From Urechis unicinctus (taxonomy: Eukaryota; Annelida; Polychaeta; Xenopneusta; Urechidae): a stretch of 64,000 bases of DNA. A model generated the notes under the pieces. The model ran no database searches. It was not told where the DNA came from and saw only the letters and a program-made list of their open reading frames with translations. The translations under genes and the position numbers were made by a program. Location: assembly GCA_034190875.2 (NCBI GenBank), contig CM067357.1:16624676-16688675 (forward strand), given 5' to 3'. This document shows positions 1 to 64,000 of this stretch, one piece after another (position 1 is the first letter of the stretch; the number at the start of each line of letters is the position of its first letter).

Positions 1-479
1 GTATCGGTGATGCAAATATGATTAACCGATGATGGGCATATATAAGACATGTATTTCTCGGTAGCTGCATTACATGTACGATTGAATAACATGGTTTACA
101 TCAGTCATTAATCATTACAATTATCAATCACTTTCACTATTGAGCAAACTAGTGACTGTTAGCCGTTCTTACTCAGAGCCCGCTGAGCTATTACCTGCAC
201 ATATCTCTTTTAACCAGATATATTGTTGGTAATCTACGTGCACCCATATGAATAATAACTACATATTGAGGTAGGTTTATACCCTAAAAGTGCCAATCTT
301 ACTGGCGATTAGATTTGATCGATTAATTTATTTAACATATTGTATCATAAACAGACGCAACGATAATGTCACAATATCATTTTCGTTGAGGGAATTATAA
401 GCCCTAGGTCGAACGTTTTTGTCATACCAGAAAATAGCATGCAAAAGATAACATGGTTGCGTAGTTATTTAGCATTTCA

Positions 480-575
480 TGGGGCTGACAGCGTATTGTT
501 GGTCAGAAACGAGGTCGTTCAATCTCTAGAGATCAACATGGCACTTAAGGTTTTTTTTATCATTAAGGTGGCTAG
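480..575 (+). repeat. Dispersed repeat, copy 1 (partner at 20830-20925)
   Basis: About 95 bases match 20830-20925 with scattered substitutions. Both copies contain the core GACAGYGTATTGTTGG, then GAAACGAGGTCGTTCAA, then a block ending in AACTTAAG or CACTTAAG. No inverted ends or tail are visible, so the element class is unknown. A short open frame crosses this copy, but the partner copy has stops, so the frame is probably not a gene. Confidence 0.7.
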
Positions 576-783
576 ATGCGTTAATGAGCCTTTTCATGTG
601 TTATCACCTTGCCAAACTGTGCGCCTCTTCCAATAAATGCTTCTTTATGTTTTCGTCAAAACCCTATTCAGAATATTTAGTATTGGTTCTGAGGGCAGGC
701 GTATTAAGTATCCTATACATATACATTTAGGGGCATCTCTTCATTATGAAAGAAAATGTTTCGATCACATATAGTGCTGACCG

Positions 784-1170
784 TCAAAGTTTGGAGCATT
801 CTTCTTGTTGCTGTACAATATCTATTAATCGTTCATAACTATATAGCGAAATATGGGACCAGCACCAATCTGCATTTGAATGCACAGCGATAGCGAGATC
901 CATGTAAGTTAATTTTCCTCCTTTTACTGGAAACACATTTTGAGCAAGGCATTTCACTTTGATACATATATTGAACAGCTCATCAGATCCATTTTGCAAT
1001 TTGACACCTGTGGATACAAGAGTAATTATGTCAGTGTAGGTAAAACGAGAATGCTGACACATGCGAACAATGCCCTCAAAATATAGGTAATTTTGCATAT
1101 TAACAAACGAGTACATTAATGGTTCTGTAGTAGAAATATGAACGCAATGGAATAATACTAGAACAATCAC
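784..1170 (-). CDS. Unassigned open frame, possible exon(s)
   Basis: A 128-codon frame whose translation has a protein-like composition, including the stretch GGKLTYMDLAIAVHSNADW. An acceptor-like TTTCTACTACAG lies near its beginning, at about 1127 on the minus strand, and a second CAG lies before the GVKLQNG segment. I recognise no family. At this base composition roughly one frame of this length is expected by chance in 64 kb, so the call is weak. It could equally be the last exon of a minus-strand gene ending at the TGA near 784. Confidence 0.22.
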   Translation of the reverse strand: MIVLVLFHCVHISTTEPLMYSFVNMQNYLYFEGIVRMCQHSRFTYTDIITLVSTGVKLQNGSDELFNICIKVKCLAQNVFPVKGGKLTYMDLAIAVHSNADWCWSHISLYSYERLIDIVQQQEECSKL

Positions 1171-3631
1171 TATCCTTATTTAGATTTTCTAATTGTCCTG
1201 ATGGATTAGTTCTACTAGAACAATATGATATTCAACAATTCATTTAATCTACGCAGCAATGAAGAATTACTAAATTGGATATGCCTCATAACTCATAATC
1301 GCCTCATCAAATAGGAATTTGATGGCGACAGTACATCATAACCGATTGCTGGTCTAGCGTTTTCGTCGGTCGTTCCGAGGATTTCTTCATGAATAATAAG
1401 TTTTATTTGCTGAGAGCTCGGTAAGAGTAGATTACTGCGATATTTCAACATCGGTAACTTAAAACAGCAATATAGGGTTAACACTCTTTAGTTTGTAATC
1501 ATATTTGTGAACTGAATTAAAAAGGAATGGTGCTTTAGATGTAGACTTTGTTTAATTATGTAAGCTTTCGTCATGGGACAGCACAGGTAAATATGGTTGC
1601 AAAAAATTCCGTGGTAGTTTGCTAAACGTAGATATGAACAAATCGATATATGTAACATCGTAATGATATAACTGGGCAGCACGGGAAGATGAGCTTCATT
1701 TTACCATTAATGATAAGGCACATTATTCGATCATTGAACATTTAACATTGTTTACCATCAGGGTCATACTTCTTGTTAGTGACTGCATGCGTCTCAAAAG
1801 TAATTCGTTAGATCTGTTATTGTGTGATCGAGGTCTTATTTCTTGTCCTACCAGACATTGATTATTTGCAACGAATACCATGACACTTTCGTAACCTACG
1901 GTGCTAGGTAAATGTAGTAAAAAGCCAGGTGCAACTGATCAATCCCGATCAGAGACTTGATGCGCTAACTATAAGTTGACGCATAAACTACTAGTTGACA
2001 CGTCAGCTAGACTAAAGACATTTCTCCCAAAAATATTTTTAGTTTTAATTAGTCTCTGGTTGCTTATAACGTGCACGGCCTTATTACCCGGACGACCAAC
2101 CATAAATCGAACGTCCCTCGGCCGCTCGACGCAGAAGTTTATTCACATGCAGGCGGGCATGTAGGCATGTTTGCATGTATCATCAAATAATTCACCTGTT
2201 ATTTGGCATGCCTGAGACCGAATCTTTTGCACTTATAGTAGTATATTCCTTGAATATATTGTATCGGCTGCCCAGTGCAATGTCTCTCAAGGGCTTATGG
2301 TTCTGTCTTGGAAGGAGCTAAATATCCCTGTTCTCATTATATATCGGAATAGAGGGGCATATATCTTAATCTTCGTCCATTTAGCGCTGTAAAATGTGAA
2401 TGAACAAAACGGGTGCACATGCTACATTGCGCATGTTTTACAATAACAGTCATGACAAGACCTAGTCTTCTCTAATAAGGTGTAATGACGCATACATTAT
2501 TCCTTAATGCAATGAAATTTACGAATAAGGTCACTTGTTGGCTGTTTACACGACGCTTATGGCGTGAATCACGCTTTGTAGAGTTAAATCACCCGATAGT
2601 CGACTTCTTGATTTGCATACAAGACGCAACAGACGCTTGACATTCTTTGGCAATGCCCTGACATTGTCAACCACTTAGTGAGTTATATCAAGGGCCAATG
2701 GTCATTCGTTGATATCAGTGATAGTTCATAATATCCGACTACACGTCTGTTATGTATGGCTATATCCAGGAAGTACACACCAAGGTTCTTCGCTGACATT
2801 TGACGACAATATAAGGGAAGTGACCTTTCTCGATAATTGAAGAGATATATTTGCTTAAATCGCTAAATCCCGCATGAAATAAAATTCGTAATCCCTATGC
2901 TTTGATCAAGGCTGACTTCTCCTATATGAACATCTGAATGAATTGGCAGATCTTATCGTCAGGATTTATACTTGTTGCTTGGAAATGAACTTGTGCAGGT
3001 TATGTATAGTCCTAGTATCTACCGTGCTTTATTTATGATGACGATCGCTGTGCAACAAGTAAGTTACTGGCCTTATTACATGGCGATTACTTAACATGAC
3101 AGTGTGACTATATGCAGTTACTTCGTTATATCCCACATGTCTTTATGGTTCAAATTTAAAAATCGATAGCATAGAAATATCCAGTTTTCATGGGCCGTAC
3201 AAACTTTCTGCAGCAACAGAGGGAACGATTATTGCTAATCGTGCGTGGTCTAACTGTCACGATGACGGTGTAGCTACGTTTGCATTAAGAGATTGGGATA
3301 CACGTGATAGCTGGTCAAAAAGCGAGTGTTAGAATGCATAATCATGACGGAGGGTTTGCGTATATTTGTCAATACTGATCTATTGCAATTCTTCATTAAT
3401 TAGTAAAACCAACACATTAAATGCACGATTCCCCATAGCAAATGAAGACTGCACATTTTGTCATCGAAACGTTCTTCCTCTCTAATGAAAGAATCATGTA
3501 TTTCCAAAACATAGGTCATGGCTTGATTGTGCACCAGGATCCTTACAGCCAGGAAGCTCGATAAATGAGAGTAGAAACATTTAGTGTCTTCACTTTTTCA
3601 AGTTTAACTTTGTTACCTCACACTCACCTCA

Positions 3632-4034
<403 letters not shown>

Positions 4035-4663
4035 CTGACGATTACAACCATTCGTGGACTTCTATAGTACATTTTTGCTATCAATTATTTATTCGGCATC
4101 TTTTAATTGATACAATGAAATAGTTTCAAGCGAATAAAAATCTTTTTGTCACTTTTATTCCTGGTATATACTTTTGGTCCTCGAAAGGTTGTCCACGAAA
4201 GGTCAAGACATTAATCTATATGTATAAATCCAACCTTTTGTGCCTATATATAGTTTTGAATATTTGCGGAATGCCTATGTATTTAAATAATCTTCAGTCA
4301 TCATAGATTAGAAACATAATATTTGTTGTAGATGTGATCATTATGAACCATAATTTCGGCAATTTGGATCGAAGTATAAATGGTTGTATGGAAGATATTG
4401 AAGTGTGCGGGTTATGTCAACGAATGGTTAGTTGCTAAAAGTTTAATTCGCTATTACATTCAAAATCAAAAGATATCACGCTTGAAAGATTATCTTTGTA
4501 CGCTACTAAGACTAGACTATCACATTTGCATGGACAAACCAAAGTATTTCCAATTATTATGGACGAAAATGTGCGTTGACATTATGTGGACATACTGGTA
4601 TAATCTTTCGAGGACCAAAGTCTACGCTAAGTTGGCGGTTTGTACGCTAAAGGTCGCGTTCGT

Positions 4664-4783
<120 letters not shown>

Positions 4784-5400
4784 CTACCTAACATCTTACC
4801 TACGCAAATTTCTACCTATATACCTTCCAACCTACGTACATATCTACTTATCCACCTGCCTACATATATTACTACCTGCCTACCTACTTATCTGACCACA
4901 TACCTGCCCACCTTCTTACCTTTCTACCTTCCTGCATGCATACTTACGTAAATACGTACCTACTTACCTACCTAGTGATCTACTGCCTACCAACCTACCT
5001 ACTTACCTACTTACCCACCTACCTACCTACCTACCAGCTTACTTTAATACGTGCCTACATGCCTCCATATCTTTTAACCTACCTACCTACCTACCTACCT
5101 ACCTACCTACCTACCTACCTACCTACCTACCTACCTACCTACCTACCTACCTACCTACCTACCTACCCTACCTACCTACATCTATCCCTACCTACCTACC
5201 TACCTACCTACCTACCTACTAATCTAACTACCTTGCACCATCCCTGTCAGCCTACATATGACCCTGTCGACCTTTATATCTGCCAAACAATCTAACAAGC
5301 TACCTACCTACCTAACTACCTACCTACTTACCTACTAACTACCTATCCTACCTATCTATCTACCTAGTTTCCTACCTACCAATCTATCTCCTTACCTACA
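4784..5400. repeat. (ACCT/CTAC)n tetranucleotide array
   Basis: A long imperfect tetranucleotide tract with a pure centre at about 5078-5165 and degraded flanks. Long open frames reading Tyr-Leu-Pro-Thr repeats arise because the four-base unit contains no stop in any frame. They are not genes. Confidence 0.93.
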
Positions 5401-5439
5401 ATATCATCTCAATGTACCTACAATCTATATTCTATCAAT

Positions 5440-5870
<431 letters not shown>

Positions 5871-5963
5871 GCTATAAAAGATCTATCGATCTATCTATCT
5901 ATCATATTATCTATCTATCTATCTATCTATGAATCCTATGATTTGTGGTTATCTAAATCTATC

Positions 5964-5964
<1 letters not shown>

Positions 5965-6015
<51 letters not shown>
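5965..6015. repeat. (AT)n microsatellite closing the simple-repeat island
   Basis: An AT run of about 24 units. Unique DNA resumes at about 6016. Confidence 0.93.
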
Positions 6016-6019
<4 letters not shown>

Positions 6020-8360
6020 ACGATTGCTACCATTTTGCTTCAAAAGACCGACCATTTTGTCGCACAGTTACATTTTGAACCATGATTTGTGGTTCAAAAA
6101 AGTTAATCTTGGTTAAATACTAGGTAAGGGCCTAATTCTGTAATAAATACAGGTTTAACACTGGAAATATTCGTTCTGAGGTTGGATTCACTGAAGTTGC
6201 ATTAATTTAAGCAATAATTGTGAATTACGGACCTTCTTTTTAAATTTGTATATTTTTACCTTACAACCAATTTGTCGCTTGATTAAAAACACTTTTTTAC
6301 TTATTTATTTCGAATATGTTTGTACCAACTATGGACAACATGCCATATCAATGTTTGGCCAACATTGTCTACAATTTTCACGAACATCATGTAACTTTTC
6401 ACAAAAATGGAAAAATATATATTTGGATCGCACGCTGCCACAATTTGACAAGCTTGGCTTGGTCAGCGATATGCGTATGTTGAGATCGCTTGATTTCCAT
6501 CTGCGGCGCAGTGCGAAGGTTAGTCGGCTCGTTCTTAATGATTTTCCAAATCGAATATTAATTTATTGGGAGTGCGTAAATTTTTTAACTCTTGACTTAT
6601 TGATTTGCGAACTGACCAAATGTCCAAAGGTGACCTAGACATAACAGGAAATTGAAATGTTATACAGTTGGGCCATTTGGGCGATAACGGAGTGTATTTG
6701 GGCTGCTCATTTCACGTGCCTCTACGAGCAGTCTTCAGATTTATTCTTCAGGCCGTAAAATCCATAAATTCTGGATCATATTAAAATCGTAATTCATGTG
6801 ACAATAGTGTGACTGAAAGTGTTGAAAACTGTATCAATTTTTAATATCAGTGGTGTGGGAGATTAAGTTTAAATTGCCGATTATACTTATGCGTTATGGT
6901 CTCTTGGGCTATTGACTAACTTAGTGAGTAAATGAGTTAGCCCATTTGAAGCGATTGACAGCGATTAAAATACATGGGGGCGGTGGGCGCATTTGCATCC
7001 ATATATCCGACCTATAGAGTTGCGGCTAACCTGAAAAAAAAGCATCCACAGAAAACAAAAAAAAATCATTAGGGACTGGACTTGATATGAATTATGTATT
7101 TCGTTTGAATGATTCTATTCAATAATACCAGATTATTTATTTACAGCTCCTAATATTTCTCAGTTTAATATGTATGATATATTTCCTTAGTAAGGTGGTC
7201 AATCAAACATTTTGAAAACATCACAACAGTTCAGTGGAAGTAGCTCAGCTAGAGTGTTCCAGAACTCTCTATTATTTGTAAATCCGACAGTCTGTTATTG
7301 GGATGCTATGGTGTCAAAATAAGGCTATTTATGCATGGGAAATCACACTATAAACATGGCTCAATAACCACTTTTAAGTGGTGAGCAGGTAATATTTCAT
7401 GGAACTACGTTCAATGACACCATGTAAATGGATAATATTCTTCAAATAACCTGTATCAGCGAATCCCAACTTTTACAGTCCAGTGGACACCACACAGCAG
7501 CATATGTAAACTAAACACTGACAAAAATGTCCTAGAATAAACGAGTTAATTTATCACATTCCTTTTAATACGATATATTTTCGATATATTTTCGTAGTAA
7601 AGCACCTCACTACTTAATAAGTAATGGACTCTCTTAATGATGTTGAAACTAAAAGTATTAGCTGTGATGTTATTCAGTACATGAAATCAAAAACAAAGTA
7701 CTTTTACCAATGAATATAATATGAGGCTCATGGGCCGTAAAGCTCTGGTGCCAACTATGTGACAACAAACACAAGCATTTTGCATAGTTTTGAATGGCAT
7801 TGTTAAAGGCTCACAGAACCCCACAAATTAGGTCACATTGACTTGAATGCCTGCCATTCTTGTGGCTGAAGAATGTGGGAGTGGCAACCAACTCTTACCA
7901 GCAGAGAGCAGAGGTCCAAAATGTTAACATACAAGTGCCCCCTGCAAGCAGAACAAATTACAACTTACTCAATAAAGCAAACCCTAGCTAAGGCCTAAGT
8001 AGAGACCAAAATATGTTTTTTAAAGTGATAAACACACCTCTAGTGGCCAAGAGGCTGCTTACTCTGTGTTGTTGTTGATCCAGATCCTACGATGCTAGCT
8101 CTCCATACAAAGTTAAAGCCTGTAGCTAGCATTACACTAAGCAAACCTACGATTGCTAATTGGATGTTGTAATATACGCTCAAAATCAAGGTATATAACC
8201 AATCGATACACAGCTATTTTGAACAATCAAAGGAATAACAAATCTTAGAAAAGAAATCAATTTTACTCACTTTAATTTTGAATCCGGAGCAAGCTTCTAG
8301 TCATAACAGTTGAATTATACAAGCTAAGGTCATATTGGCTCTTTAACTATATTTTGTGTC
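6020..8360. other. Non-coding DNA, no recognised feature
   Basis: Unique AT-rich sequence. A 130-codon plus-strand frame at 6246-6638 has no family resemblance and is within chance expectation. No repeat with a copy elsewhere in the window was noticed. Confidence 0.5.
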
Positions 8361-8369
8361 TGTTGCGCC

Positions 8370-8870
8370 ATAAGACTCACAACTTAACACATTGGTTTTA
8401 CAGCTGTCAAACCGCCAAAACACTCAGTCGTGGTAGGGCGGTGCTTTACTCGCTTTCTTCACAACCGTGTAAAGAATACGCGCGTAAGGAAACTCCTACA
8501 ACAAGTTTATCGAGACAAAGCATACTGCAACCCGGCGTAACCTAGTAACATGCGCCTCTGTTTTCAATTCGTCCGGTAGCGGTAGAAGAATGCAACTTGT
8601 GGTTAAACCGTACACGACTGAGTGCGTTTTAATAACTAGCATTGAAAGAACTTCACACGCGAAACTGGCGTATGGACCAGTGCTGTACGGTTACGGATTA
8701 TTCTCTTACACACTCAGCTCCTCAGCGAAACCCCAATCTTCTCTGCTTCAGTGTTTGCTCGAGATAAAACTCACTCGCCAAGGGGACTTCCCTTTCGGTA
8801 CCCCCGATATTTTAGTATGTTACGTCATCACAAATTGCATGTTTACACCAAGTGTATTTGATTGATACGA
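8370..8870 (+). promoter_or_regulatory. CpG-rich stretch, possible 5' end of the 9.8-16.3 kb locus
   Basis: CG dinucleotides are visibly clustered here, for example the CGCGCG near 8479. The DNA from about 9.2 kb to 16.3 kb is strongly CG-poor. In many invertebrates transcribed gene bodies are methylated and lose CG while promoters keep it, so this is a candidate promoter or first exon for the plus-strand locus downstream. I see no convincing TATA box, and open frames at 8354-8545 and 8590-8865 are unassigned. Confidence 0.3.
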
Positions 8871-9858
8871 ACTCTGGGTGATTTGATGGAGAGTTTTTCT
8901 TCAAGTTCGCGGACAAATATGGATGGCAGTGCTTGCATTGCGTCAAACAGAGACAAGTTGTGAACGGTTAAATCGGGTAATTATATGTTTAGCAAAGCTA
9001 GTGTCAAATAGAATGCTTTGTCAAAGACAATAGTGATTTGTCTGCAGCGATCTTGGACCCGAGGAACCTTGTTGACTGTTTGTTATAAATATAGTCTACC
9101 GCATGTTAGATTCGGACGTTGGTTCCGAAATAACTTTTCAGGTATACTTTAAGTTAGTGATGTGTCAAATTAAGGGTCAGTTTTAGCTCTGCTCTCAAGC
9201 TTTTTTTTTATCAAGCAAACTTACAGCCCCAGATTACACATGGACCACTCTTATTTTGATGGTCATTTATATTCGAAATATCATCTTTGCATGACGTTTC
9301 ATCCCTGATATGCTAATCAAATTCTTTAAAAAAAATCGAATATTCTATGTTGACTATATTGGAAATATTTCTAATTGCATCTTATTATTTCTGATCTGGT
9401 ACCTTACCCTTGTCCAAAGGTTTCTACTAACAAGTAATACTGAACTAAAAGAGGCAAAGAAGCTAATTGATGAAAATTGGCAACCAAACACATAACAATA
9501 ACAGAAAATAATACCCAAGATAGAAGTGGTGGTAAGACTGGTTTATCAAAATAAAATCAATTATATCATGTATCTACAGTGAATCCATGGTTGAGGCGAA
9601 GCAACAGTGTGAGCTTTGTGTAAGAAGTGAATCATTGTGATTTAATAAGTGAATTTCTTTTCTAGGATATCATGCATAGGCATGATTGAATACCCTGGTT
9701 ATATCTTCATTATGTGTATCTCAAAATATAAATAAGGTGCTTATCAATTCTCATGTGCTTGATTATGTATTTTAAGTGAAATTTTGAATGTAGGTGTTTA
9801 ATTGCAATATGAAGTTGGTTATGAATTAATAAAAAATATAGTGTTCAAATGCTTTCAG

Positions 9859-10201
9859 TTAAATGCTTCTATGGCGAACTTTTCATATGGAAGACGAATG
9901 GTGAGTTTATCCATATTTAGCAAGTGTGATGCATGTTAGAAATATCAACTGTTTCCATCAAATCTATAAATGTATATAGTTATATAGTTCACTCACTGAT
10001 ATTTTCTGCACTTGTTAATTCCTGAATGAATTGGGAACAAACAATCTCTTGTTGATCCACATATTCCTCATTTGTAAGGTTTTGCTTTGATTTGTCATAA
10101 TACAGGTTGACGCCTCAATGCTGATGGTCAAACGAGGAAGCTGTCCTCTTTCAGGGAGAACATTCAGAGTAGATGAACCTCTCTGTATAAATAAAGAGAA
10201 G
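9859..10201 (+). CDS. Two candidate upstream exons (9859-9900 and 10106-10201)
   Basis: The first is bounded by acceptor GCTTTCAG and donor GTGAGT and encodes 14 codons including MANFSYGRRM. The second is bounded by acceptor AATACAG and donor GTATTT and encodes 32 codons including VKRGSCPLSGRTFRVDE. The two join in phase 0 with an open frame. They lie just upstream of the octapeptide-repeat exon, but the second ends in phase 0 while that exon needs phase 1. So an exon is missing, the donor is misplaced, or these belong to a different transcript. Confidence 0.35.
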
Positions 10202-10600
10202 GTATTTGTTCATTATTTTATTTCTATTATTCATTCTGGTCCATTAGTTTACATAGATATGTTACATATGCAACATATTGTATTTTGGCACTAATATTTC
10301 AGAAGAAAGGACCCAGTTAACAAGGAAATCTTGTGCAAATATAAAGTGACAGATTTATTTCATTTAATCAATTCACTGCTGATTCACTGTTGATTTATGT
10401 TGGCTTGTTTTTAAAGGTTTGTGCTTAACATTTGTGTATATAACAATTTTATCATTGTTAACCCATAATATTAATAAACGACATGAGTGACAGTGTTTTC
10501 CCTGTTCAGGTATATGTTCATATTTTACTTTCACATACTGACCCATCTTATGAATAGTGATATGTGAACTGTTTATAAACAATGTGTTAATTTTATCTAG

Positions 10601-11537
10601 GGAGACCTTCACAACCGAGAACCTCGGATTCTCTTGTATCCTCATCAAAGGGGTCTCCTGTCGTCTCTCAACCAGGATCTCCTGTGATCTCTCAGCATGG
10701 GTCTCCTGTGGTCTCTCAGCTTGGGTTTCCTGTGATCTCTAAGCATGGGTCTCCTGTGGTTTCTCAGCTTGGGTCTCCTGTGTCTCAGTTTGGGTCTCCT
10801 TTGGTGTCTCAGCATGGGTCTCCTGTGGTCTCTCAGCCTGGGTCTCCTGTGGTCTCTCAGCATGGGTCTCCTGTGGTCTCTCAGCTTAGGTCTCCTGTGG
10901 TCTCTCAGCTTATGTCTCCTGTGGTCTCTCAGCATGGGTCCCTTGTGGTCTCTCAGCTTAGGTCTCCTGTGTCTCAGCATGGGTCTCCTGTGGTCTCTCA
11001 GCGTGGGTCTCATGTGGTCTCTCAACCAGGATCTCCTGTGGTCTCTCAGCTTGGGTCGCCTGTAGTTTCTCAACTAGGATCTCCTGTGATCTCTCAACAT
11101 GGGTCTCCTGTAGTCTTTCAACCAGGATCTCCTGTGGTCTCTCAGCATGGGTCTCCAGTGGTCTCTCAACCAGGATCTCCTCTGCTCTCCCAGCATGGGT
11201 CTCCTGTGGTCTATCAGCTTGGGTATCTTGTGGTCTCTCAGCCTGGGTCTCCTGTGGTCTCTCAGCATGGGTCTCCTGTGGTCTCTCAGCTTAGGTCTCC
11301 TGTGGTCTCTCAGCTTATGTCTCCTGTGGTCTCTCAGCTTATGGTCTCCTGTCTCTCAGCATGGGTCTCCTGTGGTCTCTCAGTGTGGGTCTCATGTGGT
11401 CTCTCAACCAGGATCTCCTGTGATCTCTCTGCAAGTTACTCCTGAGTCATCTGAACAATGGACTCCTCTGATCTCTCAACATGTGTCTCCTGAGATCTAC
11501 CATGAGGGGTCTCCTGTGATCTCAGTAGCTTGTGAAG
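10601..11537 (+). pseudogene. Octapeptide-repeat exon (GSPVVSQH/L-type)
   Basis: The exon starts after ATCTAG at 10600 and ends in phase 1 before GTATTG at 11538. It encodes about 33 copies of an eight-residue unit of the form GSPVVSQ followed by H, L, P or R. A 24-base DNA unit underlies it, with occasional seven-residue variants that lack one Val. An extra G at about 11344 shifts the frame, and the repeat and its tail (VTPESSEQW) continue in the new frame up to the donor. The unit is rich in Ser, Pro and Gln and has no predicted fold. It is probably a disordered N-terminal region of the zinc-finger / recombinase-like protein. The minus strand is also open across much of it, which is a by-product of the repeat. 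Confidence 0.65.
10654..11440. repeat. 24-bp coding minisatellite
   Basis: Tandem units built on GGTCTCCTGTGGTCTCTCAG plus four variable bases, most often CATG or CTTG. Alternating variants recur in the same order at about 10820-11000 and 11230-11400, which points to duplication of multi-unit blocks. Because the unit is a multiple of three, length changes keep the frame. Confidence 0.9.
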
Positions 11538-12519
11538 GTATTGTGTTCACATTCTCTTTGCACAATCTATGTAATGATCGATATATCTCAGCACAAAATT
11601 TCTTATCTGACATTAGGCTCATGATGATTGCAGCTAATCAACACGAATCAACATGGATACAAGAGCTGTTTTTAATTAGTTGTCACTGTTTACATACTTG
11701 TATTCATAATACACTGAACACTCAGTACTTGGTGTCATCTCTAATGTAATGTTTTCTGTAATGTCATCTTTTATGTAACAATGACTTAATGTTATCTGTA
11801 CAATAATGTGTAGAGTTTATGAAAAATTGTTTTAACCTTGCTATGTGTTGCCAAATGCTTTGATATGCCCATATGATTATTTCATTTTGCAGTCTTAGAG
11901 AGAGTTGAAGACAGTCAAAGCAGTTTCATGGAGCAGCCTGGTTAGTAATCCTGTTTAACATAATGTTATACTTGGTTCATAATTTCCTATCTTTCATGAC
12001 GTCTAATGTCAAAATTGTTTTAGGTAGCAGATATGGAATTGCTCTAAGTGATCTAACCTTTTGTGGCTTACTCAAGGTGGATTCAGTATTTTGTCAGGCA
12101 TACTTCTTGTTAATGCAGTTATCCAACTAGTTTGTTGGGTGTAATATCTTATTTCCACAATATCTAAGCAATGAATGTTTTAAATCTGCTTTATTTTTGG
12201 TCATGGGTTTCATTCCCATCCTCAGCATTTTGACTGTACAAAACATTTAATTATTTTTGTCAGTTTCTATTACATTTTTAAAAGGTACATATTTGTACAA
12301 CTACATTGAGATTTGATAACTGTTTTCATCGACATTATGATATGTTTATGAAAATGGTTAAGTTTATGTGACAATTGTGTTTTTTGCAGAAGTCTATCGT
12401 ACCTGATTCTGGATCCCAAGATGGTAGCTATGCTTAACATATTGTATTACTATTCAGCAATTATGAAGTATATGTATCATCATCAGTTTCCACTATGTTA
12501 TGTTATGTTGTAATTAAAG

Positions 12520-12723
12520 GTGAGTCAGACCCCTTTAGGAATGTTCATGATGAGGCAGCTGAAAGAGTGGTCCCCACTGTGCTTTCTTTGAGTTTATGCT
12601 TGGTTGAGGGATCTGGTCAAGCTGATGAAAATGCTATTGCCAGCTTTTCATGCCAGGTTTGTCACAGTATGTTTAAGAAGAAGGGAGGATACACCGTGCA
12701 CATGAAAACGCACACAATGCAGA
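12520..12723 (+). pseudogene. Exon with classical C2H2 zinc finger
   Basis: A 204-base phase 1-1 exon ending at donor GTGAGT. After an acidic start it encodes a finger with Cys-x2-Cys-x12-His-x3-His spacing (CQVC ... HMKTH). It should bind one zinc and probably contact DNA or RNA. The left border AAAG/GTGAGT also looks like a donor, so the acceptor assignment is less certain than the right border. It is joined to the main exon at 12850 with the frame kept. Confidence 0.6.
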
Positions 12724-12849
12724 GTGAGTAGAGCTTGTGAGCTTATGTTTTATTAATTTTGTATGTCAATGATTGCTTTTCTTTTGTACCGACTGAATGA
12801 AATGTCTAAATGAATGTGTTTTGACTTAAATTGTATTTATTGAACACAG

Positions 12850-14463
12850 AACCAACAGGCATTGCTAAGAAAAGACTCTCCAGAAAGTGTCCCTATTGTT
12901 GGAAAAATCAAAGCAACTTAACGAGGCATCTTAAACAACAGCATAAAGAACACAAGGAAGTAGCAGCCATTGTGGACAGCAATATGTCAGCATTGAATGC
13001 ACGCAGAGCATTTGCCAAGAAACGTAATGCAGGCATCTTAGCTAGGAACAAAGCCCAAGTCATGGCTGGAGATGATGGAACTGAATCAAATCAGTATCTT
13101 CAGCAGACTCTTGACAAGTCAGAAGCAGTCGTGCACTGCAATGTTTGTAGTGGCAGTTACTCAAACAAGTACTTCTATCGCCACAAGTTGATCTGTAAGA
13201 AGTCAGAGTCTAATAGGCCTGCACAACCAGTTTTAACCACCCTTTTGGGCATTAAGGAAACTGATGATTTTCTTGATGTATTAAGCAGGTTCCAGACCAA
13301 TGAAATTGGCCACACATGTCGCACAGACGAAACAATCAAATTAATTGGCAGGCATTTGTAGCAGAAGGATAAAACAAAGGTGGACAAGCATGATGAAGTA
13401 AGAAAAAGTGTAATGTCGTATATGAGAAACTTGGCCAACCTGTATCTCATCTTCAAAAGTTGTGCAAAGAATGACAGCAAGTTTCAGGATGCAGCTAATA
13501 TGTATGACCGTAAACACTGGAGTGCTCCTCAGGAGGCAATAGTAAATGTCACTACCAATGATCTGGAAACACATGAAAAACCAATCAAGTATGGCTTATA
13601 AAACACCCTGTATTACCTGCTAATTAAGGCAGCTGATGTTCTGCTGGGCAATGAGTTGGCTCAAAAGGGTCAGGAAATGAAAGTTCAAGAAATCAAAAAC
13701 TTTTTGATTCTGCTCAAACACAACCAGAACAGTCTGTTTGGTGATTCTAAGTATTTGATAAATAAAGCCAGACAAGAAAAACTCAGACTTCCTGAAAGAA
13801 CACCACCTGAAAAAACCATGAGTGTTCTTCGTAATTACACGCTAGATAGAATCAATGAATTGGTTGCAGCTAATGAAATTGGCAAGACAGAGTATGTTGA
13901 AATGAGAAATTTAGTTTGTTGTCGGATGACATTGTTTAATGCTAGGCGTGGAGGTGAGGCTTCAAGGCTGAAAGTGAGTCAATGGATGAACAGATCAAAG
14001 TGGTTAGACAGTGATCAAGTGAAGCAACTCTCAGATGAAGAACAACAGTGGTTCAAAGAATTGACCATCTTGTATTATCCCAAATGACTTAGTGGCCGCT
14101 ATTGAGATACTTATATCTCCTGATATCAGGAAAAGGGCTGGGGTTCTGGATGAAAATGACTTTTTGTTCCCTAGTACAGGTTCCACTCTACACTGTGGTG
14201 GATAGAATACTACCAAATATGTTTGCATACAAGCAGGAATACAAACAGACCTGATTAATGCTACCAACCAGAGAGGTAGACTATCTACCTTGTATGCTGC
14301 CCAAGACATACAAGAGAATCAACGGGAGTTTTTTTTTACTCGCACATGGGGCATAGTGCTCAGGTGAATGCTGGCACATATCAAAGACCACTCGCTGTGC
14401 AAGCCGTCACAAGAGTCGGGAGCTACCTATTGACTGTGGATAGTCAGCTAGCTGGGGAAAGAG
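12850..14463 (+). pseudogene. Main exon: two atypical zinc fingers and recombinase-like core
   Basis: It begins after ACACAG. The first finger is CPYC-x9-H-x4-H, near 12886-12943. The second is CNVC with a distal His and Cys (RHKLIC), near 13138-13195. The segment with DKHDEVRKSV and the long helical stretch after it lead to the box NARRGGE at 13938-13958, which would hold the first catalytic Arg of a tyrosine recombinase. Beyond a frameshift near 14075 come FPSTGS, an in-frame TAG at 14203, and TNQRGRLSTLYAA, where the family usually has Lys and an MRHR-like box. So the Lys and a His appear lost. After a one-base shift at the T-run near 14335 come HMGHS and a Tyr in AGTYQRP, the expected positions of the last His and the nucleophile. 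It also has stops at 13359 (TAG) and 13599 (TAA). Confidence 0.65.
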
Positions 14464-14546
14464 GTGAGTTATTATCTCAGTTATGCTGTCATATGTTTGC
14501 TCTGATAAACTGTAAATTATAAATGAATATAACATGTAACTTCTAG

Positions 14547-14850
14547 ATTATGATGATTCATTTATTAAGAAGGCTCTTGTAGCAGCATTGTCATTTGAGG
14601 ACAAAGCCAGTAAAATTGTTCTGGACATGTGGAACAAGATGTACTTGATTTCTCAAAATGCTAAGGCGTTAACAATTGAAAGTCCAGTCACTTAATCAAG
14701 CAATTATTTGCAATTATATTTCAGTCACCCCTTTACTGAGTGCTGATGCTCCAGACCCTGGTCCATCCTCTTCTTATGAGCATGCCACTACTAAAGGTCC
14801 TGTCACTAATGATGATTCAACAATGTTGTCTGATGGATCTGTTGAAACAG
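14547..14850 (+). pseudogene. Two linker exons (14547-14681 and 14725-14850)
   Basis: The first follows CTTCTAG and encodes 45 codons including DDSFIKKALVAALSFEDKAS. Its donor, GAAA/GTCCAG, is weak but keeps phase 1. The second follows ATTTCAG, is 126 bases long, encodes a Pro/Ser/Asp-rich segment (ADAPDPGPSSS) and ends at ACAG/GTTGGA. They would form a flexible acidic linker between the recombinase-like core and the basic C-terminus. Confidence 0.5.
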
Positions 14851-15099
14851 GTTGGATACTCTATGACATTCCTATAAATTGGATAAAAGTGCATTATATC
14901 CATTGCTTCTGAAATATTTAAAGATAATGCTACTATAAGCTGATCACTACTCAGTGCTTTATCTGTCAGCTATTTATTTACACATTGTGTGGCATATTTC
15001 CACCTTTGTCTTCAAATGTTTCATAAGTGGCTTTGGAGTCATTATTATACAAATAGGATTGTGTATATTGTCCCTACACTACAGTTTTATGCATATTAG

Positions 15100-16019
15100 G
15101 CAGCCAAACACTGATTGAGGACTCACCCCAATGTTCTACCTCTGAGGATACTGGTATTAAGATCACTTCTGATGAAGATAGCTGTCCTGTGGTTAACAGC
15201 AGTGAGTCAATGCCAACTTTCTGATCTCATTTATCTGTTTTACAGGCTGTCAGCTGTTAAACTTCTTTATTATTTGGGGATCATCTCTCAATTCACTAAT
15301 AATTGTTGTGTTTTAAGTAACATCTTCATTTTGTTGGGTGGATGAGGGGGGGGGGGGTGGTGTAATTATGTTATATTGAAATTACTTTCATATTTCACCA
15401 ATCATTCCTGAATGTTTGACTGAAATGATTTATAGGATATATTTTGCATCAGTTAAAAGGGCAAGATGGACCACAACTCAAACAAAGCTCATCCAAACAG
15501 AGATCAAGAAGTGGGTCCAGCTCCCAAGTCCGATAAAAAAATTACCTGGTAAACTTTATTCTTTAATTTTACTTTATTTGTAATAGTGGATGTAGCACCT
15601 TAAAAATATCAGTGGTTATCTGTTTCACAGCTTCTGGTCTTAATACCAATTTCAAACTACATGTTTTTGTAATGACATTATTACATGACAGGTATGGGCA
15701 TCTTGATACTTTTGTTTATTGTATACATTTAGTCTTTAATTTGCATTTTCTATTTTCTATTTCCTTTATTAAGCGTCTTTTATGGATATATTCTCGTTCT
15801 GCTAATTGGTGTAAAATGTGGTTTATTATTATAGGGAAGAAGTTGATGGAGTCGTTCATGGAGACCAAGGATTGGCCCTTCAGTTACTCACAAGTTCGGA
15901 CAAAGATCATGAATGAACAGAGGAAATGTCAACTCAGTTTACTATACCTGTTGGAAGATATTATTGTTAGTATTACTGCTTTACTTGTTCAATATCCCAT
16001 TAAGTTAATAACATTGTAG
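15100..16019 (+). pseudogene. Three C-terminal exons (15100-15201, 15453-15548, 15835-16019)
   Basis: The first, 102 bases between ATTAG and GTGAGT, is acidic (SEDTGIKITSDEDS). The second follows CATCAG, encodes KRARWTTTQTK and ends with KKLPG at donor GTAAAC. The third follows TTATAG, encodes KKLMESFMETKDWPFSYSQV and a basic segment, and ends in TAG at 16017. From memory, related proteins end with the same KR-x-W then KLPGKK pattern, a short helical region that may bind DNA. All junctions are phase 1. The hydrophobic tail after QRKCQLSL may mean the original stop has been lost and the end extended. Confidence 0.6.
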
Positions 16020-16236
16020 CGTCTTTCTTATAAGTCAAACAGTGTCTTTTTTATTCTATTTCACCAGTACATTGCATGTAATTTTTATTACTAATTTTCT
16101 ACCCCTATGTATAACATATGTAACCTTATCAGAGGCCCAGTTGTTAATGCTGCCAGTAAAACTTTGTAAGCAAGTTTTGTAACTGTCTGAATTAACTTTT
16201 CCTGTGAAAAGCTTATTTGTCTCTTGCATATTTTTG

Positions 16237-16279
16237 AATAAAAATGAATAATTCCTGTTTCTGTTAATATTACAATAAA
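16237..16279 (+). terminator. Candidate polyadenylation signals
   Basis: AATAAA occurs at 16237-16242 and 16274-16279, about 220-260 bases after the last stop of the recombinase-like locus. That is a sensible distance for its 3' end. Confidence 0.4.
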
Positions 16280-16417
16280 TATAATCAATTTAAACAAATT
16301 TCACCTAAATTACTTACATTTTATATACAGATATTTAATTCGGGTGCCATTTACAACTTCTCTTTCTATTTGAGTTATAATTCAAGTTGATATAGTAACT
16401 TATACTCATTTTGTCCA

Positions 16418-16880
16418 TAATGGTTGTGTATGTAGTCGAAGTGATTGTATGTAACACTTTGGTTGTGTATATAGTATGAGTCAAATTGGTTGTATATATA
16501 GTATGTAACAATATGGTTGATGTTTTGCATGACCATTGGTGCTTGACTTTTTTGAACCGCCTTTTTTGAACCAAAAAAAACATATAATCTCTCCCGCTAA
16601 AATGTTTATAAAAATTAACTTAATTTGACTGCTGCAAATCATCATTCAACTACGATAACATATGTTAAAAATGATTTGTCATTGGCATGATGTGTTTCAG
16701 ACAAAAAACCCAAAATGGTGGTATATATGGATATTGTACAAAATGGTATATATCTCTCTATCTATCTATCTATTGTTCGATTCGCCCGCCGGCCCGTCTG
16801 TCTGCCTTCCTGCCTGTCGGCCTGCTTGCCTCCTAATTTGCCTGCCTGCCTCCCTCCCCGCCTCCTTCTTTTTCTCCATA
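16418..16880. repeat. Low-complexity cluster: short GTTGTRTATATAG repeats, then CTAT and CCTG tracts
   Basis: At 16418-16518 the block TTGGTTGTRTATATAGTATG recurs imperfectly about three times. At 16750-16775 there is a short CTAT run, followed by a CCTG/CCTC-rich pyrimidine tract to about 16870. These are simple-repeat products without coding meaning. Confidence 0.6.
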
Positions 16881-16924
16881 TCTGCCCGCCCTTCCATTGC
16901 TGTTAATTACTAAGCGTTGCTTTC

Positions 16925-19515
16925 AGTATGTATGAAGAAAATTGGAAACTGTTTTCCATATTTCTAGCTTCGCTTGCAACTGTCTGTTCTCAACTGAAAT
17001 ACGATGCGATTTCGAGAATGCGATTGAAGAGTTATACTTAAATGTCCTAACAAGGCAATACTGTATAAGAGAAAATGTGAACATAATGAAAATTCAATCA
17101 AGGAATATTATTGAACATGTCGATCACTATTTCAACAGGGTGCCAAGTGTCAGATTATGTTTATTAATCTAACGCCACGTTGCACCAGTTAAATGAAAGA
17201 TTAAATGGCTCATCGCAGGCGCATGAATTAACAAACCAGAATAAACCGGATATTGCATTGTGAAAAGTTTTTTTTCCGATTAAGCAACACAGACTGGAGG
17301 TCCAGACTGCATGCACATCGAAACTCGTCAGTCCTCATTCGCTCAATGCGTGTTGTTGGTATTATTGCTTGCCTATTCGTTAAACATCCGACACTTTATC
17401 TAAAAGGTTGCCTTCACTTTAATCACTAGGAAGACAGCTTCACTCCGCTATTTTGCTATTTAACCCGCGCACTATTAATTGAGCATTTCGATTTCATAAA
17501 TTGTCTTCATTACCAGAGCCTAATAATAAGACAGACCAATTTAATTGCCCGCTGGACGTGATCAGCGTTAACAAAATAGATTTCTTACATTAATTAAATA
17601 CTTGTTCAAACCATTCGTCAGTCTTGCCCAGAGTAAAACCTCATAAGTATATTACATGTTTTGGAATGCACGCTACACAGCTGCTGATATAATGCAACAA
17701 GATGAGCATGGTTTCACTGTCAATCCAGACCCTGCTTGGTAGTCATATCTGTATTCGTATTTCGTGAATACCACATTTTGTGCAAAACCTCCGCTACTCC
17801 AGGGATCAACGTAACTATATGAACGTATGAACACTTACTGCTAGCTTGTTGACAGACCATGGCAATAGGTGTAACTTATACTATGCGGTAATACTGGCAT
17901 AACCCCAAAAAGCCTGCAGATACAAAACTAACCATAAACATTGAGTGGCTTTGGTCGTTCTGAAAGTGGTCATTTTAACAGGTTAATGATATTCAGAGAT
18001 GTTATCGAACTAGTCAATGACTAGGTTTCTCTTCTTTCCCCTTTGTAACCGTTTGACGAACAAGCACAGGTTGTTTAAGAAACGAAAATCAATCATATGT
18101 TAGTAGTAAAGAACAACTAATGGCACAAGCTGGTTGCCTATTTACATGGAAATTTCACATTCATAGCTAAAAAGGGGTCGTTAAAAACGGCGATTGAACT
18201 GCAATCAGTGCGTTGACGTCAATTCTGCAATATAACTTAGCGCAGCATCCTACATATTTACGTTGCAAAACCGAATATAAAACCTGCCAACAGGCTTACA
18301 TCGGGACATGCTGCTGTGAGCTAAGGGTTTTATATTATACCCAATATAACCATGTTGCAGCTTATTTCTGTGTAGTCCATGGCAAACGCATGATTGTCAT
18401 GATGCTGTGATTGACGATCGTATCACCATAGTGCCTCTGTAGTGAATGACGTATTTAACACGGTGTCACGTATAGATCACTAAAGCAATTGGTAGAGTGG
18501 TCTCTGATTCTTCTGGGGATAGTTTGATCTCAATATCCATTATTAGCAACAGTGCTTGATCATAATGGAATTTTATGCTTCGTGCCGATTATTTGTAATA
18601 ATAGTTAATTCTTTTCATTCATCACGGCATAGCAGAAGGCAAAGTTTGTGGTAGGATCAGTTTGCATTACAACAAAAATTCGTTAAAGCCTTAAGGTTAA
18701 CGTGGTGTTTAGTGCCACATACCCCGTACTTCTACATGTAAAACCAAACTAATTATCATGTCATAATGCAAACCAAGCAATCGGATGCATATTTTGAATC
18801 AAATTGCTTGCTAATGTGTAATCAACTGCTCACATGTGGTAAATCATCTAAAATGCCATTTTACCTGCCTTGTTTCCCGAACCGGAAATTTTTTGACGTA
18901 ACCGGGGTGAAACGTTACGTCTTTAAAATCTATGCAGAGAAAATAACCCCGAAATGTAACGACAACTCTTCAGCATATTTGATTTTGTTATTCAACCAAC
19001 ATTATAAAAGCCCTTCCGCTGCTTGCACCTACCCATGCCCACACAAGTATTGCGTCGCTCATGAGCGTACGATAACTGATGTTCAGCACTAGATCCAACA
19101 GCATGATTCTCAGATCACTAGAGTTTCAATTGGCGTTGGGTATTATTGAATATGATGTCATAAAAATATGCAATTGCAAAGAGACACTGCGCGCGTCGGT
19201 GAACAAATCTCTCCGATGACAGCATAAGGCCCAGGCCAACATCCTTAGTACACCCTTTCAAAAGCAGTCACTCAGCATCAGTGTTCGTAATGTTATTCAG
19301 ATTTGTAGGTCACGGTGTGAATAAGAGAGTACAATAGGGCAGTCTTAGTGATGGATTGCTCTTTGAATATGCCCGTTCCCTAGTTCATTTAACCTAGTCG
19401 AGCAGACAAAACGGCGCAGCTTGCGGTCATGTCGTGTTTAATGCATCAAATCACATGTGATATATGAGCATTACACTTAATCATCGTGAACCAGGTCCAA
19501 AGATTGATCAAAGAT
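16925..19515. other. Intergenic DNA, CpG-normal, no recognised gene
   Basis: CG dinucleotides return to ordinary density: I counted about 33 in 17161-18160 against about 5 in 11521-12520. Short frames such as 18766-19092 are unassigned. The only recognisable item is the tRNA-like block at 18484-18540. Confidence 0.55.
18484..18540 (+). repeat. tRNA-like block (decayed tRNA or SINE head)
   Basis: The stretch reads CAATTGGTAGAGTGGTCTC, then GATTCTTCTGGGGATAG, then TTTGATCTC. It resembles a tRNA D-arm with an A-box-like GGTAGAGTGG, an anticodon region and a degraded B box (usually GGTTCGAATC). Acceptor-stem pairing is not evident, so it is more likely a tRNA-derived SINE head or pseudo-tRNA than a working gene. 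Confidence 0.35.
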
Positions 19516-19518
19516 ATA

Positions 19519-20825
<1,307 letters not shown>

Positions 20826-20829
20826 TTTT

Positions 20830-20925
20830 AGGGGATGACAGTGTATTGTTGGTAAGAAACGAGGTCGTTCAACCTCCAGAGATCCACATGAAACTTAAGT
20901 AGCTTTATTATCACTACGATGGCGT
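20830..20925 (+). repeat. Dispersed repeat, copy 2 (partner at 480-575)
   Basis: Same orientation as copy 1 and about 20 kb away. It shares GAAACGAGGTCGTTCAA and the flanking blocks described there. Similarity fades after TATCA-TAAGGTGGC / TATCACTACGATGGC. Confidence 0.7.
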
Positions 20926-20929
20926 ACAT

Positions 20930-23255
20930 ATAAATAAGGAAAGAAAATGGGTTTGCATAGCCATATTAAAACCCAGCGGAGGGTATAATCGGTGACATAT
21001 TGAGGCACGAGAGGGATTTACAAATTCGAGATCCGTAGCTCAACAGCGAGCGATATTAGCGTAAGGATCAGATAAATGCCTGATCAACGTACAGCGTCAG
21101 GACGGCCGCATGGAAGTCAATGCGATGCAGCTGGTAGATATTAAATAAAGCTAGTTATAAACGTTCTACTAAGTCAATCGTCTTAGGTGAAGGTCATAAT
21201 GGGGATTTTGTATTGACTTACAAAGAACCACTTTGATTGAATGAGTTTCTGCATCTCTCGGTGCAATAAGCAGGCACACTTTGTATTTTCTTCGTGGAAA
21301 GAAGTAATCCTTATTAACAATGAGTCAATGGGGTTTGCATTGTAGAATAAATCATCTTATATTGTCACGTGTTACAAATATTCGGCGAATGAGTTGGCAA
21401 CAATCATAAATATGAGTGTTTGTCTAATTAAGAGACTTGAACACCTACTTCTCATCGCATGGCGTTTAATAGAAGATGTTTTGCTTGAAACACTTATCTT
21501 AATTGGATTTTTGTCACTATTGGCTACCCGGTCAATTATAAGAGTTCCGTTGAAGTTCTAGACTGTCTATGCAAAGTTCGGTCCGTCCATCAGCCCGTTC
21601 ACGGACATTCGATCCCGTCATTCCCACATTCTCAGTGAGCTCCTGTCCAGTCAACTCGGCGTCGTAACTGTTTTCATTGCGTTCTTGTGACTCATTGCCG
21701 ACCAGATACAACTTCAAAGCGTCGATTACCGAACGTGTGGCGTTGTGTGTATGCACAAACTAGACATTGACCAGAGCGACACCTACGTGCCAATCTGCGT
21801 CTGCCACTGAGTTAATCAAGGTCATTCGAGTACGGCTCGTTTCGAGGTCAAACTTTATTCCACTCTTGTAAGAATGTGGAAGCGCGATGCTCGTTGTGAA
21901 CAGGCAAGAGCAAATTTGCTGGCTTGGAGATCGTTTGCATCCCCATCAACATCTCTAACCACCGCGTTCCAACCACGTTTTATTGACTATTCACTGTCGT
22001 GTTACTGTTACTTCTCTCTATGATGAGTGATATATGGGAGAGGTGGCTGTCGTATCGTGATCTGTGGGGTTGAGATGCACACGATACGCACTTGTGATAA
22101 TGACGACTCGCAATCCAGGTGTAGGGTTTATTCTGGGAATTCTTGGAAGTGTCGCTCACGAAGCCAGCGATAGCCATCGCAGGATGCTCTACTCACAACA
22201 GCTATGGCTTCCAACGCAGTTGTCGAGTCTCAAGTCACACGTTCACGATGTAAGAGAGACCAACCTATTTCCATGACATGTTATTAGCTTTTCATATTGT
22301 CTGATTGCGTCTCTGTCGCTTGTATAATTGATCCAAACCTTTGATGGCAAGAGAAACATTCCGTGATAACAAGAGCTCGGCCAAGCTAGTCAAAACAGCT
22401 GATCCCCACGGCACCATGCATACCAGTTACGTTAAACATCGAGCTCCGAGAGATAGTCACCTGGCAAGGAGCATTCAGGAAGAAGGAATCCAAACAAATC
22501 TACAAACGTCAATGGGTAGATATGCGCATCATATTGTAATTGGTTGTGTTACTAAGTAAACTCGTGTGAGTCTTGTGGGCTGAGCGCATAAGTGTGAGTT
22601 ATGCTTCAAGCGAGGCACACACTGGAGTACGATTCGTCAACAGGACCTTCTCGTAGAATCCGTCACCACAATAACCACACAGAGGAGTTAGCCCACCAAA
22701 TGTAATGGGGGTACTCCTAACGAATGATTAGAGCTCCTCAAGGTCAGCGGGTGAATGATACACACAATGGTACATATACTATGCGCCGTGCTCATACATT
22801 ATGACCAACTATGATGCAAATCAATCTATATTGACATATTGCTTGAAGTGCTACTCATATGGAATAAGAAAGTCAAGCTGCGAGTAGCAGCATGCATGTA
22901 GATCAAATATTTTTATATCAAGTAGACGAAAATATGTCAGCGACCGATCAAAATGCAAAAATCAATTCACACCATTTGTGGTAATAGTTGTCTAAATCTG
23001 TTTACTGGATCTATATTATAGTTTTGTTATTATGAGTTCAAATGTCAGGCAAATAGTGTTCTTGCTGTTGGATGTTTTACATAGTTCATAGCCATTTTCC
23101 GCATCGTGTAGTTTGACACATACATTGACTAGCATATATCAAAACAGACGGACGCACAGATTGTCCAGATGTTTTATTCATAATATACATTCCTATTGGC
23201 TGGTAAATATTATTTCCGCTCTTAGCTCGCTAATAGCTTAATATATGCGTTCTGC
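20930..23255. other. Intergenic DNA, nothing recognised
   Basis: CpG-normal unique DNA with short unassigned frames on both strands, such as 21532-21756 on the minus strand and 22341-22559 on the plus strand. No splice-bounded exon was convincing. Confidence 0.5.
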
Positions 23256-23261
23256 AGATGG

Positions 23262-23832
23262 GTATTTACTTTCAAGTGCACCCGTCTAGTACCCATACAC
23301 CCATCTTCATCAACCCGACAAACATCAAAAACTCACTGTTATCACCCTCATTTGATCGGCAGGCATGAGTAAGCCAACTGCCCTTTATAAATGCAACACA
23401 CAGCTTATGAGATGGATTAGCAGCTTAACTTCCAGATTGATACGCCTACAATTACCGGCAGGTGCTGCAGACCGCTCTAAGGACTAGTATACACACAATC
23501 ATATTAACCCTCTGGAAATAGATTGGTTCAGTTTGGACCTCCTATGGTTTATTTTCTGATTGACACGCAATGGTATCATGTGTTTTTCAAACACAAACTT
23601 GAAGCGCGAACTTTCTTCTAATCACATGACCATAAATCACTACTATGTTTACCTCAGGTTGTTTACTGAGACGAGTGCCATAGAATAATGTGTATTTTCA
23701 GGTGTACCCAACCGTATTCACACATACCTTCAGCAACCCACCAAACATCTCATCACGCATATCTCACTTTCTTATATGATCCGCAGGCATGCGAAAGTCA
23801 ATCTACTGCTTTTACCTGCAACTAAGTGCATA
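23262..23832 (+). repeat. Diverged direct duplication (23262-23405 and 23690-23832)
   Basis: Two blocks of about 145 bases share GTATTT..TTCA, then CCCA.AC.CAT, then CAACCC.CAAACATC, then TGATC-GCAGGCATG and TGC..CTTTTA..TGCAAC in the same order. They differ at many bases and small indels. The intervening DNA is unrelated, so this is an old local duplication or two inserts of one element. Confidence 0.6.
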
Positions 23833-24124
23833 GCGGCCAAAATGCAGTTGTTTTTCACAAATATTATCTGCCATTGATCAATCCATTAAATGCTTGTAAA
23901 CTTTACACATTAAGCAGTTGGTTGCCTTTCATAAACAGTAACCCGACAAGTATATATTGGCACATTTAAGCATTGACACAGTATAACATTGTAGTATTGA
24001 CACAGTTGTACATTGCAGCCACTCAGTAACAACATTGCGGTGGGGCTCCAGCAAATGGGTATGTATAAATATAAATATATATAAATATGTATATATATAT
24101 GTATATATATGTATAAATAAATAT

Positions 24125-24312
24125 ATAGATGTTTTCTGCATCAATAAACATTAAAGTTCATTACATCACTGAATTAATACCTATATATTGTAATATCTAT
24201 GAAGTATATTCACTGACAATGAAACGAAAATACAGGCGACAGCTAGCTTTTTAAGGCTATCACACATAACAAATTTGATGAAAGTTTTTATACATGCATG
24301 CATGCGTCTTGC
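24125..24312. repeat. Dispersed repeat, copy 1 (partner at 46124-46292)
   Basis: The copy begins at TTTTCTGCATCAATAAACA and runs through TATATTGTAATATCTATGAA, TTCACTGACAATGAAACGAA and ACAGCTAG to a short CATG-rich end (ATACATGCATGCATG). The partner at 46 kb is about 90 percent similar by eye and in the same orientation. No tail or terminal inverted repeat is evident. Confidence 0.8.
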
Positions 24313-24391
24313 AGTTCACAATTACATGTAATACCAGATTATAAATAGTTATAGACGTTGACAGTAAACAGCCAAGATAAAATCACTATTG

Positions 24392-25130
24392 TACGTATGT
24401 ATGTGTGTGTGTGTTTATGTATGTATGTTTGTATGCATGTATATATGTGTGTGCATATACATGTATGTATGTATGTGCGTATATATGTATGTGGGTATGT
24501 ATGTGTATGTATGTATGTATGTATGTATGTATGTATGTATGTATGTATGTATGTATGTATGTATGTATGTATGTATGTATGTATGTATGTATGTATGTAT
24601 GTATGTATGTATGTATGTATGTATGTATGTATGTATGTATGTATGTATGTATGTATGTATGTATGTATGTGTATGTATGTATGTATGTCTGTATGTATGT
24701 ATGTATGTATGTATGTATGTGTATGTATGTATGTATGTATGTATGTCTGTATGTCTGTATGTATCTATGTATGTATGTCTGTATGTCTGTGTATGTATGT
24801 GTCTGTCTGTATGTATGTATGTATGTATGTATGTATGTATGTCTGTGTGTCTGTATGTATGTATGTCTGTCTGTCTGTCTGTATGTCTGTATGTCTGTCT
24901 GTATGTATGTATGTCTGTCTGTATGTCTGTATGTATGTATGTCTGTATGTATGTATGTATGTATGTATGTATGTATGTATGTATGTATGTATGTATGTAT
25001 GTATGTATGTATGTATGTATGTATGTATGTATGTATGTAGTATGTATGTATGTGTGTGTATGTGTTTTTATGTATGTATGTATGTATTTGTATGTATGTA
25101 TGTATGTATGTATGTATGTATGTATGTATT
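24392..25130. repeat. (ATGT)n tetranucleotide array with CTGT variants
   Basis: More than 700 bases of ATGT units. Blocks at 24690-24940 carry CTGT substitutions. The Met-Tyr-Val-Cys frames running its full length are artefacts of a stop-free unit. Confidence 0.95.
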
Positions 25131-25165
25131 TATATATGTGTGTTTATGTATGTATGTTTGTATGC

Positions 25166-25268
<103 letters not shown>

Positions 25269-25269
25269 C

Positions 25270-27420
25270 ATATACATATATATAATCATAAAATATGTTT
25301 TGTTCCCATAAAGTCTGCATGCATATGCAGCTGCCACAGAAAACCTCGCGGCTGCTGCGAGTTTTAACGTTGGAAGCCACCCCCTTTTGATGGTCCCTTG
25401 GGTTACAAGGCATTGTTTTCATGCGACTGGTCGTTTGAATCTCTGTTATGTATTCTAGCAGAGGCCTCTAAGTGACCCGCCAATAACTCAGTCTTTCTGA
25501 ATTATTGGCAAGCCTGTAGGCGACCAGGCCAGTCGCAGCCATTGCCAATATAATTAACGTCACCTCACATCCGTTTTTTTCATCTCACGTCACACAGAAG
25601 CCGAGGCAAAGCAACGTCCAGACCCTGATATAAGCCGTGATCAGGCATGGTGCAGTGTTGATGCACTCGTGCACACTTAGGTCGTGTTACACCCATTTAC
25701 AACGGTCAAATAAGCAATTCGCTGAATTTTGTATTTGTTGATGTTATAGCCTTTAATATGTATCCATCTATCGGTATGGTGTCCATCATAGTCACCACTA
25801 GGTTGCTGATGCACTCAGTGAAGATCCTGCTGCTAACTAGGCGTTTACAAAGTTTAACATGGTGTCGATGGCGTTAAAACAGCGAGCCAATTCTTAAAGA
25901 TGTTCGGCCAATCTGTATCTATTGACGCAAGATAGTTCAAATAGAGCATAGCAACACGCTGTCCTCCAGGGGAATGCTTTTCTGTGTTTAACTTGTTGAA
26001 CATAGATAAATGATCCTAAAAACTTTTGTGCAGTTGCGGTTGACGCCCGTGTTAGTTTGTCGTCTTCTGTCGAAATATGTATGCCCGGCTGCATGTATAT
26101 TGACTACGCACTATATATGTGCCTCGGCATGTGTCTGCTATGAAGACAATGACGTGTATAACATTAGGTGAAGGTGGTGATTTACGATGGTAACACTGGA
26201 AGTTAATATTTTTATTAACCTATAAACTCAACGAGTGAACTCCAAAAGCCATATTATTAATGTTGGTCTGATATCATTAAACTGACATGTCTTGGATGCA
26301 CAGAGTAAACCCAGCCAGCACACTTAGGCATAATCATTGATATAGCGAAATTAAAACATGCTCGTTTTGGAACGTGTCAAGATTAGAGACTGCTGCGCTG
26401 CGTAATATGACTGCTCCCGTTGGCAAAACAGTCGTGTCTTAGCTGCAAGCAAAGTCGTGTTAGTGAAATTTAAATGCGGTAATTATTCTTTGATATATTT
26501 CACGCAACCAGATGTCGCCTTCGATATGTGTGAAGCATGATGTAATCTCTGTAGCAAAAGACGAACAAAATATATATTCGTTTTGTTGAATAAAACAATC
26601 TCGCAAGTGTCAAAGCTGGCGTTAAATATTTTGTTCAGTAAACAAGATTGGCGCTCCTACTGTGCTAGCCAATGATAGCCAAAGTATGGTTGTTTATTGA
26701 TCTGATTGCATTAGGTATGCCGAGAGCGCGATGTATTCTACTTCCAATAGTAGCCGAGACGGGCTAATAGCGTGTAGCCGTTTCATACAGCTGATAGTCT
26801 ATCATATAGTGAAACTGCTACAACCCGGTCCACATGATTAATATTATTGATATATGACGCACGTGTTATTTTCGTTGTTTGTTACGCAATATGGAGCTGT
26901 TGCATCGCAACTCTCCAACATAATCCGCTTGATAAACAGTAAGGCTGTGAGAATGGTGATTATAATAGATCATTTGTTTGCTATTCCTCCTCTCGTAAAC
27001 ATTCGGTTTGAGTACTGAGCCATACTAACGCAAAGCAAAATGTCGTGTTCCTGTAAAACACACTCTTTAAGTGTAAGTGAGTGCAATCGCAGCACATCAT
27101 ATTAATAGCCAAGTGGCAGTATATCATGGTTAAATATGATATCGACAATGTCAATGGATATATAGAATAGTGGTTGGTATCTTTTTCTTTGAATAAGTCA
27201 AGTTATTATTGGCCTCCACCCATATGTGTACATGTGTACTTTTCGCGATAACTGATGATGGCAAATACATAATGCGTCTACTGTTGGCCAAGAAATTGTG
27301 CTAACGCTGCTGGCTAAAATGGCTAAACTCGTGAAACCAGTGTCTTTCTGCGACGGAAAATCCGATGTGCATCTTACAACAAAAACATAAGTATGTGATA
27401 TAATGGTTTTTACATACATA
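25270..27420. other. Intergenic DNA, nothing recognised
   Basis: Unique CpG-normal sequence. Short frames such as 25894-26094 on the minus strand show no family signature. Confidence 0.5.
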
Positions 27421-27497
27421 AATATAAATACATAAATAAATATTTATATATATATATTTATATATATATATATATGCATATATATATCTATCTATAA

Positions 27498-27528
<31 letters not shown>

Positions 27529-27601
27529 CATATATATATATATACATATATATAAATATATGAAAATATAATTATATCTATATATACATAGATTTTATAT
27601 A

Positions 27602-27690
<89 letters not shown>
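27421..27690. repeat. AT-rich simple-repeat block ending in a pure (AT)n run
   Basis: Imperfect ATA/TAT repeats to about 27606, then a pure AT run to 27690, followed by a purine-rich AAG/GAAA stretch to about 27750. Confidence 0.9.
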
Positions 27691-27695
<5 letters not shown>

Positions 27696-27759
27696 GTAGA
27701 AGGAAGAAAAAGAAGGAAATAGAGAAAAAGAAGCTAAAAAAAAAAAACAGCCTTATAGA

Positions 27760-28120
27760 GGAGTTGAAAAGTCATAATTATCAACTAAAATGTTAGAAAT
27801 GAGTAACTTTAATGTAATAATTTTTGGAAAAAAAACACAACACTTGCTTCTGTTCCAAATGTATCCCAGCACATATCTTCGCTTGATTCAACATATTAAA
27901 TGGCCAGATGTGACATTTACAGTGATAATGAAATAACTCTTGATTGTTTATGTATCTTTGTGTCACATTTAAAACTTATTCAATATACAATTCAACTTTG
28001 AATGCAATATGTTATTTCATTTTTTTATAATGATGAAATCGTCTCAGTGGCTATAGTGCAGTGAATCAAAGAAATAGATATTCTCTGTCCGTCAGAGCTA
28101 AATGGGTATAAGCAGGGCAA
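27760..28120. other. Non-coding spacer
   Basis: AT-rich unique DNA between the AT block and the 30-bp minisatellite. No feature seen. Confidence 0.5.
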
Positions 28121-28124
28121 CCTA

Positions 28125-28615
28125 CTCTATACATGCAACAGAGATGTTACTGCAATGTATAAATGTAACAGACATGTGACTGCAATATATACATGTGAAA
28201 GACATGTAACTGCCATACAAACATGTAAAAGACAAGTGACTGCAATATATTCATTTTGCAGACATGTGACTGCAATATATACATTTATTCACCAAATTAC
28301 AAGTATATACATGTCACTCCAATATATACAACGAACAGACATGTCACTTCAATGTATACATGTAACAAACATGTCAGTTCAATTTCAGGTTGTGCACACC
28401 TGTCAAATGACAAGTATAGTCACTCCAATATATACATGTAAAAGACATGTGAGTTAAATTTAAGGTTGTATACACCTGTCAAATGACAAGTATAGACATA
28501 TCACTCAAATATATGCATGTAACAGACATTTCACTCCAATATATACATGTAATAGATATGCCAGTTCTATTTTTTTTTTGTATACACCTGTCAAATGACA
28601 AGTATACCAATATAA
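28125..28615. repeat. About 30-bp minisatellite with higher-order structure
   Basis: The basic unit reads ACATGTAACAGACATGTGAC followed by TGCAATATAT or a CTCCAATATAT variant. About ten units are visible. In the right half a longer block with GTTGTRYACACCTGTCAAAT and GACAAGTATA recurs three times, at about 28390, 28465 and 28580. So the array has a second level of about 100 bases. Confidence 0.8.
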
Positions 28616-28619
28616 ATAC

Positions 28620-29720
28620 ACGACAATAATATCCCAATTAACGCCCAATTTATATTGGATTCTGCATTAACCATTCAAAACAGGTTTATAATTGGAATAA
28701 AGGCCGCTAGCATTCACGTCTAAGCATACCGGTGCTTGCACATTGTAGCGCTAGGTGTTATATTTACTTCTTCAACTGTTCAATAATGCCGCGAATCAAT
28801 TATTTGACCTCTGGCATTGTCTGAAAAACGTTTCTAATGAGTTCGAACGGGAGCAAGTTAGGTAGACTGTATTTGTTAATACAGTGCACTGTATAACGTC
28901 GGCCAAATGTGGCTATAAACACCAGTGAGATCTAGGAAACCCATCCCATTCCCAAACAAGTGATGCTTCGCAATTGTGTTTGCCCTTCGACCAAAATGAG
29001 GATCAATCACGCGGTGTCTGTCTGTTATTGTGGCCGAAAGTATGGTGCTGCTTTGCGGTGCATTCAAATTGGCAAACCTTATAGGGTATTATGCGCAAAT
29101 TCTGCGACTGACGTTTAAACCTTCAGAATAAAGACTATCATCATGACCGGACCAAGTCTATAATTGTTGACGTATTGTGCTACTCATTCTAGGCAATTAC
29201 TTCCTCGAATTCAAAATATGCTATTGCAACTGCAACACTGTGTGACAATGTCACTTACATGTAGAACCTTGTTATTTAGGACGTCGTAGATCAGTCATTA
29301 TTATTTTTCAGCTTATCTTGTCTCATATTTTTGATAACACATCTGGTCGAAACTGAATAAAGAATATGCGTACGTCGGTCATAACGCGTTATAACGGTAT
29401 TACAAAACAAGTCTCGATAAAAATTTACACGGAATGCATAAATTACTTAATAAACTGTAGCATAAGATATTACACCGAATTCTATGCACTATGTTCGTGT
29501 GTACCACAATGACACCAATACGGCAAATGTGTCATCGCCAACAACCAACGAATGTTAGTTTACAATATTCTGCCATATGGATCTGCATCAGCAGTCTTAG
29601 CACAATTTTTTCAACCCTATAAACTGCTATTATCAAGCATTCCAATGCCTCGTTTATCTCTAAAGGGCACAGTGCTATGATATTCTAAGGTTCATTGGTT
29701 TTGAGTGACGATACTTTTGA
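28620..29720. other. Intergenic DNA, nothing recognised
   Basis: Unique sequence up to the left edge of the large tandem duplication. Confidence 0.5.
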
Positions 29721-29722
29721 CA

Positions 29723-32288
29723 AATAAATATGAAAACATCGTGTTTTATTTGCAAGCGAACACAGAATGGATTTTCGCAGATCAATTATGTCACAAATGA
29801 ACGGTTCTATGGCGTCCACGTATCTCTGAAATTAACAACGCACTGCCTGTCACTCGCCTTTAGTTAGAGCGACGTGTCTTCTTGTTTGACTCGAATTGGA
29901 AGAAATTGCCAACGCTCAAACAGCAACATAAATCGTATAAAAAGAGTCTGTACCGAGCTGCATGCTTGCCGCAGATCGACAACCAGTTAACAACGTCACA
30001 CCAAACCAATGGCTGCAAATATCAGATCGGCCCCGGACCAAGCGTTCGTAGGAAAATCATCGTAATCATAACTATAGCTGTCTTTGAAATCGTGCAATAT
30101 TCAATAAATGTTCATGATACTCATATCACGTTACTTGGCTTGAGTGTTACTACAAGCAGATATATCGTACAAGAAATGCATCAAAATAAGCACATAAAAG
30201 AGCACAAGTAAACACTATTCAAGCAATATTTTATTGCCGTGGTAAAACCCATCGTCTGTGCTGGCATAATGCGATCCAAGACTGTCACTTATAAAAACAT
30301 TATTACAAAATTAAACATATTCCAGATACACGTCATTCTGATACACTCATTTATAATAAAATGAGAGCAAAATTACGATGGTTTAGGCACGGTGATACCA
30401 TTAATGTTTGCAACCCACTTAACGGCGAGATGTTTCTCACCTGCTCGTTTGTGATTGACGCTCGTTCGGTCATTGAATTTCCAAACATGTTTGAGAAACA
30501 AAACAAGAAATAGAATCCATCTTTTCACGATCAAACATTTAATATTACTTTGCATTGTAGTTAATATGGGGCCTGTCTTCAGCTATTATGCCGATTTCAA
30601 ATCCAACCAATGAATCTTAGGTGCCATATATATCTTTTCGAGTGGAAGTTAAGGGCCCAGACATTGGTGATATTTGTCTATTGATTGATGATCAGAGAGA
30701 GGCCTTTCTCTTGTGATGGACCCACCGATACTGTCCACTGCCGTATGTGTACCCATTTATAGAATAGGTTTCCGAGTAAACATCAACTGGAATCATGCTC
30801 CCTTCTCTTAATAAGTAGCAGTATCACATCATATATAGTTCTTTATGAACTGAGAAATATGCCGGAAATGGTAACCTTGAGTATACCGCTGAATGGAAAA
30901 GAATATTCATTTAATAAATTGACTATCAACAAGTCAGACCACAGTGTTCAAGCTACGCAATTGTTAGACCACAGCTCCCTCGCCTGCTTTGGATTTAATT
31001 TGACTTTTGGGTCGTCGTCTGTATGACGCCCCACGATCTTACAAGCAGAACCCACTGATGAGTTTGCGAATCAAAGATGACACCGAAGCAATGAAGGAAA
31101 TATAGAGCTATTACTTTTCACTCCTATTCATGTCCACTCAACGCAGTAGACTACATCTATACCAGCTTATTATATTATGATCAATCGGATTGGGGTATAC
31201 TTGACACATCTCATCGATTGAGCTTTATGTGTGCAATGGTTCTAAGGGAGAGTGATATGTGATATTGCGTGTTGACCGTAATATGCTTGTCACATAATCA
31301 ATTGCACCAAGTAACCTCTTATGTTGGACCATTGTGGATAATGGCATTTCATCCGCATTCGCCATTTTCTGAAGACATAATTTATAGAATGACAATGCTG
31401 TTGCTGAACATCAAAATAATCTAGCCTTAGTAAACATGTTTCGCAGAACAAATGCCATTTATTTCCGGCAAATTGCTGATTCATTACAATAGTTAAAATT
31501 CTCATGGCGTACTGGAGACATTTAAGGGGTTCCTTGTGCGCAAGAAGCAAGGTCATTTCGGTACATGTTATTGACAACAAAGGCCGCAATCATACACTGG
31601 ACCAAAGCAACTGACGACTAGATTTTATTTGTTGGGCTGTTTGGCAATATGGTCGTGTTAACATGACTATGCGATACTATTACATATGCACACATAACTA
31701 TTATCATAATTGGCTGTAATTGACTGGCATTTGTGGCAGCGTAGTTGTTTATTTCGCCTTCGAATGAGTTTCTTGCTCAATATTGTCAGCATGCTATCAA
31801 TAAACATGACTATTGAAAATAGTCTCACTCATGTATTTAATTTATTCAGACTATAGCTGTGTACTCCTATATTGTACCAGGCAACGTCACTACAACATTT
31901 CTTTGTTTTTGTACTGTCAATATATTTGCTATGCTCGGTGAATAATGTCACTGAGGTCTGTACATTGTGCATACAAATCAAATGTAATATGAATTATAGG
32001 TTTGCTGAAGTCGTTAGGGGGACATCAATGCTTTTGGATCAAATGAATCAATGAGTTTTTGCCTAATTAATAATGAAAAGCAACCAACTTATTAGCGTGG
32101 TTCTCGTATGCACGCAGTTCCTGATCTTTTACGCGCAAAATACGCTGATATATACATCGTATATTACGCTCATCTGAAATATTTTACATTGGTTATTATA
32201 TACGATGTTGATAATACTCGGGGTATCCTGATTGTTAACGACAACGCATGTTTTACTGCGTTTAACCAGTTTCTCTGCAATCGATACA

Positions 32289-32327
<39 letters not shown>

Positions 32328-32382
32328 TATATATATATAGATATATATATATATAGAGATATATAGAGATAGATATAGAGAT

Positions 32383-32421
<39 letters not shown>

Positions 32422-32519
32422 TATATATATATATATATATATCTCTATATAGAGATATATATCTATATATATATCTATATATATATATATATATCTCTCT
32501 CTATATATATCTCTATATA

Positions 32520-32597
<78 letters not shown>

Positions 32598-34502
32598 TAT
32601 TTGACTGCTTCTACAGATTTAGGTCATTTAGCAAATGCCAATTGCCGCAATCATTCACCTGACACATGATTTAGCTTTATACACGGTATAAATATACTCG
32701 CTTTAATTGAAAAGAGATTCGTGCCACTAAGTTACAATAAAGTAGATTTGCCAGCAGCAACACTTTGTCCCTGTATTCAGACGGATGCGTATATAGAAAC
32801 ATGCATTGGTACGAAAAAGGGTTTAATGCCCGAGGCAATCAGGAGCACTAATGTCATTTACGTCGACTGTGGCGGTGAATATTGTACAATCAATTAGATT
32901 GGCTAAATTGAGAATTTAGCGCTTGCGCTTTTATAATCTAAGGTACCTTGTTTACCCACAAAGAGTGATACCGACAATTGGCTGACCTTCGATTAAATGG
33001 GATTTCAGTCAGGGTGGTGCCAGTCTGTGATTGTTCCCCCGCGGAGGAAGTGCGGCATGGCGATGAATTCGAATTGGTATTTTTTTCGTGGTAATATCTG
33101 CTTTTGATACGTTAAGATTTGAAACCCTTTGGAGAATGTGTATTTTCGTGGATGGATACATATTAATATCGTACGTAGAAGAGGCTGTGCGTGTCTTGTT
33201 GCTGCATGTTCAATAAGCTGTTATTCCTAAGCCATTACTTGCGTCAATGTGCCAATGTGCCTTGATTGATTGAGACTCTGTAGTGAATACTTACACAGAA
33301 GATCAACATTTATACTCTTAGCGTACGTAGAGCATAAGGATGACGACTACTACCATCCCCATAAGGTTTATTATTGTAAAACCTCCATCTGTATAGTGCG
33401 CATATACCAACGACGCTGCGCTGAGACAGAAGGTTCCTTATATCGTCCTATTATGAGGCATAGGTTCTGCTAATAACATGCACGGTCGGCTAGGTTGTTT
33501 TCACCTCTCTCAATTATTCGGCTGCGGAAAGCGTTGTAATGGGTCTTGCTATTGATTAGAGGTTCTGCCGAATATCAATAGCAGTTACCCCGAGCACTAA
33601 TTAAACTTTTGGAGGCTACTCTCTATCATTTCTGGAACGATTACTAGGTGGTAGAACTTAACAGTGTTGAAAATCGTCAACGTTTGCTCTGTTAATGTTA
33701 GTATATCTTTGTTTATGCCAACGTTTAACACTCCGTTACGTAGCGTTTCTAGCCTGCGCGAAGAATGTAGTATATTTCGGTTGCTCCACGATACGATACC
33801 ACTGTTTAATTTTATTTCATAAAAGTGATGGTTTTTTTACAAACGCTTGAAATATTATTGCGCTCTAAATAACAACTCGCCATCTTGAATTGCTTGAGCA
33901 TGAACCAATAATCCATCTAAGCTGAAGCATTAATACAGAGAATGAAAATGTCAACCAGACGAGACCAATGATTAATGTGAGGCTTATTTTCTAGCATCGG
34001 GTTTAGATTGCCAATTCAATATGTAGGTCTAGATTCAAACATTATTGCTTAGTTGAACTTTGCTTTATCACTACATTAACTTCTGTGACATCATTCTGAT
34101 CAGAACCCTCTATATCACATGACCAGACGTTTAGGCATTGATTGACTTAGTGATTTACATTGGACTTGGACGGCATGAAGCGTAATAGGGTGTGGTAGCA
34201 TGACCTCATTTATATACATCAACATTGATCGATGCGCCGTTTCGAGATGAATCTGATTTCACCGACTGATTGGCTGATTGGGGCTTATCTAATTAAGGTT
34301 CGTTATATATCGCAGTCGTAATCGCTCTGACATCCATCCTCTTCATAATAATCATCACTGAATGATGGCGCTTTGGGTTTCGTAATTTATATTGGTTGAC
34401 ATAAGTCATTTATGAAATGAACTCCGATGCAGAGTGTCATAATTCAGAGATAAGAACAGATAAGTATTGGACTATATATACAATTGAATAAATAATGAAT
34501 CA
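29723..34502 (+). repeat. Large tandem unit, copy A (about 4.78 kb)
   Basis: Starts near TAAATATGAAAACATCG and ends where copy B repeats the same sequence. It is the most divergent of the three copies: it has small indels relative to B and C (GTCGTCGTC versus GTCGTC near 31013, GTAGGAAAATC versus GTAAATACAAGG near 30050) and its own versions of scattered bases. Short frames repeat in each copy, for example about 30 kb plus and 31290-31589 minus. I recognise no protein family and none has convincing splice borders, so the unit looks non-coding. Confidence 0.9.
32291..32593. repeat. AT/GATA-type simple repeat inside copy A
   Basis: Alternating AT with AGAGAT and CTCT interruptions. The corresponding tract in copy B (37076-37296) is a purer and shorter AT run. 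The tract length difference accounts for much of the 4780 versus 4704 base spacing of the copies. Confidence 0.9.
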
Positions 34503-37103
34503 TGTAAATATGAAAACATCGTGTTTTATTTGCAAGCGAACACAGAATGGATTTTCGCAGATCAATTATGTCACAAATGAACGGTTCTATGGCGTCCACG
34601 TATCTCTGAAATTAACAACGCACTGCCTGTCACTCGCCTTTAGTTAGAGCGACGTGTCTTCTTGTTTGACTCGAATTGGAAGAAATTGTCAACGCTCAAA
34701 CAGCAACATAAATCGTATAAAAAGAGTCTGTACCGAGCTGCATGCTTGCCGCAGATCGACCACCAGTTAACAAGGTCACACCAAACCAATGACTGCAAAT
34801 ATCAGATCGGCCCCGGACCAAGCGTTCGTAAATACAAGGAAAATCATCGTAATTATAACTATAGCTATCTTTGAAATCGTGCAATATTCAATAAATGTTC
34901 ATGATACTCATATCACGTTACTTGGCTTGAGTGTTACTACAAGCAGATATATCGTACAAGAAATGCATCAAAATAAGCACATAAAAGAGCACAAGTAAAC
35001 ACTATTCAAGCAATATTTTATTGCCGTGGTAAAACCCATCGTCTGTGCTGGCATAATGCGATCCAAGACTGTCACTTATAAAAACATTATTACAAAAATT
35101 AAACATATTCCAGATACACGTCATTCTGATACACTCATTTATAATAAAATGAGAGCAAAATAACGACGATTAAGGCACGGTGATACCATTAATGTTTGCA
35201 ACCCACTAAACCGCAAGATGTTTCTCACCTGCTCGTTTGTGATTGACGCTCGTTCGGTCATTGAATTTCCAAACATGTTTGAGAAACAAAACAAGAAATA
35301 GAATCCATCTTTTCACGATCAAACATTTAATATTACTTTGCATTGTAGTTAATATGGGGCCTGTCTTCAGCTATTATGCCGATTTCAAATCCAACCAATG
35401 AATCTTAGGTGCCATATATATCTTTTCGAGTGGAAGTTAAGGGCCCAGACATTGGTGATATTTGTCTATTGATTGATGATCAGAGAGAGGCCTTTCTCTT
35501 GTGATGGACCCACCGATACTGTCCACTGCCGTATGTGTACCCATTTATAGAGTAGGTTTCCGAGTAAACATCAACTGGAATCATGCTCCCTTCTCTTAAT
35601 AAGTAGCAGTATCACATCATATATAGTTCTTTATGAACTGAGAAATATGCCGGAAATGGTAACCTTGAGTATACCGCTGAATGGAAAAGAATATTCATTT
35701 AATAAATTGACTATCAACAAGTCAGACCACAGTGTTCAAGCTACGCAATTGTTAGACCACAGCTCCCTCGCCTGCTTTGGATTTAATTTGACTTTTGGGT
35801 CGTCTGTATGACGCCCCACGATCTTACAAGCAGAACCCACTGATGAGTTTGCGAATCAAAGATGACACCGAAGCAATGAAGGAAATATAGAGCTATTACT
35901 TTTCACTCCTATTCTTGTCCATTCAACGCAGTAGACTACATCTATATCAGCTTATTATATTATGATCAATCGGATTGGGGTTTACTTGACACATCTCATC
36001 GATTGAGCTTTATGTGTGCAATGGTTCTAAGGGAGAGTGATATGTGATATTGCGTGTTGACCGTAATATGCTTGTCACATAATCAATTGCACCAAGTAAC
36101 CTCTTATGTTGGACCATTGTGGATAATGGCATTTCATCCGCATTCGCCATTTTCTGAAGACATAATTTATAGAATGACAATGCTGTTGCTGAACATCAAA
36201 ATAATCTAGCCTTAGTAAACATGTTTCGCAGAACAAATGCCATTTATTTCCGGCAAATTGCTGATTCATTACAATAATTAAAATTCTCATGGCGTACTGG
36301 AGACATTTAAGGGGTTCCTTGTGCGCAAGAAGCAAGGTCATTTCGGTACATGTTATTGACAACAAAGGCCGCAATCATACACTGGACCAAAGCAACTGAC
36401 GACTAGATTTTATTTGTTGGGCTGTTTGGCAATATGGTCGTGTTAACATGACTATGTGATACTATTACATATGCACACATAACTATTATCATAATTGGCT
36501 GTAATTGACTGGCATTTGTGGCAGCGTAGTTGTTTATTTCGCCTTCGAATGAGTTTCTTGCTCAATATTGTCAGCATGCTATCAATAAACATGACTATTG
36601 AAAATAGTCTCACTCATGTATTTAATTTATTCAGACTATAGCTGTGTACTCCTATATTGTACCAGGCAACGTCACTACAAACATTTCTTTGTTTTTGTAC
36701 TGTCAATATATTTGCTATGCTCGGTGAATAATGTCACTGAGGTCTGTACATTGTGCATACAAATCAAATGTAATATGAATTATAGGTTTGCTGAAGTCGT
36801 TAGGGGGACATCAATGCTTTTGGATCAAATGAATCAATGAGTTTTTGCCTAATTAATAATGAAAAGCAACCAACTTATTAGCGTGGTTCTCGTATGCACG
36901 CAGTTCCTGATCTTTTACGCGCAAAATACGCTGATATATACATCGTATATTACGCTCATCTGAAATATTTTACATTGGTTATTATATACGATGTTGATAA
37001 TACTCGGGGTATCCTGATTGTTAACGACAACGCATGTTTTACTGCGTTAACCAGTTTCTCTGCAATCGATACAGGATATATATATATATATATATAGATA
37101 TAT

Positions 37104-37202
<99 letters not shown>

Positions 37203-37206
37203 TATA

Positions 37207-37300
<94 letters not shown>

Positions 37301-39206
37301 TTTGACTGCTTCTACAGATTTTGGTCATTTAGCAAATGCCAATTGCCGCAATCATTCACCTGACACATGATTTAGCTTTATACACGGTATAAATATACAC
37401 GCTTTAATTGAAAAGAGATTCGTGCCACTAAGTTACAATAAAGTAGATTTGCCAGCAGCAACACTTTGTCCCTGTATTCAGACGGATGCGTATATAGAAA
37501 CATGCATTGGTACGAAAAAGGGTTTAATGCCCGAGGCAATCAGGAGCACTAATGTCATTTACGTCGACTGTGGCGGTGAATATTGTACAATCAATTAGAT
37601 TGGCTAAATTGAGAATTTAGCGCTTGCGCTTTTATAATCTAAGGTAACGTACCTTGTTTACCCACAAAGAGTGATACCGACAATTGGCTGACCTTCGATT
37701 AAATGGAATTTCAGTCAGGGTGGTGCCAGTCTGTGATTGTTCCCGCGGAGGAAGTGCGGCATGGCGATGAATTCGAATTGGTATTTTTTTTCGTGGTAAT
37801 ATCTGCTTTTGATACGTTAACATTTGAAACCCTTTGGAGAATGTGTATTTTCGTGGATGGATACATATTAATATCGTACGTAGAAGAGGCTGTGCGTGTC
37901 TTGTTGCTGCATGTTCAATAAGCTGTTATTCCTAAGCCATTACTTGCGTCAATGTGCCAATGTGCCTTGATTGATTGAGACTCTGTATGAATACTTACAC
38001 AGAAGATCAACATTTATACTCTTAGCGTACGTAGAGCATAAGGATGACGACTACTACCATCCTTTAAGGTTTATTATTGTAAAACCTCCATCTGTATAGT
38101 GCGCATATACCAAAGACGCTGCGCTGAGACAGAAGGTTCCTTATATCGTCCTATTATGAGGCATAGGTTCTGCTAATAACATGCACGGTCGGCTAGGTTG
38201 TTTGCGCCTCTCTCAATTATTCGGCTGCGGAAAGCGTTGTAATGGTTCTTGCTATTGATTAGAGGTTCTGCCGAATATCAATAGCAGTTACCCCGAGCAC
38301 TAATTAAACTTTTGGAGGCTACTCTCTATCATTTCTGGAACGATTACTAGGTGGTAGAACTTAACAGTGTTGAAAATCGTCAACGTTTGCTCTGTTAATG
38401 TTGGTATATCTTTGTTTATGCCAACGTTTAACACTCCGTTACGTAGCGTTTCTAGCCTGCGCGAAGAATGTAGTATATTTCGGTTGCTCCACGATACGAT
38501 ACCACTGTTTAATTTTATTTCATAAAAGTGATGGTTTTTTTACACAAACGCTTGAAATATTATTGCGCTCTAAATAACAACTCGCCATCTTGAATTGCTT
38601 GAGCATGAACCAATAATCCATCTAAGCTGAAGCATTAATACAGAGAATGAAAATGTCAACCAGACGAGACCAATGATTAATGTGAGGCTTATTTTCTAGC
38701 ATCGGGTTTAGATTGCCAATTCAATATGTAGGTCTAGATTCAAACATTATTGCTTAGTTGAACTTTGCTTTATCACTACATTAACTTCTGTGACATCATT
38801 CTGATCAGAACCCTCTATATCACATGACCAGACGTTTAGGCATTGATTGACTTAGTGATTTACATTGGACTTGGACGGCATGAAGCGTAATAGGGTGTGG
38901 TAGCATAATCTCATTTATATACATCAACATTGATCGATGCGCCGTTTCGAGATGAATCTGATTTCACCGACTGATTGGCTGATTGGGGCTTATCTAATTA
39001 AGGTTCGTTTATATCGCAGTCGTAATCGCTCTGACATCCATCCTCTTCATAATAATCATCACTGAATGATGGCGCTTTGGGTTTCGTAATTTATATTGGT
39101 TGACATAAGTCATTTATGAAATGAACTCCGATGCAGAGTGTCATAATTCAGAGATAAGAACAGATAAGTATTGGACTATATATACAATTGAACAAATAAT
39201 GAATCA
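34503..39206 (+). repeat. Large tandem unit, copy B (about 4.70 kb)
   Basis: Nearly identical to copy A apart from its simple-repeat tract, and even closer to copy C. The landmark TGAAAACATCGTG begins at 29731, 34511 and 39215, so spacings are 4780 and 4704. Copy B has private changes (CTTGTCCATTCAAC near 35914, ATGTGATAC near 36456) where A and C agree, so the copies form a mosaic rather than a simple series. Confidence 0.92.
37076..37296. repeat. (AT)n microsatellite inside copy B
   Basis: A long AT run with a few GATA steps at its left and centre. It is the counterpart of 32291-32593. Confidence 0.93.
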
Positions 39207-41507
39207 TGTAAATATGAAAACATCGTGTTTTATTTGCAAGCGAACACAGAATGGATTTTCGCAGATCAATTATGTCACAAATGAACGGTTCTATGGCGTC
39301 CACGTATCTCTGAAATTAACAACGCACTGCCTGTCACTCGCCTTTAGTTAGAGCGACGTGTCTTCTTGTTTGACTCGAATTGGAAGAAATTGTCAACGCT
39401 CAAACAGCAACATAAATCGTATAAAAAGAGTCTGTACCGAGCTGCATGCTTGCCGCAGATCGACCACCAGTTAACAAGGTCACACCAAACCAATGACTGC
39501 AAATATCAGATCGGCCCCGGACCAAGCGTTCGTAAATACAAGGAAAATCATCGTAATTATAACTATAGCTATCTTTGAAATCGTGCAATATTCAATAAAT
39601 GTTCATGATACTCATATCACGTTACTTGGCTTGAGTGTTACTACAAGCAGATATATCGTACAAGAAATGCATCAAAATAAGCACATAAAAGAGCACAAGT
39701 AAACACTATTCAAGCAATATTTTATTGCCGTGGTAAAACCCATCGTCTGTGCTGGCATAATGCGATCCAAGACTGTCACTTATAAAAACATTATTACAAA
39801 ATTAAACATATTCCAGATACACGTCATTCTGATACACTCATTTATAATAAAATGAGAGCAAAATAACGACGATTAAGGCACGGTGATACCATTAATGTTT
39901 GCAACCCACTAAACCGCAAGATGTTTCTCACCTGCTCGTTTGTGATTGACGCTCGTTCGGTCATTGAATTTCCAAACATGTTTGAGAAACAAAACAAGAA
40001 ATAGAATCCATCTTTTCACGATCAAACATTTAATATTACTTTGCATTGTAGTTAATATGGGGCCTGTCTTCAGCTATTATGCCGATTTCAAATCCAACCA
40101 ATGAATCTTAGGTGCCATATATATCTTTTCGAGTGGAAGTTAAGGGCCCAGACATTGGTGATATTTGTCTATTGATTGATGATCAGAGAGAGGCCTTTCT
40201 CTTGTGATGGACCCACCGATACTGTCCACTGCCGTATGTGTACCCATTTATAGAGTAGGTTTCCGAGTAAACATCAACTGGAATCATGCTCCCTTCTCTT
40301 AATAAGTAGCAGTATCACATCATATATAGTTCTTTATGAACTGAGAAATATGCCGGAAATGGTAACCTTGAGTATACCGCTGAATGGAAAAGAATATTCA
40401 TTTAATAAATTGACTATCAACAAGTCAGACCACAGTGTTCAAGCTACGCAATTGTTAGACCACAGCTCCCTCGCCTGCTTTGGATTTAATTTGACTTTTG
40501 GGTCGTCTGTATGACGCCCCACGATCTTACAAGCAGAACCCACTGATGAGTTTGCGAATCAAAGATGACACCGAAGCAATGAAGGAAATATAGAGCTATT
40601 ACTTTTCACTCCTATTCATGTCCACTCAACGCAGTAGACTACATCTATATCAGCTTATTATATTATGATCAATCGGATTGGGGTTTACTTGACACATCTC
40701 ATCGATTGAGCTTTATGTGTGCAATGGTTCTAAGGGAGAGTGATATGTGATATTGCGTGTTGACCGTAATATGCTTGTCACATAATCAATTGCACCAAGT
40801 AACCTCTTATGTTGGACCATTGTGGATAATGGCATTTCATCCGCATTCGCCATTTTCTGAAGACATAATTTATAGAATGACAATGCTGTTTTTGCTGAAC
40901 ATCAAAATAATCTAGCCTTAGTAAACATGTTTCGCAGAACAAATGCCATTTATTTCCGGCAAATTGCTGATTCATTACAATAATTAAAATTCTCATGGCG
41001 TACTGGAGACATTTAAGGGGTTCCTTGTGCGCAAGAAGCAAGGTCATTTCGGTGCATGTTATTGACAACAAAGGCCGCAATCATACACTGGACCAAAGCA
41101 ACTGACGACTAGATTTTATTTGTTGGGCTGTTTGGCAATATGGTCGTGTTAACATGACTATGCGATACTATTACATATGCACACATAACTATTATCATAA
41201 TTGGCTGTAATTGACTGGCATTTGTGGCAGCGTAGTTGTTTATTTCGCCTTCGAATGAGTTTCTTGCTCAATATTGTCAGCATGCTATCAATAAACATGA
41301 CTATTGAAAATAGTCTCACTCATGTATTTAATTTATTCAGACTATAGCTGTGTACTCCTATATTGTACCAGGCAACGTCACTACAACATTTCTTTGTTTT
41401 TGTACTGTCAATATATTTGCTATGCTCGGTGAATAATGTCACTGAGGTCTGTACATTGTGCATACAAATCAAATGTAATATGAATTATAGGTTTGCTGAA
41501 GTCGTTA
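39207..41507 (+). repeat. Large tandem unit, copy C (cut by assembly gap)
   Basis: Follows copy B with no spacer and matches it to the point where Ns begin, about 2.3 kb into the unit. A TTT insertion near 40888 distinguishes it. The missing second half would contain the AT microsatellite, a likely cause of the assembly break. Confidence 0.92.
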
Positions 41508-41607
41508 NNNNNNNNNNNNNNNNNNNNNNNNNNNNNNNNNNNNNNNNNNNNNNNNNNNNNNNNNNNNNNNNNNNNNNNNNNNNNNNNNNNNNNNNNNNNN
41601 NNNNNNN
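41508..41607. other. Assembly gap of exactly 100 N
   Basis: One hundred Ns, the usual placeholder for a gap of unknown size. It lies inside copy C, and the sequence to its right does not match the rest of the unit. So the true array may contain further copies. Confidence 0.97.
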
Positions 41608-42600
41608 AAAAAAGAACCTCGTTACAGCTCATCGTCAATAGCAACAGGTTTTTGATCTGGTCATTGAATGTTCATGTTGTTCATATGCGACAGTACAAAC
41701 AGGAAATACCGATTTTATGAACTTTCAAGGTGCGTGTGTGCGCGAGGGGGGACAGAGAGAGGGAAAAATGAGTAAAAGCGTGGTGGTAGGGGTGTTTGAC
41801 TGATTGAGGCTGGCACTGTTGAGCATTTACGCGTTAACCTGGATTGGCGCTTCAAGTCTTTTAGAGTTAAAGAAGCTTGAAGACTTGTAGTAATCTGTGT
41901 GCAAGTGTTAAACTACATCAACATCAGACATACAATTGCTGAATGTGTGTAAACATAGTGTAGATGACCAAAGCAGTAATCTTGTTGCTTTTTCGCCAGA
42001 TTAGCTTTTGCTGTTAGACGACACGCTGCGTTCTCTGATAAGTCTCGGTGGGGTCGCTATATTCTTATCTGTCTGTGTAATAAACCAACAGTATTCACCG
42101 TGAAAAGTTACCCGTCAGCCGGAAGTGTGATTAGGCTAGATCTACCCGTCCGGCCATAAAATCATCCGTCAGTGACGGGCGGACGGGTGGTAATTTCCAG
42201 CCCTGTAGATGCGTTACCAGTGTTACGTCGCTCGACCCTTCAGTTTGTCAAACGACAGATCCATCATACAAATGGTAATATTCATTGCCATGTACATTTT
42301 AATTATTTGTTAATCGATGCGACTCCCCCGGCTGTTGGTAGCGATTATAGAGCTTGGGGGTGACTGATTTTGTTCATATCCATTGTATCACATTGAAATT
42401 ATGCATCAAGATAGGTATACTCTAGACGGTTGTATGTGTAAACAGCATCCTTTCATCATATATAATACTATACCAATCACTTAACCCAGGTTCTAATACC
42501 TGAGGCACAACCTTGGCCGTATAAGCTATTCGTACCTCTTTGCCACCAACTGTGTCCACTAGAATATGCTTCAACCAACTTGTGCTGGCTTTCTTCTGCT
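41608..42600. other. Non-coding DNA right of the gap
   Basis: Unique DNA with a purine-rich bit near 41745-41770 and the CCGTC hairpin at 42144-42188. No gene recognised. Confidence 0.5.
42144..42188. other. Nested GC-rich inverted repeats
   Basis: Outer arms ACCCGTCCG (42144-42152) and CGGACGGGT (42180-42188) are perfect complements. Inside them CCGTCAGTGACGG (42166-42178) is a perfect short palindrome. CCGTC also occurs just upstream at 42110-42122. Confidence 0.7.
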
Positions 42601-42609
42601 ATAGGTTAT

Positions 42610-44628
42610 CTAACTTAGGTGCGTAGGATAATCTCTTTCAGGTAAGCAGTAAGTTACACAGCTGTCTTCTTTCTTTGACAGACAGACAGACAGGGAATTG
42701 CTTGTTTGTTGATGGAGGACACCTCGGTGAAACTGCATTTGCGACTTGATAGCTGACTTCTGAGCTGATACTCTATCATACGATGCAAGCATAATGTCTG
42801 TGTGGTCATGCGACTGCCAGAGACTACTGTGATGAATAATCCTACTCATACACTGTTCTCTTCCAGCAAGCTCTTCAGCTTCTTCCCTTTTTGCCATCTT
42901 TTCTTGGATAGTGAGCTTTCGTCAAAATTAATCATATTCCATGCAGTAGAAATTGATCTCTTACAAAAGGATTCTTATTTCTCACCTACAGCCTGCATAG
43001 CTGTTTGGATCGACTTCTATGTATCTGTTTTCATGAGAATCACAGTTGGCTTTGTGAAAGAGTGTACTGCCTGCCATTGCAGATGCAGGGACATACAGCA
43101 TCTTACTTTCAGTCAGAGTATCTGCATATTTGGATTCTTGATTTGGATCCTATTCCATGCTTTCATATTGAGCCAAACGCTGGTCACCGAGCTTGGGTAT
43201 GTTTGCTCTCTTGTCATATAGAAGGCTTTTAATACGCTTCTTAGTGCAGCAGAAGAAGCGAGCCACAACAGTGGCAATCTGCTTCCTGAGCCCATTTTAT
43301 CGTAGCAATTCAGGATGTGCTGACCCACATTTCATACCGTGTTCTTTCAAAACATCTGATCCTCTGATGTGTCCCAAACCGCTGTAGTTGGATTGCCTAA
43401 CTTTCTGACACCTAACACTTTCCGATTTTAGATATCGTGAGAAACGCATGATGTCTTCTGTCAAAGGTAGCATTTTACCTTATTTAGTTTGTTGTTGTTG
43501 ACGGTTCTTGATGCATTTGTGGAAATATAATCTTTCCACTTGAGTTCGTGCCATCTCGCAAATTCTGTCGCTTTAGTGAGCATTGTTTTCTTACCTTGAA
43601 TTATAGCCTTTCCTTTCACAATATTTGATCCCCCTGTGGTTGCGGGGGTGTAATAGGCCCGCTGTATCCTCCACTGCATGTCGTGAGAGGCATCTAATAG
43701 GGGGCAACCTGTTGGCCGTGGGTAGTGACTCGTGTCGGTGGAAGATGGGATCCAGGTGGTAGAGTAAAGCGGTCCTTGCGAGGGCTATATCTGAAACACA
43801 CCACTTTGGTTCGTATTTCAGCCAGACGAGAGGCTGGAATGGCCTGGTCCAGTCAATCGGCTGGTGGTGACTTGCCCTTGGATAATTGTTTCCATTTTTG
43901 TCTTTTCTTCTCCATTTTCATTTATCCTAGAAGGTGACTGCTTAATCAGGTCAATCCTATCTATTAATCTTTTTGGCACTATATAACACATGAGTGTTGG
44001 TGTGCTGTTAAACCCTTTACTTACCTTACTTACCTTCCACAATATTTGAACAGCGGTTGAGGGATTGACCCCATTTAAGCGCAAGGCATGGTAATTTGTA
44101 TGTGATTGTCACCGGTGCTGTCATCGACCGTTCCTAATAAAAATGCATGTAGCTGGGTCGTGACCCCCTGTGGTGCAGGGAGCAAGATTTTGCTACTGAG
44201 AGCGGGACGACCCTTTGCGACAGAACCCTCTGCCGCTGGGCATTTGTGCTTCCATAAGTCCGTTTTGACGAGGTAAATCAAGCAGTCTTTTCATGGAGCA
44301 TAGTCCTCAGGAATGGCCACCCTATTAAGCCAGTAACCTTCTATCAGTTCGCCTCATGCACAACTTCAACATTATTGTGATGGTTTCCAAGATTCCTCAA
44401 TTCTGTGAGTTTCAACTGTTTAGCCTGAGAATCTTTCTCCATGACATACTCAATTACTTGAGGCTCGTCTTTGTGCAAACTAACAAGATGCCTTGGGAGC
44501 TTTGCTTGTGGTTTGTCACAAAACAGGCAGTAGAACCTCTTGTTCCACGACCGCTTGTTGTTGTTGTCTGTCATTTGAATTGAGAGCGGTAAAAATCTGA
44601 CCCATTGAGTCATTGTGTTCGTTGACAC
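42610..44628 (-). pseudogene. Broken minus-strand relative of the zinc-finger / recombinase-like gene
   Basis: At 44344-44628 a frame encodes a finger of the same atypical type (CLFC-x9-H-x4-H) followed by a long basic stretch. Frames at 44075-44300 give a further finger remnant ending LWKHKCP, with a TGA where a Cys codon is expected. At 43461-43628 comes TEFARWHELKWKDYISTNAS, then a one-base shift near 43464, then LPLTEDIMRFSRYL, and GHIRGSDVL with a recombinase-like LRKQIATV near 43275-43290. From memory these blocks follow this order in one invertebrate family. The NARRGGE-type block is missing, so there is an internal deletion. A SINE-like element (43629-44037) splits it. Lower coordinates (42610-42897) encode a Trp-containing helical piece (LWQSHDHTDIML, then a QMQFHRGVL motif) that may be a further decayed exon. 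Confidence 0.6.
43629..44037 (+). mobile_element. SINE-like element with target-site duplication
   Basis: The element runs from the CCCCCTGTGG start through GCATGTCGTGAGAGG, GGCTGGAATGGCCTGGTCC, GCTTAATCAGGTCAATC and GTGTTGGTGTGCTGTTAAAC to a short ACCTT-repeat tail. The 12-base direct repeat CACAATATTTGA occurs at 43617-43628 and 44038-44049, as expected for target-primed insertion. It carries no protein and would rely on a LINE for movement. It interrupts the minus-strand recombinase-like pseudogene. Confidence 0.85.
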
Positions 44629-44639
44629 AAGACTTGATG

Positions 44640-45265
44640 TCTGTAGAAGAATATGGCATTTCCCTGGTTGCTCGCTGACCGTAACACGTGGCGTTCGAGG
44701 TATTGTTCAGATTAAGGGTATAACGGGTGTGTCATTGTCAAATAAGAATATGATCAGCACTTGGTTGAGACGGAACTCTTGTTACTCTAGGTACAATATA
44801 TAACTGAAACAAGTAATTGCAAATTAACTTCCATGTCGGGAATAAGTTAAATCCAAATGACGTATGGAATGTTGTTTTACCAACCATTCATATATGTTTC
44901 CTGACATGAGTCGTTACTGACAGAAGGTTGGTCTGAATCTTCTTTGTTCTGCAAATATTTTTCATTTATAGATAGATGGATGGATAAGGGATGAATGGAT
45001 GGATGGATTGGTCTTCTTGCTACCTGAAATGGTCCTTATGCCACCTACTCAGGGAGCAGATGGACCAGACTGGCATTTGCGATACTTAAGGGGTCCTTTC
45101 GCTACCTATCTTGGTCCTTTTGCTACTCTGTGCATTAAGTGCAGCCTCACAAATAATAATTTATAAAATCATGATAATTGGTAGACACATTACTTACATC
45201 CAATGGTATTGGCTCAGTTATAAAGCAATGCACTTATATGTGACAAAACATATGAATAACGCTTA
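44640..45265. other. Non-coding spacer with GATGGATG run
   Basis: Unique DNA with a short GGAT-type run at 44972-45008 and pairs of GGTCCTT..GCTACCT phrases near 45030, 45090 and 45112 that form a weak local repeat. No gene recognised. Confidence 0.5.
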
Positions 45266-45270
45266 TTATT

Positions 45271-45391
45271 CCATTTATCCTTGTAGACGGCTGCTTAATC
45301 AGGTCAATCTTATCTATTAACCTTTCATGGCACCATATAACACATAAGTGTTGGTGTGCCGTTAAAATCTATACTTACCTTACCTTACCTA
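45271..45391 (+). mobile_element. SINE-like family, 3' fragment
   Basis: Contains the 3' block GGCTGCTTAATCAGGTCAAT, then GGCACCATATAACACATAAG, GTGTTGGTGTGCCGTTAAA and a CTTACCTTACC tail. The 5' half is absent, as in 5'-truncated retroposed copies. Confidence 0.8.
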
Positions 45392-45399
45392 TTATTCCA

Positions 45400-45900
45400 G
45401 TATAAACAATATTAATTATCAAACAAATGATTCCACAAAGACACAAATTATGTATCTAATTATACATACATCGCAAAAATATTGGAAGATTCTGCAAGAC
45501 AAAGTTAATTAAAATGCAAAATATTATAAAACAGGAACGAGAGTCACAACACTGCACTGATATGTAAAGTATATGACAAAGATATCCATAACCATATTAT
45601 TCAAATGTAAACAATATGAAGCATTAAGTAACCATTCCATAAAGACCAAAACAAATATATCTAATTACGGTATATACATATCCTCATTATACTGAAATAT
45701 TCAAGACAAAATGGTAATCAAAGTGCAAAATGATTTTATGAAGTAGAGACACATCAGTTGCATCCAATAATATTGTAGCAATGCACTTTAACAACATCAA
45801 CCCACCATCCCTACCTGAAACCCATTCCTGCAATTTCTTCTCAACTTCTAAATGCAAACCATACAGAAAATTAGGTAATTTCTCATATTAAGTGCTCATT
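45400..45900. other. Non-coding AT-rich spacer
   Basis: Two paragraphs of similar wording (ATTATTC...TAAACAATAT and TTCCA.AAAGAC, near 45395-45440 and 45597-45650) suggest an old duplication. No coding signal seen. Confidence 0.4.
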
Positions 45901-45902
45901 AC

Positions 45903-46123
45903 CGGAACCTTCTAATCAAATCCCTCATTCGTCTGTATCGTTGAGGTAGTGATAGATCTGGCCACTTCAAACCTAAGTACTTAACAAAGGAGCTGTCCTT
46001 GGCCATTGTAGTTACACCACTCAAAGTTGTCCAACCACAACTAACACTTTTGCCCAGGTTGATGATGTAGCTCTTTTCACGTGGAAGGATTGCCCTTCTA
46101 TGTTCAACAGGTCCAACTTTTTT
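45903..46123 (-). CDS. Candidate minus-strand exon, unassigned
   Basis: Bounded on the minus strand by acceptor TTAATGCAG and donor GTAATG. It encodes 73 codons, including VEHRRAILPREKSYIINLGK and SSFVKYLGLKWPDL, without a stop. The phase is 0 on entry and 2 on exit. I recognise no domain. It lies upstream, in minus-strand order, of the recombinase-like pseudogene and could be an earlier exon of it, but no joining exon was found. Its acceptor coincides with the edge of the dispersed repeat at 46124, so it may instead be part of a mobile element. Confidence 0.35.
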
Positions 46124-46292
46124 CTGCATTAATAAACACAAGTACATTTCATCACTGAATTAAAACCTATATATTGTAATGTCTATGAAATATATTCACT
46201 GACAATGAAACGAAAATACAGGTGACAGCTAGATTAAGGCTATCACACAACAAATATGATGTAAGTCCTTTATACATGCATGCATGGGGCTA
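46124..46292. repeat. Dispersed repeat, copy 2 (partner at 24125-24312)
   Basis: Matches the 24 kb copy from TTTTCTGCAT through TTCACTGACAATGAAACGAA to ATACATGCATGCATG, with small indels. Confidence 0.8.
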
Positions 46293-46372
46293 TCATTAGT
46301 TGTATTGTGGGTGGGGGAAGGGGGAACATCGGATGTTTGGGGTAGGGACATAAAATATTGGTTCAGTGGCGG

Positions 46373-46874
46373 ATCCCCTTTGTGGGTCCCCCTGTGAGTG
46401 CTGGGGTAGAATATGCCCACTGTATCCTCCACTGCATGTCGTAAGAGGCGACTAACAGGGGGCAACCTTTTGGCCGTGGGTTGCGACTCGTGTCGGTGAA
46501 CACTGGAATTCATGTGGTTGAGTGGAGCTGTCCTTTTGAAGGCCGTATCTGCAATATACTACTCTGGCCCGGATTTCACCTAGACGAGAGGCTGGAATGG
46601 CCTGGTCCAGTCAATCCGCTGGTGGTGACTTGCCCTTGGATACTATTTGCATTTTTATCTTTTTCACCATCATCCACTTGTATGTCCCTCTTTTTTCCAT
46701 TTATCTTAGAAGGTGGCTGCTTATATTTCAAGTAATACAAATGGGTTTAATGTTTAGTTAGTTTTAACCCTTGACTTCTTCTTATCCTTTCGTATTCGTA
46801 TTTACCCCTCCTTAGTAGGCACCATATAACACATGAGAGTTGGTGTGCCGTTAAACCCTATACTTACCTTACCT
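46373..46874 (+). mobile_element. SINE-like element, long subfamily copy
   Basis: Shows the 5' block (GCATGTCGTAAGAGGCGACT), the middle block (GGCTGGAATGGCCTGGTCC) and the conserved 3' end (GTTGGTGTGCCGTTAAACCC). Between GGTGGCTGCTTA and GGCACCATATAAC it has an extra segment, AATGGGTTTAATG to TTACCCCTCCTTAGTA, that the copy at 43.6 kb lacks. The fragment at 47070 shares this segment, so it marks a subfamily. Confidence 0.8.
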
Positions 46875-47069
46875 TGAATAACAATCCCGAAATATGTCAA
46901 TACATTTGTTGACATATATATATATATGAATTGTTTGAAAGGATGAATCCATCCAAGATACTTGGATTCATAAGCGAAATTGGACTTTTTATAGATTTTA
47001 GATCGTACAATTCTCATTAATTCAATATAGTTTCAAATAATATAATTCAATTCATATAATTCAATTAAT

Positions 47070-47207
47070 ACTAATGGGTTTAATTTTTAGTTAGTTTTAA
47101 CCCGTGACTCCTTCTTATCCTTTCATACTCATATTTACCCCTCCTTAAGTAGGCACCATATAACACACTAGTGTTGGTGTGCCGTTAAACCCTATACTTA
47201 TCTTACC
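47070..47207 (+). mobile_element. SINE-like family, 3' fragment of the long subfamily
   Basis: Begins inside the AATGGGTTTAAT segment and runs through TTACCCCTCCTTAAGTAGG to the standard 3' end GTGTTGGTGTGCCGTTAAAC. It has no 5' half. Confidence 0.8.
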
Positions 47208-47214
47208 TTTTACC

Positions 47215-48175
47215 ACAATAGAACTGTAGGCATAATTTGCAGTAATATTGCCAATTGAGCAAATTGCTTTCATTGAGTTAGAATGAGTTATCACATTTCA
47301 GTAACTTGACTATATGTAAGTTATCAAAACATGTAATAGCAAGATTCAAGCAGAAACTTTTTGCAAACGTCAAGAAATAATCAAAAATAACTACAGTAGT
47401 CCCCTCTCTCCAATCCAGCAACCCCACTTTAGCCGACCTAGAAAAACTTGTTTATTTACCTATCTTAATATCCAGCGGCCACTTTTTGGGGAAGAAACCC
47501 TCAACCTCACCTCTCCCTTGAGGCCACTGCAGCCCATTTGAGTTAATTACTCAACAGTGGTTGACAGGCCTCTAAGCATCCTGAATAAGATGGTACGTAA
47601 GCGATAAGATAACCTATTCTTCATGCTTTCCTTGAATGGATTACAGTCATGTTCAACTAAAGCAAGCAAGCATCCTTTTGTCCATTATTGCATCTAAAAT
47701 TCTTTGCGAATGTATACTCCGGGCCGCTTGCCACCCTGTCAAACTTTCGAAATTCCCCAAAGATGTGTCTGTACAAGACTCTACCACTGTAAGGCGTTAC
47801 TGCAGCGACTTCACAGATAGCTGTCAGACTGTATTTCATTATTCTCACACCTGCATTGTGTAAGATGCTATAGATATAATACCGCTGATTTGGTAGCTAT
47901 GCCACAGCCAAGCTATAAAGCTATGATTGATAACACAAAACTTCAATGTTGGCTTATAAAGACGCAAGTTGACCAAAACGAAAAAGTAGCCATCTAAAAG
48001 AGCCCTTTTTTTTATGTATCATACAGAATGATCAACTTAAAGTCTCAAAACATGGTTCCTTGTACATCATTGGATTTTGACAATCCTATCATTCGGCTAC
48101 CCAGTTTACCTACACATTCCCCGGGCAGATACGAGATCGACTACTGATATCTTAACAGCTGCATTACCATGCCCA
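47215..48175. other. Non-coding DNA, nothing recognised
   Basis: Unique sequence between SINE-like copies. A 75-codon frame at 47636-47863 is unassigned and probably random. Confidence 0.5.
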
Positions 48176-48180
48176 TCTCC

Positions 48181-48526
48181 CTCCCCCCCCGTTGTGGGTG
48201 CGGGGGTAGAATAGGCTCACTGTATCCTCCTGCATGTCGTAAGAGGCGACTAATAGGGGGCAACCTGTTGGCCGTGGGTTGCGACTCGTGTCGATGAACA
48301 ATGGGATCCTGGTGGTTGAGTGGAGGGGTCCTTCTGAGGGCCATATCTGCAACATTCCACTTAGGCCCGAATTTGGCCTACACCAGAGGCTGGAATGGCC
48401 TGGTCCAGTCAATCGGCTTGTGGTGATTTGCCCTAGGATAATCGTGTCCATTTATATCCTTTTCAATTTCCTTTTTTCCTAGAAGGCGGCTGCTTAATCA
48501 GGCCAATCTTATCTATTAACCTTTCT
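48181..48526 (+). mobile_element. SINE-like element, 3' end missing
   Basis: Has the full 5' and middle blocks and the GGCGGCTGCTTAATCAGG segment. It stops at TATCTATTAACCTTTC, just before the conserved 3' end. It lies about 140 bases from the 3' end of the LINE fragment, so the LINE insertion or a deletion may have removed the tail. Confidence 0.8.
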
Positions 48527-48669
48527 GCTCCAAACGTGGAGGAGAGCAATATTGTGTCATCTGAATCTTGTAATCAAGCAATTGTCGCCTTTTCTTCAAC
48601 GGAAGATTTCTCATCATCAGGTAGTGCCTAAATAACAAGTTATGTTTGCAAAATATTATGACCGAAGTA

Positions 48670-50083
48670 TATTATTATTATATCATTTATTCGCAAATCA
48701 AAGTTTACAAAAAGATATATTAATTAAGCAATAAAAAAAAAAAAATACATGAGCACCAATTAGTTTGTACAAAGAAACACATGAAGCTCATCTGCCTCTT
48801 GCAGTGTTAAAGAAGTTAACAAACTGCCTTCGCGCTGCTGACCCAGTTCTTGCGAAGCGCATATTGTCGCCTTGTCTTCTGCTGATACTACATTAATATT
48901 TAAAAGCAATTCGCGTACATTATTAAGTTTACCTTCATTAATTAATCTTAGTTGTTGGTAGTCTAAATTTAGTAATGACAGACAAGATCTTACATTATTC
49001 GATACGACAGATGAGCTTACATTAGTGAGCATAGTAGCAAGTCGAACTTTTGGGTTGTTACTAACGGTGCATTTAACCCAAAAATTAACAAAACGTAACA
49101 ATAACTGAGTGCGTATATCTGGTCTGCCTACAAGCAGCGGTAAAAAACGAGACCTCGTTCTTCTATTAAGCTTAAGAACTCTCCTTACACACTTTCGCCA
49201 AGCAACACTTATTTTTTCAAGTGACTTTAAATCCAATTTCCATAAAGGACTACCATAGAACCTGTACAAAAGGTATCAAAAAGCCTAGTGCGAACGTCGG
49301 TGCGGCAAAAGCCGAATCTGGAGATCAAAATATTAGTACGATAAAACAATTCTCCTACAGCTTTTTCGATATTCGCATCGTTGTTATCATAACCAATATT
49401 ACTGCCTAGATGAACAACTTTAGAGTACTTTAGTAAAATAGCTCCATTCAGCCGTAATTCGAGATTGGTATAACATTGTGGAATATTGTAGCACAGCAGC
49501 ATACTTTTTTCACTATTGAACATTACATCGTATTCTTGTGCGTATTCTTCGCATATTGAAATCATAAGCTCGGCAGCAGTGACTGAGGGAGCAAGGAGTG
49601 TTAAGTCGTCAGCATATCCAAATGCACCCATAAACTGATGACCGACATGACAACCAACATTACTACGTTCAAGACGATTAAGCAGCTCATCGATATAAAT
49701 ACAGAAAAGAATCGGCGATAACACACCGCCCTGCTTTATGCCATTACTGCATTGGAATGCCTCAGACACATTAGAGCCCCATTTAACTAACAACGATTGG
49801 TTGAAATACATATAAAGGAGCAACTTTACAATAGTAGGACACAAACCTCTACGTATCAATAATTGAAACGATTTAACATAATTAACCCTATCAAATGCCT
49901 TCGATGCGTCTAGCGTCACAACATAACATGGCGATTTTTGATTGACATGTAAATCTATAATTTCTTGAAGTACATAGGTACACTGAGAAGTGGAATGGTC
50001 TGGTTTAAAACCAAACTGGAGGTGACTGGTGCTTATAACATTTGAATACTTAGACAAAATAACATCTAAAACCTACAACACAA
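48670..50083 (-). mobile_element. 5'-truncated non-LTR retrotransposon (LINE) with frameshift
   Basis: A minus-strand frame from 50083 to about 49262 encodes the reverse-transcriptase core: LDASKAFD, then GIKQGGVLSP, then GYADDL with the two catalytic Asp (about residues 49-56, 106-115 and 147-152 of the 276-codon open part). A one-base shift near 49262 moves coding to a second frame that continues with YGSPLWKL to the stop at 48760. This gives the thumb and C-terminal region (VLKLNRRTR, LPLLVGRPDIRTQLLL). A T/A-rich 3' region with AATAAATGATATAATAATA follows. The endonuclease half is missing, because similarity ends abruptly at 50083 against a SINE-like fragment. It is inactive. I cannot fix the clade by eye. 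Confidence 0.88.
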
Positions 50084-50176
50084 AAGGCGGCTGCTTAATC
50101 AGGTTAATCTTATCTATGAACCTTTTTTTGGCCACGTGAGTGTTGGTGTACCGTTAAACCCTATACTTACCTTACC
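50084..50176 (+). mobile_element. SINE-like family, 3' fragment
   Basis: AAGGCGGCTGCTTAATCAGG through GTGAGTGTTGGTGTACCGTT to CTTACCTTACC. It abuts the truncated 5' edge of the LINE exactly, so one of the two inserted at or beside the other. Confidence 0.8.
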
Positions 50177-50179
50177 AAT

Positions 50180-50855
50180 AACTGGCAATAACGCACGGGC
50201 ACCTTCCTCCCCTCCACGGAAACTTATCTAAGCTCTTCAACCTGTAACATATTAGGTTGGTTATATAATTGTTCATTGTATGTATATTGGTGCATTGTTA
50301 GCTCATCTGTGCAACGCAGATTTGCAATGTCTATGACAATGGTATTTAAGGAATATAAGTCTGTTTAGAATAGTATTAATATATTGATCTAAGAGAGACT
50401 CTTACAATGGAGTGTCTAAATGTCATCATCATTAGAACAGTCCAACAGAGTTAATCTTGTATTTGCTATGTATGTCTACATGAAGGCTTTACCCATAATG
50501 TGTAGGTGTAAATTGTTAAAGGGATAGATCGAAGTTAGTAACTAGAACTTAGGTTAAATTTTATTCTAGTTGAATTGCTGCATATGATGGTTCTACTTCA
50601 CTCACGGTTGAAACAGTGCCTCTCACTGTTAATTAAAAGGCCACAGTGTTCGATGCCTTCAAAACTAAATATTGATTAGTACAGAAACTTAACATCTTGT
50701 ATAATATATGGTATTACAATATTAATAATATTCTGACAACAAACATGCATGTACATTTCTTAAAATCACAGCTTATTCCACTTGATTGATAACTAAATCA
50801 AGAGTAAATTCATCGACTAAGTACTAATACTATGTCTATTATTTGGTGGCCGTAC
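50180..50855. other. Non-coding AT-rich DNA
   Basis: Unique sequence with very few CG dinucleotides and no coding signal. It may lie inside an intron or an old repeat. Confidence 0.45.
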
Positions 50856-50859
50856 GTTC

Positions 50860-51285
50860 GCTGAAGTTTGGTGGCACGTTTTCTTTCAAAGCAAGCTATC
50901 AGTTTCATATTTCACCTGGACCCCTCTCATAACGATTGAAACTTGTGAACTTAAAATCAACCCCTTGACCTTTGACCCCTGATTAATCATTAAATAACTT
51001 AATGTTTTTCAAATTTTTGGTGGCCATTTTCTTAAATAACCTATCAACCTCAAATGATACATGGACTGCTCTCATTAACATTGAACATAGAAACTTAAAA
51101 ACAACCCTCATTAACCTCTGACTCCTGATTTATTATTGACAAAATTCACTGTTTTACAACTTCATGTGGTCTCTTTTTAGCTCTGCTGTTCAGCAGAACT
51201 TACTATATATATTGACTTTGTTTTCTTATACAGCATGCAATAAGCTTCAATTTACATATGGACCCTTCTCATGATCGTCAATAAG
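50860..51285 (-). repeat. DR1-carrying repeat family, inverted copies
   Basis: Reverse complement of the family at 60262-61640. Shared phrases are GGACCCCTCTCAT, TTGACCTTTGACCCCTGA and, diverged, TTAACCTCTGACTCCTGA about 147 bases on. A clean DR1 motif (GGGTCA, one base, AGGTCA) lies on the minus strand at 50966-50978. Confidence 0.65.
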
Positions 51286-51327
51286 CACTATATAATACAC
51301 TAGTTATGGTGTGCCGTTAAACCTGTA
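51286..51327 (+). mobile_element. SINE-like family, short 3' fragment
   Basis: GCACTATATAATACACTAG then GGTGTGCCGTTAAACC, the standard 3' end with substitutions. Confidence 0.6.
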
Positions 51328-51490
51328 CTGTCATGAGCGTCAAACTCTCAATAGAAAACAATTGAATGGTCAATCAAATTAAACGTGGGGGCTCTGGGAC
51401 TACACTAAATACCCTAATGTCCGTCACTGTCTTGCAATCATAGATCTACATTTTGGTGAATGGCTGCCCTATGAGGCAAGACAAATACCT

Positions 51491-51513
51491 CCCCCCCCCC
51501 ACACACGCACACA

Positions 51514-51606
<93 letters not shown>

Positions 51607-51612
51607 CCCCCC
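51491..51612. repeat. (CT)n microsatellite between C-runs
   Basis: A C-run and short CA tract at 51491-51516 precede a pure CT run of about 43 units to 51602, followed by another C-run. The Leu-Ser and Arg-Glu frames are artefacts. Confidence 0.95.
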
Positions 51613-51727
51613 CTCCACAGACATCATCCCTGACTTGCCAAGGCGCCACTCGTTTATTCCGCCGAAGTAAACCTAAACATGCTTGCTTGATAATACTCAT
51701 GGACCACTCTCATATTCTCCCTCTCCG

Positions 51728-52040
51728 ACCCCCCTCTGTGGGTCATGGCCAACTGCATCCTCCTGCATGTCGTAAGAGGCGACCAATAGGGGGGAACCTG
51801 TTGACCGTAGGTTGTGACTCGTTTTGGTGTGCTTTGGAATCTAGGTGATTGCGTGTAGCAGTCCCCGATGATAATTGTTGCTTTTTTATCTTTGTCATCA
51901 TCTTCCACTTGTATTTCCAGCTCTTTTTACCATTTCTCCTACAGTTCACGGCAGCTTAATCAGGTCGATCTTATCTTTTCACCTTTGTAGGCACCATGTA
52001 ACATATTTGTGTTCGCGTGCTGTTAAACCGTATACTTATT
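51728..52040 (+). mobile_element. SINE-like element, diverged
   Basis: Contains GCATGTCGTAAGAGGCGACC and GTTGACCGTAGGTTGTGACTC, lacks most of the middle block, and ends with GCTTAATCAGGTCGATC, GGCACCATGTAACATA and GTGCTGTTAAACC. The internal deletion and many substitutions mark it as an older copy. Confidence 0.75.
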
Positions 52041-52502
52041 AACTTCCACATTCTGATGGCCGCTTAGAAACTAAAATTAGTCTTACATGACAAATAACCC
52101 CTGTGTTATTGATATTTAAGAGGCGACTAATTAAGGGTTTGTCGAATGTCATATATCCACTAACGCAAATAGTTTAGCCTGCCTCTCTCGTATCATTCCT
52201 TAAATAGGCCTTTGTCACAGTTTTGAGGCCCCGTGATACAATGGATTGTGCCACTGAACACTATGTTCAACCATGAACGATGTTGTTTAGTCTTGTCATT
52301 GTTACGACCCTGTTTTTGAGCTGCTAGTTAAGAAAGTAATATAGTACGAGATGTATGGATAGGATTAAGTGTGATGTTATTGCTTAAGGGAGAGACTTAT
52401 ATCTGTACCGTGGCTTACTCATCTAGCTTATTCATGAGTAATGTTCTTCTTTATTTGACATTGATGGCTGAGTGATGTATGCGTGGCAGTCCAATTCCCC
52501 TT

Positions 52503-52612
52503 TCTTGATTAAGTCGGCTATGCTTTAAATGCCAAGTTAATGCTTTTGTCCTCGGAATCTTGATTAAGTTGGCTATGCTTTATATGACATGTTGATGCTT
52601 TTGTCCTCAGAA
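52503..52612 (+). repeat. Two tandem copies of a 55-bp unit upstream of the zinc-finger promoter
   Basis: Both copies read TCTTGATTAAGT, GGCTATGCTTTA, then ATGCTTTTGTCCTC, at 52503-52557 and 52558-52612, with about seven differences. A weaker third echo (TTTTAGTGCTTTGGCGTCAG) lies at 52660-52680. Confidence 0.8.
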
Positions 52613-52776
52613 ACCCTCGTATGCTGCGTGATTGCTTTATTTTAGCATCCCTCGTAAACCATTTTAGTGCTTTGGCGTCAGATCTCTCGTATAATGCATG
52701 CGTAGAAGGGGTAGATAAATGCCGTGTGGTGAATTACTTATTATCTTTATCGGAAGTAGTTAAGCCGATCCTAGCG

Positions 52777-52784
52777 TATATAAG
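52777..52784 (+). promoter_or_regulatory. TATA box of the C2H2 zinc-finger gene
   Basis: TATATAAG inside CGTATATAAGACAC is a good TATA box. Transcription would start about 30 bases downstream near 52807. A donor-like TGTTG/GTAAAT at 52895 and an acceptor TGTTTCAG ending at 53125 would define a non-coding first exon and a 230-base intron ahead of the zinc-finger coding exon. Confidence 0.5.
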
Positions 52785-53108
52785 ACACACAAAATAGCGC
52801 ACCAAAACAGAAGCTCCGCAGAAGTCCACAGACGTCCATCAACTTTGGTTTGCAAACGGAGTCCTTCGTTTACCTGTGCACCTAAAACCGTGTTGGTAAA
52901 TTGAAGTAAATCGGACGCGCAACAGAATATTAAATAATAATATCTTGGCCTTACCCCAAGGTGCGATAGTCATAACGTTAAGTTGAGAATCAGATCAAAA
53001 ACAGCAGAGCCTTAAGGCATGATATGCAACTGTACAAAAGTGTGCTCAATAGGTAAACTTTCATAACAATGATGTTTTAAAAGATCACGTAAAAATAGCT
53101 ATTGATTC

Positions 53109-54038
53109 ATGAACATGTGTTTCAGGAGAATTCTAGCTGGCGGAACCGAATACATCAGAATGGAAGACGTTAAAGCGTTGATAAAACTGGAGGTCCCTGA
53201 TGATGTCAACGATAGATCTTTATATTGCTCCAGCAATGGAAGCGATACAAATGCCCATAGAAGAACGCATACTGGTGTAAAAGCTTATAAATGTGACATT
53301 TGTGAAAAGTCTTTCACTCAAGGAAGTACTCTGACAGGACATATGAGAACGCATACTGGTGAAAAACATTTCAAATGTGACACTTGTGGAAAGTCGTTTG
53401 CTCATGGAAATACTCTGAAACGACATATTACACAGCATACTGGTGAAAAACCTCACAAGTGTGACACTTGTGGAAAGTCATTTGCTATTGAAAGAACTCT
53501 GACAAGACATATGAGAACACATACTGGTGAAAAACCCTACAAATGCGATATTTGCGGAAAGTCGTTCGCTAATGGAAGCAATATCAAAGAGCATAAAAAA
53601 ACGCATACTGGTGAAAAACCCCACAAATGTGTCACTTGTGGAAAGTCGTTCGCTAATGGAAATACTCTGAAAGGACATATTAGAATGCATACTGGTGAGA
53701 AACCCTACAAATGTGACACTTGTGGAAAGTCGTTCACTCAAGGAAGTACTCTTATAAGCCATATGAAAAGGCATACTGGTGAAAAACCTTACAAATGTGA
53801 CATATGTGGAAAGTCGTTCACTCAAGTAAGTACTCTGAAAGGACATATGAGAAAGCATACTGGTGAAAAACCTCACAATTGTGACACTTGTGGAAAGTCG
53901 TTCACTCATGGAAGTTCTCTAATAAGACATATGAGAACGCATACTGGTGAAAAACCTTACAAATGTGACATTTGTGGAAAGTCGTTCACACAAGGAAGAA
54001 CTCTGATGGGACATATGAGAAAGCATATTGGTGAATAA
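53109..54038 (+). CDS. C2H2 zinc-finger protein with nine tandem fingers
   Basis: The frame encodes a short acidic N-terminus, one decayed finger (from about residue 39), then nine regular fingers of Cys-x2-Cys-x12-His-x3-His joined by HTGEKPY/H-type linkers, to a TAA at 54036. If the acceptor at 53125 is used, the first Met is at 53160 (MEDVKALIKLEV), giving about 292 residues; the ATG at 53109 would then be intronic. Helix residues at -1, 2, 3 and 6 are, in order, QSTG, HNTR, IRTR, NSNE, NNTG, QSTS, QSTG, HSSR and QRTG. They are little diversified, as in a recently amplified array. The product is probably a nuclear sequence-specific DNA binder. There is no KRAB, BTB or other effector domain. 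TAA replaces the Lys codon of the next linker, so the array is shortened (see 54039-54293). Confidence 0.85.
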   Translation: MNMCFRRILAGGTEYIRMEDVKALIKLEVPDDVNDRSLYCSSNGSDTNAHRRTHTGVKAYKCDICEKSFTQGSTLTGHMRTHTGEKHFKCDTCGKSFAHGNTLKRHITQHTGEKPHKCDTCGKSFAIERTLTRHMRTHTGEKPYKCDICGKSFANGSNIKEHKKTHTGEKPHKCVTCGKSFANGNTLKGHIRMHTGEKPYKCDTCGKSFTQGSTLISHMKRHTGEKPYKCDICGKSFTQVSTLKGHMRKHTGEKPHNCDTCGKSFTHGSSLIRHMRTHTGEKPYKCDICGKSFTQGRTLMGHMRKHIGE

Positions 54039-54293
54039 CCTTTCACATGTGACGCTTGTGGAAAGTCGTTGGATTTTGGAAGTTCTCGTGCAGGACGTAT
54101 GAAAAGGCATACTAGTGACACTTGTGAAAAGTCGTTTGTTCATGAAAGTCATCTCACAGGACATATGAGAACGCATACTGGCGAAAAACGTTATAAATGT
54201 GACATCTGTGGGAAGTCGTACATTTTTGGATGTAATCTTACAGGACATACTAGTACAAAACATTACGAGACATATTCGGAGGCATACAGGTAA
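54039..54293 (+). pseudogene. Decayed zinc fingers downstream of the stop
   Basis: Same frame as the gene before it. It encodes a finger with normal Cys but altered His (FTCDAC ... GRMKRH), then a finger whose linker and first Cys are deleted (TSDTCEKSFVHESHLTGHMR), then a good finger (YKCDICGKSYIFGCNLTGH), ending at TAA 54291. These are former parts of the same array, untranslated unless the TAA at 54036 is read through. Confidence 0.75.
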
Positions 54294-54721
54294 AAACTGA
54301 TGAACCAACCTGTTCATCAAAGAAATTGATTTGGATCATTGCTACTGAGTAGACTAACAGTATTATCTGTGTCTAAGTCCGGAGCATTCAAAATCTTTCT
54401 TCAAAGAAGGACAACATATTTGATTTTGTATTTACAATACACGCATAGCAATAATAAGTCTGCATCATCGACCCCAGTTGGTGTGGATTAGAGAGCCCAG
54501 GTAATCTGAAATCTGTATAATGTTGGCTCTCATTGTGATATGTAGGGGAATTAGGTTCCTTATGTACGGGTGACCATAGATAACGACATTTGCTGGAAGA
54601 AATGTGGCAAAAATGATCCTCTTACGTAGCATAGGGCGATTCACTATGGTTGTTATACTTCTATATGCATAACTGTTAATACATAATAACATTCAGGTAT
54701 AATGGTGAAGTTTAGAAATGA

Positions 54722-54727
54722 AATAAA
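54722..54727 (+). terminator. Candidate polyadenylation signal of the zinc-finger gene
   Basis: AATAAA within AAATAAATAAATA, about 430 bases after the last stop of the array. It is the first clear signal on this strand. Confidence 0.4.
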
Positions 54728-54929
54728 TAAATATAATGTTCATTATCATGTGTGAGTCTGCTATAATTTCCCCATGATGAGTACATTGACAGCTATGGCT
54801 CCTACAGAAATAGCCATAGCCTCATCTAATTAGTTCATATCCGTATCGAAACGGTATCAAATAACACAGACCAATGGGCGAAAGAAATATAGGCTTGTAT
54901 TTATCCAATGCTTTGATGTCATCCCTACC

Positions 54930-55160
54930 TCCCCATCACCCCTCTCTAACAATCCTCTCTCTCACATCTCGCTTTTCCGTACCTTCCCATCTTCGCCTCC
55001 CCCACAGCACTATTAGCATGTCCTAGCCTCCCACCTCTTTTTAATTCATTCCAACTTCGTTCCTCCTCCTTTTCAACCCTTGCCCTAACTCTCAACTTCG
55101 TTCCAGACAACCATCTCTCCCTTCTCCAGCCTCGGCACCCCCTTTTCTTCTCTTCCTCCT
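54930..55160. repeat. Pyrimidine-rich tract
   Basis: The plus strand is dominated by C and T over about 230 bases (CCTCCCC, CCTCTCTC, TTCTTCTCTTCCTCC). The minus-strand Arg/Glu-rich frame at 54946-55308 follows from this bias and is not a convincing gene. Confidence 0.65.
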
Positions 55161-55169
55161 CGCTACCGT

Positions 55170-58100
55170 TATTATTGTCAGCAAAACTCATTGGCCATTT
55201 GAATGACTGCTGAGGTGATAAATATGTATTTGTCTTGTCATATAATTCTCGGGAGCAAATGTTAAATGCCACCATTATATGTTGTGCTATTTGATAACTG
55301 TGTGACAAACTGGAAGTTTGTTGATTGACTCTTGATTTAGTTAACTAAACCATCGATGGAAAGTCTCAAAACATCTCATCCGGCCATCATCTGAACCTAT
55401 TGGCGAACTGTCTATGCTCATTCAAGATAAAAACACATTGTCACGTAGATAAGACTATTTATCATGATATTATAGTGACGTATGTGTGCTTTACATCGGC
55501 AGTGCACTAGCTTATACAAGTATGGCTGCGCAATTACTGGCAAATAATGCTGTAAGTAGCGCGATTTTGATTTAGTTCAAAGGAACAATAGCATCCATTG
55601 CATATATATTACGTGAAATATTGTGCAACAATAGCTATGATCGTTTATTTATTCTGTTCATGGACCTGTCGGTTTCTATGTACATCTGTTTTCAAATGAA
55701 TGTGCACTTACTCTCCAAATCCACCCAGTCCCGGAATCCCTGACCATTTACACCTGATGCATATTTTAAAAGTTACATTGTACCATATATATAATTTATA
55801 TCCTAAATTGCCTTGAGTATGATCATCCAGGGATGCATGAATAAACATTATGAGTCAATTTCTTAGTGACCAAAATTGATGGTCATATGACCAACTCTGT
55901 CAGTGGAGCCCACGACCAACTTATAGCATTGCTCATCAAAACAATCTATATCACTGTTTGTTGCCATCAAATACACAGTGGATACATGTGCATATCATTA
56001 TTCAACAGTATCAATGGTAAGGTACTGTTCTGGTAACTGACTGATTTATGGCGCATATGGCAGGATTAAAAGAAATTATATTAAAATCCTTAATCATTAC
56101 AGTGATGATAATATGAAAAAAGTTTCAAGAAGCTGACGTGATGCTTAAGAAAACATCATATATGCGGTCGTGATAGATGTAATTAGTATGATAGTTTAAA
56201 ATCACTTTTTTGGTACAGTGGAAGGAAAACGCTGTGATTAGGGATACTGTAGTATGCCTTGTTGGTATTTAATTGTTAACGTACTAGTTGTGAGAGGCTT
56301 AGTTCGACTGTGGCTGGTAGTCAGCTGTGATTGGTCGGCCAATTAAGGACGAGAGCTGTGCCTCGTGTTAAACGTGCTTATAAAGGAATGAGAGGAAGCG
56401 GGTTAGGGAAATCCGGTATGGAAGGTGGAGGACTACCCAGGTGTTGGTAATAAATACATATCCTCGACTTCTTCCCGATGTAAATGGTAGAACGTCATTT
56501 TGCACGTAGTTGGAGGTTTGGCAAGAACGAATGTGTAAGCTTCTGAGAGTAAATACTGCCAGACAAGATTTGAATAGGCACGAGATTACCGGGAACATAG
56601 CCGCCGTTCGTTCTAAGCATCCACAAAGTAAATCTTGTGACATTTGTCTATTGTGTTGCTTGGTCTGTTGCTAAGGGCGTCATCACCATCAATTGCCGAA
56701 TACGACGATGGTAAATTTTGCTTTAAGCAACTGCATTGTCAGTAGTCATCTTATGACATCTCCAGCGCCTGTACAGCCTTTTCCGAACATAAAAATTCTT
56801 AAGCGGTTGTCATTCATTGCGCATCGTTTGTTATTGGTATTTTCATCGCTAGGAAAACAAGATTGCGATAAATGAATATCTGACCACATGGTGACGAAAA
56901 AACAATCGAGAAGAAGAATTGCAAAAAGCGTAGAGTGAAAATGTCGATGAATAGGCAGCCTAGGATAGCACCAAATATACAGTCAGCGTCACTCAACGGT
57001 GCATCACAATGATTACCCTGACTCATTGCAATGCAAATGAATGTGAGGCAAGCCTAAATGCTCTGAATAAATGAGACCATTGACAAAGCTCGATCAGCTT
57101 TGAGAACATTGGTGCTGCACAGGCTATGAATGCATTAGCATAGGCAATGTTTGTGTCATGGACCTCGACTATATAATAGTGTGCGAGAGCGAGCACAGAC
57201 TTCAAGCTCGGTGAACAACGATGAACTTATAAAGCCTGCTATACTATCAGCCACACAGCATGCGATTTGCTTTTGTGACCGTTGGTTTAATCACACAAAT
57301 CCATTTAAATGTCCAGTGGTACGCACTCTTCAAGTGGATTAAACCATGGGATGCGCCGTAGAGTGTTCCCTTGTGGGAAAACTTTGAACCGAGGGTATTT
57401 GGTAACATGTCAGGTAGGAATCAAATGTTTTAAGATAATGTAATGCATAGCGCAATTCATAGCAACTTTTACCTCACTTACCTGTGAATTACAAGCTTGG
57501 TGATCAGTGCCGATGCCAAGCGGTATAATACCTCTGATGGACACGCATCAAGCTTCGTACATCATTGCTCATGACCTTTGTACGGTAACGGTTTCCAGTT
57601 GGCATCCATTACTAGTGCTGGCTTCAACCGATAGTCTTTATACCTGGCGAATACAACATACCGTCGGTAAGTCAATATCAATTCAGTTCGCGCAGTATCA
57701 CGGCGATGGCAAATTATTTCATGTCAATAGCAAGTAAGGCCAATATTAAAGTCATTTATCACATTGCTTCTTTGTTATATTGTATATTGTTGATCCGCAA
57801 ATGATGTGTCTGTCCTGTAAGGATCCGACGAGCAGCATGAAGGGTGTTGGTTATGTGCCAACCCGGGTATCTCCTGACTGGATGGTGGCTTTACTTGGCA
57901 AGTAAAGCCACCAATAACTATAACAACTTGAATGGTGCCCAGCACTGCTTGGGATTGTGTTATAGTGTCGTGGTTTATGATAACACTTGCCACCCTACGC
58001 ATATGTACCTCTGTAAAAGTCCGGCACGAGGTGGAACAATAATCCAGCTTAGAGGCGATGACGTACACAGTAGCAGTCTGTGCTAAATCCAAATTTGGCA

Positions 58101-59680
58101 GACAAACAACATTTTCCACTAGACTCATTATCCATGTGACAGTATTGTAACACGACGCACAAGATCTCTAATGTAGCTTTGGCTTTTAAGAATAATGAAG
58201 AACTACTTTATTAACTCTTGTTTTGGCTCTGGTTTCTCGTGAATAAAAAACACTAAATTCAATACCATGCATTGTTGATGGTATAGCTTGTGTGTCATTG
58301 TATTTTTATCGTTTTGTAATCGTTGATACTGCACGCGGCATCTCCTTTGGTTCTCACGATTTAAAACGTTTGAATCAATGCCATGAATATTATTTATAGT
58401 TGTACCTTTGTATTGCTGTATCTTTACAACGATTGGTTTCTATATTTGAACTTTATGTATATTGATAATTTGCTACTTTTCCTCGAATGCAAATTCCAAT
58501 GTAAGCTTGCAAAGTAACTGATCTTATGTAGATATACAATCTTAAGCAGCAACAAAGGCAATTGGCAATGTAATATGCAATTATACGAATGTTTGATGTA
58601 TGTATTGCCACAATTAGTTTTTAGGGGTTAACTGCTAATATTTAAATTCCACTGTGATTAAGGAACACAGACAGCACAACCTGATCTTATTTGACATCAC
58701 TGACCTCTTAGCAAGACTTAAGTACATTTGGCAAAGTTACGGTTAGGATTCAGAAGAACTCGAAATCGCTAATTAACACATGCATTATATAGAGCAACTG
58801 GTAAGTTTCTTGGGTTATTGATCCTAATTATTAGGGTGGAAATCAATTAACTTCGACCGTAAGTCTCATGCATGTTTATTTGACGTCCACACTCGCTTGT
58901 AATAGGTTTGGCGACATGATTACCTTTTTGCAATTCTATGTGCTGCAGTGCTGTGGTGCCGACATGTTATTGGTTCCTGATCGGCTACCTTGTATCAGTG
59001 TAGGCTGGTGATCTCGGGTCCTGTCAGTCCATTTCTCCTGAAAGAGGCCTTCAATGTTAACCTGATTATGGACGTGGCTAGTAATCAGATGTCTGAAATT
59101 CCAAGCGCACACCAATATTCAGTATTCTGACAATGCACATGGAACTCTCATGTACATGAGGTCTAGATGGTTAGTAATGTAATTAACTTATGGTCGTCAT
59201 CCTGCTTCGGGTGCATTTGCAAATACCAATCGACAAATACGGTATGCAAATTGATGCTAAGAATCTATACAAATATCTAAATGTTAGGAGATGTGTGGAA
59301 TGAGAATATGTAATAGCTACGACTCTTGTATGAAACTTTACAGTTTACAAGCAATTGCCCAACATATTAACAACAATCCCATAATTCAGAATGTAAAACG
59401 TTTTGGGCGACCATGACAAATAGCAGTTCATGAGTAATGCCTGTTGTGAGTTAAAGCCAACAATACCACACTCTAAATTCAACTAGTGTATCGACCAGTC
59501 AGTCCGGGTGTTCTCCATAGGGCCACGAACATTACATCGGAGTTACCTGAGATAAGAGAACTAAAACGCAACACGCTGGTTTAACTATAAAACATCCATA
59601 CCGTATTCATATTTCAAGGAGGTTATCGATCGGTCGGTCTGTGGGGTTAGGTATGGATCAAGAACATTATGTATTAGTCA
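55170..59680. other. Intergenic DNA without a recognised gene
   Basis: Unique CpG-normal sequence. Minus-strand frames at 56368-56643 and 57775-58128 are the longest and show no family resemblance. The only structural item noted is the palindrome at 57883-57913. Confidence 0.5.
57883..57913. other. Perfect 15-bp palindrome
   Basis: TGGTGGCTTTACTTG, one central G, then its exact reverse complement. A second small inverted pair (GTTGG/CCAAC) lies just upstream at 57846-57863. Confidence 0.85.
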
Positions 59681-59689
59681 CCAGAGTTA

Positions 59690-59842
59690 AGAGGTTTTGC
59701 ACAAATGACTCTCTAAAAATGCATTTGCGGACCCATTTAGGAGAAAAACCATATAAATGTGGCGATTTTGGAAAGAATTTTAGGCGTACTCATCATTGAA
59801 AAAAGCATATACGGACGCACACAGGAGAGATGTTGTATAAAT
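59690..59842 (+). pseudogene. C2H2 zinc-finger remnant
   Basis: The plus frame reads the end of one finger (SLKMHLRTH), a linker LGEKPYKC, a finger with its second Cys replaced by Phe (CGDFGKNF) and a TGA after THH, then KKHIRTHTGE and TAG. The linkers identify it clearly, but it cannot be made as a protein. It is unlike the 53 kb array in sequence, so it stems from another zinc-finger gene. Confidence 0.75.
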
Positions 59843-59966
59843 AGTACATTTGTGTATAGACGTACCACAGACGTGCTCATCGATGATGCCACTTTGACTG
59901 CAATCGTAATGGTAGTCCATCATTTTGGAGAGGAGAGGAGGGAGATGGCCCGAGGGAGAGGGTTAT

Positions 59967-59983
59967 GGGGGGGGGGGGGGGGG
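59967..59983. repeat. G17 homopolymer
   Basis: Seventeen consecutive G in a purine-rich context. It is able to form quadruplex structures and is likely to be length-variable or mis-called. Confidence 0.9.
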
Positions 59984-60261
59984 TCTCATCGGACAGCAAT
60001 ACATCAATATCCAGATGTCTGATTGCAAGACAGTTGCGGACAATCGGGCATTTAGTGTTATACACTTGAGTAGTCACAGAGCCGCCACAGCCATTGAGAG
60101 TAAGACGCTCGCAAGCGGGGTCGATCTGTAATGGAAAGCTGATAGCTTCCAAACGTTTACAAAACGTACGGACGCTTACGGACGCTGGAGTCAACGTATG
60201 TGATAAGCTAGGCTAAAAACAGTCCATCAGAAGTTATAAAACAGCTATATTAATTCAATCA

Positions 60262-60661
60262 TAAATCAGGGGTCAATGGTTATTGAGGGCTGATTTTTAG
60301 TTAGCAAGGTTGAATCATCGTGAGAGGGGTCCATCTTTATTTGGGGCCTGATAGCTTGCCTAAGAAGTTAATTTGCCACCAAAAGTTTAAAAAGAAGTCT
60401 TTCAAAAGTAACTCGGGGGTCAAGGGTCATATGTGGGGAAGGGGTGGGGGAGCTTATTTTAGTTTGCGAGGTGTAATCATCATGATAGTGGTCCATGTGC
60501 AATTTGAAACTGCAATCGTGCCACCAAACTTCACGAACAGACGGTTGGATGAATGGACGGCTGCCGCAGCCAAGGATAAGGAGAAGTCATGCTGAACAGC
60601 AGAGCTTATAAGTTGTAAATCCATGTTTGTAAACGTTTTCCGGATATTTATTAATATTGCG

Positions 60662-60713
<52 letters not shown>

Positions 60714-61640
60714 ATTCTGTACTCATCAATGAGGGTGTTCAACAGAGGTGTTTTTGTAATAATACTTCTCACTATTTTAATAAAACAAGGGGCCAAAATG
60801 CCTTGAGGCTCTGCTGCTTTTGACAAGATTTCAAATTGAACGTTATGACCAGACCTGAAAGTAACGTTAACAGGGTTGCATTGTATTCAATGGCACACTT
60901 TATATGATCACAGATTCCTCAAATTAAGCCACATGAGAAATATTTGCTCAGATGTGTCGGTAAGCACCTTCATAAGATTCCACAAGCTAAATTGACAAAG
61001 TAAACCACCTGAATGTGCATGATATTGCTTAATTGGCGGAATGATGTCAAGGTCATGGATGTCCGCTCCAGCCTAAGATCCCTAACCGCTTTATTTGGGC
61101 TGTAACGAAAATTACAAGAAGTGTTCTGATTGCTTGAAAACAGCAGCTAAAATTCTCCATTCGGTAACGTTGTGCAATTATTTTTCCAATATAACCCAGG
61201 CAATGCAGGGCTAATGTTATTTGTTTTAAAAACACTATCAATATAAGAGAAGTCCGTGTTTAACTTTGGGCTTCTAGCTTGCTATAGAAGAAAACGTGTC
61301 ATCAAAACTTATCATTCATTTGGATTACATGGTACAAGATATTTAGCAATAACTCAGGGGTCAAAGGTCATGTAGGGTTGATTTTTAGTTGGCCATGACG
61401 CATCTACACAAGAAAGGTCTATGTGCAATTTTGGCCTGCTTGCTGGCTATATAAGAAAACTTTCTATTAAGACTTATTCACCATTGCATGGTTTTGCATT
61501 GAACAAGATATTTAACAATAACTATGGGGTCAAAGGTCATGCGGGTTGATTTGTAGTTACCAAGAAGCCGTTGTCATAAGAGGGCTCCATGTCTGATTTG
61601 GGATTGCTTGCTATCTGTATAAGAAAATGTGCCATTACAA
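60262..61640 (+). repeat. DR1-carrying repeat family, direct copies
   Basis: At least four diverged copies with the order AATAACTCAGGGGTCAAAGG, TTGATTTTTAGTT, AGAGGGGTCCATGTGCAATT, GCTTGCT.....TATAAGAAAA. The motif GGGTCA-A-AGGTCA is exact at 61358-61370 and 61527-61539 (169 bases apart), GGGTCA-A-GGGTCA at 60417-60429, and decayed at 60270-60282. The stretch 60720-61230 between copies is unrelated or too diverged to read. Confidence 0.7.
60666..60712. repeat. (AT)n microsatellite
   Basis: A pure AT run of about 22 units. Confidence 0.93.
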
Positions 61641-61740
61641 ATGTATCAACTTCACAAACTCCTTATTGATGGTTGTGACCTTTAAATTAAGGTCTTTGTC
61701 GTGGATTGAATGTCAACTATATAAACGAGACGCTCTTGGA

Positions 61741-61821
61741 CTGACACGGCTTGGATATGAAGCGTCTTGGGGACGTCACAGTATTACGTCCCCATGACGA
61801 TACATATCCAAACCTTGTCAG
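61741..61821. other. Long imperfect hairpin (36-bp arms, 9-base loop)
   Basis: Arm 61741-61776 and the reverse complement of 61786-61821 agree at 31 of 36 positions, with shared runs CTGACA, TTGGATATG and TGGGGACGT, around the loop CACAGTATT. The size is compatible with a microRNA-like precursor or a foldback/MITE-type remnant. No flanking target duplication is obvious. TTGGATATG..GCGT and ACACGAAGCGTTGTGGGGCG nearby (61836-61855) suggest further decayed arm copies. Confidence 0.75.
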
Positions 61822-61859
61822 TGATACTACTGGGACACGAAGCGTTGTGGGGCGGTAAC

Positions 61860-62400
61860 TCCTGGGTACAGAATACGATGAAGTGATCGATTTTGACGAA
61901 GAATATTTGTCTAGAAAAACAACGGATTCACTACTTTGATGTTATTAAAATGCATTATTAGGTGTGCAAGTGGTAATTCAACTTTCATGTTGGTTAAGAG
62001 TCATAAATGACTCATACGTATGAACAAAAGGCTAACTTCGGTGTAGTACGAGCGATATTAAGTGACACTGACACCCCGAGTGACAAATTGACATGTCTCT
62101 GCGGTCGATATCGGGCGATGTATTCTTTCTTACTTATGTTTACTTATGTAGTGTCTGGGCGCAGGCTTATGCCTTCATGTCCAGCCTTTGCTGGGGGTGA
62201 TTATATGATCCGGTCGTCATTGTTTTTTTGTGACATCTTGTTCATAATTAAATTTGGCTTTTGTTCATCCCAGAATTTATCTAAACATGCTTCAAAAGTT
62301 TTGATATTACACATTAATATAAGGTGTTGGTTTTGTATTGCTGTTTGCTGTTTCCTCAGTGATACTGTTACGACCCAACTTGAAATCCGGCCAATTTTAA
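61860..62400. other. Non-coding DNA, nothing recognised
   Basis: Unique sequence. The plus frame 62007-62483 (158 codons) runs into the SINE-like fragment and has no recognisable family, so I treat it as random. Confidence 0.45.
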
Positions 62401-62402
62401 GA

Positions 62403-62583
62403 TTTTCATCACCTGGTGACTTGCCCCTGATAATCATTTGCATTTTCATCTTTTTCATTCTCTCTTTTTACCGTTTATCATAGAAGGCAGCTGCTTAATC
62501 AGGTCAACCTTATCTGTTCACCTTTCAAGGCACCATATAACACATAAGTGTTGGTGTGCTGTTAAACCCTCTACTTACCTTAC
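62403..62583 (+). mobile_element. SINE-like family, 3' half
   Basis: Begins in the middle block (CCTGGTGACTTGCCCCTGAT) and runs through GCTGCTTAATCAGGTCAAC and GGCACCATATAACACATAAG to GTGCTGTTAAACCC and a CTTACCTTAC tail. It is a typical 5'-truncated copy and the only one seen outside 43-52 kb. Confidence 0.8.
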
Positions 62584-62639
62584 TATCAGGCGCAGAATGC
62601 TGATTCTACAAATCTGTTCCTTGTGGTTAAACGAGTCCA

Positions 62640-63025
62640 TTTTTGATAACAGCATTGTTGCTACAGTGGTTCAATCTTGTAACAGCCTTGTGGCTAAATT
62701 AGTTCCATCTTATAACAGCCTTGTGGCTACATTGGTTCTATCTTATACAGCTTTGTGGCTACAGTAGTTGCATCCTATAATAGCCATGTGGCTAAATTGG
62801 TTTCGTCTTACAACAGCCTCATGTCTATCTTATAAGTTCCGTCTTTTGACAGCCTTGTGGTTTCTTTGGTTCAATCTTATAACAGCCTTATGGCTCTACT
62901 GGTTCCATCCCATAACACTACCCGAGTGTCTGAGACTGCCTTTTTGCTACACTGGTTCCATCATAAAATAGACTTGTGGCTACCTACATTGGCTCTATCT
63001 AAGAACAACCATGTGGCTAAACTTT
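62640..63025. repeat. About 34-bp minisatellite
   Basis: About eleven units of the form TATAACAGCCTTGTGGCTAC plus ATTGGTTCCATCT, with indels that shift the plus-strand frames. It lies 60 bases after the SINE-like fragment. No coding meaning. Confidence 0.85.
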
Positions 63026-63029
63026 CCAC

Positions 63030-63465
63030 AGCATACAGTCTGAATTGGAAAAAAAATTCATTAGTTGTATTGTTAAAAACCTCCGCTATCATTGCATTGG
63101 AGTAACATATCATTTTCATTTATTACGTAATCGTATATGTGTTGAATACCAACTCATTAATGGCAGTGTTGAACTCCTACAAATTAATTGAACCGCTAAA
63201 TGCGTATGGTTAATACTATTCCTGAATGGGTTTCCCCTATTTAGTTATCAATTAAATCACTATTTTTTGTTATTAAACCCACACGAATAAATGTTTTGAG
63301 GGGGTTATCTGAAATCGTAGGGGGATAGGATTTCATTCATCTGAACGGTAAGGTAATTTGAAATCGCTAAACTGAGCCCAAACAATGTTAGCGAGGATGT
63401 GCTTCAAAATAAAGAACAGCTGATAATTTAGACAGACTCTTTATATGATACATTTATATCGGCAA
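63030..63465. other. Probable intron / flank of the minus-strand edge gene
   Basis: AT-rich unique DNA. The next exon of the minus-strand gene should lie here or further left, but I could not identify it. Confidence 0.4.
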
Positions 63466-63471
63466 GCTTAC

Positions 63472-63608
63472 CTTAATGCGGTCTCTCCACGAGCTGGTTA
63501 TGACACCGTGACGTAGCAGATAATTCCACAAATTGTCAAGGCTTATTGTTGTTGTTAGATAAAGCCTGTTCTGAATTAATTTGCGATCAAAGGCACCCGA
63601 CATCATAG
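63472..63608 (-). CDS. Exon with the first half of a CARD-like (death-fold) domain
   Basis: Bounded on the minus strand by acceptor TGTTTTTGTTTCAG and donor GTAAGC. It is 137 bases long, entering in phase 1 and leaving in phase 0. It encodes 45 full codons plus the split Ala. The sequence FDRKLIQNRLYLTTTISLDN followed by LWNYLLRHGVITSSW and RDRIK matches the helix 1-3 pattern of CARD domains: an Arg/Leu-rich first helix, a central L-x-x-Y-L-L-x-x-G-V-hydrophobic-T motif, then an Ile before the next helix. CARD domains mediate homotypic assembly in apoptosis and innate-immune signalling. The second half of the fold must be in a further exon at lower coordinates, which I did not find. The junction to the exon at 63725 fits in phase. 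Confidence 0.6.
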
Positions 63609-63724
63609 CTGAAACAAAAACAGGCCAGTGACACACTAATCGATTCCAACAAATGAGGTGAGCTCGTGTGCATCAAATAATACACAACACATAAATCATT
63701 GTCGTGTTCTCGGGCACTACTTAC

Positions 63725-64000
63725 CTATATTAGGGTTAGGTTCTCTGTCAGTAATGACGCTATGTTGCGTCATGACCTCCTCGCCTAATGTGATCTGTTT
63801 ATCATACTGGTGGCCATTAGCATAACTCTTTACATGGTTGGCGGTGTCAGGCACACATACAGCACAGACTATACACTTCTTATAAAATCCCGTCCCTGTT
63901 GTGAAAGAAACCAAATTCTTGGGTATCATATTCGATACAAACTTAACTTTATATCCCATATAAATTACATTAGGAAGAAATGTCTCAAGGCAATGAATCT
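63725..64000 (-). CDS. Partial exon upstream of the CARD-like exon, runs off the window
   Basis: The minus-strand frame is open from the right edge to a strong donor (ATATAG/GTAAGT) at 63724, ending in phase 1 as the next exon requires. It encodes CLETFLPNVIYMGYKVKFVS, then IPKNLVSFTTGTGF, CIVCAVCVPDT and a polar tail ending DREPNPNI. An ATG at 63959 is internal to an open frame, so the true start is probably outside the window. The IPK...FTTG...C-x-x-C-hydrophobic-VP pattern loosely recalls the jelly-roll-like segments that follow leucine-rich repeats in some NLR-type receptors. This is only a suggestion. With the CARD-like exon it implies a multidomain signalling or sensor protein. Confidence 0.6.

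Follow-up and report, generated by a model that had tools for sequence, protein, structure and literature searches.

A seemingly dying zinc-finger recombinase gene of Urechis unicinctus viewed as a dead transposon copy

A stretch of 64,000 nucleotides from the genome of the annelid Urechis unicinctus (the window) holds, at 10601-16019 of its forward strand, a gene-like feature in which splicing seems intact but the reading frame is repeatedly broken. What kind of locus decays in this way? A preliminary description, made from the sequence alone, had suggested that a transposon protein, once domesticated, had only just died, or that the locus was a null confined to one allele. The analysis reported here explains the apparent dying domesticated gene as a dead copy of a transposon, whose wider family is of moderate interest.

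Gene model and extent of the element

The claim that nine exons join in one phase was borne out: all of them have AG/GT borders and phase-1 junctions on the forward strand, their starts and ends having been set by phase and consensus and not by transcripts. Exon 1 (10601-11537) consists of a 24-bp unit, coding SPVVSQxG, that is repeated about 33 times, and is followed by exon 2 (11893-11940) and by exon 3 (12520-12723), whose segment 12645-12713 encodes a C2H2-like finger that stays below the Pfam cut-off (E value 0.0016). Exon 4 (12850-14463), the main exon, contains a second C2H2-like motif at 12885-12959, also below Pfam cut-offs, together with the recombinase-like core and all three in-frame stops. 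When read in frame, exons 5 (14547-14681, donor inferred from phase), 6 (14725-14850), 7 (15100-15201), 8 (15453-15548, beginning KRARWTTTQTKL, acceptor inferred from phase) and 9 (15835 to about 16019 including the 3' end, beginning KKLMESFMETKDWPFSYSQVRTKIMNEQRKCQ, its end being the value of the preliminary description) prolong the product beyond the core as a predicted C-terminal segment. Two upstream exons on the same strand are tentative, namely a possible first coding exon running from an ATG to a GT donor (9871-9900), which is out of phase with the nine-exon model, and a possible exon with one open frame (10106-10201), whose phase is mismatched to exon 1. A tenth exon near 12390-12423 was dropped because it broke the phase.

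A search of the animal's own genome (1.19 Gb) with positions 12000-14500 of the window as query, in which 40 of 51 candidates were scored and counts are therefore lower bounds, returned at least 46 matches including the window itself. At least 15 other copies, scattered over many contigs, cover positions 5-2501 of the query at 94-96% identity, introns included, and no paralogue was found inside the 64-kb window. Twenty matching loci were fetched, with left flanks added for 18. Comparison with 19 other copies, over a set of exon borders apart from the exon-5 donor (14681) and the exon-8 acceptor (15453), showed the commonest form to be common to 7-17 of the 19 and the splice dinucleotides to be mostly kept, the AG before exon 2 being lost in two copies. 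Since the copies compared have retained their introns, the element moves as DNA.

The coordinates 10601-16019 hold for the gene, but the feature to which they belong really spans 6016-16748 (forward strand) and is multi-copy, so that the interval originally described corresponds to about half of an element of some 10.8 kb. Similarity to other copies begins and ends at these two positions, the 3' tip of the window copy being truncated. Where both end motifs are present, as in 12 of the 19 copies that were joined, the element measures 9.2-11.6 kb. The suspected transposon origin is thus confirmed by an interspersed, multi-copy element with sharp ends, and the gene is that of a mobile element and not a single gene.

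On the 5' side the element is inserted into a (TA)n microsatellite (5960-6015), its target, and on the 3' side it is bordered by a TA/TCTA microsatellite (16749-16776). The 5' end sequence starts TTGTACGATTGCTACC and the 3' end sequence finishes GGTAGCTATTGTAAG. The inner 19 bp of the ends form an inverted repeat with 16 of 19 positions matching, as read in the copy L009, a score that none of 200,000 random pairs drawn from the element reached; in the window the 5' repeat lies at 6019-6037 (forward strand) and a remnant of the 3' repeat, complete in other copies, at 16739-16748 (reverse strand). A subterminal repeat, GGTTCAAAAAAG, was found in L012 and located by reading the window, once near the 5' end (6090-6103, forward strand) and twice near the 3' end in opposite orientation (16546-16573, reverse strand).

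In most copies TA repeats adjoin both ends on their outer side. Among the 19 joined copies, where ends with the motif absent or off the data are left unscored, TA runs adjoin every one of the 15 5' ends that could be scored and 12 of the 14 such 3' ends (the exceptions being L021 and L024); 1.8-1.9% of the window consists of runs of at least eight TA units. A search for further ends, with 40 of 122 candidates scored, gave at least 15 more 5' ends at 87-89% identity, and all nine borders read lie at TA tracts, one of them via a TG run. Exact copies of the 5' motif number 37 in the genome, against none of its backward control, and an exact search of the assembly for joined ends (circle or tandem junction) gave no match. 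With ends lying in TA runs, a short TA direct repeat would be indistinguishable from the target.

This search and a second one, in which 40 of 111 candidates were scored, also revealed at least five same-strand pairs of 5' and 3' ends separated by 1.01-1.04 kb (C17:32715772, C17:32742747, C14:14599748, C5:14223383 and C14:42709667). Too short to hold a gene of this size, these relatives look like non-autonomous derivatives that would depend on an activity supplied in trans. Of their 3' borders, the three that were read run into TA-rich repeats.

The recombinase-like core and a proposed mode of transposition

Tyrosine recombinases present, in this order, the Arg of box I, a hairpin Lys, box II, the His of box III and the Tyr; box II usually has a His as well, a residue that varies among known recombinases. 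In the window, with catalytic roles assigned from alignment and motif order, box I corresponds to ARRGGE (13942-13959, with the presumed catalytic Arg), box II to TNQRGR (14263-14280, with the Arg kept and no His) and box III to HMGHS (14343-14357), while the presumed nucleophilic Tyr is encoded at 14379-14381, within GTYQRP, all on the forward strand. The conserved Lys sits in a separate motif, GKGNHL, which a 35-bp loss has deleted from the window copy.

Searching this genome at the protein level, with scores for 75 of 676 candidates, yielded at least 84 matches, among which 24 stretches at 48-55% identity are free of stops. Six relatives were fetched and sorted by eye into three families (L047/L050, L048 and L049/L051/L052). 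In an alignment with L017, five motifs (ARRGGE, GKGNHL, TN[QN]R[GA]R, H[ML]GHS, GTYQRP) proved to be conserved in every member long enough to include them, meaning that the recombinase-like set of R, K, R, H, Y persists across families that are about 50% identical. The original reading of C2H2-like motifs joined to a tyrosine-recombinase-like core with ARRGGE and HMGHS is upheld. This is not so, among the relatives read in this genome, for the assumption that relatives carry Lys and His where the window has TNQRGR: in six of the seven aligned members (L051 ends before this point) box II reads TNQRGR, TNNRGR or TNQRAR, and the His position of HxxR is occupied by Thr in these six. Being shared family-wide, TNQRGR cannot be taken as a sign of decay. 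The Thr does lower the probability that the core belongs to the tyrosine recombinase superfamily, without excluding it, because this residue varies in known members.

A deep integrase profile of 74 sequences, from a set in which 10 of 80 integrase loci had no ORF of the required motif pattern, matches nothing but this core, the aligned part stopping just before box II. The core was recognised by none of the Pfam, NCBIfam and PHROGs profiles, family libraries and PDB sequences gave no core match at any useful level, and a four-sequence profile comparison did not rise above shuffles. Structure support for a tyrosine recombinase fold is mixed: the predicted core fold weakly resembles XerH, XerD and Cre (13-17% identity over the structural alignments), and a model of the core alone had no clear structural match. 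No relatives were confirmed in viral contigs and prokaryote genomes, and Rfam at gathering scores found nothing in the window. The presumed catalytic residues, found in the expected order, indicate that the core probably belongs to the tyrosine recombinase superfamily.

Taken together, the data make it probable, with good confidence that is slightly lowered by the end of the deep-profile alignment before box II, that the window at 6016-16748 carries a decayed copy of an intron-bearing DNA transposon of about 10.8 kb, itself probably driven by its recombinase. The element has one recognisable gene of about nine exons, comprising the 24-bp-repeat exon, the C2H2-like motifs, the recombinase-like core and the C-terminal segment, and the encoded protein would be its transposase. 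In the proposed mechanism, the recombinase would bind the inverted repeats near the element ends and would join ends and target via a short TA-type overlap, strand exchange running through the Tyr. Placed side by side, the ends display 13-bp arms (GGTAGCTATTGTA / TACGATTGCTACC, 11 of 13 positions matching by eye) around a short TA-bearing spacer, an arrangement that suggests the layout of a recombinase core site; a TA overlap of this kind would explain the TA-microsatellite target. Tyrosine recombinases typically use inverted repeats of 11-13 bp lying 6-8 bp apart, according to Kojima and Jurka 2011 (PMC3212892).

Inverted repeats and a TA target are also typical of DDE elements, and suit them equally well. 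It is conceivable, although unlikely, that a DDE transposase acts in trans on the inverted repeats and that the recombinase-like gene is a passenger or a regulator. Precedents exist in two sources: a Ginger2-like DDE enzyme gives the nimaviruses found in sesarmid crabs access to (AT)n (PMC10871703), and in MarCry-1_FO a Crypton is associated with a Mariner-type enzyme, 16-bp terminal inverted repeats and TA duplications (PMC3212892). Against this, neither a DDE domain nor any enzyme other than the recombinase was found in the frames searched, most of the 5' half having been covered by an open-frame listing, and conservation of the recombinase motifs across families only about half identical would be needless in a mere passenger. 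With a conserved recombinase as the sole recognised gene, the recombinase-driven account is favoured.

Decay of the window copy

The three in-frame stops noted at 13359, 13599 and 14203 are present. In an exon alignment with 19 other copies (the partial L028, too short, was left out), the positions of the first two (13359-13361 and 13599-13601) are occupied by sense codons in 19 of 19, the second by one codon common to 18, and those of the third (14203-14205) by a sense codon in 18 of 19. The codons deemed lost (Trp at two of the stops and Lys at one) agree with those sense codons. Three shifts were equally recovered, one near 11350, inside the repeat of exon 1, one near 14070, where a private loss of 35 bp (14070-14071) removes the Lys motif and shifts the frame, and one near 14329, where a T run has gained 2 bp (14329-14330), one base being absent in all 19 copies and the second in 17 of them. 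The frame is kept where a loss of 10 bp near 13083 is combined with a gain of 1 bp near 13111. Relative to all 19 copies, the 10-bp loss, the 35-bp loss and the 1-bp gain are found only in the window.

The intact paralogue that had been sought in the same genome exists as far as the main exon is concerned, which forms a single open ORF of 571-579 aa in 4 of the 20 fetched loci (L010, L012, L017 and L022). Because these four copies carry the same exon frame without interruption, that of the window cannot be due to chance. At shared positions the window main exon is 97.8-98.5% identical to 14 young copies, which are 98.2-99.8% identical among themselves, and the idea of a recent death proved correct. 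The 22 classed coding differences of the window comprise 4 synonymous and 15 non-synonymous changes and 3 stops, for an expectation of 24%, 72% and 4%, respectively (p 0.80), and thus look neutral. Among the window and five older copies, p values were computed for the window and for L025, the latter being the only older copy in which synonymous changes are clearly in excess (29 of 56 non-stop changes, p 2e-5); the synonymous share does not stand out in L023 (5/25), L024 (9/29), L026 (10/34) and L027 (12/36). L025 and the conservation between families both speak for purifying selection on the active lineage. The window copy itself was, as part of the same probable explanation, inactivated after its insertion by the stops, the shifts and the loss of the Lys motif.

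The recent death of a single-copy domesticated protein, or a null restricted to one allele, is very improbable in comparison. The conserved splice sites and the small number of lesions in the window copy do fit such a gene, but 15 other full-query copies share, where read, the same ends and target, open copies exist elsewhere in the genome, and the pattern of change is neutral. Neither claim found support, the genome search and the reading of the ends refuting them for this copy, and the 15 copies and four open loci make the window copy an ordinary dead transposon copy. Nor does the locus look like a domesticated Crypton gene of the DUF3504 kind: no DUF3504 match was obtained, the gene is multi-copy and its presumed catalytic residues are kept. 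An intact copy whose stops and shifts stem from errors of reads or assembly is just as improbable, for although one shift lies in a T run, a frequent place of error, the 10- and 35-bp losses, the three stops, the truncated 3' end and the 22 coding differences in neutral proportions amount to many independent lesions. Least probable of all is a recombinase-bearing retrotransposon of the DIRS/Ngaro type deprived of its reverse transcriptase, for which the recombinase-like core speaks, but against which stand the introns kept in the compared copies, the lack of any reverse transcriptase in the frames searched and the presence of both ends in the relatives of about 1 kb.

A tentative superfamily and the known systems closest to it

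Among animals, DNA transposons driven by a recombinase are rare, and little is understood about them. The present element might represent an undescribed animal superfamily of them, defined by a zinc-finger tyrosine recombinase with a box II Thr, inverted arms, a TA overlap and insertion into (TA)n, a tentative proposal to which we give somewhat less than an even chance. If it is true, (TA)n would be a safe harbour, recurring at nearly every border read and in the short derivatives, and several families in the U. unicinctus genome would keep open frames. Since the family has copies with an open main exon, sharply defined ends, one constant kind of target and short non-autonomous partners, excision and the choice of overlap and target are directly testable. 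Moreover, since Pfam, NCBIfam and PHROGs do not recognise the core, genes of this sort have probably been catalogued as host proteins of uncharacterised function, or pass for dying host genes, as the window copy did. Among the matches listed in a search of literature titles and abstract openings, with Repbase outside its scope, there was no tyrosine-recombinase DNA transposon targeting TA microsatellites.

Each of the known systems shares part of these features. With XerH, XerD and Cre the core has in common the motif order and, weakly, the predicted fold, and it differs from them in the missing box II His, in its eukaryotic architecture and in an identity of 13-17%. MuTAnT and other (TA)n-targeting elements are described in PMC4486113 as sharing the preference for TA microsatellites and the coexistence of autonomous and short non-autonomous copies, MuTAnT differing in its Mutator-like (mudrA-like) enzyme and plant host. 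Endogenous nimaviruses are similar by description, with a recombinase that bears a C2H2 zinc-binding part in the majaniviruses and with insertion into simple repeats, and the two members specific for 28S rDNA have, as here, predicted multi-exon recombinase genes. However, that source (PMC10871703) presents them as large viral genomes targeting TAACC repeats or 28S rDNA, whereas the present element has about 10.8 kb, one recognisable gene and a (TA)n target.

The Cryptons (CryptonA/I) are likewise DNA elements with a tyrosine recombinase as main gene, they have non-autonomous relatives, and their animal hosts include a mollusc (PMC3212892). In that same source animal Cryptons are described as having no terminal repeats and no C-terminal domain found. 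The Urechis element, in contrast, has an inverted repeat matching at 16 of 19 positions, a long gene rich in introns that codes for C2H2-like motifs and a predicted C-terminal segment, and a target in TA microsatellites. In view of its inverted terminal repeats, it can be regarded as resembling the Cryptons while being set apart from them by description, and it is not filed as one.

Ends and coding repeat of the transposon family

At the left end of L017, a copy of the transposon located elsewhere in the same assembly (G000), the 5' terminal motif occurs twice with a spacing of 205 bp (G000:C14:9063866-9064088) and TA repeats lie between the two occurrences, a doubling that perhaps reflects a newer insertion beside an older broken end. 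Exon 1 in the nine-exon model of the element gene carries a 24-bp coding repeat (SPVVSQxG), found at 10651-11429 in the window and in the same exon of other copies; its length in the window differs from that in most of them, and it gives long open stretches in several frames.

A second family in the same genome

A second family, about 53% identical to the one studied, is present at G000:C159:30880 and other places. Among the 75 of 676 candidates scored in a protein search of the assembly, its stop-free frames measured 411 aa in at least 10 copies and 412 aa in at least two, and this family is possibly the more active of the two.

Other features of the window

Positions 29725-41507 hold about 2.5 tandem copies of a unit of about 4.75 kb (97.7-98.7% identical), which stops at a run of 100 Ns (about 41508-41607); this is either a tandem array or a false duplication of the assembly. 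An open frame on the plus strand (53106-54038) encodes a C2H2 zinc-finger array built on an 84-bp repeat. On the minus strand, a reverse transcriptase fragment (49227-50072; Pfam RVT_1, E 3.9e-25) is probably a piece of a non-LTR retrotransposon.
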